This document shows, piece after piece, positions 1 to 64,000 of a stretch of 64,000 nt of DNA. The notes under the pieces were generated by a model. That model saw only the letters and a list, made by a program, of their open reading frames with translations. It made no database searches and had not been told where the DNA came from. The DNA is from Tetrahymena elliotti 4EA (taxonomy: Eukaryota; Ciliophora; Oligohymenophorea; Hymenostomatida; Tetrahymenidae): the NCBI GenBank assembly GCA_000231825.2, contig JH720315.1, positions 207,645 through 271,644 of the forward strand. The letters are read 5' to 3'. A program made the position numbers and the translations under genes. The number at the start of each line of letters is the position of its first letter. Within the stretch, counting starts at the first letter, position 1.

Positions 1-1565
1 TAAGTAGATTGAAGCAGGCGAAAAGAAGAAATTATTTTTCTCATTAATCAATTTAAAATAATTTAATGAGAAACTACTAATAGGATGAGATTTTATGTCC
101 ATACTTACACTTTTTTTTCAAACGAAATTATCTTACCTTATTTTTATTTTAATTAATTATTTTTTTTGGTAATTTTTTTTATCTTTTTAATAATCAAAAT
201 GATTACAAAAAAGGATACTAAAAAAAATGATCTTGAAGCTTGTCTACTATTAGAATTGCATCTACCATAATCAAAATTTATCATTTTTCTTTTTTAATAA
301 AGAAAAGCATATTAAATTAATAACTTTTAAAACAAAATAAAAGAGAAAAAATATATAAAAATTTAAAACTAATTTAATATAATATTTTATTAAAAATAAT
401 AGCTTGTAAATCAAATTAAATTAATTATAAAACTAAAATATTTACTAAATTTTAGAATTAAAATAAAGAAAATTATTTTTTATCACAATAACTTCAAAAA
501 AACTTCAAATCTTTTTTTTCAAATCAAAATCAACTTATTATTCGTATATTTCATTAAAAAATAACAGAGGATGCAATACATTTTTAATTAGAAATTGGTT
601 TTATAAATTGATAAAATCTATCAAATTAGCTAATTAATTGTAGTGTGCTTTGTTTAAAATTAATAAAAGGATGAAAAAAACTTTAGAATTTAAAATAAGT
701 AATATATTATTTAAATTAAAAATAATATATAAATAAAATAAATCTTTTCTAAAAATTTTGAAATATTTTTTTGAAATTTCTTCAAAATAATGGTTTTTTA
801 TAAAATATTTTTGAAAATATTAAAAAAATAAAAATGGGGAGGAAAAAACTAATTATACACTTATCGCTAATTGATAAAATAAAAATTTTTAAAGAAAAGA
901 CTCAATAGTGTAAGCTCATAGATAAATAAATATTTAAATATTTTAAATTTTTTGAGAACCAACAAATTTTATAAATAAATATGAATATGAAATGATTATT
1001 TCAACTTTTATTTTTATGACTTGGATTTTAGTAAAATGTTTCAGAAATGAAGAAACGATGAACAAAAAATAAAGTTAAGAGATATTTGTTTATCTTGTTA
1101 AATTAAGAGGGGTTAATATTCTTGAATTGTTATTTTTTTATGAAGTAATACAAATTTTACAGTTTCAAATGGTTGTTTTTTATTATTTCATTTGATGAAA
1201 CATGCAAGCAAGCAGAATTATAATTTCATTAGAAAAATGAGTTAAGGTATAGATTGAAATTAATGGAATAAATATTCTTAATATATGAACAGATTAAATG
1301 TAATAGTGAAAAACTAACTAATTTTTTAAGGGTAATAAAAAAAATAAGAGTTATTAATTAATTTTTGTTTATTGATTTTGAAATTAATATTTTGACAATC
1401 CTACTGAATCATTTATTTTAAGAGATTTAATTAAGTTCACATATTTTGGAGAATGATACAAACACAAAAATTTACTTTAATAAGGTTTAAGAGTCAGTGT
1501 ACAATAATAAGATATTTACAAAAAACATTTAAATTATACAAAAATAAATATTAAAACATATACAA
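1..1565. other. AT-rich spacer, no gene seen
   Basis: The sequence is AT-rich with long A and T runs. I found no reading frame on either strand with the raised GC and mixed amino-acid use of the genes that follow. It presumably holds the promoter of the EF-hand gene at its right end. Confidence 0.6.
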
Positions 1566-2764
1566 ATGAACACTAAGAAAGTTTAAAAAGCTCCCAACAA
1601 AGAGTCAAACGAATTCGATACAAAGTAATCCTCAACTTAAAATCAAGCTAATATGTAACCTAGTGTAAATAGAGATGGTCAAAGAAAAGGATCAAATGCT
1701 GCTGCCCTATTCAGGAGACAATCTAAATTAATTGGATAGCAAGATGATTTAACAATTAGAATTATGTAAAAGTATGCAATTGAGAGAGTTGATTTGGAAA
1801 TGATCAACTTTAATTTCAAAAAGTTTGATTCTACTGACAGTGGAAAAATCTAATTCCATTAATTGCTTAATATTCTTAAAAGTAATTCAATTTTTAAGCT
1901 TTTTTTATTGATTTTTTAATTCTTTCATTAAGAATACATTAAAAATAATAAATGAATGACTGTTTAGATATCATAAATACTGCCATACTAATTCTAATAT
2001 TTAATATAACTCAATAGATATGTAATTCTCTATAGATGATAGTGTTAAGAAGGCTATTTTCAAGGAACTTGAAGATAGAGGAATTAAGTCAATAGAGCTA
2101 GAAACTGTATTTTTAATTGTTGGTGTTTTAAGATAAAAGGAGTAAAAATTAATGGAAGAAGGTGAGGATGATTACTAAAGTGAATTCAGTAAAAATTTTT
2201 TGAAAATTAAGTTAAATAAATATAACTTAGCTAGTTGATTGAATATAAAATAATTTAATCAGCATAAGTTATATAAATTATTGAGAAAAATACAAAATTG
2301 TGTTATCTATCTTATTAAATTAAATATAAATTATTTATTAATTAATCATTTAAAATTTAATAATAGTTGATGCTTTTGTTGCTTTAGGAGGTAACCCTGA
2401 TTCTACAGGAAGAGTTATGAAAACTGCTATGCTTAAAATTATTAAGGAAGAATTTGATCTTACTTTTGACATGGAAAAAATTATGGAAAGAATTGAAGCT
2501 AGCTCAGAAGAGCTTGATTATTAAACATTCTGCGCTTTGTTTGAAAACCAAGATGAAGATAGAAAGAGAAGAAGTTCAAGAGCATCTACTATGTTATCTG
2601 TAAATATTAAAAAATTATAATAGAATCATTAATTTTAACAATATTCTTTCTAATAAAATAATTAGTAATTTAGTGCAAGATCTCGCAAGAGTATTAACTC
2701 TATCCCATCAGTTAAGATTAAATACTAAGACTTTGAAAAGTTTTGTTAAGAGTTTTCTGACTGA
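1566..2764 (+). CDS. EF-hand (calmodulin-superfamily) protein, 272 aa
   Basis: I read four exons: 1566-1881, 2018-2188, 2367-2599 and 2666-2764. They join in frame to a 272-residue protein with TAA/TAG read as Gln and a TGA stop. The N-terminal ~55 residues are polar and basic. A first EF-hand (FKKFDSTDSGKIQFHQL) has D, T, S and G at loop positions but Gln instead of Glu at position 12, so calcium binding there is doubtful. A later pair begins with DAFVALGG and runs through a helix rich in EEFDLTFDMEKI to a last helix, YQDFEKFCQEF. The layout resembles the many calmodulin-like proteins of cilia and basal bodies, but I cannot assign a specific subunit. The start is the first ATG of the frame, and the upstream sequence is AT-rich spacer. 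Exon joins rest on frame and family pattern, not on transcripts. Confidence 0.8.
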
Positions 2765-4459
2765 GGAGAAGTTTTACATGTAAAAATAAAGATTAAAAGA
2801 ATAGGTTACATATAAAAAATTAACTTGAAGTTAGGAATTAATTAAACAATTTTAAATAAAGAAAATATTAATCAATCAATCAAATAAATTTGCTTAAATT
2901 AAATATAAGTTATAATAATCAAATAAATACATTAATTTTAACGTCAAAAATATATATCAGAATTAATTAATGTTAATTGCTCTTTATTTGTAATTTTTGC
3001 AACCAAAACTTAAAATACTTCAGTATTTATTATTGAAACTTCAATCCATAATCTTTAATATATAAACATTTTTACTATCTAATTTTAATGATTTAATTTC
3101 AATTAGAATTTATTTTTAGATATTTAATCCATATAATCTAATTAGTGCTAATTTTTAAATAAGATCTTTAAATCACATTATTTCACCTGAATTAATATTC
3201 ATTAGGATACAATTTATATTTTTAGAACAAATAAATAAATCCAATTCATATTTTATCTCAGTTTTTCATTTCTAAAGATTTGATTTAAAATGATATTATC
3301 CAAATTTAAAGTATTTTATTTATAAACGAAATATTTCATTTAATAATCAGCATCCCTTAATATAAGTAAAACAATTTGTTTGCCTAATGTAAATGAATAT
3401 TAATTTATAATTCAAGAAAGAAAGAAAGAAATATATTATTAGCCATTAAGCTTTAAAGAATACATTTGCAAAGAAGCTGATTTACTAATTATTAAAATAA
3501 ATAAAATTTTATTGGTGAAAGTATTTTTTTCAAATATTCTAACAATCTTTCATACGAATAAATAAAAAAATTTTTTTTACTAGTTGTTTTCCAACTAAAA
3601 AATATGTAAATTAATTCTAAAGATACCTTATTGATATTAAATAAAGCATCAATAAAAAATTTAGTAGTATTAGTATGAATTTATTTGTAAAAAATTATAA
3701 AATAAATATTCTGAATTTATTATTTTTTTATTTTTAAAGATAGTTTTAAGAAGAAATCTCATTAATTCAACATTCCTCCTCTTTTTATCATATTATTTTA
3801 TTAATTCATAAAATATTTTATTTAATAACATTAAGCTAACTTCTTTATCTTCAGAAAATATTTAGTCTACATTTTTCAAGTAATATATGTTACATTCTAT
3901 TTTTAATATAAAATTTAATGTTAATTCATCCTAAATTTTCAATAATTGTTTGATTCCAATTTTAGTAAAACTTTAAGTTATATTTATATTAATAAATATT
4001 AGTTTTTAATTTAATAATAATTTGGGAATTTATGCTCATAAATATTCACTGTAATATCTTCAATCCTTTTTTTAAATAATTAATTGGTTATGTGAAAATA
4101 TCATATTTTTAAAAAGTTAACATAAGTTGAGTTTTAATGTACATAATGAAATAATTAGCAAGGTTTTAAGGTAGTTAATTAATAAATTAAGTAAATTATA
4201 TTATTTGAGATGAAAATAAACTCAAAAATTTGCTGAGATGCGGGAAAATAATATTCCCTCTTTGACTTTAAAATAAAGAAGTATCAAAGTAAATTGAATA
4301 TTTTAGAAAGAAAGAAGATAGAATGAGATATTTAGTTGTAAAGGAGAAATCATATTTTAAATAATAACCAATTATATTGAAATAAATATCTTTCATACAT
4401 AAATAAAAGCAAAAAAAATATAGTTTTAATTTAATAACACCAATTAATTGTTTATAAAA
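2765..4459. other. AT-rich spacer, no gene seen
   Basis: About 1.7 kb of AT-rich sequence with a short GAAA-type repeat near 3415-3430. No coding frame or RNA gene was recognised on either strand. Confidence 0.6.
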
Positions 4460-5174
4460 ATGTCATCTAATAAGAGAAAGAACATAAACTCTAATGAAGA
4501 GCCTGAATTGAAAAAGAAGTTAAGAGGCAATAAATCTGAATCAGAAGATAGCGATATCGATGCTGAAGATTTAGATGAAGTAGAAGATGTCTTAGAAGAT
4601 GATGGTAATTCACAAATTCTATTTGGCAATTTTATTAATTAATCAAAATGAATTTTTCAAACAATCTTTTAAAAATATCTTTAATTCATTCTTAATTACT
4701 TTTATTAAAATTTTTGTTACATTTTTGTTTATTACCCAACATTTTTATTCTTCTTCCTAATTTTCTATTTTATTTTAAAGGTTAGGTCACTTCTGAACAC
4801 TCTGAAATTAATATGGAAGAATATTTAAAATAAAAAGATGATATTCCAGATTAACCTTCTGATGCTTAAGGAGATGATAGTGATGAGGATGAAGAAGAAG
4901 ATGATGAAGAAGAAGAGGAGGAAGAAGAAAGCAGTGAAGAAGAACAAGTTTAATAACCTGTTGCTAAAAAATCTAATTAAGATAATGAAGAAGAAGAAGA
5001 TGATGATGGTGAAGAAGAAGATGAAGAATCTTTAGATGAGGAAGATGATGAAGGAGAGGAAGAAGAAGAATCTGGTGAATCTGAAGATGCTCCTGCTCCT
5101 GCTAAAATTGTTAAAAAATAAGTAGACTAATAAGAAGAATCTGAAGAGGAAGAAGAAGAGGAAGAGGAAGAAGA

Positions 5175-5206
<32 letters not shown>

Positions 5207-5232
5207 CTGAAGGATCATCTGATGAAGAGTGA
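4460..5232 (+). CDS. Highly acidic, probably nuclear protein, 198 aa
   Basis: There are two exons, 4460-4604 and 4781-5232, with a 176-nt intron (GTAATT...TTTAAAG); the join keeps the frame. The N-terminus MSSNKRKN is basic and is followed by KKKLRG, a plausible nuclear localisation signal. The rest is dominated by Glu and Asp: several runs of six or more acidic residues, broken by short SS, PAPAK and Gln patches, ending in SSDEE and then TGA. Such proteins are typically histone chaperones, nucleolar factors or chromatin-associated proteins, but low complexity makes homology-based naming unsafe. An in-frame TTG lies 12 nt upstream; the ATG at 4460 is the natural start. Nothing identifies a fold. 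Function is unknown. Confidence 0.75.
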
Positions 5233-6298
5233 AAAATATGAAAAGGATTATGAAAATTTAATTACTTTAATCTCTTAGAAATCTTTTTTCTAAAACTTTT
5301 TTATACTAACAACTATAAAAAATTTACTCAACTAATGTATATTTCTATATTTCTAACATACATGTTTATATTTTAAAGATTTTTTCAAGAGAGTCAAAAA
5401 ATATGCTAAAAGTTTTAATTTAAAATATGGACTAGTTTTAACTAAATAAATCACTTTTATTTTTATTAGTTCATTAAATAGCTCCTAATGTTATGATTTT
5501 AATCCTAATTACAATCTCTATACTCATCTTAGACAATATTATTTTAACATTAGATTACAAAACATTAAACTTATTCCTATTTGAATTTTTTACTGTCTAT
5601 TTATTTTCATATCATTATATCATTATAATTTTATATTTATGAGGTCATAAGTATCATTGAGTTAGTCTAATAAAATAATATCCTATCTTTTTTACAATTA
5701 TTTTAGAAACTTTAAGATTTCAAATTAAAATTTAAATATATGCTTTTGGCAGGCAGTCAATCATTTTTGCTATTTTTAGCTTATAGAGCAACATCATTGA
5801 TCGGTATTTAATTTACTAAAAATAGCCTTTGAAAAAATATGATTAATTCCCAACAAGCAATATTGGCTTTTAAAGTGTTTTTTAAAAGAAATGAAAGTAA
5901 ATGCATTTTATTAGTAAAATTTAATAAGAATTAGAGAAACTTCATTAATCTTTTATTTACTTAAATTACAGAAAATATAAGCTCAAAAATAATTTATGTT
6001 AGAAAAAGATTTTTTGAAAGCTAAGAGGTGAGTTCATTTTTAGAATTTGATTATCTTAATATTCTACTTCGGTATTTTGAGAACAAGTCAAAATTCTATG
6101 AAGTATTTTAATTAAAAATTAGTTTTTTTCTGTTGCTCAAAAGTCATATAGAGTAAAAGGAATAAAGCTAAAAATAAAGTTTAAATAATAATAATAACTT
6201 GTTTTCTTTTGAATAATAAATAGAAATTAAAAGCATATTAATAATAAGCCCCTCAGTCAATTATATAAAGTTAGGTACCTTACTAGAGTTTAAAATAA
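5233..6298. other. AT-rich spacer, no gene seen
   Basis: One kilobase between two same-strand genes. A slightly GC-richer patch near 5745-5800 has no recognisable tRNA, snRNA or coding pattern. It presumably contains the terminator of the acidic protein gene and the promoter of SOF1. Confidence 0.55.
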
Positions 6299-8245
6299 AT
6301 GGTTAAGATAAATACTATTTGTAGATCTTCAAACGACTACATTCGTGAAACTAAATATGATATTACTAAAGTTTAAAGAAATTCAAATCCCACTCTTCAT
6401 TAATTCTAAAAAGCTCGTGAACATTAAAGAGCTTTAGTTGCTACTAAATTAGATAAAATGTTTGCCAAACCCTTTTTAGGATGTTTAACTGGTCATTCTG
6501 ACTCTATTTCTGTAATTACTAAATGCCCAAATAGTTTAGTCAAAATTATTTCTGGTACTTTTGATGGTGAATTAAGAGCTTGGGACATTTCTGAAAGAAA
6601 AACTCTTTTTTCTTTGAATGCTCATAAATAATCTATTAAAGGTGTCACTTTCTCAAGAGATGGTTAAAGGTAATTAATAATTTTGAATACTATTAAATGG
6701 CTATAAATATAACCATATTCTATTTAACTTTATGAAAATCATAACTACAAAGCACAGTTTGTTAAATAACTTAAAAATTGCACAATTACTTATCTACAAT
6801 CAAATCAACAATAATCATTAATCAAAAAAAATGAAAATATTAAAACAAGCTACTAAAAAAATAATCAACATTAGATATATTCTTTTTCAAAAGTATATTA
6901 AAAGCAAATAAGAGTAATAAAAAAAAGACATATATACCCTGGATTTCAATTCCATTAAAAATTTAGACTTCTGCTAAAAATAAACATAATTTTATGAATC
7001 TACCAAAATACCTTCAATAGGAAATGCATTGTATTCACAGACTGAAAATTTTTTTGATAATATCCTTAATAGAGAAAGAAATAGCAAAAAAATCTAAAGC
7101 ATTACTACTTATGTTGATAATAATTGGATAATAAAAATACTTTTTGATAAAAATTTTTAATTAAACAAATAAGAAAATAATAAGACCTTATGTCAATAAA
7201 TATGCCATAATGAATGATAAATAACAATTTTAATTTGTTAAAATTTTTTTACTTTATAATAAATAGATTTTTGTCAAGTGGAGCTGATAATATTGTTAAT
7301 CTTTATGATTTCTAAGACTAATTAAATAACCCAGATAGAGATCCTTTGAATGTATTTTATAGCAAACATGTTTTAGGTAATATAGATCATTGCTGGAAGG
7401 GAGATAATTTTGTAACAAGCGGTGGAATAGTTTAAGTATGGAATTATGAAAGATCGAAGCCTGTATAAAGCTTTGAATGGGGTATTGATACTGTTCTTAA
7501 GGTTAAGTATAATCCCTCTTAATTCAATTTAATTGCAGGAACTGGTATTGATAGAAGTGTTGTGCTTTATGATACTAGAGGTGATACTGCTATACAAAAA
7601 ATATTTCTTTCTAACAAATGCCAAACTATTTGTTGGAATCCCACTGAACCTGTTAACTTGATTGCTGGTTGTGATGATGGTAACTGTTATAGTTTTGATA
7701 TGCGTAAAATGGAATAAGCTAAAATGATTCACAAAGATCATATTGGTGCAGTTATGGATCTTGATATAGCTCCTACTGGTCGCAAATTTGTAACAGGAAG
7801 TTATGATAAGACTATTCGTATTTTTGATGTTGAAAAAGGTAGAAGTGAAGAAATTTATCACACCAAAAGAATGCAATAAATATTTTCAGTTTGCTGGTCT
7901 ATGGATAATTAATTTATATTAAGTGGATCTGATGATATGAACATCAGAATCTGGAAAGCAAAAGCTAGCTAATAGCTTGGTATAGTAGATAAAAGACTTC
8001 AAAACTCTTTAAATTATAGAGAAGCTCTTAAAGAAAAGTTTAAATACAATTAAGATATTAACAAAGTATAGCGTTAAAGACATCTTCCTAAATATATTTA
8101 GAATGCCAAAAAGAGAAAACAAGAATAAAAGCATGCTAAGCACAGAAAATAATAAAATATGGAACTAAATAATGTCCAACAACTAGCTGCCCCAAAGCCA
8201 GAAAGAACTAAAAAAGTAGAAAAAGTCGAAATTACTCAAAATTGA
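6299..8245 (+). CDS. DCAF13: SOF1/DCAF13-like WD-repeat protein of the U3 snoRNP, 449 aa
   Basis: Exons 6299-6669 and 7267-8245 join to 449 residues, close to the ~445 usual for DCAF13. The N-terminus (VKINTICRSSNDYIRET, then AREHQRAL...KMFAKPFLG) matches the family's conserved start. WD repeats follow: LTGHSDSI...GTFDGELRAWD, a repeat ending VVLYDTRG, GSYDKTIRIFD and SGSDDMNIRIWK. The C-terminus is the SOF1 domain (REALKEKFKYNQDI, RHLPKYIQNAKKRK), basic and lysine-rich. SOF1/DCAF13 acts in the nucleolus with the U3 snoRNP in 18S rRNA processing; animal forms also serve as a CRL4 substrate receptor. The odd point is the 597-nt intron at 6670-7266, long for this window, which itself contains an open frame. 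The gene converges with the PSMD5-like gene. Confidence 0.93.
6831..7217 (+). other. 128-codon open frame nested in the SOF1 intron
   Basis: Inside the long SOF1 intron an ATG at 6831 opens a frame of 128 codons ending at TGA 7215-7217. Its translation is not low-complexity: it contains KDIYTLDFNSIKNLDF and SITTYVDNNWIIKILF. It is not in frame with SOF1. In such AT-rich DNA with one stop codon, open frames of this length arise by chance fairly often, so this is only a candidate for a nested gene, a retained gene fragment or an alternative exon. No family recognised. Confidence 0.3.
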
Positions 8246-8826
8246 TTCTGAAATAAATATTTATTTTGATGGAAATCAAAAACTTTATTTGCAAATTCAA
8301 CCACACATCATCATCATCATCATATCTATTAAAATTAAATCATTTTTAATATAATTAAGTAAACTTATAAATAAATTTGTATAGTATTATTTTAATAATT
8401 ATCATTCTCACACAAAACACTTCTTTTATAAATCAAATTATTAATACACAAATCTTTCATTTTAATTTAATCCATTTCAAGCCTTAATTTTTAATGAGCT
8501 ACTGTAAACTCTCTATAATAAAACCCTTCCCTTATATTTTAGGGTTTTTCAAATAGGGGTCTTAATAAAAAGGGGTCTTATATCAGGGAGGGGGGCAGGG
8601 GGGAGGATCTTAAAATAGAGAGGATACAATACATACGTTATTTTATAAAAAAATAGTTTTGGAATTACTTTATTAAATAAAGAATTTTTGAGAATAAAAT
8701 TGATATTTTAATGATTTCAGGCATTTTAATAAACTTCTTTCTATAAAAACAAATAAACAAAAAAGATGAAATAAATATTTATATTTTATTTTAATGTCTT
8801 AAAACTATTTTTTTGGTTAGATGATT
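8246..8826. other. Spacer between convergent genes, with (CAT)n and a G-rich island
   Basis: This is the 580-bp gap between the 3' ends of SOF1 and the PSMD5-like gene. It holds a short (CAT)n run near 8307-8323 and the G-rich island described separately at 8521-8606. No coding frame was recognised. Confidence 0.6.
8521..8606 (+). repeat. G-rich island with hairpin, direct repeat and quadruplex-like G tracts
   Basis: A 7-bp inverted repeat (AAACCCT at 8521-8527, AGGGTTT at 8541-8547) is followed by the direct repeat AGGGGTCTTA/AGGGGTCTTA-like units at 8555 and 8571. Then come G tracts of 3, 6, 6 and 2 separated by one or two bases (8586-8606). Such guanine density is exceptional in this window. 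The spacing suits a G-quadruplex on the plus strand. Its position between two convergent 3' ends suggests a role in transcript termination, but that is inference. Confidence 0.6.
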
Positions 8827-10536
8827 TCATAATGTAGATGATTCGTATTGCATTTCTTGAGAAGGAGTTGATTTGGTCTGTAAAGCTTTATAGTAATTTT
8901 CGATAAATACCTCATAGAGCTTATTATTTTTAGAGTTCTTTTTGCAAACAACAATTAGAGCTTCTCTTAACTCTCTTTTTAAATCCAATATAAGTTTATT
9001 TTTACAGTGGGATTATGCCATATATTCTATACTTTTAGGTGTTTGGATATATTAAAAGCAAACTTCATCATATAAAAAGCAATCTAAATTTTAATATTAA
9101 TTATAAGATAAACTTTTTGCTAAATTTTTTTACGTTTAAGTAGTAGCATATAGTCTAATTCAATATCTTCGAATGGAGAAAACAAGTTAGACTCAATGAC
9201 TTTAAAGACATTTTGAAGTTTATCTAAATCCTCATATTAATTATCAAAGTTTTATATTTGGTTTGCCATCTAGGAGTTACCAAAGCAAATTAATAAATTA
9301 AGCACTACATTCTTGTTTTTAGGGTTTTTATTACTTGTAAATAATATATGAGTGAATACATTCACACATTTCTTTCTTAATTCTACTTTTGTACTTGAAG
9401 TAAAATCTAAAAGAGCTTAAAGGACAACTCTATCACTTATTATCAAATTTACTCCCTAAATAATAATAAAATCATTAAAATAAATAAACTTCTAAAGAAA
9501 TAATTTACTTCTTATTTGATGCAAATGAAAGAAATAATTTCAAATGCAGATTATATTTCTTCTTACAGTTTTGATTGAATTAGTTGTTTTACAAAAGCTA
9601 ATGTATCTTTTGCTAATTTAGGAGTTAATTTCATAGATGAACTGGCTATCATTTTAGCAACTAATAACATAGAATATTTTCTAATGTATAACTCTTCTTT
9701 AGGGTTAAAAGCTTCTGCAATAATCTATTCAGTTATTTTATGCTCTGCAAGGAACTTGGAATTGTAATCTTTTTCACCAAAGTAAGAAAATATTTCAACA
9801 GCATTTAATTTAACAAGTAGATCATCTGTCTGGTATAGTTTAATAGATTTTTCTAGTAAGCCTGAAATTTAAATAAAGATTATTAATACAATTTATTATT
9901 AAATTAAATGTTGAATGCATTACCTTAACTAACTAGTTTATTGTGAATTCTTTCATTTGTATTAGACATAGCAACAATGAGTTCCATAAATCTCAAAGCA
10001 ACAACTTCATCTGCAGCTTAGACCCCTTCTTCAATTTTTGAAAGCCAAAAATTATCTTCCATAAATAATACATTGTTTTCCATTTTCATCATTTTTTTAA
10101 GAGCTCTTAAAATTTTTAGAGCTACTTCAGTTTCTGGATCTGATAAAAGATGTATTAGAACAAGCAAATATGATTGATAAAGCTAGTTTTACTAGTTTTT
10201 TTCTAAAGCTAAACCTATGTCGTATGCATGATAATCTATGCATTCAGAAACAAGAGTCCTAATATGAATTTGTTAGTGGAAAAGCATTTATTTGATTACT
10301 TCTTAGTCATCTTAATCTGGGCTAAATAAAAAGTATTCATACAAAGTGTCATCTCTAATCCACTATTTAATAACTTTTTCTGACTTATTATAAACATCTT
10401 TATCTTTAATGGCCAAATAGCCTGCTCCTACAATACCTTTGACTCTATACTTTTCAATAAACAGTTTTAAATCTTTTGTTTAAATCAAAGTATTGCACAA
10501 ATTACTTAAATCCTAAGTATATTCCTATAAAGACAT
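8827..10536 (-). CDS. PSMD5: PSMD5-like 26S proteasome assembly chaperone, 514 aa
   Basis: Four exons on the minus strand (10536-9924, 9861-9509, 9455-9134, 9083-8827) join in frame to 514 residues; human PSMD5 is 504. The protein is an all-helical, armadillo/HEAT-like solenoid. The stretch around LRFMELIVAMSNTNE, SQGLLEKSI and LVKLNAVEIFSYFG lines up well with the matching PSMD5 region (ELIIEISSVSPE, SGLVTQLL, CIEMVTSLA). The C-terminal FVEYVV-type segment of PSMD5 appears here as SIEYMAQSH before a helix RELREAL. PSMD5/S5b binds the Rpt base during regulatory-particle assembly and inhibits 26S formation. The start ATG is 267 bp from the ALG1 start on the other strand, so the two probably share a divergent promoter. 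Identity is from remembered family pattern; another ARM-repeat protein remains possible. Confidence 0.7.
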
Positions 10537-10803
10537 GTCTCAAATTACTTACTTCTAAAAGATTATTTAAAATGATTAATGTTATTTTGTAAGATATTAA
10601 CAATTATGTAGATATTAAATTTTATCAAAATTAATTATTAAAATTAACAAGCAATTTAATTTATGAACTTCACTGATAAGTAATATCTTTTTTGATCTTT
10701 TTGATCGATTATCTTAGTTTGCTTGATTTACTTTTTCTGATTTTAGAGCTCAGATCTTTTATAAAACATAAATAATAACTAATCTATTAATTTTAATTAC
10801 AAC
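10537..10803. promoter_or_regulatory. Probable shared divergent promoter (PSMD5-like / ALG1)
   Basis: This 267-bp gap separates two start codons facing away from each other, so it must contain both promoters. It includes a locally GC-richer patch around 10690-10760 (repeated GATCTTTTTGATCGATT-like motif). No defined factor site can be named. Confidence 0.45.
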
Positions 10804-12653
10804 ATGTCTAAAAAGTAAGTAGCTTCTGTAATCGTTTTCGGTGATATTGGCAGATCACCAAGAATGAAAAATCATTCAACTTAACTAGCTTAAGCTGGGT
10901 ATGAAGTTTATTTTGTAGGATAGTTAGGTAAATCTAGAACAAACAAATATTTAATTCATTCATACATAACATAATTAATCATTAATTTCAAAATTATAAT
11001 GTAGAAAATTAGGTACATAAAGCAATTAGAGACAATCCAAATATAAAAATTATTGATATATCTTCTAATCTTGTCAACAAGCTTAAAAAATTGCCAAGAT
11101 TCTTGTATTTACTCTATGCATCCCTTAGAATTTTGATACAAATTTTCTAGCTTTTTTACATTTACTTTTTCAAAATGCCAAAACCTGAATTTGTTATAAT
11201 ACAAGTAACTAACTAACTAATTATTCTATTTCATACATAAAAATTATTTAAAATAAATTTAATCTTTTAAACTTTAAATTAAACTACTCATCACTTTAAG
11301 GATTTTTTTAATTAAAATTATTTCTAAATATAATGAAAATAGAATCCTCCTTCTATCCCAGTGCTTTCTACATTAGCGACAATTTGTTTCCTGAAAAGAA
11401 TTAAAATGATAGTGGATTTCCATAATTACGGATACACTATCTTAGCCTTAGGCCTAAAATAAAAAATTATATTAAAGCTAGCTACTTTCTATGAAAAATA
11501 TTTTGCTAAAAAATGTGATTTTGCATTTTGTGTTTCTGATGCCATGAAGTCAGATTTAAAATAGAATTGGACAATAGAAGCTACTACATTATATGATAAG
11601 GCAAATACTGATTTATTTGGACCCATTCCTATTGAGGAATCACATAAGTTATTCCTTGATTTAGGATTGAAAGTAAATGAAAAAGAAACATTTTTTACTT
11701 AAGAAATAAATGGAAAAGCGACAAAAAAGTAACAAAGACCTCTTCTTTTAGTTAGTAGCACTTCTTGGACTAAAGATGAAGTATTTTTGATTTTTTTATT
11801 TAATTCAAAAATGCAAAATTATTTTTTTTCTAACAATTTAAATTTACGTAATAAAAGGATTTCAGTATTTTGTTAGATGCTATGTAAGCTTATGAAAATG
11901 CAGAGGAAGTAAATGCAAAGGATTCTTTATTTCCAAAATTGCATCTGCTTATTACTGGTAATTTTTTAATATTTTATCTTAATATTAACATATGTAACCA
12001 TACTAATTGAATATTAGGTAAAGGTCCAGAGAAAGAAAGATATGAATAAATTATTGAAGAAAGAAAGCCATCTTGGAAAAATATTTCTATCTAAACAGTA
12101 TGGCTCAAAGCTGAAGACTATCCTAAGTTATTGGCTAGTGCAGATTTAGGAATTTGCCTTCATTACTCTTCTTCAGGTCTAGATCTTCCTATGAAAGTAG
12201 TAGACATGTTAGGATCTAATTTACCCGTTTTTGCAATAAACTATTAATGGTATAATCTAAAAATCTCTTAAACAAAATTAAAATTATTTTTTACACTAAA
12301 AAAGTATCAATGAACTAGTAATAAATAAAAAGAATGGCTATATATTTGATAACACACAAGAATTAATCAATCTATTTTTGGTAATTTGTTTGTTAATTTT
12401 CATATTTCATTTACAATCTTTATTTTACTTAATAGAAATACTTCAAAAAAAATGTTGAAAATGAGGAAATATTTAAAAATTTGAGAAATAATGCTTCTAA
12501 ATTTAGAGAAAGTACTTGGGAAAAAGGTATTTTATTTTCACTAAAAGAAATTAATTATAATCAACTAATTATAAATAAATAGAATGGCAATCCAAAGTCC
12601 TCCCAATATTAAATAAGATTAAAAATTCTTCAAATAATAAAAAAAATAATTGA
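10804..12653 (+). CDS. ALG1: ALG1 chitobiosyldiphosphodolichol beta-mannosyltransferase, 443 aa
   Basis: Eight exons (10804-10927, 11005-11204, 11343-11780, 11858-11957, 12018-12249, 12305-12380, 12436-12526, 12583-12653) join in frame to 443 residues, the usual ALG1 size. Family hallmarks are [17 protein letters not shown] at the N-terminus, [91 protein letters not shown] and CINELV...NGYIF. It is a GT-B fold (GT33) enzyme that adds the first mannose from GDP-mannose to dolichol-linked GlcNAc2 on the cytosolic face of the ER. A hydrophobic stretch near residue 90 ([16 protein letters not shown]) is the expected membrane-associated region. Introns are 55-138 nt. Divergent from PSMD5. Confidence 0.96.
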
Positions 12654-13340
12654 AAATTTATTTATGATAATGTCATGTAATATTGTGCTTTATATTTATT
12701 TATAAATTAATTAATTACATAAAATTCACATTTCTTTTTGATGAATCAAACCTTTTCTAAAACCTTTTAGAATTTAAGAATAATAAATCAACAATTTAAA
12801 ATAAAATCTATTATATTTAATTAAGTTTTATAAGAAAGAATTAAGATATGAAGCAATTTTTTAGTTTTTTTGGGGGATATTTATATCTTGCATTTTAATA
12901 CTTTAAGTACTGTTAAATTTTTTAAATAATAAAAAGATAGTAGATAAAATAAGTTAGGCTACCCTAATTTAAATAAGATCATCATTATTTAAACTAAAAT
13001 ATTAGATTCGCTTTTTAATTATTTAAAATCCTTGCAATATAGTGAGGCTAAAAATAAATCTAAACATCTTTGGAAGTTACATTGGAATAAAATATTTTTT
13101 AAGTTAAAAAAATAATTTAAATGGTTTTATTTGAAAAAAATAAGCAAAGAAAAAGAGAAATTAGCAAGAAATATTATTTCTGTAAGTAGAATATAAAAAA
13201 AATTTTAGGTTTGTTTAACAAAAAATATGAAATAAAAATGATAACAGTGAATTGCATATTAAAAATTATTTTAATGAAAGAGGATTATTGTTGCTAAAAT
13301 AATTGATTGAATCTACCTATAAAAAAGGATGCAAGCATCT
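12654..13340. other. AT-rich spacer between convergent genes, no gene seen
   Basis: This is the 3' region shared by ALG1 and SEH1. It is AT-rich, with no coding frame or RNA gene recognised on either strand. Confidence 0.6.
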
Positions 13341-14424
13341 TCATTATTCTTAGGAATCCTAAGTCTCCTTAATACTTTTAATTTTTTCCCATTTACCCAT
13401 ACCAACAGATTTAAAAATTTTAATTTCATTATTGCTATCTGAAGTTGCTACTAAAGAAGCCATAATATTCCAAGATATCTTTTAGACTTCTATACTTTCT
13501 CTTTAGGTTTGATCAAATAAATCAATAACGTTGGTTATTTATATGGAATTTTAGTTTGTAGATAACTATTTCATATACCAGATTCTTGCACCTTCTTTAC
13601 CACAAGTAGCAATTAAGTGGAAAGATCTTCCATTAATTAAGCTCCATGATACATCACTAACATCTTAAGTGTGCATAAGTTATAATTGATTATTTTATTG
13701 GAATTCAAACTTCATTTGATAGTGGTCTTAAGCATTAACTGTTTAAAGATTATTGAAAACTATGATTTTAAATGATTAACCAGATTTGATCTCTTCATCT
13801 ATATACTTCTAATTAACTCCATTAATTCCATTTTAGTTTTTTGTTTGTGATGTATCTCTATCTTTACATCCTACAGCAATCATATGCTTCTTATCAAATC
13901 TATTTTTATTCCAAGAAATACTATTAATACCCAAAGCTGAGACAGAGATGTTAGATATTTATTCATGAATTTATAGATTCAAAAGATCTTTAAATTAGAA
14001 AATACTGATTCTTCCATCTGCTCTAGCAACAGCTAATATAAGACCTGCATGAATAGGAGCAAATTTCATATCTTCAATAACTTCTTTATCATTATAGATT
14101 TTAATAGGCTTCCATTGCTCTATACCAAAAAAATTAATTAATATTGATTTTAATTGGGTTGTTTAATATTACTTTGAAGTTATTATTCATTGGGGTCTCT
14201 TTATATTGATGTGATATCTTTGTATTCTTGATAAATATGAATAGAGCGGTCCATAGAGCATGCTGCTAAAATAGTACCAAATTATGGATGAGCCCATTTA
14301 ACTTTTCTAACTGGGCCTTCTTAATTAGTGATTGAGTGGTATAAATCCCATTTTCCAGATTAATTTTTTTACCAAATTTTAACATTTCTGTCTGTAGAGC
14401 AAGTAACTAACCTTTGTCCATACC
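13341..14424 (-). CDS. SEH1: SEH1-like nucleoporin (WD repeats), first exon not resolved
   Basis: Two exons on the minus strand (14424-14173 and 14119-13341) give about 343 codons. The order of motifs is that of SEH1: YGQRLVTCSTDRNVKIW, VKWAHPQFGTILAACSMDRS, MKFAPIHAGLILAVARADGR, ISWN...MIAVGCKDR, VSWSLINGRSFHLIATC and ISWNIMASLVATSDSNNEIK. SEH1 is a beta-propeller of the Y-complex of the nuclear pore and of the GATOR2/SEA complex. The 53-nt intron at 14120-14172 is clear. The first visible exon starts in phase 1 just after an AG at 14425-14426, so a short upstream exon carrying the first ~20 residues is needed. ATGs near 14614, 14629 and 14824 are candidates, but none gives an obvious SEH1 N-terminus. 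One Gln-rich insert lies between repeats 4 and 5. Confidence 0.88.
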
Positions 14425-14426
14425 CT

Positions 14427-16183
14427 ATTCAAAGTTAAGATATAAATAATGATTAGAATATAAATGTAAAATATAAATTATCAAAAGAAAGAGAAACAAA
14501 AATGTTTGAAGTAGATAAGGAGTTGATCTAGGGTTTAATTATTAGAATAATTTGATAATTAAATAAATATCAAATAAGAATTAATTTGGCCAAATATGAA
14601 TAAAAAATTCATAAGAATGCAAACCCATAAGATATTTAGTTAATTTTATGAATTGATTATAAATAAATGTTAGACAAGATAATTAATTAGTTAATGCTAA
14701 ATTTTCTTTATTAAGATATCTTGCTAAGATTTTAGCTATGATTTGCACTAAAAAAATAAATTATTAATTAGATTTATTAAAAATAAGTATTAAAAAATTC
14801 CCTTTAGTGTTGCCGCTATGACATAAATAGTTGAAGTGGAGTCAAACAAGGGATAAAGAGAAATGGGGTATTCAAGATATACTCTCCTAATACTATGGAG
14901 AACTATATAGCTATACCTGAATATTTTTTTTTCCCTCCAATCAAGCAAATCAATAATAACTCTAAAAATTAATTATTTTTTTGCAATAAATAAAGAAACT
15001 AATCAGTATTTTTAAATTTAAGTGCATTTGAAATAATATATTTTATTTTAATAATTATTGCTCAAATTTCCCTTGTTAATAAAATATCCTTTCCTTTTGT
15101 GTTAGTATAATATTTGGCCATTTTAAAACGAAGCATTTTTTTCTTGATTTGTATCACATTAAGATTAACAATATTATGATATTTTATCATTTGTATCAAA
15201 AATGAATTCTCTTTTTCTATCCCTTCAATACTATTTATAATAAAATGGTAAAATAATTACAATCAAATGATATATCGTGAATTATATCCTAATGAAAAGT
15301 GTTTATGGCTTGAAATCCTTCCTAATTCATTTTTTTAAACTTTATTTTGAAAAAACAAAATATCTCTTAACTTTGAGCTATATATTATTCAATTTTTAAA
15401 TACAAAAATAATTACTTTTTTGCTTTAGTATTCAATTTTAATACTCTCATACAAAAAACTAATGAATTTATAATTTAATATGCAAAATCCTTAAATTATA
15501 ATAAATATGCTTCTCTCTTTTATAAATTAACTTTGAGACGAGCTAAACAAAAATAATTACTTTCCTTTCATATTTTTAACATTTTATCAATCTTCATCAT
15601 CATTTTTTTAAATTAATTAAAATGATATTTACAAATTAAGAAATTTCAATCTTAAATTATTTCAAAACTTGATATTTTTTAATCAATACTTTATCCAAAG
15701 AATTAAAAGCTTCAAATTTTTTAGATTTTTAAAATGATAAAAGTGTCATATCAGAGTTATGAAGAAGCTCATTTAACAAATATTCAAGATTTACAAAAGA
15801 ATAAGCTTAAAACTTCATCTATTTGTGATATTTTAATTTTTAAAATATTAATTTAATTAATTGCTTTACAAAAATGATTAATTTTAAACTTTTTTTCAAT
15901 AAAAATAATTTTAATTAAAAAAATGTAATATAATTTCTTAAATTTTTTGGAGAAGGAGAATAGAAATTAAATAAAGGAAATTGTTTAGATTACAAAAATT
16001 TACTATGAACTAATAAGTCAACAATTTCATTTTTTTAAAGATTAATTCAATAAGATACTATTTAAAAACGTAAAATATTGAATAATTAAAAACATAAATA
16101 TTTACTTAAATTATTACTAAAAAAATAGATATAATTTGATTTTCTGTTTTGAAAAAGTGAAAAATAAATATTTTAGGTTAGAA
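14427..16183. other. Spacer; probably holds SEH1 exon 1
   Basis: The left part (14427-14850) should contain the unresolved first exon and first intron of SEH1 on the minus strand. The rest is AT-rich sequence with no gene recognised. The right end is the promoter side of the acidic type I membrane protein. Confidence 0.5.
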
Positions 16184-17548
16184 ATGAAAAATTCGATTTT
16201 GTTTAGCATAGTGATACTATTTAGCTCTTTGCTTCTTTGTAGCGGATAACTTATAATGGGAACCCCACTAGCAAAAGAGTTTGAAGAGATGTAGCAAGCT
16301 TGTAATTTTTCTTTATCTTAAAAGAATTAAATAATTTTTTTTCAAATAGTGGATGAGGTAAGTGATGAAGAGCTTCAAGAAATAGAATAAGAAATAGAAG
16401 GAACTCTTCTGAAATCAGAAGGAGTTTTAGAAGATTTATATAATAAAAACAAAGATGAAAATCTTTCTGATGAAGAAATGCTTTCTGCTTTGAAGTTATC
16501 TGTAAAAAAAATCCATGATGATTAAGAAGAAGAATAAAAAAAGAATATTTCCAAAGATTTAAAATTGGCAACTAGTATTATTGGAGAGTCAACTTTAGAT
16601 GAAATTCAAGAGGAATTAAAAGAAGGATATTTTTTCCATCCTTAGAATAAGAGTACCTAATCTTAAAAATAAAAATAGAAATCTATCAAAAATAAAAAAA
16701 AAGAAATATTAGACTTGATTAAAAAAGAAAAATAATGGTTTTAGTCATCTAGAAATTAGTAACAAGGTGATGATGATAGTGAATTTAAGTAAACAGAATT
16801 TTAGGAAAAAGTTGCTTAAAATAAGAAAAAATATGATTCTTACATATCAGCATAGAATAATTCTTTTAAAAAAATTGAAGAGCAGCTGAAGAGACTTTAA
16901 AACAAAAATTCTTTCTAAGAAACTGAATAAAAAGATGATAAGGATTCTTCATTTTTGTAAGAAACTCTTGATTCAATATTTGAAGATAAGCCATTAGAAG
17001 ATTTAATTGAGCCCATCATTTTGGATTCAGAAAAGGAAAGATTAATTGTTACTGAAGAGGGAGAGTAATTAAAAAGCTTAAAAGAAGAGTATGTAGACCA
17101 TGAATCTTTAGAGGTACTAGAAAGAGAAATCTAAGATTTAATGTAAGTAGGAGATGAAATTCATGAAAAGTTTTTAGATGAGCAAGAAATGATTGAACAA
17201 ATTTTAGAAAAATCTGAATAACAAGGAGCATAAAGTGGTGTTTTTGACATTGATGATGACACATAACAATAGAAAAATGAAGACCATTTGGAGAATTAAA
17301 TAAATGAAAATACTAAAATATAAAACCAAGAAATCATTTAAAAAGCATAAGAAAAAGAAAAAGAAGAAGAGTAAGAAGAAAAAAGTAGATTATATAAAGA
17401 AGTTGCTTTTGCAGTAATTATTATCTTGGTTATCATATTCTTAATTTTTGGATCCTAAAATGATGTCTTTTCATACTTCTCTCAAAGTAGACGTGCAAAA
17501 GATCCATTTTACAGAGACGATGAAGCATAATAATCATTAATTCATTGA
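16184..17548 (+). CDS. Acidic secretory-pathway type I membrane protein, 454 aa
   Basis: A single uninterrupted frame of 454 codons, ATG at 16184 to TGA at 17546-17548. Residues 1-22 (MKNSILFSIVILFSSLLLCS) are a clear signal peptide. Residues ~25-395 are hydrophilic, strongly acidic and predicted mostly helical or coiled-coil (many E, Q, K; repeated EEL, EIQ, LEREIQDL patterns), with no cysteine motif. A single membrane segment follows at about 407-424 (VAFAVIIILVIIFLIFG), then a ~30-residue cytosolic tail ending FYRDDEAQQSLIH. An acidic luminal region plus a single membrane anchor fits a granule matrix, ER or Golgi protein, but I do not recognise the family. No intron is needed. Confidence 0.8.
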
Positions 17549-18036
17549 ACTAATTAACTTTTTATTTTTGTAAATTCAATTTAATATTTATTCATTTACA
17601 ATTTTCATTGAATTTAAGTAATTTATTTTTAATCAAATTTTGATTATTTCTATTTTATTTAATTTTATAAAAAAAATAATTGCTCTTAATTAAAATTATA
17701 TAGTCAACAATATTTTTTTAAAAATATATGTACCTAATTTTTTCTTCAAAAATAGAAACTATATATGTATATGCATGAACAAAAAATTAAAAAGTTTAAA
17801 ATTATTAAAAATACAAAAATTTTTTTTGTGAATTGATAAAGATCAGTTCATTTTTTAAATTTAACAAATTTTTGAGAAATTAATAATGGTAATAAAATTA
17901 AAAAGATTTTATTCTTTAAAAAATAAAATTTTTTGAATGCAAAAAAATGTTAAAATCAATTGATGTGCTTAAGGATATCTGCTCTTGTTACAACATATAT
18001 TTGTATTACTTAAAAGACATACCCAAAAAACAATTT
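17549..18036. other. Spacer between convergent genes, no gene seen
   Basis: AT-rich 3' region between the acidic membrane protein gene and paralogue A. Nothing else was recognised. Confidence 0.6.
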
Positions 18037-20287
18037 TCAAGATCCCTTATTTGATAAAAGTGAGGAAAAAATTCTAAAATCTAACTCACTAAGATTTTAG
18101 ATATTATTAGAGCAGCTTTATAAATATTCCTTAATTAATTACTATTAAAGGACTTGAGATTACGAAATTATAAATGATGATTCATAATAGGTCAACTTTT
18201 AATCTTTTTGTTAATGAAAAATAAATATTTATTTAGTAATCTTTAAATTAAAATAAATTGACCATTCAGTTTCTATTTATTTTTCAAATCTTCTATTTTT
18301 AAATCTAATATCCGATCAGAGCATCCAATAAGTTATAAAGCTGCATATTATTCTTGGCTCAATAGCACCATAATTGCCTTTTTGAGAGTTATCATGTCAT
18401 ATAAAAAAGTTTTGATATCCAAATTTTGATTAATTTGTTGGTCAATTTGTTAAAGTTATTGATTACTAAGACCTGTCTTTTACTGAATTCTTTTTTTTTG
18501 CCTGCATATGCTTTGAATAAAATTGTTAAGTTAATTTTAAAAATAGAAAAAAATTACGTAAAACGAAAAATTAGATTTTTAATTTTGCTTGAAAGAGTAG
18601 AATTTTAGAGAGCTAATAACTTTGGAATTGAATTATCCTAACACTATTATTATATTTATTGTTAAATTTATTCTAAATTTTATTAAATATTTGTCTCTAT
18701 ATTTTTTTAATCAAACTTTGACTAAATATTCTACTTCTATTTAGGCACCAAAAAGCTACTATCTCTAAAGTTGTTTTTTGAAGATTTTAATTATGATATT
18801 TAGCTTTTAGTTATTGAAATATTACTTGAGTTCAAATATTAATTAGGCTAACAATCTTATTTAGTCAAAGAAATTTCTTAAGTACTATTTGATTTTTCTT
18901 TGAAAAAATCAATACTTGTATTTTTTTGAGCTTATAAAACACCTAATTATTGACTTTGAAATGTTTTAAAACTTGTTTTTGGTTTATTATGCTATTCTTT
19001 TCTCTCTTTTTTGTTGTGCTGTAGGGTTTAATCTAATTACAATTTCTTTTTGTTTATAAATTTTGGTATTATATTTGACTCATCTTTTGACTCATCTATC
19101 AAATCTGATTCTTCTTGTCTTTAAATATTATTGCTATTATTATTATTATTATTTAGTATCAATTATTATTGGATTAGATTATTATCTATTTTATTTTGCT
19201 GGCCTTTATAGAGATTATTATCTTTTAAAATTTGTAAATACTTATCTTAGAACATTATCTTTAAGAAAGAAAAAAAGAGATCTTTTTGGATGGAGCTCTC
19301 TGAGACTTTCCTGCCTAAAATGCCTAAAAACATAAGACATGTAAAAATGCTACTAACAAAGGAGAGAATTTGTGGAACAGTTTAGTATTGAATGATAATC
19401 TGCTAAACAATCTCGTCTGGATATATAATTACGGTACTATAGCTTCCAATACCTATTTCTTAAGTTGCATATTATTTATCTAAAGTTGAATCTGACTAAG
19501 TATATTAAATAGGAGATTAAAATATGTGCTCTTCCTAGATTAAAGGACCTTTGTTAACTGAAGTGACTGATTGCTATGTTTTTAGTTGTGTAATTATTTA
19601 TTAATTTCCTACAGTGTAGACTATTACATTCCTATAATAGGTTTACATTTCTTAAGTTCTAGTATTATACTAAGATGTCAAAAGCTTCAGCTTCAATCCT
19701 GAATTGATACCATTGATCACTTTATCTATATCAGATTGGTTAGCACAGTTATTTGGAAGAAAAGTTTTTAAAAAATCTATTTCTAAACATCCATAAGTGT
19801 AGATTTGAATCTAAGAAATCAAATTCTTATGATTATTAAGAGAAAGTGTATAATTTGATATTTTTGAAAGATCTAAACAGAAAAATCCTACCAATTTTTT
19901 GTTTGTGCAATTAATAATGTCAAGCTATATAATAACAGACTCATCACCACTCTTTTGATAAAAGTATGCCAAATAAACTAAAAAAGTTTTATTTTAATCC
20001 AAAGTGTATTATGAGTTAGAATTCACATCATAGTCATATTTAAAAGCTACTAAGTCATTAGAAAGAGTAATGTTAACATAATCATCAGTAATAAAATTTT
20101 ATGACCTGAAATTAGGTTATATTTCATTTAAAATGTATTACCTCATTATGTAAACAAAATATGTTAATGTGGTTATGATTACTAAAAAAGTGAGGAGAGT
20201 TTCTATCAATGTTCCTTTTTTAGTTTAGCCACTACCAACGTTAAATGAAAATTAAGATGAAAATAAATCTAACTTTGAATAATGCAT
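18037..20287 (-). CDS. Family paralogue A: two-pass membrane protein, 713 aa
   Basis: Exons 20287-18723, 18672-18263 and 18203-18037 (minus strand) join in frame to 713 residues. It starts MHYSKLDLFSSQF, shared with B-E, followed by membrane segment 1 (~35-57, LLTFLVIITTLTYFVYIM). The extracellular or luminal part (~60-335) has four conserved cysteines in NCT, FCLDLS, YGCLEID and NCANQ contexts and the motif TSQYNTRTQ. Membrane segment 2 (VSSIFTCLMFLGILGR) precedes a long polar tail with an Asn run encoded by ATT repeats on the plus strand near 19138-19155. The C-terminal module (NLDIKTFLYDMITLKKAI, then YYESSFIISQ) is shared by all five copies. The 50-nt and 59-nt introns are inferred from frame and alignment. 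The family is not recognised, and function and location in the cell are unknown. A is the most diverged of the minus-strand copies. Confidence 0.8.
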
Positions 20288-20890
20288 TTTTACAATTACT
20301 TTATTCTACTTTGAAAACTACTTAATTCAATTATTATTAAAATTAATGAATAATCTCTAATTTTTATCAAAATTTTATTGTAAACTTGTTCTTATTAAAG
20401 CAAAGTAAATAATAAAAGTGTGTCAAACCTTCAGCCTTATTAACAACACATTATTATTTTAATTTTTATGATAACTTTTAAATTTTTATAAATTTTAAGA
20501 GATATTTTTAATGTTAATTTTTATCACTAAAAATAATTTTAAAAGTACTTTTATTTTTCTAGTTAAAAATATTTTAAATATAATCTTTCATTCACTGTTA
20601 TTATTTTTTAAAAAAAGACATTAAAAAACTTAATCTCTTTAATTATTTTTTTATTTGAACAAAAAAACGAAAGAAGAATTTAGAAAAATTAATTAGGCTG
20701 AATAACTTTTTAGAAAGCACAATCAATATTGATAAATTTCTTAAACAAATTTTTAAAAATAATGTTTTTATTCATAAAAATTTATTTAAAATTTGTTATA
20801 ACTTTTAGTCCAAAAAAATATTTTATGAAATAAAAAATCTGAGTTTAATATCAAGAAATTATTTTTTTTGTCTTGTGTTACTGATATTTT
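20288..20890. other. Spacer between paralogues A and B
   Basis: 600 bp, AT-rich, with no coding frame. It should contain the promoter of A (minus strand) and the 3' end of B. Confidence 0.6.
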
Positions 20891-23103
20891 TCACATTTTA
20901 TAACAATTTTTAATAGATGCTAAAATCCTTGAATCTAAATTAGACATATTTTCTTCATTCTCTGAACATCTTGCAAAAAACTCTTCTATATATTCCTTTT
21001 AAAATTTTTCTGACTGTAGAATGTAATTCTACATTTCATAGTGGCTCAGTTATTTTTCTTTTTCTTTATTTATGAATAATTTTTACAGTATTAAACTACA
21101 TTTTATTAAAATGAAATAATACCTATTTATTGCAAACTACAGTTAAATTTTGAGATGTCTAGATTTAAGAAGCTGGAAGAAAAACCCAATAAGTGAAGTG
21201 CTGCTAATTAGTCTTTTGTTAATAGCATTGAAACAGCTTTCTTTAAAAATATAATTTCTTTAACAAAATTTAAAATATTTAAATCCTTTTTGATCTATTC
21301 TTCAATTATGCTTAAAGGACAGTTGCTATTATCTTTGATCTCTTAATTTTGTTTTCTGAAAAGGCTATTCATTTTTAATTAAAATTTAATTAAAAAATAT
21401 TCAATGTATATTTTTAATTACTTGAGCCTGAACATGAGTTTCTAAAATTATTCTGAAGTTTTAGAATTATTAATTACATCTAATATTTTGGTAAATTTAC
21501 TAGGCATTCTTTCAAATTTCTCTTCTTTTGTTTTCTCTAAGAACAAAAGTTTCTTATTTTTAAAAGCAAACTTTTAGCTTAAACTTACATTATTAGAGTT
21601 GATCAAACTTTAATCTTTTTGAAAACTGCTCATTTAATATGTCGGAGATCCCGAAATTATTGATTCTTAAATGTTAAAATTGTTAATGTAGAAGTTTTAT
21701 TTAAATTTTTTGTCTGGTTTAAATTTAGACAATTCTAGACCACCTGATTCTTAATCATTTCTTTAATACTTTTCAAATTAAAACCTTTATTTTTCTTCTT
21801 ATTTTTAATTTATTTTGCTGGTTTAAGTGTCTAAATTAATTTCATTCGTATTTAAGGTTTACTCAACATCTAATAAAAATTTTTATTTATTAGTAAATGC
21901 AGGTACACATATTGGCTAACTATCGGGATATTCTTTCTCTAAGTTAAGTTAATCTCCTTTTCTTTGGTAGTCTTATTTGTTAGTTTCAGATTCTAAGTAA
22001 TCTGCTTCAGAATAACTAGATGATTAAAGACATTTATTTTTTTACACTATTTTTAAATAATCTACTTAATATAGATTTTTTAAAAAAAGCATAAAGAAGT
22101 CTTTATTAATTGATTTTTGAGAAACAAATCTACCAAAAATCCCTAAAAGCATTAAAAGTGTAAAGGTGCTATTTACTACAGCAAAAACTTGAGGTAAAGT
22201 GGGGTATTAGACTTAAATTTACTAAACAATTTCATCCAGAAATATTACTGCTGTACTATACGCTCCTGCTTAAATTGTATGAAGAGCATATTCCCTATCA
22301 TATCCCTAATCTTACTAAACATATTATATAGGAGAAGAAAATGAAGATGTAGATTAGACAACAAGCCCTTATTTAATTTAAGTGACTTGCTTTTAGGTTC
22401 TTAATTATGTCATTATAGATTAATTAGCTACTGTATAAACAATCGCATTTCTATAGTTGACTTATATTTCTTAAGATGTTGTATTGTATTAAGAAGTAAA
22501 TAACTTAAATCTTAAAACAGCATTCACACCATTAATCACACCATCTATTTCATTTTGAGTTGCACAATTATCTGGAATAGTAGTTTTTAAACTGTCCAGA
22601 TCTAAGCAGCCATACATAAATATTTCAATCATAGACTTCAGATTATCTTTTGTGCTAAGAGACAAAGTATAATTAGAAACAGTTGAGAAATCTAGACAAT
22701 AAAAACCTCTAAGGTTCTGATCAGTACATTCAGTCACATTTAGAGGTATAAATTAAGATAAGCTAGGACTATTATAATATAAATAAGCTATAAACACGAA
22801 ATATGTCTTATTTTGAGAAATTTATAGATTTCCTGAAGCCTGGCCTTATTCAAATCGAAATCCTATCATACTATTACTTAAGGGAATATCAATTTTATCT
22901 TCAGTTATAAAGCTTTAAGATCTAAAAACTGGTTCTATTTAATTAGTAAAGAAAAGTTGTATCATGTAAATTAAATATGCACAAGCTACTATTATAATCA
23001 ACAGAGAAAGAATAGTTCCAAACAAAGTCCCTCTTTTCCTTTATTGATTACCTATGTTAAAAGTAAATTGAGAAGAAAATAAATCTAATTTAGAATAAAG
23101 CAT
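20891..23103 (-). CDS. Family paralogue B: two-pass membrane protein, 715 aa
   Basis: Exons 23103-21123 and 21057-20891 join in frame to 715 residues. It begins MLYSKLDLFSSQFTFNIGN, then basic KRGTLFG before membrane segment 1 (ILSLLIIIVACAYLIYMI). The ectodomain carries FRSQSFITED, the four conserved cysteines (VTECT, FYCLDFS, YGCLDLD, DNCATQ) and TSQYNTTSQ. Membrane segment 2 (VVNSTFTLLMLLGIFGR) leads to a long Gln/Ser/Lys-rich tail and the conserved module KKDLNILNFVKEIIFLKKAV. The last 65-nt intron (21058-21122) is in phase 1, as in A, C, D and E, and the final exon starts with the HYEMQ block. The ectodomain is much better conserved than the tail. Function unknown. Confidence 0.85.
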
Positions 23104-24337
23104 TTTTTTCAATTTTTGTTTTTTTTGTTTTAATTTTTGATAAATAATTACAGATTATTTATTAGTTCTACTTTCTTATTTTAAATTAATTGAATAAAAA
23201 AATCACCACTAGCCTTAAATTGAAGCTGTTAGCTTTTTGTATTAATCGATTTATAAAAACCAATAAATATTTATTGATCCATTAATCTTATTCTAAATTT
23301 AAATCAGTTCATAATAAGCAAATAGGCCTGAAATCGATTTTTTATAGAAAATACTTTTGGTTAAGATTTTTTAAGAAATAAAACAACATAAAATAATTCA
23401 TCTAAATAAAAATATATTCACTATTTTGGCAGATAATTTTCAAAAATGAAATAATTCGAGTTTAATTTAAAAAAGATGTTGATTTTAAAAATAATAAAAT
23501 GAAAGAAATTAGATTTTAATTCTGAATTATTAAAAGTTATTACTTTCTATGAAAAAATATAATTGTGAGTTGAAACTATCTTATTTTTCAACTCTTCACT
23601 TCATTTGCCATGAATAATAAAATGAGAAAAGAATTTGCCTAATTTAAAATTTGTAAAATTGATAATTAATCTTCTGGAAAAATTTCTAATCACCATAAAA
23701 AAATAAATAAATGTTTTTTGAGTCTAATTATTTGTTTTTAGTTTTACTTTATTTAATAAGAATTTAGGACTAAAAAAATATTGATTGTCACTTTTCCATT
23801 ATAATTAATAAACTCTTATGAAATAAGAAAAAAAAAATATTTTTTATTCTTTATGTTTTTAAAGACTGCTCAAGCATCAAATAGTTTTTTTAATTAAATT
23901 TTATTAAGAGTAATCATAGGTAAATTATTAATCATTAATTTTTATCTTATCAAAATTAGCAAAGTAAACACATTTTCTAATCTAATTTTTACTAAATAAA
24001 AATAGCAATAAAATTTTTTAATTTTTTTAATCTTATTAAAATAGATATTTTAAAATTAATTTATTTTTTTCTATGAACAAAGTGTTTTTTTTTCATAAAA
24101 CAAATTACTAAATTTTGTTGAATTAGAAATATAAATATTTTAAAATATATTAACTAAAATGTATTTAAAACAATAATAGTACAAAAATTAATTTTAGGAT
24201 ATTTAATTAGAGGTGCGTACAGAGCGCTGAATAATTTTTTGCATATTTGACACAAAATTTTTTGCTTAGTCCCACTTGCACAATCAGCAAACTAGAAAAA
24301 GATATAAGTTAAAGAATTAATTTTAATTAATATTAGA
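23104..24337. other. AT-rich spacer with a small GC-richer patch
   Basis: The promoter side of paralogue B, otherwise AT-rich. A GC-richer patch at 24212-24296 (GAGGTGCGTACAGAGCGCTG and following) stands out; it could be a terminal-repeat relic of the nearby mariner element or an RNA, but I found no partner copy. Confidence 0.45.
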
Positions 24338-24628
24338 ATGAGCAATAAAGCCAGTATATTATTATATTGTATATTAGTAATCTTGGACTAAAATCATTGA
24401 TATTTCTTTTTTTCTCAGTAGTATTTTAAGTAATTTAATTCATCCTAATTAAATTAAAAAGGATATAAATTCACTACCAAAAACCTATTAATACCCACAA
24501 CATCAAGCAGATTATAATAAACTATTACAAATAATTAGATACCAAGCAAATCTGCTCCATAGGATTACTTTAAAATCTCAAATGCTAATAAAGATTACAC
24601 AATATATTAAATAAACAAATTATAATGA
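24338..24628 (+). CDS. Possible small protein with one intron, 82 aa
   Basis: ATG at 24338 opens MSNKASILLYCIL, a signal-like hydrophobic start. If a 42-nt intron (24377-24418, GTAATC...TCTCAG) is removed, the frame continues for 70 more codons to TGA at 24626-24628. Both exons are multiples of three. The second part is polar (Gln, Asn, Ser, Thr rich), with no cysteines and no family recognised. The intron has the size and ends seen in real genes here. The piece is short and sits beside a decayed transposon, so it may be chance. Confidence 0.35.
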
Positions 24629-24834
24629 ATGAATGAGTTGATTGAGGTGGAGATAGATTGTCCTAGTAATTATAACACTATAAATTTAAGAAAACAGATG
24701 TATCATAATTCTAATTTATGAATGACAAGAATAATTAATTTTTATAAATGTTTGAAATGAATATGAAACCATATAAAAAACCATGAAATTAAATTTCTGT
24801 TACGTTCTATTATTTAATTCAATTTATTTGGGAT

Positions 24835-25370
24835 ATTATCAATGAATTTTTTAATTTATTTACAAATTTCTTTGTCCTCAAGAAAGGTTCTTTTTACGTA
24901 TTGGAGATATTCTTCAAAATTGTCAAAGTTTTAACTTACCTCTCAACTTTCCATTTCACAACGTTTCAAATACCTTCAATATGGCTTATGTCTGGATTTT
25001 GGCTTACCCAAAGTAACAGCTTTATTGATTAGCTTTCAAAATAATCTAAGACTAGGCTTCCAGTATGAGGTCTGGTGTTATCTTGTTGGAAGTAAGTATC
25101 TTCATCAATAAATTCTTAACATTCTATTTTTATTTGATTGTATCTTTGTGTTAATTTAAACAAACACTTCCAACACTTTTTTCTAAGGGTATATATATTT
25201 GATTCTTAACAAAATTTCAAGTTCCATAAAAATAATAATGCTGAAATTTAATGAAATTTGTTTAGTAGATACTTTCCATTAAATAAATTTCATTTAATTT
25301 AGAATACCAAAGTAGCGAAATATTATCTCTTAGCATTTTTTAGAAAAGAATTACAAAAATGGACTCATGC
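24835..25370 (-). pseudogene. Decayed Tc1/mariner transposase (DD34E)
   Basis: On the minus strand the second half of a Tc1/mariner catalytic domain is visible. YFQQDNTRPHTG (second Asp, codon 25082-25080) is followed by LDYFESQSIKLL, QNPDISHIEG (Glu codon 24977-24975) and VVKWKVER. Exactly 34 residues separate the Asp and Glu, the DD34E spacing. It is broken: TGA sits at 24966-24968 where the conserved Trp after IEG is expected, another TGA occurs at 25217-25219, and the C-terminal helix (FEEYLQYVKRTFLEDKEICK) continues in a different frame after about 24930. The first Asp region is not recognisable. No terminal inverted repeats were confirmed. The element lies between family paralogues B and C. 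Confidence 0.85.
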
Positions 25371-25579
25371 GTAATTGTACAGATTAAACTTATTTTAGTA
25401 TTTTCACTTATTTATTTATTTTTTATGAAAAAATTTTCCATAATTAGATAATTAAATGAAATTATTTTTCTCATGATTTTTTGAGAAATAGTTTATTTTT
25501 ATATTAAATATTCTTTTTGAATGATAATTATTTTATATTATTTTTAATGCTATTTAAGCTGGCTTTTAAAAAAAATGGA

Positions 25580-27750
25580 TCAATTTAAGTGACACTTTTA
25601 GATGGATGATAATATTTTTTTATCTAGACCACTTAAATCTCCTTAAGTAGAACATCTTGATAAAAACTATTGTATTTAATACTCTTAAAATTTTTATGAT
25701 TAAGAAATAGCAAATTGTACTTCATAGTGACTCAATTTTTAATCTTTTTCTTTATAATCAAAATAAATAAATAAAATTGTTTTTATGATAAGCTTACCTA
25801 TATCATCTAAATTAATGTCTTTACCTCTTAAATTCAATTCTAAAAAACTATTTGAGCATCCTATGAGGTGCATTGCTGCTAACTAATCTTTTGTTAATAT
25901 CATCATGACAGCTTTTTTCAATAAGATAATGTCAGATACAAAATTTAAAATATTTAAATCTTTTTTTATCTAGTATTGAATCTTTTATAATTTTAAGCCT
26001 TTCAGATCTAATTTCAAATTTTTTTTGAAGGAGCTTTAATATAAATGAAAAAATGTATAAGTAATTAGTTTTTTAAAAATATTAATTACTGCTTTTCAAA
26101 AATGTTGTTTTTCATATTATTTGAACAATTTGCATTTTAAATTGATTAAAAATGTTTAATTAAGTCTTCCCTTTAATTATCATTTAGATTATAATCATTA
26201 TCTTTGCCTGAAATAAACGTTTAATTAATTTATTTATTAAAACCAGATTTTATTAAAGTAAAATTTTAAGGAGATATTGAATAGAAGAAATCTCTTTAAA
26301 CAGGCTTATTCTAGAAATTAACTTCTCCTGACATGATAGAATCAGCATCAGTGATAAAATTTGATTTTAATAGGTTTACGTTATTTATTGGCCCTTAAAA
26401 TATATTATTTTATTCAATATTTATTTAAGGAATACATTAGGTTCCTATTTTTTAACTACAACTCTATGGCAGAAATAAGTTATTTTACTTGCTTGAGATT
26501 GATTCATAATCTTTATTTTATTCCGCAGATTATTTTCTCTAAATTTAACTATTTGGAATTGATACTAGGGGTAAATTATTTGTATTTTGACTTTCTTAAT
26601 GATGGAATGACTTTTTTTCTTCAAAATCCTACTATCTCTCTAAGTTTGATGATACTTCTTCCTGAATTTACAAGGGAGGCTTTTTAGTCCTTAAAATCTA
26701 CAAATAATTATCTTAGTATATATTTTTTAAAAACAGCATCAAAAAGTCTTTATTAATTGAGTTCTATGACACAATTCTACCTAAAATTCCAGAAAACATC
26801 AAAAGAGTAAATATACTATTCACTAGTGCAAAAACTTAGGGTAAGGTAGGATATTAAATTTGAATTTATTAAATGATTTCATCTACAAAAATTAAACAAA
26901 CGCTATATGCACCACCTCCTATATTTTTAAGAGCATACTATCTATCATAGCTTAAATCCTGTTAAATATATTGAATAGGAGAATAAAAACTTTATTATGT
27001 TTAAACAACTAAGCCTTATTTGATAGAAGTATTTTAATTCTGAGTTTTTAATTATGTTATTATTGACTAACTAGCTATAGTATATACATATGCATTTCTA
27101 TAGTTCGCCTCCATTCTTTAAGAAGTTGTATTATACTGAGACGTGTACAATTTGAATCTTAAAACAGAATTTATTCCATTAACCATGTTGTCTATATCGC
27201 TTTGTTCAGCACAATTATCTGGGACAAATGTTTTTAAAGAATCTATGTCTCTGCATCCATAAGTAAGAATTTATACTGATGATTTGATATTCTGATTAGT
27301 GTTAAGAGATAGTGTATAGTTTTATACGCTTGAGAAATCTAAACATTTAAATCCTAAAAGATTAGAATCAGTGCAGTTAATAACAGAAAGTGGAATAAAT
27401 TAATTGTCATTAGGAGAACTATAAAAGAAGAAGGCTAAATAAACTAAATATGTTTTGTCTGGTGAGAGTTATTAAGCATTAGCATTGGTTCCATATTCAA
27501 ATCTAAATCCAACTAATTCGTTTTTAAGGGGTACTTCTATTAAATCATCATTAATGAAGCTTTAAGATCTAAAGGTAGGCTCAATTTAATTATTAGCATA
27601 TTATTAGATTATGTAAACAAAGTATGATATGGTTATTATTAAAATGCTAAGGGAAAGCATAACTCCAAATAATGTACCTCTTTTGGTCTAGTAATTCCCT
27701 GTATTAAATGAAAAATGAGTAGAAAAAAAATCAAATTTAGAATAGATCAT
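25580..27750 (-). CDS. Family paralogue C: two-pass membrane protein, about 693 aa
   Basis: Starts MIYSKFDFFSTHFSFNTGN at 27750. TKRGTLFG precedes membrane segment 1 (SLSILIITISYFVYII). Then come FRSQSFINDD, the four conserved cysteines (INCT, FKCLDFS, YGCRDID, DNCAEQ) and TSQYNTTSQ. Membrane segment 2 is LVNSIFTLLMFSGILGR. The tail is long and polar, and the C-terminal module KKDLNILNFVSDIILLKKAV is present. The last intron (25744-25797, phase 1) and the final exon (HYEVQFAISQ, ending KCHLN and TGA) match the other copies. In the tail near 26100 the frame changes. A very short intron (about 35-38 nt, from GTTCAAAT to AAAAG or CAG) would restore it; a frameshift is the alternative. The closest relative in the window is D. 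Confidence 0.8.
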
Positions 27751-29903
27751 TTTTGTTAAAATTGTGAACAATGCTAAGCTTTTAAGAGCTCTTTTACAGT
27801 TTTATTGAGTATTCTTTTTGATCAAAAAATTACTACAATTTAATTAATTTTTAAAAGTAAATGAATTAATTAAGCAAAATTAATTTATTTACCTATTCAT
27901 TTACAAATAAGTTGTTTTAAAAACTATGTTTTTCTTAATTTTTAAAAGCAAAAATAATTCAAACAATTCTATGAATTTAGAATAGTTTATTCTAACAGAA
28001 AAAACAACTTGTTATTTAAATTTGTTAAATATTTATTAGGTGATAAAAAGATATTATCAGATAAGAAAGTTTATTTTTAGATAAAAAAAAGTCAACATTT
28101 TTTTAGTCGCTTTAGAAATATTTTTGCTTAAAATTAATAAATTAAAGAAATATGATGTTTAATTTGTTTGAATTATTGATTGTCTTTCTATTTTAAAAAG
28201 AATGCTAATGATAACCTATGTTAAATTTATTTAAAAATATGCTTGCATCCTCCATAAATATATTTTAAAATGATAATAGAAATAAAATTTCTTTTTTTTA
28301 ATTTGATTCATTTTATTAATTGTTCTTACTTAAAAAATAGGTTTGCATTCTCCCTAAAAATATTTAAAATGGTAATATGAATAAAAAATTATTTTTATTT
28401 AATTTGATTCACTTTATTACTTGTTCGTTCATACTGAATAAATATCTCAGATCCACAAAATTAAATGATAAAATAGCAAATAGAATTTTAAAATGAATAT
28501 TAAATATATTAAACTATTGATAAAAATAATTCTAATATGAATTGTTTTGGTATATTATAGTGATAGTAAATTTTGAATAGATTGACAAAAAACACATATT
28601 AATAAATTTATCACTTCTCAATTAAACTTTTAATTTTAATTTCTAATTCCTAAATTTACTACTCTTATTATTTTAAAAATTATATTAATTTTGGCCAGTT
28701 TTCTATTAACTATTTTTCATCCTAAACATTTTATTATATATTAAAATTTTACTTATTCGCATCCATCATCTATCCATTATTGATAGATTAAAACTAAATA
28801 ATGTTATTTGCAGGAAAAAACTGAAAACTATTAAGATTATTGAACATTTATTGCAAAGTATTTTAATTTGGAAAAATATTGCTTGCTTGTGTATCATTTT
28901 AATTGCTTACATTTCTTGAAGGATTAATATCACTTACTTCATTGCTTTCTTACTTTTTTGGTTTATGAATTGTATCAATTTCACTCATAATTTATTATTA
29001 CGAAGAGAAAAATCTTATGCTATCAACCGGTTCAAGTAATAAAGCCTTTTTACTTTGCTTTATGTTTTAATTTTAATGATAAGCTGAAAGCATTTCTCTT
29101 TCTTTTTGTATGGATGTCATTTTTGTTGTAAAAGTTCTTTCCTTCTTAGTATATTTTGTTTACAAAATTCCTTTATTGATATGAAATTGATATTTTTAAC
29201 AAATTATAATAATTTATGTGTGATACATCTCAAATAAACAAAACATTAAATACTCCTTAAATTAAAAAAATACTATGTATTAATAAATATTTTACTTTAA
29301 TAAAAAAAAGTCAATCCACTAATTAATTCAATTTACTCTTTTTTCTTAAAAACTAAAATACTATTATAATAATTTATATTAAGTTATTAAACTAAATTTC
29401 TAGAAAGGAAATTCAGTTTAATTCAAAATAAAAAAAAATAAATAAATTAACTTTAAAAAATATATTCTAAGTTTTAAACAAAAACAAAAAATAATCAACT
29501 AAAAAAAACAAAGGTTTAATATGATATCTGTCAATATATTAATAGCTTTCTTTAAATACTTTTTTCTTTAAGGATATCATTTTTAATTTCTGATACTACC
29601 TATCCTCATCATTTTTGACTCCATTTATATTGTGAAAAAATATTAAAAAATTTCATTAACTAAAATAATTGTTTTTAATATTTTATTAAAAGTTTTCTTT
29701 TACAATTTTTTTTAATTAATTTAGTTATTTTTACTGTATATTTATTTTATTAATCATGCAGAAGTTTTGGATTTTTTTCTAAAAAAGGTAAAAAAAATAA
29801 TACTGAAAAACTTTTTACACATGCTTTATAATTAATTATTAAAGTTGACTATTTCTGTTTTGAGCTATCATCAATTACTAATAAATTTAAATTAATGAGC
29901 TAT
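27751..29903. other. AT-rich spacer between C and D, with a tandem duplication
   Basis: 2.1 kb with no coding frame. It contains a diverged tandem duplication of ~95 bp at 28231-28426, annotated separately. Confidence 0.6.
28231..28426. repeat. Tandem duplication, two ~95-bp copies
   Basis: Copy 1 (28231-28325) and copy 2 (28331-28426) both run from a TAAAAAATA-type start through TTGCATYCTCC, AAAATGRTAATA and TTTAATTTGATTCA to TTGTTC. They differ at scattered bases and small indels, so the duplication is not recent. It lies in the spacer upstream of paralogue C. Confidence 0.75.
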
Positions 29904-32056
29904 TCAAAATTTATGACATTTTTTGATTGAAGACAGAATTCTTTGATCTATTGTATTTGTGTCGATATTTTGATTTGTTCTTCGTAAGAAATTATCAATA
30001 TATTATTGTTAAAATTTATTTGAATATAGAATTGCATATTGCATTTCATAGTGACTTATCTGTTTACTTTTTTCTTAAATACAAAAATTAAATATTAACT
30101 GTTTGCTCTTAGTAATTAAATATTTTTACCTAGTTCATCTAGCTAAAGTTTAGGGCTAATTAAATTGATATCTAAAAAATCTGATGAGCACCCAACTATC
30201 TAAAGTGCTGCTAATTGATCTGGAGATAATATCATCATGATAGCTTTTTTTAAGAATATGATATCCTTGACAAAATTTAAAATGTTGAGATCTTTTTTTA
30301 TTTAAAATTATATTTTTTGCAGTTATATTTGATCTAAGTCTTAGATTTATTCTTTTTTCAGATAACTTTGTTAAAAAATGAATATTAAATTTAAATTATA
30401 TTATAAAAAAATATTTTACTTGTTGTTAAAAATAGTATTAAATAAAGTTTATGAAGAATTACTATTTTTAAAGCTTTAGATATCTTAATTTTTTTGTTTA
30501 TCTATTTGAATCTTTTCTTTTTTAGTTTATATTTATTGTGAAAAAGTCTTCCTTATGATGAAATTTGTTTTTATAAAGCTAGGATTGTAAGATATTGAAG
30601 GGGATACAGACTCTCTTTAACCATTCTTTTATTAGTAGCCTTTTCCATCTTAAATAATAGAATCAACTTCCTCGGAGTATGTATTTGCTAATGAATTTTA
30701 TTTATCTTAATTATGTTAATCAGTCATTTAAACCGTAAGATCTTAAGTAGCATATAAATTATTTGTTCTTTTTAAATTATTTAGCATTCTTAATTAGTTA
30801 TCTATGTTATTTTATGATTCAAACTCTTTTACGGTTTTGGATTTACTTATAAGAGCTGGGATAAATATACTTGGTGCATTTTAATCTTTTTCTTGACAGT
30901 CATTTTAATCTTTTTCAGTTTACTGTTTCTATTCTACATCATTAATTTAATCAGAATTCTTTAAAGAGGTAATTTGTTATCCTTAATTATAAATACTCTT
31001 TGTTATTTATAAATAACTTTCTTAGTATATATTCTTTAAGAAAAGCATAAGAAAATCTTTTTAAATTGAACTTTGTGAGACCATCCTTCCAAAAATTCCT
31101 AAAAGCATCATCAATGTAAATATACTATTTACTAGAGCAAATACTTAAGGTAATGTGGGATACTATATTTATATTTGTTAAACTATTTCATCAACTAACA
31201 ACAGAGCTACATTATATGCACCAGCTCCTACATGATTAAGTGCGTATTGTCTATCATAGCTTAGATCTTATTGCGTGTATTAAATTGGAGAAGAGAAAGT
31301 GGATTAAGATTAAACGATCAACCCTTCTTTTATTGAAGTATTTTATTACTATGTCTTTAATTATGTGATTATTGACTAGCTTGCAATTGTATAAACATAA
31401 GCATTTCTATAATTAATTTATACTTTTTGAGAAGTTGTATTATATTATGACGTATATAGTTTGAATCTTAATACTGAATTTACACCATTAATCATATTAT
31501 CTATTTCAGTTTATTCAGCACAATTATCTGGTACTGAAGTTTTTAAAGTATCAATATCAAGACAACCATAAGTTAGAATCTGAATAGAAGATTTTTAGTT
31601 TTGTTTTGTGTCTAATGATAAAGTATAATTTGATATCTTACTAAAGTCTAGGCACTTAAATCCTAATAGATCTGAATTAGTGCAATCAATCACATCTAGA
31701 GGAATGAATTAATTATTGTCTGGAGACGCATAAAAATAGAAAGCTAAGTAAACTAAATAAGTTTTATTTTTTTGTAGCTCTTGTTAATTTTAATTACCAT
31801 ATTCAAATCTAAAGCCAACTAAATCACTATTCATAGGAACTTCTATTAAATCATTGTTTATAAAACTTTATGATCTAAAGACGGGCTCTATTTGATTAGT
31901 AATGTATTATTAAATTATGTATATGAAGTAAGACATTGTAATTATAAACACTCCCAATGAGAGTATAGTACCAAATAGAGTTCCTCTTTTATTTTAATGG
32001 TTGCCAGTATTAAAAGAGAAGTGGGAAGAAAATAAATCTAACTTAGAATAAAGCAT
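29904..32056 (-). CDS. Family paralogue D: two-pass membrane protein, 698 aa
   Basis: Exons 32056-30130 and 30073-29904 join in frame to 698 residues (an in-frame ATG directly upstream would add one Met). It starts MLYSKLDLFSSHFSFNTGN. NKRGTLFG precedes membrane segment 1 (ILSLGVFIITMSYFIYII). FRSQSFINND, cysteines in IDCT, FKCLDFS, YGCLDID and DNCAEQ, and TSQYNTTSQ follow. Membrane segment 2 is LVNSIFTLMMLLGIFGR. The tail is Gln/Ser/Lys rich and ends in KKDLNILNFVKDIIFLKKAI. The final phase-1 intron is 56 nt (30074-30129), and the last exon opens with the HYEMQYAI block. It lacks the tail intron seen in A and E. The gene is head-to-head with E across 2.6 kb. Confidence 0.86.
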
Positions 32057-34633
32057 CATTAATTTTGAAATCTTTTATACAACAGAATAATTACTTTTTA
32101 ATATTCTGAAAGAACTTCTACTATTTATAGAAAAATCTTTATATTTATTGATATATTAATTATAAATTTGTTGATTAGGATTTGTTATTCTTTTTGTTTT
32201 TTAATTGATATTAAAATAAGCATTGTCTCCTTTTTTCTAAAACAAGCCAAATTCTTAATTATCCTTTACCACTTAATTTTATAAATCCATTATTTTAAGA
32301 AAGATTAAAGATAGATGATAAAATATAACTAGAAAATATTTATCATTGATTAGATTTTAGTTAATAGAAAATTACAAAAAACTAGAAAAAAGAGCTTGTT
32401 TTTACACTAAAATTGAAGAGTTACTATCTAAGTGTTAGAAGTTGATATTATTTAAATATAAATTCATATATTAATTAATTCTTATCTTTTATAAGGATAG
32501 AAGATACTTAATGCTACTTAATAAAATATGTAAATCATTTTTTTTATGTAATCTTTCTTTTTATTATACGATGTTGCTTTTAGAAAGAATATTTAATAAG
32601 CATGTTTATGTAGATTTCATTGATTTATAGTTTGAATATTAAATAATAGAATTTTTTTAATAGAAAACAAATAAAAATTATTTTAAAAAGCATCGAAAAA
32701 ATTCATTTGAATTGGTTTAAGTAAAAAGAACTAAGAAAAATCACATTTTGAAACATAAATGCAATAATTTTGTTAAAATAAAATATTATCGTACTTTTGT
32801 TTTTTTTTTATAAATAAAAATCTAGGTTATTCCTAATATGAGTGTTTTAAATCATAACATATTTCAAAAAATAATTTTCTTTATTTTTATTTTCTTTTCC
32901 CAAAATATTTTTGTGATGTAAAATTAGAGATTTAACCAATTTTTGAGCCAAACTAAATTTTGAAAACCAAAATGAAATCTATTATCTTTAATTAAACTAA
33001 AAAAATATATACATTAATTTTTTTAAAAAGAAATATATATGAGAATATATTTTTCTTCAATATATTTTCTTAAATTTTACTAATTATTTGAGATAATAAA
33101 AGATAATTTTTAACAATAAATATTACTGAGCAATAGGTTCTCATTTGTTTTCAAACTAAACAAAATCTTTATAAATACTTTTTATTTAAATTATTTACAC
33201 AACTAAGTTACTTTCTTTTTTGTTTGAATAACAATACTAATTCTAATTTTATTAAAATTTCTTTTGTTTTTAAGAAAAATTTTACTCAACTTTTAAATTC
33301 TGTTTTAGAAATTTGATTAATAGTCTTTATTTACAATAAAAAGAATTATTAAATATTTACATTAAAAAATAATTGAAGGAATTAAAATTGAAAATTATCT
33401 GTTAGTTATCAATCTCCACTTAACTTGAAGATTAAGACTACATATTTTTTCACAATTATCATGAAATTGCTAAATATTTAAAACACCTTTTTATCTTCAA
33501 AGTTATTAACAATTTTGCGCTAAAATATTTAATTTAAAATATTGCTGGCTTTAAAACATTTAAAAACTAATTAATTATTTTTATTGTATTTTATTATTAA
33601 TAATACATAAATAAATAGAATTAAGTAGGGTGTATGTAAACTTTTATTTCTTAAAATTTTCTAAGAAGGTAAAAGTCAATTTTTTTTCAATATAAAATAT
33701 ATTTGATAAAATATAAGATGAATACTCTGTTCATTTTAAATAACCAATATATTATTAATTAGGATGATTCATTAAATTTAAGTGTAACAATACAAAATAT
33801 TGAAAAATATTTAAATAGAAGAATATAGAACATAATTAAGCAAAAGGACTACCAAATAGGTACTTTTTTTTTTCTCAACTGATATTGAGAAAATTTAAAA
33901 TTAATTTATCTTTTGTTTAGCTAAATTTCAAAATTCTTATTCAAATAAAAGGCTAAAAATATGCTTTAAAACAAATAAAACATTAAATGTATTTTTTTGA
34001 TATAAAGAAGAATTAAATACTTCACAAAAGCTTTATTCATATCAAATAATTTATTATGATGAGTATTAAAAAATACTATACTAAATAATAAGAAATAACT
34101 CTTTTTATGATGTATTGTTATCTTCAAAGTTTTATTAGTAGAGTTTATACTTATTCTTTGAATTGTATGGTAAATTTCTATGATTTACTTTTTTTTATAT
34201 TTAAGTTAATAATTTAACGAACAAAATTAAGAAGAAAAATAAGTAAATAAACTTTATTTTGTCAACACTAATATAATAAAAAAATGATAAATAAAACTAA
34301 TAAGAAATAACTTCTTTTAAGGATAATCTTTTATCTGGAGTTTTCTTGGCAGATTTTAAGCTTTTTTTTTTTAATTTACATGGTTATAATTATCTATTTA
34401 AGATTATTTATTTATTCATTAATAACAAACCAAAAGGTATAAAGTAAATTAGTACATTAATTAAATAACAAATCAATAATTGGCTTAATCGATAAAGTAA
34501 TAATAAATTAATTAAGAAAAAAATAAAGGTTGGCTAGTAAAAAGAATAAAAAAAAAAATACTTTTGTTTAACAAATTACTAATTAAATTAGCTTACAAGT
34601 AAGAAAAAAAGATAGGAACAAATAAAAGAACAA
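32057..34633. other. AT-rich divergent intergenic region (D / E)
   Basis: 2.6 kb between the start codons of paralogues D (minus) and E (plus). No reading frame of gene-like composition was recognised. It must contain the promoters of both. Confidence 0.6.
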
Positions 34634-37172
34634 ATGGTGTACTAAAAGTTAGATTTATTCTCTTCTCAATTTTAATTTAATCTTGGAAATTAGCAGACAA
34701 AGAAAGCTACGCTGTTTGGTAGTCTTTTGTCAATAATAGTTGTAACAATAACACTTACTTATTTTGTTTATATGATAAATTAGTACGCAACTAATTAGTT
34801 GTAGCCAAGTTTTAGATAGTAAAGTTTTGTAACAGAATAAAATATTGAGCTTGAGGTTGATAAAAATTTAATAGGATATAAATTTCATTATGGGTTACCC
34901 ACTCTGAATAATTAGACTTATTTTGTTGTGATTGCATTTTTTACTCAAAAGATTAACAATAACAGCACTTCTTACCCATTAAATATTATTGAGTGTACAC
35001 ATCCTAGCATGGTTGGTTATTAGTGCCTTGATTTCTCTTAAGTACCTTACAATAAAATGAATTTTGATTCTAGAAATAATATTCAATCTTAGATAAGAAT
35101 TTTCACCTATGGATGCAGGGATATTGATTATGTTAAGACGAAACAAGGAAATAATTGCGCGAGCCAGTAAGAAATAGATAACTAGATAAATCATTTTAGT
35201 TCCAGTATTAGTTTGAAATTATTTACCTCTTAGTATAATTCTTCATCTCAGGAGATGCAAGAAAACTATAGAAACCTTGGCATGCCAACAAACTCCAATC
35301 AGAATGTTATTAGCTAAATAAAGGCATAAAAGTAACTAACAACTGTAAAGTCGGGGATAATAATTTAATCTTCTACAACTAAAGTTTCTCCTATTTCATA
35401 TGACTAACAGACACTCACACTTGATAGATCAGATACTATGAAACAAAGTGGAATAAATAGTTTCAATATGATTTACTTTTACTTGGATGAGATTGTTTAT
35501 GAAACAGACATCTAATACCTCACCCTACCTGCAGTTTTGGCTTCAATAAATAGTATATTTAGTCTTTTGATGATTTTAGGCTATCTTGGGAGATCTGTTT
35601 CATCTATTTACATTCAAAAAGATTTTTTCATGCTTTTCTTAAAGAATTTATTTCTCGAAGATTACTTTTAGATTTTAAAATCAAATAACTTACACTAGGA
35701 ATCATCTTCTTAGTAAAAGTAACAAATGGAAGAAATAGAAATTTAATCAAATATAAATGAAAACGAATTTAAAATCGATGTTGAGAGAGAAGAAAATATG
35801 CTAGAATGTACAATTATTCCAGAATTTAGTAATAAACCAAAAATCTCTTTAGATCTTAAAAAGACAAATACATTGAATCAATATAATATTAGTAGAGGGA
35901 TTTCTCTTAACACTTCTCTTTCATAAAAAAAATAAGATAAAAATCAAATAAATATTTATGAAGGTAAATTTTCTGCCTGTGATGATAATGTATTCATTCC
36001 AGAATCACCTGCCCTTCAGCAAATAAACCCTAAAAGCTTTAATTTGAATATGTTCTCTGATTCTGTTTTATAATCATCAACTTAAAAAATTTAGGATACA
36101 CAATCTAAGCAGCAAAGTCCGAAATCTCTATTAAAACCAAGCTAAATTTAATCTAACTTCAAAAAGGAATCCTTAAAATAATCAAGTCTCATAAAAGAAG
36201 GTGTAAAAATATAAACGTAATCTAGTTCATCTAATTCGAATGAATTTGAGTTTGTGGCTAAGAAACTTCAAGCGATTCAAGATTAAAAAATATCTTCAAA
36301 AATTTAACAAATTGCCTCTAAATTTGTTTGGTAATTCTTAATTTTTTGATTGTTATTTTCTTCATAAAGAATAAAAATTTTGCATCAAACTAATAAACAT
36401 TTCGCATAAGAAAAAGCATATTTCTTAATATTTCTTTTTGAAAAATTATCAAATTTATAGCTATCAAAGAATAAGTTTTCCTTTTTCAATTAAGGTTGAG
36501 TTTTTTAACGAGGAAGTCTGTCTTAAATCAATTAGATAGAACCTATTTTAACTTAAAATAGGGATTTAATTTCATATATATACTATTTTTTTTATTCAGC
36601 AATAAATTTCACTTTTAGAATTGATGCATTCAAAATTTTTATTTAGGAAAATGCAATTTGTTTAAAATTTTCAATTTTTTAAGCAAAAATTAATGATTTG
36701 ATTTTAAGTTTCTGCAGAAACAAAAAGGCATCATTTATTAAAGGATTAGACAGATAAAAGCAAGAGCTAATTGAAAAATAGGTTATGCAGGATTTAGATA
36801 TATTAAATTTTATTAAAGACATTATGTTTTTAAAGAAAGCAATCATGCTTATTTTGACAAAAGATCAGTATGCCGCTGTTTCGCTTATTGGTTTATCATC
36901 TTAATTTTTTGATTTAAATCAGACTAACTTTAACATAAATTAAACATAATTAGGTAAAACATTATTTTTTTAAGTATCTTTTCTAAATTTTTTCTTTTTT
37001 GAAAGAAAATAATTTTAGTCCTTATGAAGGATAGTTCATTATAGCTTAATCTAATGAGCTTCAATAACAATATCTTAAAAATTTTTTGGTCAGGTGTTCT
37101 TATGGATCAGGAGAAATGAGTAATCTAGATAAAAGAATATTTTAGTCGCTAAAAAGAATATGCTGTTAATGA
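34634..37172 (+). CDS. Family paralogue E: two-pass membrane protein, 751 aa
   Basis: Exons 34634-36330, 36562-36953 and 37006-37172 join in frame to 751 residues. It starts MVYQKLDLFSSQFQFNLGN. TKKATLFG precedes membrane segment 1 (LLSIIVVTITLTYFVYMI). The ectodomain has FRQQSFVTE, cysteines in IECT, YQCLDFS, YGCRDID and NCASQ, and TSQYNSSSQ. Membrane segment 2 is SINSIFSLLMILGYLGR. The tail (~350 residues) is Ser/Gln/Lys rich. The 231-nt intron at 36331-36561 lies where A also has one. The C-terminal module reads QDLDILNFIKDIMFLKKAI. The final phase-1 intron (36954-37005) and last exon (YEGQFIIAQ, SYGSGEMSNLDKRIF) complete the family pattern. It is the only copy on the plus strand and has the longest tail. 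Confidence 0.86.
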
Positions 37173-37945
37173 AATAAATAGCTGATCAAATTTTGTGTTA
37201 GAATTACTTAATAACATCAATTGAATTGAAAAAGTAAATAAATATTCTCAAAATATTAAAAATTAACATAAAAAATTCACATAAATTTTCCATTAAATTA
37301 TAAAATCTATTTTATATGAGAATATTCTAACTCATATTATTTATTTATTTATTTGTTTGTTTGAAGAAAATCTTCAGAGTACTTATCTATCATAAAATGC
37401 GAATAAACCACTCGAATAGTCTAATTTATTTAGTTTTATTAACTCTTAAGCTTACTTCAAATTATGTACTAAAAAAGATGAATTAATCTGTATTAATTTT
37501 CGTTTATTGATTTTCTTTTATCAAAACTAGAAAATTTAATGTAAATTTGATTTTCCTCTAAAATTTTTAGTTGTTCTTTGTATTTTTTTACAATTAATAA
37601 GTTAACTTATTTGTCTATTTATTTCTTTCATTTTTTGATTGTTTGATTCATTAATACATATTTTAAGAATATATCAAAAGCAAAGTCGAATTTGATTTAT
37701 TTTATGAATTTTTAACCATAAAAAAATAAAAGATATTCATGCTTTTATTTAAGTTAGTACTTACAAATACAAGCAAACGTTTTCTATTTTATTTTACAAA
37801 TTTGTATGTAAAATAGTGTAAATTATCCCTAAAATAAGCAATTATTTATTCTAAGCAAAATTTTTGTAATCTTTTATGACATTTGAAAATAAATGTTACA
37901 TTTTAAATAATATTAAACTAAATTTCAAGTTACTTATTCTCAAGA

Positions 37946-37981
<36 letters not shown>

Positions 37982-38309
37982 ATGATTTTTATTTGATATT
38001 AATTAAAAGTTTTTAAAAATATTTTTAAGAGAGAAAATTTATGATAATATCCATTTAAAAAAAGAGAAGAAGGCTTTTATTTTTAAAATAAATAGATTAT
38101 AAGATTTGTTCAAAAAATATTATAAATGAAAAATAAACTTAATTTATGATACTGTTAGTTATCTATTTTCCATTAAAAATCAATCCTTGAGAGTAAAAAA
38201 TAAAAAATAGATAAAAAATATATGCTTATTTAATAAATAATTCATAGATTTCTTAATTATTCTTTTAACTTTTTGAATTCCTTTTAATTTTTAAATTTTA
38301 GCTAGAAAA
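37173..38309. other. AT-rich spacer with (ATT)n microsatellite
   Basis: 1.1 kb between paralogue E and the thioredoxin gene. It contains about ten ATT units at 37949-37980. No gene was seen. Confidence 0.6.
37949..37980. repeat. (ATT)n microsatellite
   Basis: An uninterrupted run of about ten TAT/ATT trinucleotides in noncoding sequence. Confidence 0.9.
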
Positions 38310-38699
38310 ATGAATTATGATCCAGATGATGATGAAATTGATGTCTTTTTAGATAGCAGAGACTTTGCAAAAAAAGTATTAAATTATCAAGGGGTGACAG
38401 TGGTAGAATTTTATGCTACCTGGTGCCCTCCTTGTTGTTAGTTTTAATTGATTAAAAAAGAATATCTTCCTCTACGAAAAAATAGAAATTATTATAATTG
38501 GTATAAAATTGATATAGAAAAAAACTTAGAATTTGCAAAAGGCTTCGAGTTAGAAGGAGTTCCTTCTGTGTTCTTATTTTATAAAGGTTAAATTATTGAC
38601 CGTTTTGTAGGTCTTGATCTAAAAGGTTTTGATCGCATAAAATAAACAGCATTATAATTAGTAACATAGCCAATCCATAGCAAGAACTCTTTCGAATGA
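38310..38699 (+). CDS. Thioredoxin-domain protein with WCPPC active site, 129 aa
   Basis: A single frame of 129 codons. After an acidic N-terminus (MNYDPDDDEIDVF) the thioredoxin fold is clear: VTVVEFYATWCPPC (active-site Cys39 and Cys42), YKIDIEKNLEFAKGFE, then the cis-Pro loop GVPSVFLFYKGQII and FVGLD. The length and lack of signal peptide indicate a soluble cytosolic protein. The active site is CPPC, not the CGPC of classical thioredoxin, which shifts redox potential and is common in thioredoxin-like and TlpA-like proteins. Both catalytic cysteines are present, so oxidoreductase activity is expected. No intron. Confidence 0.92.
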
Positions 38700-39403
38700 A
38701 AGCATCAATATTTATAATTAAAACAAGTAAATTTTTCAGGCATCTCACTCAAAAATATATCATTAAATTTTAAATATATTTTAATTTCATCTTTTCTGTT
38801 TCAATATTATGTATTCACCTACAAAAAGGCTCTTTTTATAACTCAAATTATGTATTCAGTATCTAAAAATGGAAAATTGAAAAGTTATTGCAACCAAGAA
38901 TACTAAAAACTCTTTTCAAAAAAAACGAATGACAAATTAAGATTAACTTTTTTCATATATGTTAGAAATAGTTGTTATTGTAATGTTAAAATATAAAATA
39001 ATTTATATTATCCAATAATTTTATAAATCATAAATATCATTTATTTATTTGATACTGTAATTATTTGTATTATTACAAACAACATCAAAACTGCTTACTC
39101 AAATAATTTTTTATTTTATTTTCAAAGAATGTGCTAGACATAATATATAATAGGTCAGCTAATTTGAAGAATATTTATGGTAATGTTTAAATTTGTTAAT
39201 TGATTAGTTTTAAAATATTATTTTTGTTTAGAAATAGGATAATTTTTTTATAAATTAAATTGAAATGTGATTGATTAATTAGTATTTAAAAGAAATTAGC
39301 TATTTACTTTTTTTTGCTAATTTTTATTTCTTAGTTTTAAATTGAATATTTTTTTATTAGTTTACACTGACTGATAAGTCGATTCACCCACTAATTTATC
39401 AAC
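38700..39403. other. Spacer between convergent genes, no gene seen
   Basis: 700 bp of AT-rich 3' sequence shared by the thioredoxin gene and kinase 1. Nothing else was recognised. Confidence 0.6.
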
Positions 39404-41184
39404 TCAATCAATTGACACATTTTAATCCTACTAATTTTCATCATCATTATCCTCAGCAATAAAGCTTTTTGCTACATATTTTATAAATAGAAAAGACCCC
39501 CTTTTAAAGTTGATTTTATTTGATTGATTGCTTAAAGAAAGATGATTATTACAAACAAAGACAGAGTGTCTTTTGAATTTGTGAATATTTGATTATGGTG
39601 TAATTAGCTCTTCCTTATCAATTTTCTACTCCTAAAAATGAAAATAAAGTTGAAATAAATATTAAGTAAGGTTTTATTTACTAGCCAATCATGCTTGAGA
39701 GCTTTTTCGACTGTTATTCTTTTCTCGGGATCTTTTTATAGCATTTGTTAGAGTAAATTGATAGCTGCTGGGTCTAATTATTTGTAATCAGAAAAATCCA
39801 GCTCTTTTTCACAAATGTTTTTAATTGATGATAATTCATAACCACTTGTAGATTTTAATGGAATATTTTTACACTTTTTGTAGCAATCAAAAATAAATTT
39901 ACTTTTTATCTACAAAAGGATTGTAACCTAAAAATGTTGTTAGAATAGTTATTCCTACTCCCCAAACATCAATAGATTTATCATATACCTTCCCTAGTAG
40001 TACTTCAGGTGCCATATATACTATATTACCATTTTAACTATACATTTTTCCATTTACTAAGCAATTTCCTAAATCTTTAGAGATGGAAAAATCAATCAAT
40101 TTTATAGAACCTTAATCATAGAAAATATTATTTGGTGTGATATCTCTATGACAAATATGATTGAGATGAAGATAGTTGATAGTCTGTAAAAGAGATTTAG
40201 TTATTTATGACATTTTATAGTCTATATTTGAAAAATTATTTTTAAAAATAAATTAAATTTGATAGATATTATTTGAAATCAATAAATCTTGAAAAATAAA
40301 AAATGTTCTATTTTAGATCATTAATTTCGAATATTTTGCAAAAAATCAAAAATTACTGGTATTTATGTAATTGTCAATTATCCATTAGCTTAGTGTTAAG
40401 CCTTCAGCTTTTTCCATAATTATATAGCATGTTTTTTTCTGTGTGTCTATGTAGAACCCATGATTTTTGATGATATTTGGGTGGTTTAATCCTGAAAGTA
40501 TTCTTCCTTCTTATATTATCTAATTTAAAATCAATTACATTAAAATTTAATTTCACTTTTATGATTAATGGTTATAAAAAAAACTAAATTATGAGTCCAG
40601 TTAGAATGTCTTTGAATCTCATGAAAAGAAAAAAAAAATTTACTTTTTTTCACTCTAAATTCAACAATTAATACAGCAATAAAAAATAAAATTTTTCTGG
40701 TTTAAAAAATTAAACAAAATGAAATGATTTTATTACACCAAAAACTCTTTCTGTATCTGAATATTTTATTATTTTTACAACTAATAGCTATCCACTCTTT
40801 TTATTTCTACATTACTTAACTACTGAACAGCCTCCCTTTATATATAATTAAAATGTATCTCTTGAATAGTATTTAACTATTTAAAAAATATTTTACTTCA
40901 CCTATTTTATCTAATATTTCAAAATTCTGATAGAACTCAATCGCTGTTGAAAAGTTTTCTTTTTTGATCATCTTGCTGGTTTTAAATCTACTCTATCTTG
41001 AATCTCCAATATTAATTGATAAATTCTTAGTTCTATTGCCAGAAAATGGTCTTCTTTCAATAAATGTCTGGTGCTTTGTTCTTATTTTTTGATTTATTTC
41101 TTCTTAAGAACTATCTAAACTTTCAAGAACATAACTTGTTACAGGAAAAGGTCTATTTTTTCTAAAATTCTGTGAGGAATTCAT
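39404..41184 (-). CDS. Protein kinase 1, CAMK-like with altered catalytic motifs
   Basis: Start ATG at 41184. The first exon (41184-40897) is a basic Ser-rich leader ending ILDKIGE. A 61-nt intron follows, then the glycine loop continues as GGCSVVKQC, with VVKII (ATP-binding Lys), QEGRILSGLNHPNII (helix C) and YIIMEKAEGLTLSQW (hinge). Later come CHRDITPNN, IKLIDFSISKDLG, MAPEVLLGKVYDKSIDVWGVG and, in subdomain XI, LQKDPEKRITVEKALKHDWL. After a 50-nt intron (39632-39681) a tail follows to TGA at 39406-39404, ending with an acidic Gln-rich stretch. Oddities: HRDLKPEN reads HRDITPNN, with the Lys lost, and DFG reads DFS. Near 39904 the frame shifts by one base; either there is a 40-nt intron or there is an indel in an A run. 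Middle introns (about 40210-40340 and 40515-40764) are approximate. Confidence 0.85.
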
Positions 41185-42151
41185 TGCTTCTAATATCTAC
41201 TGTCTTATCAATTTATTATTCACTCTTCTTTTATTAATTTGTAAGATCTCTAAATTAAAAAAACTTTTATATGCTGATTTTTTTTAATAATTGTGAAATT
41301 TAATTAATTATTTTTAAAGTCATTCAATATCAATAAATATTTTTTTTCAGTCTATCATTGCTTATTCAAAAGACCTAACTCTTTCCTATTAATTTCCATT
41401 ACAAAAACAAAAAATAAAAACAAACTTTGTAAAATAAAAAAAATATTTTATCAAGCTAAAACTAAGTTAAATTATTTTTTTATGTTATTAAAGCATGAGG
41501 GACTAATTCATAGAAGATTTGAGCCTACCCTTTTTTTAAATTATGAATATTTAGAGTCCCAAAAAATATCAAACAGCCCCAGATTTTGACTATCATCCAC
41601 CTCATATATCACTTTTTTTTATTTTTATATTTATTGTTGTATTTAATAACCTAAAAAGTAATTATTATAAAATACAAAAAAGATTTAATGATCACTCGAC
41701 TTCAAAAATAAAAATAATATTTATTTTAAAATTAATATTATAAATCAACTTTATTTTGTACTTCATAAATTTTTTGTTTATTAATTCTAAAACAATACTA
41801 TCATAATCAGTCTCCTTTTGTATTATTTATTGCTTTGATAAATAAATTATTTTAAAAAATTAATATGAAATGATTAAAAACTGTTTAAAAGTTTTGTTTT
41901 GTTTTTTCATTGGTAATGGCCACAATTTTCTTGTAGTTATGTTTAGCAATTAAATAATAATTAATTAATAATTTTGCTAATTAAAACAGTCATTTACTAA
42001 ATAAGCTAATATTTATTATTTATCAAAGCCTAGTCAAAATTGAGTTTTAATATTAGCAAATTAAATTATTTTAGCCAGGAAAGCATTTTAAGACTCTAAA
42101 ATATTTTACTCATACATCAAAGAGTAGAAATTTGACTCGTAATAGATTACT
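41185..42151. other. Divergent spacer (kinase 1 / channel), no gene seen
   Basis: About 970 bp between the kinase 1 start (minus) and the channel start (plus). It should contain both promoters. It is AT-rich with no other feature recognised. Confidence 0.6.
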
Positions 42152-45100
42152 ATGAATAAAAATCGCTTTAAATAATAAGTATCACCATTTAACTAACTGA
42201 ATAATATGGTTAGCAAAGAAGTTAGAGTTGAATCTAACAATTAAAGCATATTAAATGTTAGTGAGAGGAATGATTCCAAGACAGATTTTCTCTTCAAAAA
42301 GGGATTGGCGAAAGAGAAAAAATTGGATGAAAACTTGCAGTATAATAACTCTTTTTAGAGTTAATTTGATTCAGATAAATAATAATTAAAGTCACTACTA
42401 AATAGTGTAAATATTAAAAGTATAGAAAGCCCAGTACAAGGCCATGATAATTAAGTAGATTAAATTAAATAGATATCCCAATTTTAAAGGTTAGAAAGTA
42501 GTTATTCAGATTATGCTACTGTTACTTAGCCTCAGTAAAATAATAAGAAAAAGAACTCTATTTTTGCTGTAGGCAAAAAAGTAAATTAAGTTCATTCTCT
42601 TGAAAAAACCAATACTCCACTGACCTAACAAAAAAATCAATAATAAGAATAATCTATTAATATTTTGCATTTAGGTAAAAGGAATAGTAATGATATGTAA
42701 AGAGAAAATCTTTTCACTAACATTAATTAATTTACTAAGTAAAAAAATAAATTTTTTTCTTTGTTTGGAAATAATTTTTTAGATAAGAGTGAGACAAACT
42801 CTTCAATAAATCATAGGAAATCTATTTTTAGGTGGAATATTGTGTCTAAATTTGAAAATGTTCTTGCATTTATTAATATCCTGAAAAATAATTCTACTAT
42901 GCAAGAAAGCTATAGAAGTTTAAACTAGAAGCATTATGAACTAATAGGAGATAAATCTGATATAAATGTAGATTTCAAATCCGTTTTTCCTGGAAGACTC
43001 AAATATCTGTTTGATAGAACTATCCATAGGATTCCAATTTTTTCTCCTGAATCACATGGAATTATATTTTGGAACTTCTTAAACTGCATTTGCATTTTAG
43101 TCCAGTTCATAGCTATTCCATTAAAGATAAGCTTTTTTATTGATTTCGATGATTTTTTGAGCTAATTCTTTTTATTTTACATCCATGCATTCATATTTAT
43201 TTCTGAAATTCTAATACGTTTCAATTTAAGTTTCTATTAGGAAGGAATTTTAGTGCAAAGCCGCTTCAAAATTATTTAAAATTATATGTTTTAATCTTAC
43301 TTTTTTTGGCTAGATTTAATAACTACCGTAATATTTCTTGGGAGCAAAGAAAGCAATAGCCCCTTTTTAATTATAATAGTTGTTTTACGTATTTTTTAGC
43401 TCTTTTAACTTGTAAACGATATAGATGAACACTACTAACTTACCTAGAGATTTTCTTCACTTTGGAATTTAATAAAGTTACTTTTAATTATCATGATTGT
43501 AGCTCATTTTACTGGATGTGGTTTTCATTATGTGGCTTACTTATAAAGTGAAGATGGTATTATTACTTGGTTAGATAAATAGAAAATTTTTAATGAAGAA
43601 TGGCCAATTAGGTATCTCAATTCACTTTATTGGGCTTCAATTACAATGGTTACTGTGGGTTATGGTGATATAGTACCTGTTACTTCAGTTGAAAAAATTT
43701 ATGTCATAACTATGACTTTGATAAGTGCAGGTGTATTTGCTTATTCGATAGACACAATTGGAGGCATTTTCGGAGAAATACAAAAAAAGAAGCTAGTCAT
43801 GAAGTAATTTTCTATAAATAGATTGAGTTTTATTTAATGAAATTTTAAAGAACTTAAAAGAGACATATTTCTAATTATATGAGATCTCGTGGAATAAATG
43901 GGCAACTTTAAATAGAAGTACTCAAATATTTAGAAAATGTAAAGTAAGAAGAAATTGAAATTGCAAACAAAGGCTAAGAAATAATTCATATTTTGAGTGA
44001 ATAAATTCAAGAAAAATTATAATCAGATTATTATGGAAGAATTTTGCAAGAATCAAAAACTTTTTAAGGCTACAGTTTGTAGTTTTTACAAGAAGTATCT
44101 TAAATTATGAAGGAGTAACTTTATGGTCCAGGAGAAGTCCTATTTAGTTTAGGATAGCATGATGATAGAATGCTTTTTATAATAAAAGGAAATGTTTAGT
44201 TATTTATCCCTATCTAAAAGAATAAATAAATAATTGAGTTGTAAAAACTCGAAGTAAATAAATTTTTTTTTAAATATTTTTTTGAAATGAAAAATTTTAA
44301 AGAAGGGTGAAGTAGGTCATTATGGATTTTTTACATAGCAACAGAGGTCAACAAGTTTAAGGAGCTTAGGAGTTTCTATAATTGCTTATATACCCAGAGA
44401 GGATTTCATTTAAATTCTTTAAAAATTTCCTTCTGACCATGTAAATTTTGAAAAATCGAAATAAATTAATATTTATTTTATTAGGAGAAATTTTGTTAGA
44501 CAAAAGATATTTTGATATTTCAATAATAGAAAAATAAAATAAAATGCTTTGCTTGTTAGGTTAATGGGCATTCCATAATGAATTGCTAGAAAGTACACTA
44601 CAAACGTGATAGATAAACATTAATATGGAAGTATAATTATAACTACGAACAATAACGTAATGAGTACGATAGAAAACTAATAATTAAAAAGAATACGTTT
44701 AGTTTGAAAAAATAAGTTAGACAGAATTTATTGAAGTTAAGGGGTGAAAAAATGTCCAATATTTATTAGATTGAGTTTTTACAAGATGATTTTGATTGGC
44801 TTGAAAAAAATAAAGATCAAACAATATTCTAGGTTATCCCTAAACTTTATTACTAAAATGGAGAATACGGTATAAATTCTGAAACAGATTTTAGTTATTC
44901 CTCAGAAGATTTTAATTCAATAAACTCAGACTAGTAATTGAGTGATGAGAGTTTTTTGGATTCAAGCATTCCAAATTCACCATCACATGGATTTTGGAAC
45001 AATTAAAAAAAGAGAGCAAATATTGATGAAGATATACAAATCTTAGATGATAAGGTTTTAAACTCGTAAAGAGATTAGGTGAATTCCAAAAATACTTAAA

Positions 45101-47301
45101 GTCCTCTTATTTCTTATTCTAAAAAAGAAAACCAATTTACCTAAATTATGAATTAGTTTAGCAAAAAAAGAACAATAAAACAAAAATAATCAAATAAAGC
45201 TCAAAATAATGAAGGAAATAGGTAGAGAAGAAAATCAGAGTTTTGTGGTGGGGGAAATGGAATAGTATTTAAGCAACTAAATTTTGCAAATACTGAAAAA
45301 TAAAACCAAGAAAAATCGACTGTTAAGTAAGTAGTTTCAGAAAAGAGCATAGATTTAAAACAAAATAGCTAAGATATTATTAATCAATAAGATAAATAAG
45401 CTAGTTAATAAGAATAATAACCATCTTAAGGAAATGTAGTAAAAGAAGTAAGTGAAATAATAGATGAATCAAGCTTTCAAATTAACAAATCAGATTTGTA
45501 ATAATATGAAATAGGTTAAGAAACAAATAAAATATTTTAAGAAGCAAACAAGGAATTAAAAATATTATTATTAGAAAAACCTTTTTCTTTAGAATTAAGC
45601 AAGTAAATTTAAAACTAATAGTTAGATAACAAATCAAAGCAAATAAGTCCTGAAAAGGAAGGCAATTAAATGACAACTTCTGATATGAACTAAAGAAATA
45701 ACTCAGAAATATAAAGTAAATAAAAAAGTCGAACAAATTTGTATAATTAAAATAAAGATGTTTCTTAGTTGCCTAATGAAAAGATAGATGAAATTACGAA
45801 TTCTGAGCAATATGAAAAAAGCCAGTCTTGTGGGGATTAGATAAATTCAAATCAACAACAATAGCTCCTAGAAACATCTAGCCCAATTTTCAAATTAGAG
45901 AGCTAAAAAATGGGCTAATAAACTAGTTAAAATCCATAAAAATACTTGATTTCTTTTTAAAACCTAAATTAATCTTCAGAATTAATTTCAGAAGATAAAA
46001 CTAATTCAAGTTAAACAAGAAAAAGTAAGGATGTTACACTTCACTCAAGGAATTTTAACTTAGAATCCAGCAAAACTAGTAATTTTGTTGCAAGAACTGG
46101 GAATTTCCTTGAGTTTAGTGAAAATTAGAATACAGTAATTGAAAATAATTAGAAAGGGTCATTTTAGACCTCCTAAAAAAAAGAATTAAGCCCTATTCTA
46201 AAAAAAGATATCATAAATGAGTAAAAAGATAATTAAAGCTTTAACATTCCATTCATTCAGTCTATTAATGAAATTGAAAATGAAGAAAAAGAAAGTCCTG
46301 GTGGTTTTTAGCTGAACAATAAAAACCTTTAAGAAAGTGGGAGAGATAATAATGAATAAAATGATCAGGCTGATTAGAAAAATTTAAATGAATAATTAGA
46401 TGCGTAACATAAAGAAATATAACCCAAACCTTAACTTCATATCTAATTTAATCCAGAATAACCACCTTTAAAAAATAGCAATTAATAAACTCTTTCTAAC
46501 TTCAGTTAAGAGGCCAGATTAAAAATGTTAAAATAGAACAATTCTTCTATGAGAGATATCTTTTAAAAAAAATAAGAGACATAAAAATCTAAATTTGCAA
46601 ATTTACATAACTAGGTTAATAACTAAATAGAATAAAGTCCTAAAATATCTCTTCTCTCAGGTAAGCGTTTTTAAAAAAGAAGTAGTGTCCAAAATAATCT
46701 CAATACAAGCATAACTTAAGCTGTAAGCAATTAAGCTCCTCAGTTACCTTCTCCTTCGTACAAACCTTTAACAATAAAATAGGTGTAGGCATAACTTAAT
46801 TAGTCAAATATATCTATTTCAAGTCCTATGAATAGAGAAAAAAAAGAATAGAATACCACAACAAACGGATAATTAATATAATAAATTTAACAAGTGATAT
46901 TCTCTTAATTAAATAGTATTTCGTAGCAAATTTAAGGAAATTAACAGAAATAGCCATCTACTTCTTAAACCATTCAAAATTATGATTTAAAAAGTCCCAA
47001 AAACAATTAAATGAGCAAAGAAATAGATCAGCATAAATCAATTGAAAATTTTACAATAATTGAAACTGACTCATTAAAATAATATACAATTTATTTTCCT
47101 TATAATAATTTTAGTAATGTGATAAAATAATTCAATTATTCCAGAGCAAAGAGATAAATAGAATTTCAAAGAAAGGCAAAAAGAAAATTAACAAAGGATT
47201 CTAAGAAAACGATAGTAATGACTCCTAACACAAGCAGATTCAATCAAAAAAAAACTTTTTAACAATCTGGTTTTGGTTTTCATAAGTAAAAAAATATTTG
47301 A
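42152..47301 (+). CDS. Cyclic-nucleotide-domain potassium channel with CCHC knuckle and giant tail, 1669 aa
   Basis: Four exons (42152-43803, 43851-44253, 44303-44440, 44485-47301) join in frame to 1669 residues. The N-terminal ~300 residues are polar. Six membrane segments follow, from FWNFLNCICILVQFIAI (S1) through VVLRIFQLFQLV (S4, with few positive charges). The pore reads YWASITMVTVGYGDIVP, with the selectivity filter Thr near residue 501, and S6 is VITMTLISAGVFAYSI. A C-linker and a cyclic-nucleotide-binding-like domain (YGPGEVLFSLG, MLFIIKGNVQLF, GHYGFFT, IAYIPREDF) come next. Right after it is CFACQVNGHSIMNC, a CX2CX4HX4C zinc knuckle at about residues 752-765. The remaining ~900 residues are Gln/Asn/Ser rich and disordered. 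The family is EAG/HCN/CNG-like K+ channels, greatly expanded in ciliates and placed in plasma or ciliary membrane. S4 is charge-poor, so strong voltage gating is unlikely. Confidence 0.93.
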
Positions 47302-50300
47302 GTGAGAAAATATTAAACAATTTTGTAATCTTCTTTAAAAATATTATTTCACATAATTAATATTTAATTTAAGAAATTATATTATTTGTTTTATAATATT
47401 CCTTTATTTTTTGAATCAAAAATATTTATCAATAAGAAAAAATTATAAATACCTCATATCTTTATTTTATTTTTGACAGCTATCACTCTTTCAAAAAAAA
47501 AATCAAAGTCAAAAGTATGAACAAAAATGTTTTTTTTAAAAGCTCCTTTTCCCTTCAAATAATAGTTTAAAAATAAAATTCCTATTTAAAATAGTTATGA
47601 ATAAATTTTGAGTTTTTATTTTGATAAACATTAACATATTTTTTTTAATTATTGTTCATCAAATACTCGAATGAGAAAATAGTGATATAATTCGAATCCT
47701 AAGACTTGTGTCTAATTCTTATTTTAATTGTCTATTTTTTAGTATGACTAATTTTTACACACTTATTTTAAAAGCAATATTTAATTCTCTATCATTTAAA
47801 AATTTAATTTAAATTTTTTGTCAAACTTATTCAAAAATTAAATACAAGATATGTTCATAGATTATCAATATTTGAAATTATGAAAAACTAAATATGTTGT
47901 TTTTTATTATTGTAGTGAGGTTTATAATTAAAGGAGATACTAAGAAATAAATTGAAAACAATTTTTTTTTGAGGTTATAATTGTGATTGGAAAGATTTAT
48001 AAATGTTAATTGTTTATGATTTTTGGAACGACCTGTAAATACATTGATTTAATATCTGTATTTATCTATTTCTGTGATTTACGATCTCTATTTGTAGTTG
48101 AGAAATTGATTAGTAAATTTTCTGAAGAATTTCATAAAGATTTGGAAAAATTGGATGATTATAACTATTTAAAAATTTATAATTAAAATTTGGAAATTAA
48201 ATTTTTTCTCTCTAAATAGAGTGCATACATAAAGAATAAAGTTTAATTGCTGTATTATGATCAGTAGAGATGTAAAATTTAGGGAATTTTAAAGTTAATT
48301 AGGAAAGAGAACTTTAAATGATGATTAGAAATATTTTGAGAATTATTTAGGAATGAGGAAGGAAAATATAATAAAACTCATATTTTCTCCAAAAATTTAA
48401 CTTGATAAGAAGGATATAATGGGAAATAATTGGAATAGATAGCTTCAATTTTGGTAATTATGATAAATTTAAACGAATATCTTAAAAATTGAGGGGAAGG
48501 TAAAAAAAAGTTTCTATTCTATTAATAGAACTGAAAGAATAAATTAAGAGATGTAAATGAAATATTAAAAAGATAGTTAAGCGATGTTTAAAGAAAGAAT
48601 TACAGGGTGAAAATAGAAGAGAAAGATAAAATAGAAGTGAATTTGATTTAAGTAAGACTTGATATAAGGTTGAGTACTTGTATGATGAAGGTTGTAGGTC
48701 ATAAATTAAGTGGAAGAGCAGATAGAAAGTAATAGCTATGAAAGTGATAAGATGAACAGCAGGTTAATAAAATAATGAGTTAAGATATGACGAAAAGTAT
48801 CGATTGCGTAATATACGATAATATCTAAAAAAATAATACTAAATTAGATCAAAATGATTCAAAATCAATTTTGCCAAATAAAGGTTATTGAATGAAAAGT
48901 ATAATATTTGTGGGGGGCTTACTTATTTTTAGAAAAATTTACTTATTTATTAATTAATTAAATTTTGATGCTGTTTAAATTAATTCAAAAAAAAGTTCTT
49001 ATTTATTTTATAAATTCATTAAATATGAATAACTTCCTTTTTCAGTCATTTTTCAATAATCATTAATGTCTTTACCTTTGATTTCTTTTCTTTCTGATTA
49101 TCATTCTTCTATTTAATTACTTTTTTGATATTTATTTTTTGATATTCCTTTGTAAACCAGACTATTTAGATTTAGAAATTTTTGTGTTTCCTTTGCAAAT
49201 TTTAAATTTTTTTTTATCATATATCTTCTCATATTTACTTTGGGTTCTTATTTTTATTTTTCTCTTATGATGAGCTAACTTTTTGATAGCAATTAATATA
49301 GCCATTATTAAAGAGGAATATTGATTTAATTTCCAACATGATATTTAATCATTTTTAGAACACTTTGTGATTAATCTTTATGTTTGTGAGCAATTTATCT
49401 ATAAAAGATTGAATTTTTTTATTCATTGATTTTTCACGAATTTTTTCAAAAAGTTATTTACGATGAATACTAATCAATTATATTTTCCATCGATATGAAA
49501 TCAATTATTTAGTTAAAGCGCAAATTTAAATGGTGAATACTATGTAATTTTAAATACTTGTTTGACAGGTCATATTTAATATCAAATTAGACTGAAAATA
49601 TCATATTATTAATATGGCAATTGCCATGAAACAGATAAATACTTCATGTTGATTTTAATGAAAGATAAGTAGAAAGAATCATTCATTTTAGGTGGTAGTA
49701 GAAAAATAAATTAAATTGTTTAATAGATATTGCGAATACGCATTAGCTTTAATATTTGGTATAAAATTTTGTTTGATTTTAGTGTATTTTTAGGTTTTGA
49801 AAAATAACAACTATTGATAAGCCAAAAATAGAAAAATAAGAATACAATAAATTAAAGAGAGCAGCCATTATTTTGATATAATAATAATTATTATATTATC
49901 TTTATTATTATATGAAAATTGATTGATTTCTTTAAATTTACTTGATATTTTGACTTACAAAACCATCAAATCATTCAATTTTAGGACTATAGTGCGTGTA
50001 AATAATATAATTCTCAAGAAAGAAATTTGATATAATCAAAAATCAAAAAACAAATACAATTAAAATCTTGACAAAAAGACAGACTCTTAATTAATACTTA
50101 AATCGTCAATATTATATCTAATAGCTTGATTCATTTCTAAAAAACTATATAACTACTACTACTACCCTATATAATTTTATAAATTTTGCTGATCCTCCAA
50201 CTAAGTAAATCTAATACACACCTAAATCCGCGCCTGTACCAGTCAATCAAATTCTAATATTGGATTTCATTATTTCACTTAAATAATCTGTGAATAAACC

Positions 50301-50396
50301 AAAGAAAGGAACATTAAAAAAACTTAAAAAATCCTTTGAAAGGAAGTTATATACTCAACATACATATAAAAAAGATTTCAAAAACTGAGTTTCGAA
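47302..50396. other. Gene-poor 3.1 kb with strong strand composition bias
   Basis: No gene could be supported. From about 47900 to 48800 the plus strand is rich in G and A and very poor in C. From about 48960 to 49400 it is pyrimidine-rich. I found no frame with conserved motifs on either strand. It may hold a noncoding transcript, an unusual repeat or decayed coding DNA. Confidence 0.5.
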
Positions 50397-52655
50397 ATGC
50401 AATTTGAGAGAAGCGATAGCGATGAAATTAAAATGCACAGTAAGAGTTGCAGTTCTTTTCCTTAGAGCGATGTCCCTCTTCATCAAGCTTCAACTGTTTG
50501 CAGTGAATCTTTTCAAGATAGAGTTTAAGATTTAAAAGAAATTTACAACGAAGAATTGAGTCCAACAGCCGTCTACTTAGCATTTGATACTATATTTGAA
50601 AAGGTAATACTACATCAAAATTATTCTTCTTATCATCTGGTAAAAGTAAACAAAATAGAGTAAAACAAGATACATTTTTGTAAAAAAATTGCTATTTTTC
50701 TGAGCATGAGTCTACTGGTTTTTATATTGGGATAGAAAGATAAATTATGAGATATTTGAGTGTACTTGAAATAATTAAAAATATTTAATAAAAGAAAGCA
50801 AACTACTAATTGCAAAGAAAAAAATAAATTTATTTTAACATCGAATAGAAATGAAAATTGATACAATATGAAATTTAGTTGAAGTCAATTTATCAAGAGA
50901 TAACTTAAGTTTGTAAAGTAGACTAATTGAAGAAAATCTAATTGAGCAAATGTTATAGATTATTTATTACTTTTTATAGTACTAAAATTAAATTATTTTC
51001 AAATCAATTTGAAAGTACAGAATTATATTAATATTGGATGAAGTCAAATTACTCTGAAAAGATTATAGTCAATAATTTAATCAGTAGGCTTTTAAAATTT
51101 TCCTACATAGATTTTACTTGGTGATAATTAAATAGTCCAACTCTAAATAAATACTTTTGCAAGATACTAGATACATACATTTTAAAAATTTGGTTACTTT
51201 TTATATGTATTAATAATATTTTTATTTTTTATAAAAGCAAGTTGTGGTCAAGAAAATCTTCAAAAATAAGTTAGATGATTACTAGATTGAATAAGCGAGA
51301 ATCGAGTGTTAGCTTGCTTGTAATGTAAATCACTTTAATCTTTGCAAAGGATATTACAGTTATGAAAATGATGAAGAATTTGGTATTTTCATGGAATACG
51401 TAGATGATGCTGAATATTTGGTCGAAAAGATTGAAAATGTAAATCATTCATCTTTTTTTTGCATTAACTAATATGAGGATAAATTTCAAAACAAAAAAAA
51501 TTTAAAAACCATATTTTGTTTGTGATATTACATCACTTGATGATGAGATTATTGATGAGATTAATCAATCAAAAATTTTCAATTAATTTGAAAGGTGGTT
51601 GAAAAAAACTAATAATAGTAAAAAATTAAATAGAACAATAAGCTAGTTTCTTCCTCTAAATAAAATGATTAAATTAGCTAAAATGTTTTTGATCTTAAAA
51701 AATAATTCATTTTTTGTCTGATTAAAACCAAAATGAATAATAGAGCAGAGCCATTTTTAAGAAAATACTAAACTAAAAATCTGCCATAAAATTTCTATTG
51801 CAAAATTTTTGTTACGAGCAACTGGCCTATTTTTAAAAATATTTAGTTCATTAAGCAGGAACTTGGATTTGATCAGAAAACTTTTAAATAAATGAAAGTT
51901 AAAGTATACTGGATGAATAGACTGACTATTCCCATCAAATTTATGAAATTGATTGATTGATTATTTTAAATCAAAAATCTCAAATATTAAAATCTTATTT
52001 TTATGAAGTATCTCCTTATGAATATCTTATTTCTATTTCATTAATATAAAAATCTTATTAATATAGTCACATTCACCTATTAAGAATGAACTCAAAATGA
52101 AGAGCTATATACTTGACATCTTGGAAGGTCTTAAATAAATTCACTCTGAAGGTAAATCAAAAATTTTTATTTGAAATAAAAATAATCAATTATTCTATTT
52201 TTTAATTAGGATTTGTTCATTTGGATATTAAATTATCTAATTTGTACTGCATAAGAAAAGAAATTGAAGGTGTGAGAAGAGTTAAAGTAGGAGATTTTGG
52301 TCTATGCCATAAAGTGGATGAAAAAACTGGTCTTGCTTATGTAAAATATAACTGCGGTACATTTGGATTCAAAGCACCTGAAATAAAAGATAATTCCTAT
52401 GTTTCATAAAAGGCTGATATGTGGTCTTTGGGAATGGTCCTTTATATGATGGCCTGTGCATATAAACCTCATTAAATGAAAGGTTATAAGTACGGTACTG
52501 GCCCCATACCCTTTAGAGCCTTTGATTGGAAAAAGCGTTCACCTGAACTCAAACAATTTGTTGAAAAACTACTTGATGTGAACCCAGAAAATCGTCCTAG
52601 CGTAGAAGAGGCTTTAAAAGACCCTTGGTTTTCAACAACAGAAACAACAGATTGA
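50397..52655 (+). CDS. Protein kinase 2, divergent, 312 aa
   Basis: Exons 50397-50603, 51238-51438, 52067-52151 and 52210-52655 join in frame to 312 residues. The first exon is a Ser-rich leader. TAVYLAF and VVVKKIF (ATP-binding Lys) start the N-lobe, but no glycine-rich loop is visible. Helix C is ARIECQLA and the hinge is [14 protein letters not shown]. The catalytic loop is [13 protein letters not shown] (Asp, Lys and Asn present; HRD reads HLD), then VGDFGLCHK and the activation-segment end GFKAPEIKD, a variant of the usual [17 protein letters not shown] and [17 protein letters not shown] complete the C-lobe. The core catalytic residues are retained, so activity is likely. Two introns are very long for this window (634 and 628 nt); the second contains coding-like frames. 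The group cannot be assigned with confidence. Confidence 0.85.
51507..51960 (+). other. Coding-like open frames inside the second intron of kinase 2
   Basis: Within intron 51439-52066, one frame (to TGA 51719-51721) reads [18 protein letters not shown] and [18 protein letters not shown] second, starting with ATG at 51733 and ending at TGA 51958-51960, gives 75 residues including [14 protein letters not shown] and [12 protein letters not shown]. Base composition and residue mix are like the genes, not like spacer DNA. It could be an alternative exon set, a kinase insert that I failed to splice, or a fragment of another gene. No family recognised. Confidence 0.35.
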
Positions 52656-54795
52656 TCAATTAATAATTGAAGGTTTCTAAACTAAATGAAATAGTACTCA
52701 ATCAGTAAATTAAGATCTAAACATCAATTTATCTAATAAATTACTGCAAACATCACAAAAATATTAACCTATTAATCTACCCTAATTTAAAATCTTCAAA
52801 TACTTCACCTAATAAACAGTCATCTATCAATCAATATATAACTAAATCTATCAACTAACCAACTAAACAATAAAAAATACCAATAAATCATATATAAATA
52901 AATAAGTTAATATATAATTACTAAAATCAATGAAATAACAAAAAATTAATTTTTGGAATCTTTATAAACAATACAAAATACAAATAAAACCAATTAAAAA
53001 TATACTACTTTTCTAAAGTCTTCATTCTCAATAAAGTAAATTCTATCTATTCATATGAACAAAATTAATTGCATAAACAATTTTAACTAAAATCCTCAAA
53101 AATTTATCTACTTTTCTGCCAAGATCATAAAAAATAAACACTATCAAGAAATGCCTTTTGGTGATTCAATAAATAATAAGAATAAAAATTGTCATCGCAG
53201 TAATTATAGAGATTACGCTGAGAATAAATACATCTAGTAATACAAGTATTTACACATAACTTATTAATAAAACTAATATTTATGTTGGATGATGAATTGA
53301 GTAAAATCTTAGTAACTTTTAGATTTCAGAAAAATTGTGCAATTAATTCTATTTAAAAGCATTTGAGTTTAATAAATTTAATTTAAATTAAATTTTGTTA
53401 ATTAATAAATAATTGCTTTACTGACTTAGCAATAGTAATTAATTTTAGAAAGAATACTTAAATAATTAATTAATAATTAACTTATAATATCACTATTAAA
53501 AAAATAATCTCTTATAAATAAATCTAATTTCAACTTCTCTCAATAGTTATACTAATTTTAAAAATCTAATATTTAAAAGTTAATTTTATTTATATAATCA
53601 AATATTTATATCCTTTGTATTTTATTCATAATAAATTCTTTTGAAAATACAAAAATCAAATCAAATTAATTCATTCATTCATAATTTCATTTTTTATTAC
53701 TTATGTATTATTCCAGCTATTATTTATAATTAAACTACCTACTGTTGAAAATATTTAATTTTCAATCCAGTATAGTGTTCAAATAAAATACGTTTATCAG
53801 ATTAAATCTCTGATATAATATTTCTATTTCTTCCATAAAAAATTCATTATAATTATTGATTTCTTAATTTCCAAATTTTAGCAAATTAGCTTTTATTTTT
53901 AAAAAAAGTTTCATCCCAACTTCAATAAAAATACTAAAAATTAAAAAATACAAAATTAAATATTTTTTAAATTATTTATTAAAAAAATAATAAAATAAAT
54001 TTTAATAATTATTTATTAATATGCCTATTCAAAATTAATAATAATACCAACAACTAATATTTTTGAAAATCATATTCCTAAAGCGTCAAAAAAAAAAAAT
54101 CATTTTATAAATCAATTTATGAAAGGAAAATATGAATTATTTTCTTAATTAATTTGATATTTGATGATAATAATGACAATTTAAAATTCAATAATAATTC
54201 ACAAAACTTAATAAAAGATATTTCTTTTAGAAAGAGTTTTAATAAAAAAAAATTGTTTTGAGTCTAAAAGTGACTCATTTAAAATCTGTTAAATAGATTA
54301 TTTGGTGTTAAATATGAAAATAAAGTGAATTTTAATTAAAAATCTAATTCTAAATTAATCTAAAATAGTTCTAATTTTTTTTCTAAGTGAATACACTTAA
54401 TTTTTGAAATTAATACGAGATTTTATGAAAAAAATAAAGTATTTTGAGACTGAAAGGGTTGCTTAATATCATTCAGCATGAAAAAAATAAAAGCGAGAAA
54501 GGTGAGGGATGAGTGAATTTTTAGTAGTTCGCAATTTTTTTCAACAATAAGTTGGTTAAATAGATAAGCAAAATCTGTAAATTAAATTAAATAAATGAAT
54601 GATAATTTTAGTTAATAATTCTTTTATGGTTTATTTGATTTTGTGTTTAAATATCATGTGTTTTGACTTATTTTTTATAATTTCAATCTTACTTTATACT
54701 AATAAATTTGAGGCTTTTATCTTATAGAGTAGAGTAACTTTTCTGTAGTTTAATAGGACACTTAAAGTATAATTTAGGTTAAAACAGAATAATAT
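52656..54795. other. AT-rich spacer, no gene seen
   Basis: 2.1 kb of AT-rich sequence with no coding frame or RNA gene recognised. The right end is the promoter side of the ABHD17-like gene. Confidence 0.6.
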
Positions 54796-57700
54796 ATGGC
54801 ACTTTGTTTGTTTAAGTGCTTCTCTGCTTGTGGATGCAGGGATTATATCATAAGCAAATTCGCTTTTTACCCTTAAAATCCTGGCTACAGATTCTAAGAA
54901 ATTGAGTTTGTTTAATCTAAATCATCTACCCAGACTAAAAATAATATGGAAAATAGATAAGTTAAAGACAAAATTGAGGAGTTTGCTTTTCATCAGAATA
55001 TTCCCAGATTTTATCACTTACCTTCTGATGATTAGAAACATTATGAGCTCATTTTGGTTTATGAAGAGCACGAAGTTCTTTTAAATGATTAAAACTCACT
55101 GAATGCTTTTAACAAATAATAGCAAAATGATAATGAAGGGAGCTAAAGAAATGAAGCAGATTAAAGTAAAACAGGGTTATCGCTCGTTAATCAATAGAAG
55201 GAATTTATTTAAGGGAAAAATTATTAATTAGAAATAAAAGAGGTGTTTGGAGAAAGTGAATAAAAGCATAAGCATTCCTCAGCAGCAGTCAAAGCTGCAA
55301 TTAAAACAGCTTAACATGAAGAATCAAAAGAAGAAAGTAAAAGTAATTCAAAAAGCGATAAAGCAAAACAGTAAGAAAAAATAAAAAATAAAATTGGTAA
55401 AAAGGAAGAATCTTTCCATTAAGTAGAAGATCTTCATTTAATATGTTTTAAAAAGAAAAATAGGGAAAATAATCTCCTTTGTGGCTATCATATTGAAAAT
55501 TTAAAGCACAGAAGTGAAATAATTGTTATATATTCTCATGGTAATTCTACTGATATAGGTTACATGATCAACTAAGCTCTTGATGTTTCTTACAATCTCA
55601 GAGTTAATGTAATAGCTTATGATTACTCTGGATATGGAAAATCATAGGGTAAACCAAGTGAGAAATCTTTTATTTATGATCTAGAGGCCATTTATAAATA
55701 TGCCTTACAAATTGGATATAAGTCTATCAACATTGTCTTTTATGGTTAAAGTGTTGGAAGTGGACCAAGTACTTTCCTTGCATCTTAAAAGAAATTTCCT
55801 ATAGGTGGTTTGATTATCCATAGTGGTTTTACAAGTGGTTTGAGAATAACTCAGCAGTAGGAAGAGAAATTGTCTAAGACATATTCAAAAGATTTCTTTC
55901 CAAATGTTGAGTTTATTAAAAAAGTTAATGCGCCAATTTTTATAATTCATGGAACAAACGATTAGGATATTAAAATTCATCATGCTAGTGAATTGTACTA
56001 AAGAGCTAAGAAAAACTACACTCCATTCTTTTTGGAAGTGAAAGGAGCTGGACATAATGATATTGAGCACGAAGATAAGTTTAGAAAAGACTATTTTAGA
56101 GAACTCAGAAAATTTATGGCTCATCTTAGATAAAATAGAAATTCGATAATTTAAGATTACATTTAAAAATAAAACTTGTTTAAGCAGAAAAGAGACTCAG
56201 GAAATAATGGTGAATAAAAAGATATTTAAGGATTTGCAGGGGATGGATAAAGTGAAAGTTTTAATCACATTTACTATCAGTACTTTACTCCGCCTAACTC
56301 ATCTGTTGAATAGCCTGCAAAAAGACCTTCAATTGATAAAAATATGTAGTATTAAAATTCTTCGTCATAAAATTAAATTACAGTTAGTAACTCTTCTTAT
56401 AGTAAAAAGAAAACTTTAAGTAGCAAAAGCAACAAATAAAACTAGGAATACATTACTGAAAAAAATACTTATAGTAAAGAAGGTAACTCATAAAATATAA
56501 ATATCCCAATTTAAAAATCAAGAGATTCAACAACATTTTTTGAAGTTGAAACAAAGATAGATAGAACAGAATAGCATCCTCCTTCTGGAACTACAGGAAG
56601 AGAAGATGGATTGTCAGAATATTCAAGCTAATAACAAAAAGAAATAATTTAATAGAATATCCATAATGAATAAATTAATGAAAAATTAGAAAAAGAAGGA
56701 TAAGATTTGTAAATTGAATAAAAAATAGCAAATGCATTTGCTCAAGAAAGCGATGATGAAAATTTTGAAGACATATTAGAAAATAAGAAAGATATAAATA
56801 ACAATCAATAAAATTATTTGAAAGGAGATAAGTAAGAAAACATTAATTAATAAGAAAATGTTGAATAAGTTCAAGAATTTTAATGTGATAGTTTGAAAGA
56901 GGAAAGACTAGAAATAAATTTAAAGAACAAAAGCCATAGTTTAACAGATTAAAATAACAGAAACCTCTTTTGCTCTTACAGATCTTAAAAGTAGTTAAAC
57001 CATTCCTAAAATTAAATAGAAAATAGCATGAGAATGAGCTCTCCAAATATAAGAGGCCAATAAAAAACACTTGGGAGTGCCAGTAAAAAGAGATATGTAG
57101 AAGATGAAAAAATAAGATTACATAATGTAACTTCAATCATAAGAAAAAAATAAAATTCATAGTTTTCAGCATATATCTTAGACCATAGTAGCTATTCCAA
57201 TCATGATAACAACTCAGAAAGTCTTAATTCAAGCTTAATTAAGCAGTGTGATAAAAGTTAACCTTCTAAAAATTCATTAAATAAAGAGTTATCTCCCAAT
57301 TCTTCCAAACGTGATGCTCAAAACAATTTAAAAGCTTCACCCTAATAGACTTCTTATGTTTAAAATATAGATCTTTCAAACTCTAAAAAGTAAGATCAAT
57401 AAAAGTATAACTCCTATCAAGTAGATTCTGTGAAAGAAGAAGTTTAAGAATATTAAATGATGAGTAGCTCTCTAAAAGAGGGACTAGTCTCCCCTTCAAA
57501 AAAGCTTTAAAAGGATGAATAATATAAATTTGATAATGCTACATTAAGCATATAAAATTCTTAATAAAATAATAAAAGCCTAACAAAATAGCATCATTTA
57601 ATTCAATAAATATTTAACTAAGAAAAAATAGAAGATTTAGATTGCAATCCACATACTCTTGAAAATAGTTCAAATCAATTCTAAGATGTACATTACATTT

Positions 57701-57876
57701 CTGAAGGAGAATCTAATGGTATGTCTGATTCAGATTCTCCTCACAATTCTAAAAGTATAAAACAAGTAAAATCTGATCTAATAAGTATTGTTGATTTAGA
57801 TCATCTAAAAAGAAAGAAAGAAGATTCTATTATTAGAAGCAAAGACACTCTTAAAAGCATAAACTCTAATTATTGA
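54796..57876 (+). CDS. ABHD17-like alpha/beta hydrolase (protein depalmitoylase) with long tail, 1026 aa
   Basis: A single uninterrupted frame of 1026 codons. The N-terminus MALCLFKCFSACGCRDYIISK has the cysteine cluster followed by KFAFYPQNPGY, as in ABHD17 proteins, where the cysteines are palmitoylated and target the protein to membranes. After a charged insert the hydrolase fold follows: VIYSHGNSTDIG (oxyanion loop), YDYSGYGKSQG, YGQSVGSGPS (nucleophile Ser319), IIHGTNDQDI (Asp389) and GAGHNDIEH (His420). All three catalytic residues are present. ABHD17 enzymes remove S-palmitate from peripheral membrane proteins such as Ras. Human forms are ~300-330 residues; here about 600 extra residues of Ser/Asn/Gln/Lys-rich, probably disordered, sequence follow the domain. 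No intron is needed. It lies downstream of kinase 2 on the same strand. Confidence 0.92.
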
Positions 57877-58429
57877 ATATTAATTAAGATGAAAGAAACA
57901 AATAAAAAAATATATATTTATAAATATACCAATAATAAATTATAATTAATTAAAATTATTTCATTTTAAACATAAATCATCTAACCTAATTCATTTTATT
58001 AACTAATTTCTTAACAAATTTGCTTTTTCTTCATTTACTTTTCCTAAACGAAATTATTCTGAATGATTTTAATCTGAATATTATTTATCATTCTAAATAA
58101 AGATTAATTTTTTTGGAATAATCAAAATATTTTAAATTGAGGTTGATAATTAAATTGAGATATCCTATATAAAATAATTTGTTAAAAAATTAATTTGCAA
58201 TTTTAAAGAAAGAACAATATTAATATTGGTGTTTGAATTTCTACTAAAATATTGAATTTTCATTGAACCTAATTATTTTGCGATTTACTTGATTAAAATT
58301 GATAAGAATCAAATTTCTTGTAATATTAAAGGCAAAAGATAGAATTGTTAATTAATTAAATATCTTTTAAAATATTAGTTTATTAAAAAGTTAAATTATT
58401 CTAGAAATTAGAAAAAATAAATCAACATT
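57877..58429. other. AT-rich spacer, no gene seen
   Basis: 550 bp between two same-strand genes. No feature was recognised. Confidence 0.6.
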
Positions 58430-59050
58430 ATGAGTGAAAGTGAAGTACAATCATAAAATGTTTAGCAATAAGCAGCTCAAGATTAGTAAATAGAAAATAT
58501 GGATCTAGCTTAAGAGTAGTAAAAAATAGAATAATAAAAAGCAGAAACATTAAATACACCTAAAATTACATTTAAGTAGATGAAAACTTATCTTTCAATT
58601 TTAAGCAGTGGACCATAAGATACATATGATGAGATTTAAAAAGAAGATATTAATTATTTATAATAATGTAAATATAACATAGCTTTGTATCCAATTTTTA
58701 CTATAGTTGGTTTAATTGGTTTCAAGAAAACAATTGATTTTGTACAAATTCCTGACATTTTTAGAAACCCACTTTTGCCTCCTCAAGCAAAGATTAAAAG
58801 AACAAAATATATGAAATATTTTATGGGTAAATATGCTTTAGCAGGTGCTTGCTTTTTAGCAACTTTAGCAGGATTTGGATTATATTAAGTTAATAAATTT
58901 TACATGTATTTAAAGTATAAAAATTTGGTAGAAAGCTACTTAGATGCTAAAGAAAGAGAGTTTTTAAACGAACTTAAGGTCTAAGGATAAAGAGTCGATT
59001 TATAACTAAAGCTTTCTACTAATGAATAGCAAGAAGAAAATGCAGAATGA
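58430..59050 (+). CDS. Small two-pass membrane protein, 206 aa
   Basis: A single frame of 206 codons, with higher GC than its surroundings. The N-terminal ~50 residues are Gln/Glu rich and polar. A soluble stretch (ITFKQMKTYLSIL) leads to membrane segment 1 at about residues 84-100 (IALYPIFTIVGLIGF). A loop with basic residues and NPLLPPQAKIKR follows, then membrane segment 2 at about 134-152 (YALAGACFLATLAGFGLY). The C-terminal ~50 residues are charged and helical. No signal peptide. Size, two closely spaced helices and a basic loop would suit a mitochondrial inner-membrane or ER protein, but I recognise no family. Function unknown. Confidence 0.75.
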
Positions 59051-59923
59051 AAAATCAATAAAGTGATAAGTTTTTTATGTCATTCAATTTCGTAAATATA
59101 AAAAAAATAATTTTATCCAAAAATGTATTTTAAATTTAAAAATTTTTGTTTTAGTGTTGCTTGCTTTTATCTACTGATCAAATAAAATGTATTTTTTTTT
59201 TTATAAATCTAAGCATTTTAAATCTACAAAAGTAATATTTAATGTCATTAATAATTTAAACTAATAGATTTCATGATAAAACTATTTTGGTAATGCTAAA
59301 CTGAACAAATTAATATTAAATATTGTTAGCTGTAGGCTACAACAACGTCTTAGTGTACGGTGTAAATTTATGATTATTTAATAATTAAACAATTTTTATC
59401 TAACCAAAATTTGTAGAAAAATAGAGTAAATTTTAAATTTAGAATGCTTTACTTATCATTTTAGGAGTTGTAATATTAATTTTTTTGATAATAATTTTAT
59501 TTAATTTTTACTCTTAAAATTAAATACTTAATTGTATTGATTCTTGAAATTAATTATTGTAATATTTTTTTTTAACTTAATCCAATAAAATGCTAATGCT
59601 GGCTTTTATTTAAAAATAAATTTATTTAATATTAAAAAAATCAATATTTTAGTATTTATTTAAAAATATAAATTACAAATAATAATTCTTATCTGAAAAA
59701 AATAAACAAAATATCTACTTGAAAATACACAAAAAAATATTTAATAGATCAATAGTTTATTGCATTAATTCATTAATTTTGAGAAATTATTTCTATATTC
59801 ATGTATCTTTTTCACTAAATATTTAATTAAAAAAATATTTAAAAATAATTGAAAAAAATAATTAGTTAGTTACTCAAGCCATTTTTTAAGCAAGTCCTTA
59901 AAGCAAAGCAATTTTAAAATCTT
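59051..59923. other. AT-rich spacer, no gene seen
   Basis: Nearly 0.9 kb of AT-rich sequence. A small GC-richer patch at 59330-59360 contains a weak inverted repeat around GTTAGC/GCTACAAC; no RNA family was recognised. Confidence 0.55.
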
Positions 59924-60412
59924 ATGGAAGACATCAAATTTAATAATGTGCTAAGTCGAGAAATCGTAAGTAATAATAATTTATATTACTAAGTAAAAAA
60001 TCTAAAATAATACAAGATCAGCTAAGAAAGTATATACATAGAGATTACTCCAAGATATATCTTAAGGGAAAGAAATCTTAGCTATTTCAGGAAATAAGAA
60101 CATTTTGATGTGAAGAAAAGACAATACAATAAAGATAGCAAAACAAAGCATTATCAATGACTAGAATTTTACTCCTAAAAACATTATGCTTTAATTAATT
60201 AGCTTCTAAGTAAATAATAGTCCTACCATAGAAAGTCCTATTTAATAATACTCCATCTATTTATAAAATAAAATGCTAAAAAAAATAATTTGATAGTTTT
60301 TAATTACATTAGTAAAGTTAGAAGTGATAAAGAAAATGAATAAGAGCTTGCAATAGTATACTAAAACTCTTATTGGTCTCATATAGTTGATGTTTTTGTA
60401 AACTAAAAGTGA
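59924..60412 (+). pseudogene. Small gene or broken gene, coding-like in three frames
   Basis: ATG at 59924 opens MEDIKFNNVLSREI. Removing a 51-nt intron with a canonical GTAAGT donor (59966-60016) gives a 61-residue protein ending at TGA 60158-60160, containing YIEITPRYILRERNLSYF. Coding-like sequence continues beyond in other frames: NFTPKNIMLQLISFQ, then, past a run of eight A, IVFNYISKVRSDKENEQELA up to TGA near 60410. Frame changes without evident introns suggest a decayed gene, or a gene whose splicing I cannot resolve. It lies next to the 3' end of the cysteine-rich receptor on the opposite strand. Family unknown. Confidence 0.35.
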
Positions 60413-60419
60413 AGTTATC

Positions 60420-63400
60420 TCAAAGAAAGTCTATTTTTATTAAAAAATATTTAAGAAAAGAAATAAATTTTATCAATTTAAATACAAAAAATGCCAAAAA
60501 AGGAGATTTTTATTTAGCCATTTTTGGGTTTTCAGTTTCAATATCATTATTCATTATTTAAGCTTATGTTTGAGGATTAATTTCTTCTTTGTTTTCTATA
60601 GCATTTTAGTTGAGCTTATTGTCAGACTATTTGATATTGTTATTTTAAGTATTTAGAGTATTAGGTTAAAACAAAAAATCAATATCAAGAGCTTTTGCCG
60701 AATCAGTTTCATGGTTAGCTTCATTATTTTTGTTTATAACATTAAATTTAAGAGAGTTATTTTGGAATTAGTGTAAGTCAAGTCTTTATCTCTTCTTTTA
60801 AGTACTTTTATTGATTAAATCTTTTTCATCAACAAGTGGACTTCCTCTTTCTTCATTTTTTTAATAGCTTTTTACAGTCTCAATTTCATTAATGTTATTA
60901 TTTTTATCTAAAACATTAGGTAAAACGGGAAGCAACCCGCTTATTTGCTATGATTAAGATCCATTATTAAGAGGAAATACTTTAGATTTGCTTTATTAGA
61001 TCATTCTTTACTTTTATTCATCCTCTATATTATTTTTCATAGGACTGATGTTATTTTACTCCTCTTTAACTTCATCCTTATAATCTAAATAGAATCCAGC
61101 TATTACACATACAAAGCAAAAAATAGTTTTGCCTAAAAATATCCAGAAAATTCTGTATTCAGCATAATTAACTTCTCTCTCATCAAACCATACAGTACAA
61201 TCTTATTTTAAGGTACCTATTTTTTCACACAAATATGTATTTACTAATTTAAAAATAAATAAAATTACCTGTACACTTCCTGCAATCATCAGCACAGTTT
61301 AAACATATTTATTAAGATTTATTTTCGCTTTCTTCAATCACAGTATCTGCTAAAACTCTATTTGGATTAGTAACTGATGCTGTACCTAAATAAGTACCAT
61401 CAGGACATGCACTTATACATTAATTTTGATGAAGATAGGATCCTACTTAACATGACAAACAAATAGCTGGGTCTGTTACTGAGCATGAATTGCAAGTTCC
61501 TTCACATTGGATGCATTCTTTTTTAATAGATGAAGGATAATACCCTTTTGGACACTCTGAATGACATTAATTCTAAAATTTATAAGTTTTCTCCTAGCAA
61601 GTAGTGCAATCGTTATAATTAGGCCCAGAACATTCTGCACAAGATGAATTGCAAGGTAAACACTAATTAGGGTTTTTATTACCAAAACTACCTTTAGGGC
61701 AAGTTTCAACACACTTAGCTCCATCTAAAAAGTAATCACCAGCACACAAGGTGCAATCACTATCTTAGGCACCAAATTAACATTAAAAACAAGATTAATG
61801 GCATTTATTACATAAAAATGGTTATTCAGTTTCAAAATATCCATCTGGACATGCTAATAAGCATTAATTTTAATATAAGTAACTACCTTAGTTACATTTA
61901 ATACAATCAGTTTATGTAGGCCCTTTACATTCGCCACAAGTAGCATGGCATTATTGACAGATATTATTATCTCCTTTGTATGTCTTTTCAGGGCAAGAAG
62001 AATTACAAAATTTGGCTTGTTGATCTAAGTATCTAAGAAATTTCAATAAATTAAAGAAAATTATAAAATTAATTTGTTAATTATTAATCTAGAAAATAAA
62101 AAAAATTTTTTTACCTTTCTCCTTTACAGCCAGTGCAATCATTTTTATCTGGGTTGTTGCAAGTATAACATTCAAAATGACAGTTTTTGCATTAGTTAAT
62201 ATTCGAATCTTTGTACTATCCAATAGGGCAATCAGAACCACAAGTGGTCCCACTCAAAGAGTAGTTTGAATTACAACTTGAGCATTCATAAACTTCTTTT
62301 CCATAGCAAGAAGCACAGTAAGGATGGCAGTTACTGCACGTACTTGTATCAGAATCTCCATAAAAACCATTTGGACATGTAACAACGCAAGTACCATTAG
62401 ATAAGTAGCTACCTTTTTAATTGAAATATAATAGATGTAAAAAAAATTTTGGAGAAAAAAAATAAAATTTACCCAATTTACATGATTAACAATTTTGAGG
62501 TAAATATCCATTGCATGTTGCACAAGAAGGATGACAAGGTTCACAACCTTTCAAGTCCAAAGGAAACATGTTACTAGGACAATTGGTGACACAGAGGCCA
62601 TTTAAATAATATCTTCCTTTATCACAAGTTAAGCAGCTGATACTATATTAATCTGAGCAGGTTAAGCATGACGAATGGCATGATTTACACAAATAGCTAC
62701 TAGGGTCTTTGTAAAATCTAATTGGACAATCATCCATGCACTAATTTTATGGAGTTAAAAATTGATTATTACAGGAAGTACAGCTTGCATTATCTCCTGG
62801 ACTTTTGCAAGTTTTACAACTTTTATGGCATTTTACACATACATAAGCAGGATCTGAACTAGGGAAATATCCATCACCACAGTCTTAAACACAAACAGTT
62901 CCTAATAAGAAACCATCTTCCAAATCACAACTTAAGCATTAATTTGAGTAAGGTCCACTACAGTTACCGCATTAACTATTACATTTCTCACATCTCATTG
63001 TGGAGTCATCTTTGTATTTCTTATTTGAGCAATTGAAAACACATTAATAATCTTCTAAGTATAGATTCGCTGCATTACATTTAGTACACTTTGTAGCTAC
63101 ATCTATACATTCAGAGCACGGTGCGGTGCATTGCTCACACTTAGCATTTTTTTTATTTCCAAAATAGCCAGACTAAGTTTTTTTTTTCAAAAATTTAGTA
63201 AAAATTATTTAAAGCAAAAAAAATAAGAAATATTACTGGGCAGCTTAGTTTGCACTCGTTTAAAAGTAAAAATCTTGGTAACTCACACTGGGTACATTGA
63301 TTGTTGTTTGGGCCTTGGCATTTAAAACATTCAACATCACATGGATCACAAGTATTTGTTTGAGAGTTAGGATAGAACCTGTCTTAGCAAACTGAAACAC

Positions 63401-64000
63401 ATTCATTTTTTTCATTATCTAGAAAATAGCCACTTATGCAAGCTTAGCATTGATTATAGTTTCCACCAGTGCACCTTAAACATGGTTAAAAACAAGCACT
63501 ACATACCAAAACCTAACAATTTGTACAAGTTTATGAGGTTGGAAAGAATTAATCACCACAATTAGCAACACAGCTATTAGTTTTGAGATAAACTCCATCA
63601 AAACAAGTTAAACAATTGTTTAAAGTACTTCCTGAACATGTTTTGCAAGATTCGTGGCAAGCAGAGCAATATCTAGGAGTTGGGTTAGATTTATCTTCAA
63701 ATGATCCATCTGGGCAACGGTCTTTATAGCACTAAGATTTGAAAAGATAGTATCCTGCATCACATAAAATGCATCCTTTTGCATCTTCACAACTTGTACA
63801 ATTATCTTAGCACTGTTTTTAAAAGATAAATTATGTTTTTTAATTATAAACCTTTTTCATAGTAATAAAATTTTTGCTTACATAATCAACCACCACCATA
63901 AATTCTCTCATTCCAAAGCTTTCATTTTCTATTAATCCTAAAGAGTTTGTTATGGACAAAGTGTAAGTATCTGGATTTTTAACTGTTACATTAATCCTTT
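60420..64000 (-). CDS. Large cysteine-rich (furin-like / growth-factor-receptor repeat) type I surface protein, 3' part
   Basis: The 5' end lies beyond the right edge. From 64000 the frame enters with a short beta-rich segment (NPDTYTLSITNSLGL). A 48-nt intron follows, then roughly a dozen repeats of ~45-50 residues with the pattern C-x2-C-x(n)-C-x2-C, typical units being CHPSCATCNG, CVVTCPNGFYG and CLSCQVGSYL. These are furin-like/GF-receptor cysteine-rich repeats, abundant in ciliate surface proteins. Introns are recognisable near 63836-63883, 63175-63236, 62413-62472, 62030-62116 and 61212-61269. One membrane segment (IFWIFLGKTIFCFVCVIAGF) is followed by a ~250-residue Asn/Gln/Lys-rich cytosolic tail to TGA at 60422-60420. 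The last ~20 residues are oddly hydrophobic; the true end may be altered by an unseen intron. It is probably a surface receptor or adhesion protein; ligand unknown. Confidence 0.88.

Follow-up and report, generated by a model that had tools for sequence, protein, structure and literature searches.

The window analysed here, a 64,000-nt stretch of DNA, corresponds to C23:207645-271644 in a 90-Mb, 134-contig assembly, the same that was used for the genome-wide searches described below. It is ciliate nuclear DNA, with long open reading frames that remain open under genetic code 6 and numerous in-frame TAA and TAG codons. An initial annotation had proposed an array of five related genes (A to E); all five are present when the sequence is translated with the ciliate code (table 6), and their starts and stops were placed. 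They are listed below, followed by the parts of gene B referred to in the text (TM1 and TM2 being the membrane segments).

18037-20287, minus strand: gene A, family member (C-terminal module at 18300-18452, last exon at 18037-18186; intron model partial)
20891-23103, minus strand: gene B, family member (C-terminal module at 21166-21309, modelled last intron at 21064-21122)
25580-27750, minus strand: gene C, family member (C-terminal module at 25841-25981, modelled last intron at 25750-25797)
29904-32056, minus strand: gene D, family member (C-terminal module at 30173-30313, modelled last intron at 30074-30129)
34634-37172, plus strand (inverted): gene E, family member (C-terminal module at 36770-36910, modelled last intron at 36954-37005)
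22039-23103, minus strand: conserved core of B (N-terminus, TM1, ectodomain and TM2; 355 aa), which served as search query
22948-23031, minus strand: TM1 of B (helix 27-52 in the P0003 structure model)
22126-22200, minus strand: TM2 of B (helix 303-343 in the P0003 structure model)
21166-21309, minus strand: conserved C-terminal helical module of B (KKDLNILNFV...LKKAV)

In the gene models of B, C, D and E the last intron separates the last exon from the core of the C-terminal module. The window also contains a Sof1-like WD40 protein (7214-8242, plus strand), a match to the Tetrahymena H/ACA snoRNA model TtnuHACA21 (14797-14926, plus strand; 164.7 bits), a thioredoxin (38310-38696, plus strand), an ion channel (PF00520, 56.5 bits; 42152-43837, plus strand, ∼5 kb from the array), an alpha/beta hydrolase (54796-57873, plus strand) and a cysteine-rich protein with growth-factor-receptor/furin-like repeats (61991-63784, minus strand).

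Over residues 1-355, proteins A, C, D and E show 46-66% identity to B (A, 52%), and 97 of the 361 columns in the alignment of the five cores are invariant, which is far beyond chance. The TSQYN, NCAxQ and YGC motifs described earlier occur in all five proteins; the start motif YSKxDLFS holds for A, B and D (YSKLDLFS), but is replaced by YSKFDFFS in C and by YQKLDLFS in E. Conservation was then measured in 68 distinct relatives, chosen from 119 protein matches by their length and absence of fusion (the 69-relative set mentioned below is the same, with P0006 present twice). The proposed arrangement of two membrane segments flanking a conserved ectodomain was supported: the four ectodomain cysteines (positions 126, 136, 166 and 180) are each present in 68 of 68 relatives, and sequons recur at N98 (57/68), N144 (55/68) and N207 (55/68). 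This conservation of both cysteines and sequons fits an ectodomain that faces a glycosylating, oxidising compartment. Among the 68 relatives, mean pairwise identity came to 0.505 in the N-terminus, 0.384 in TM1, 0.447 in the ectodomain and 0.444 in TM2; it was 0.177 in the tail and 0.396 in the C-terminal module. The module is conserved and the tail is the least conserved part, both as previously claimed, but the ectodomain is surpassed as the best conserved part by the short N-terminus. When dN/dS was computed for the cores, values of 0.37 or lower were obtained in 24 of 30 comparisons, the other six giving no value; synonymous differences are near saturation (pS 0.47-0.86). Where measurable, the core is under purifying selection within the array.

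Relatives in other Tetrahymena species were found for all five genes. Among 141 fetched relatives, the closest to A was P0026 from T. utriculariae (71%). The T. thermophila orthologues of B and E are P0003 (84%) and P0055 (79%), and the best relatives of C and D in that species are P0004 (80%) and P0006 (85%), respectively; the gene models of P0001, P0002 and P0004 each contain parts of two family members. A tree of 48 rows, built from selected members, places A to E within a single 11-row set (support 99/99), and gives the pairs B-P0003 and E-P0055 a support of 100/100 each. By this tree, neither A nor E is a recent copy of its neighbours.

The array turned out to be a subset of a genome-wide family. 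Searches of the genome with three family cores rendered 115, 108 and 111 matches. A pool of 146 matches (all 115 from the first search, plus 22 of the 108 and 9 of the 111, hand-picked as new or extending) was merged into 125 loci on 44 contigs, 104 of them spanning at least 900 nt; these counts are lower bounds, and the 125 include fragments and loci with TGA stops. Eighty loci are grouped in 17 clusters (two or more members within 25 kb). The most distant members used (on contigs C96, C41 and C11), with 20-27% identity to B, show the same plan and keep the four cysteines. As its distribution in the genome indicates, the C-terminal module is family-specific, 78 of its 82 matches being found downstream of a core on the same strand, no more than 2.5 kb away. 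One of the remaining four, on contig C24 (L054, G000:C24:293500-299500, minus strand), is accompanied by a TM2-like stretch; none of the three core searches gave a match on this contig, and the locus probably represents a member that has degenerated or diverged strongly. All 119 protein homologues are from Tetrahymena (97 from T. thermophila), as are the best 120 of the 132 matches of a second search, which scored only the candidates sharing most words. No match outside Tetrahymena was among those listed in either search, at a sensitivity bounded by shared words, and as far as both searches reach the expansion appears restricted to this genus. Single-copy orthologues with a housekeeping role outside the cluster, which would also have contradicted the initial annotation, did not appear among the listed matches, all of them from Tetrahymena.

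Surface adhesion, mating-type or self-recognition receptors, in which the fold would be a scaffold and signalling would proceed via the tail and the C-terminal module, might be encoded by just such a multigene family, large and clustered, whose members share cysteines and sequons but vary in their tails. This explanation is improbable, since the core is well kept between species orthologues (84% for B and P0003) instead of being hypervariable, purifying selection operates within the array where computable, and no adhesion or lectin domain appeared among the Pfam matches of the five window proteins and 69 relatives.

Searches for sequence links to known families gave nothing above cut-off in Pfam or NCBIfam for the five window proteins. 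A PDB sequence search with B found no match, and a profile of the 69 relatives, compared with all PDB chain sequences at E ≤10, retrieved one unrelated match only. The DEG/ENaC/ASIC Pfam family matched none of the five (E ≤1) or of the 69 proteins (E ≤0.1). The one Pfam family to match more than three of the 69 relatives was ERGIC_N (PF13850), with weak matches to 22 of them at E ≤0.1 (lowest E, 2.1e-5). None of the window proteins passes its cut-off of 27 bits; E shows a weak match at residues 19-75 (16.2 bits). In the whole genome, PF13850 found five matches, namely two true Erv genes followed by three distant family paralogues, one scoring 28.4 bits, which passes, one 27.4 bits with its neighbours in frame and 26.7 alone, and one 25.7 bits, which misses. 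A clear Pfam match to a characterised family, which would have contradicted the initial annotation, was thus not found for the five genes, although two ERGIC_N-matching paralogues come close to it. Alignment by hhalign of the family N-terminus plus TM1 with an Erv46 alignment gave E 4.3e-4 and a probability of 34%. COPIIcoated_ERV (PF07970) was absent from the matches of the five window proteins and the 69 relatives, and its four matches in the whole genome (on C9, C3 and C2) do not coincide with any family locus.

The ERGIC_N matches, the three family paralogues among the five found with PF13850 and the hhalign result all speak for an expanded set of ERGIC/Erv-type cargo receptors or adaptors with no pore, whose ectodomain would bind secreted or surface cargo in the ER-Golgi, secretory-granule or endosomal lumen while the tail meets coats. 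In common with ERGIC/Erv41-Erv46 proteins (PF13850 plus PF07970), the family has an N-terminal D-x-F...T-x-x-G motif with TM1, and a pair of membrane segments that flank a luminal beta domain. It differs from them in lacking PF07970, in its long cytosolic tail and in matching the Erv41p fold less well than a genuine Erv46 does. Overall, we consider cargo receptors of this kind somewhat unlikely.

The structure model examined was that of P0003, the T. thermophila orthologue of B, and not of a window protein. Its predicted fold, including that of the ectodomain, is of the PAC/ASIC kind, and perhaps also like that of Erv41, with PAC as the best match, both membrane segments included; the plan of PAC/TMEM206 (two membrane segments and a beta ectodomain with the PAC fold) is reproduced in the predicted model. 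The C-terminal module was predicted with low confidence (pLDDT ∼55-75). The family resembles the proton-activated chloride channel PAC/TMEM206/ASOR in having two TM helices and a beta-rich ectodomain of similar size, but the profile of 69 relatives, compared with PDB chains, shows no sequence similarity to it. From DEG/ENaC/ASIC channels it differs in the absence of any Pfam match and in the size of the ectodomain (∼250 residues, as opposed to ASIC chains of ∼400-450, of which ∼225-250 aligned). Near the cytosolic end of TM2, position 325 is basic in 67/69 and 48/48 rows; that this residue corresponds to PAC Lys319 could not be demonstrated. As a control, the genome's own Erv46/ERGIC3 was used (L043:684-1727, G000:C9). 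The model of this genuine Erv46 matches Erv41p, then PAC/TMEM206, P2X and ASIC channels, and according to Foldseek its predicted fold matches PAC better than that of the family model does. Erv41p (3zlc_B) matched the family model at rank 34 (E 6.3e-4), as compared with E 6.9e-15 for the genuine Erv46; none of the family model's 50 VIA rows is Erv41p, an absence that is no proof. The presence of Erv41p among the fold matches, and the fact that genuine Erv46 matches PAC as well, also favour cargo receptors. Literature searches found no paper combining Erv46 with 'acid-sensing', or Tetrahymena with TMEM206.

Conservation along the membrane segments is periodic in TM1 (P = 0.022) and in an extended TM2 (P = 0.008), though not significantly so in the TM2 core (P = 0.08). 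No hydropathy periodicity was seen in either segment, and neither has a polar face. Since TM1 conservation was also periodic in the Erv46 control (P = 0.0002), this test for a pore does not discriminate. The fold match might also reflect no more than a widespread arrangement in which two helices flank a beta-sandwich, the family then being an unrelated ciliate invention; we give this explanation a low probability, as low as that of recognition receptors.

What is established here is a sequence family, its copy number, its topology features, its predicted fold, its mislabelling (see below) and purifying selection where measurable. The explanation we favour over cargo receptors, recognition proteins and an unrelated fold, albeit tentatively and at somewhat less than even odds, is a family of channel-like sensory or endosomal receptors with an ERGIC-PAC-ASIC architecture and ∼100 or more two-pass members. 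Each would begin with a short N-terminus in the cytosol that carries an ERGIC_N-like motif, continue with TM1, a beta-rich ectodomain of ∼250 residues and TM2, and end in a fast-diverging cytosolic tail and the family-specific helical C-terminal module. The proteins would form oligomers, probably trimers by analogy with PAC and ASIC; the ectodomain, exposed outside the cell or in the endosomal lumen, may sense a ligand or protons, TM2 could line or control a pore or pass the signal on, and the tail and C-terminal module might serve trafficking, assembly or output. The constant sensor and variable cytosolic output suggested by the initial annotation may hold. A repertoire of channel-like receptors, chemosensory or osmotic/endosomal, would be consistent with the large set of divergent ectodomains, several of which are kept as orthologues across species. 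Against a channel we count the lack of a sequence link to any channel in the PDB profile search, the lack of a polar face in either TM segment, and the Erv46 control sharing the PAC match.

The existence of ∼125 ciliate loci with a PAC-like predicted fold is unexpected, though membership of the PAC family fails at the level of sequence. By this predicted fold the family members are candidate channels or receptors, and may be a large unstudied set; further, the Erv46 control suggests that genuine Erv46 shares the architecture, which makes a link between ERGIC proteins and channels testable. A bolder proposal, which we think rather unlikely, is that of a hitherto unrecognised Tetrahymena sensory superfamily, in which ∼100 or more PAC/ASIC-like channels, each a trimer, would derive from an ERGIC-type ancestor. 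If true, ciliates would gain a candidate chemoreceptor or osmoreceptor repertoire, and Erv/ERGIC cargo receptors would be placed on one evolutionary tree with PAC, ASIC and P2X channels. Tagging and knock-out are easy in Tetrahymena, so localisation and function are directly testable.

The family had been described as unrecognised. This agrees with the lack of Pfam and NCBIfam matches above cut-off for the five proteins, but the sequences are already in databases: 71 of the 97 T. thermophila homologues are named 'AMP-binding enzyme family protein'. Identity as an AMP-binding enzyme was rejected, PF00501 being found in none of the five window proteins, the 69 relatives or a set of ten proteins (four of which are also within the 69). 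It was present in one protein of a scanned set of eight, P0109, a fused gene model. Residues 1-288 of P0109 match a family gene on contig C12 (62%), and the remainder matches acyl-CoA ligase sequence downstream on the same strand. In this region (L053:404-8642, G000:C12:953403-961641) the family gene, which retains its own C-terminal module (L053:2495-2903) ahead of the ligases, is followed by the same-strand acyl-CoA ligases as separate neighbours: a copy in pieces (L053:3510-5089, 74-91% to P0109) and an open copy (L053:6606-8642, 68% to P0109), either of which is a possible fusion partner in P0109. This arrangement is likely to be the source of the database name, which would most simply be explained as an error propagated from the fusion of a gene model with neighbouring acyl-CoA ligase genes. 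No paper pairing Tetrahymena with 'AMP-binding enzyme family protein' was found in a literature search; two contain both 'Tetrahymena thermophila' and 'AMP-binding enzyme'. At least 71 genes of the model organism T. thermophila appear to bear a wrong functional name.

Since family gene models are often fused, two further composite proteins were set aside as evidence. In P0094 (T. thermophila) and P0112 (T. utriculariae) the family core leads into a long C-terminal part that contains TPR repeats, before which lies a stretch that looks kinase-like; the TPR part may be a true fusion or a gene-model error common to the two species.
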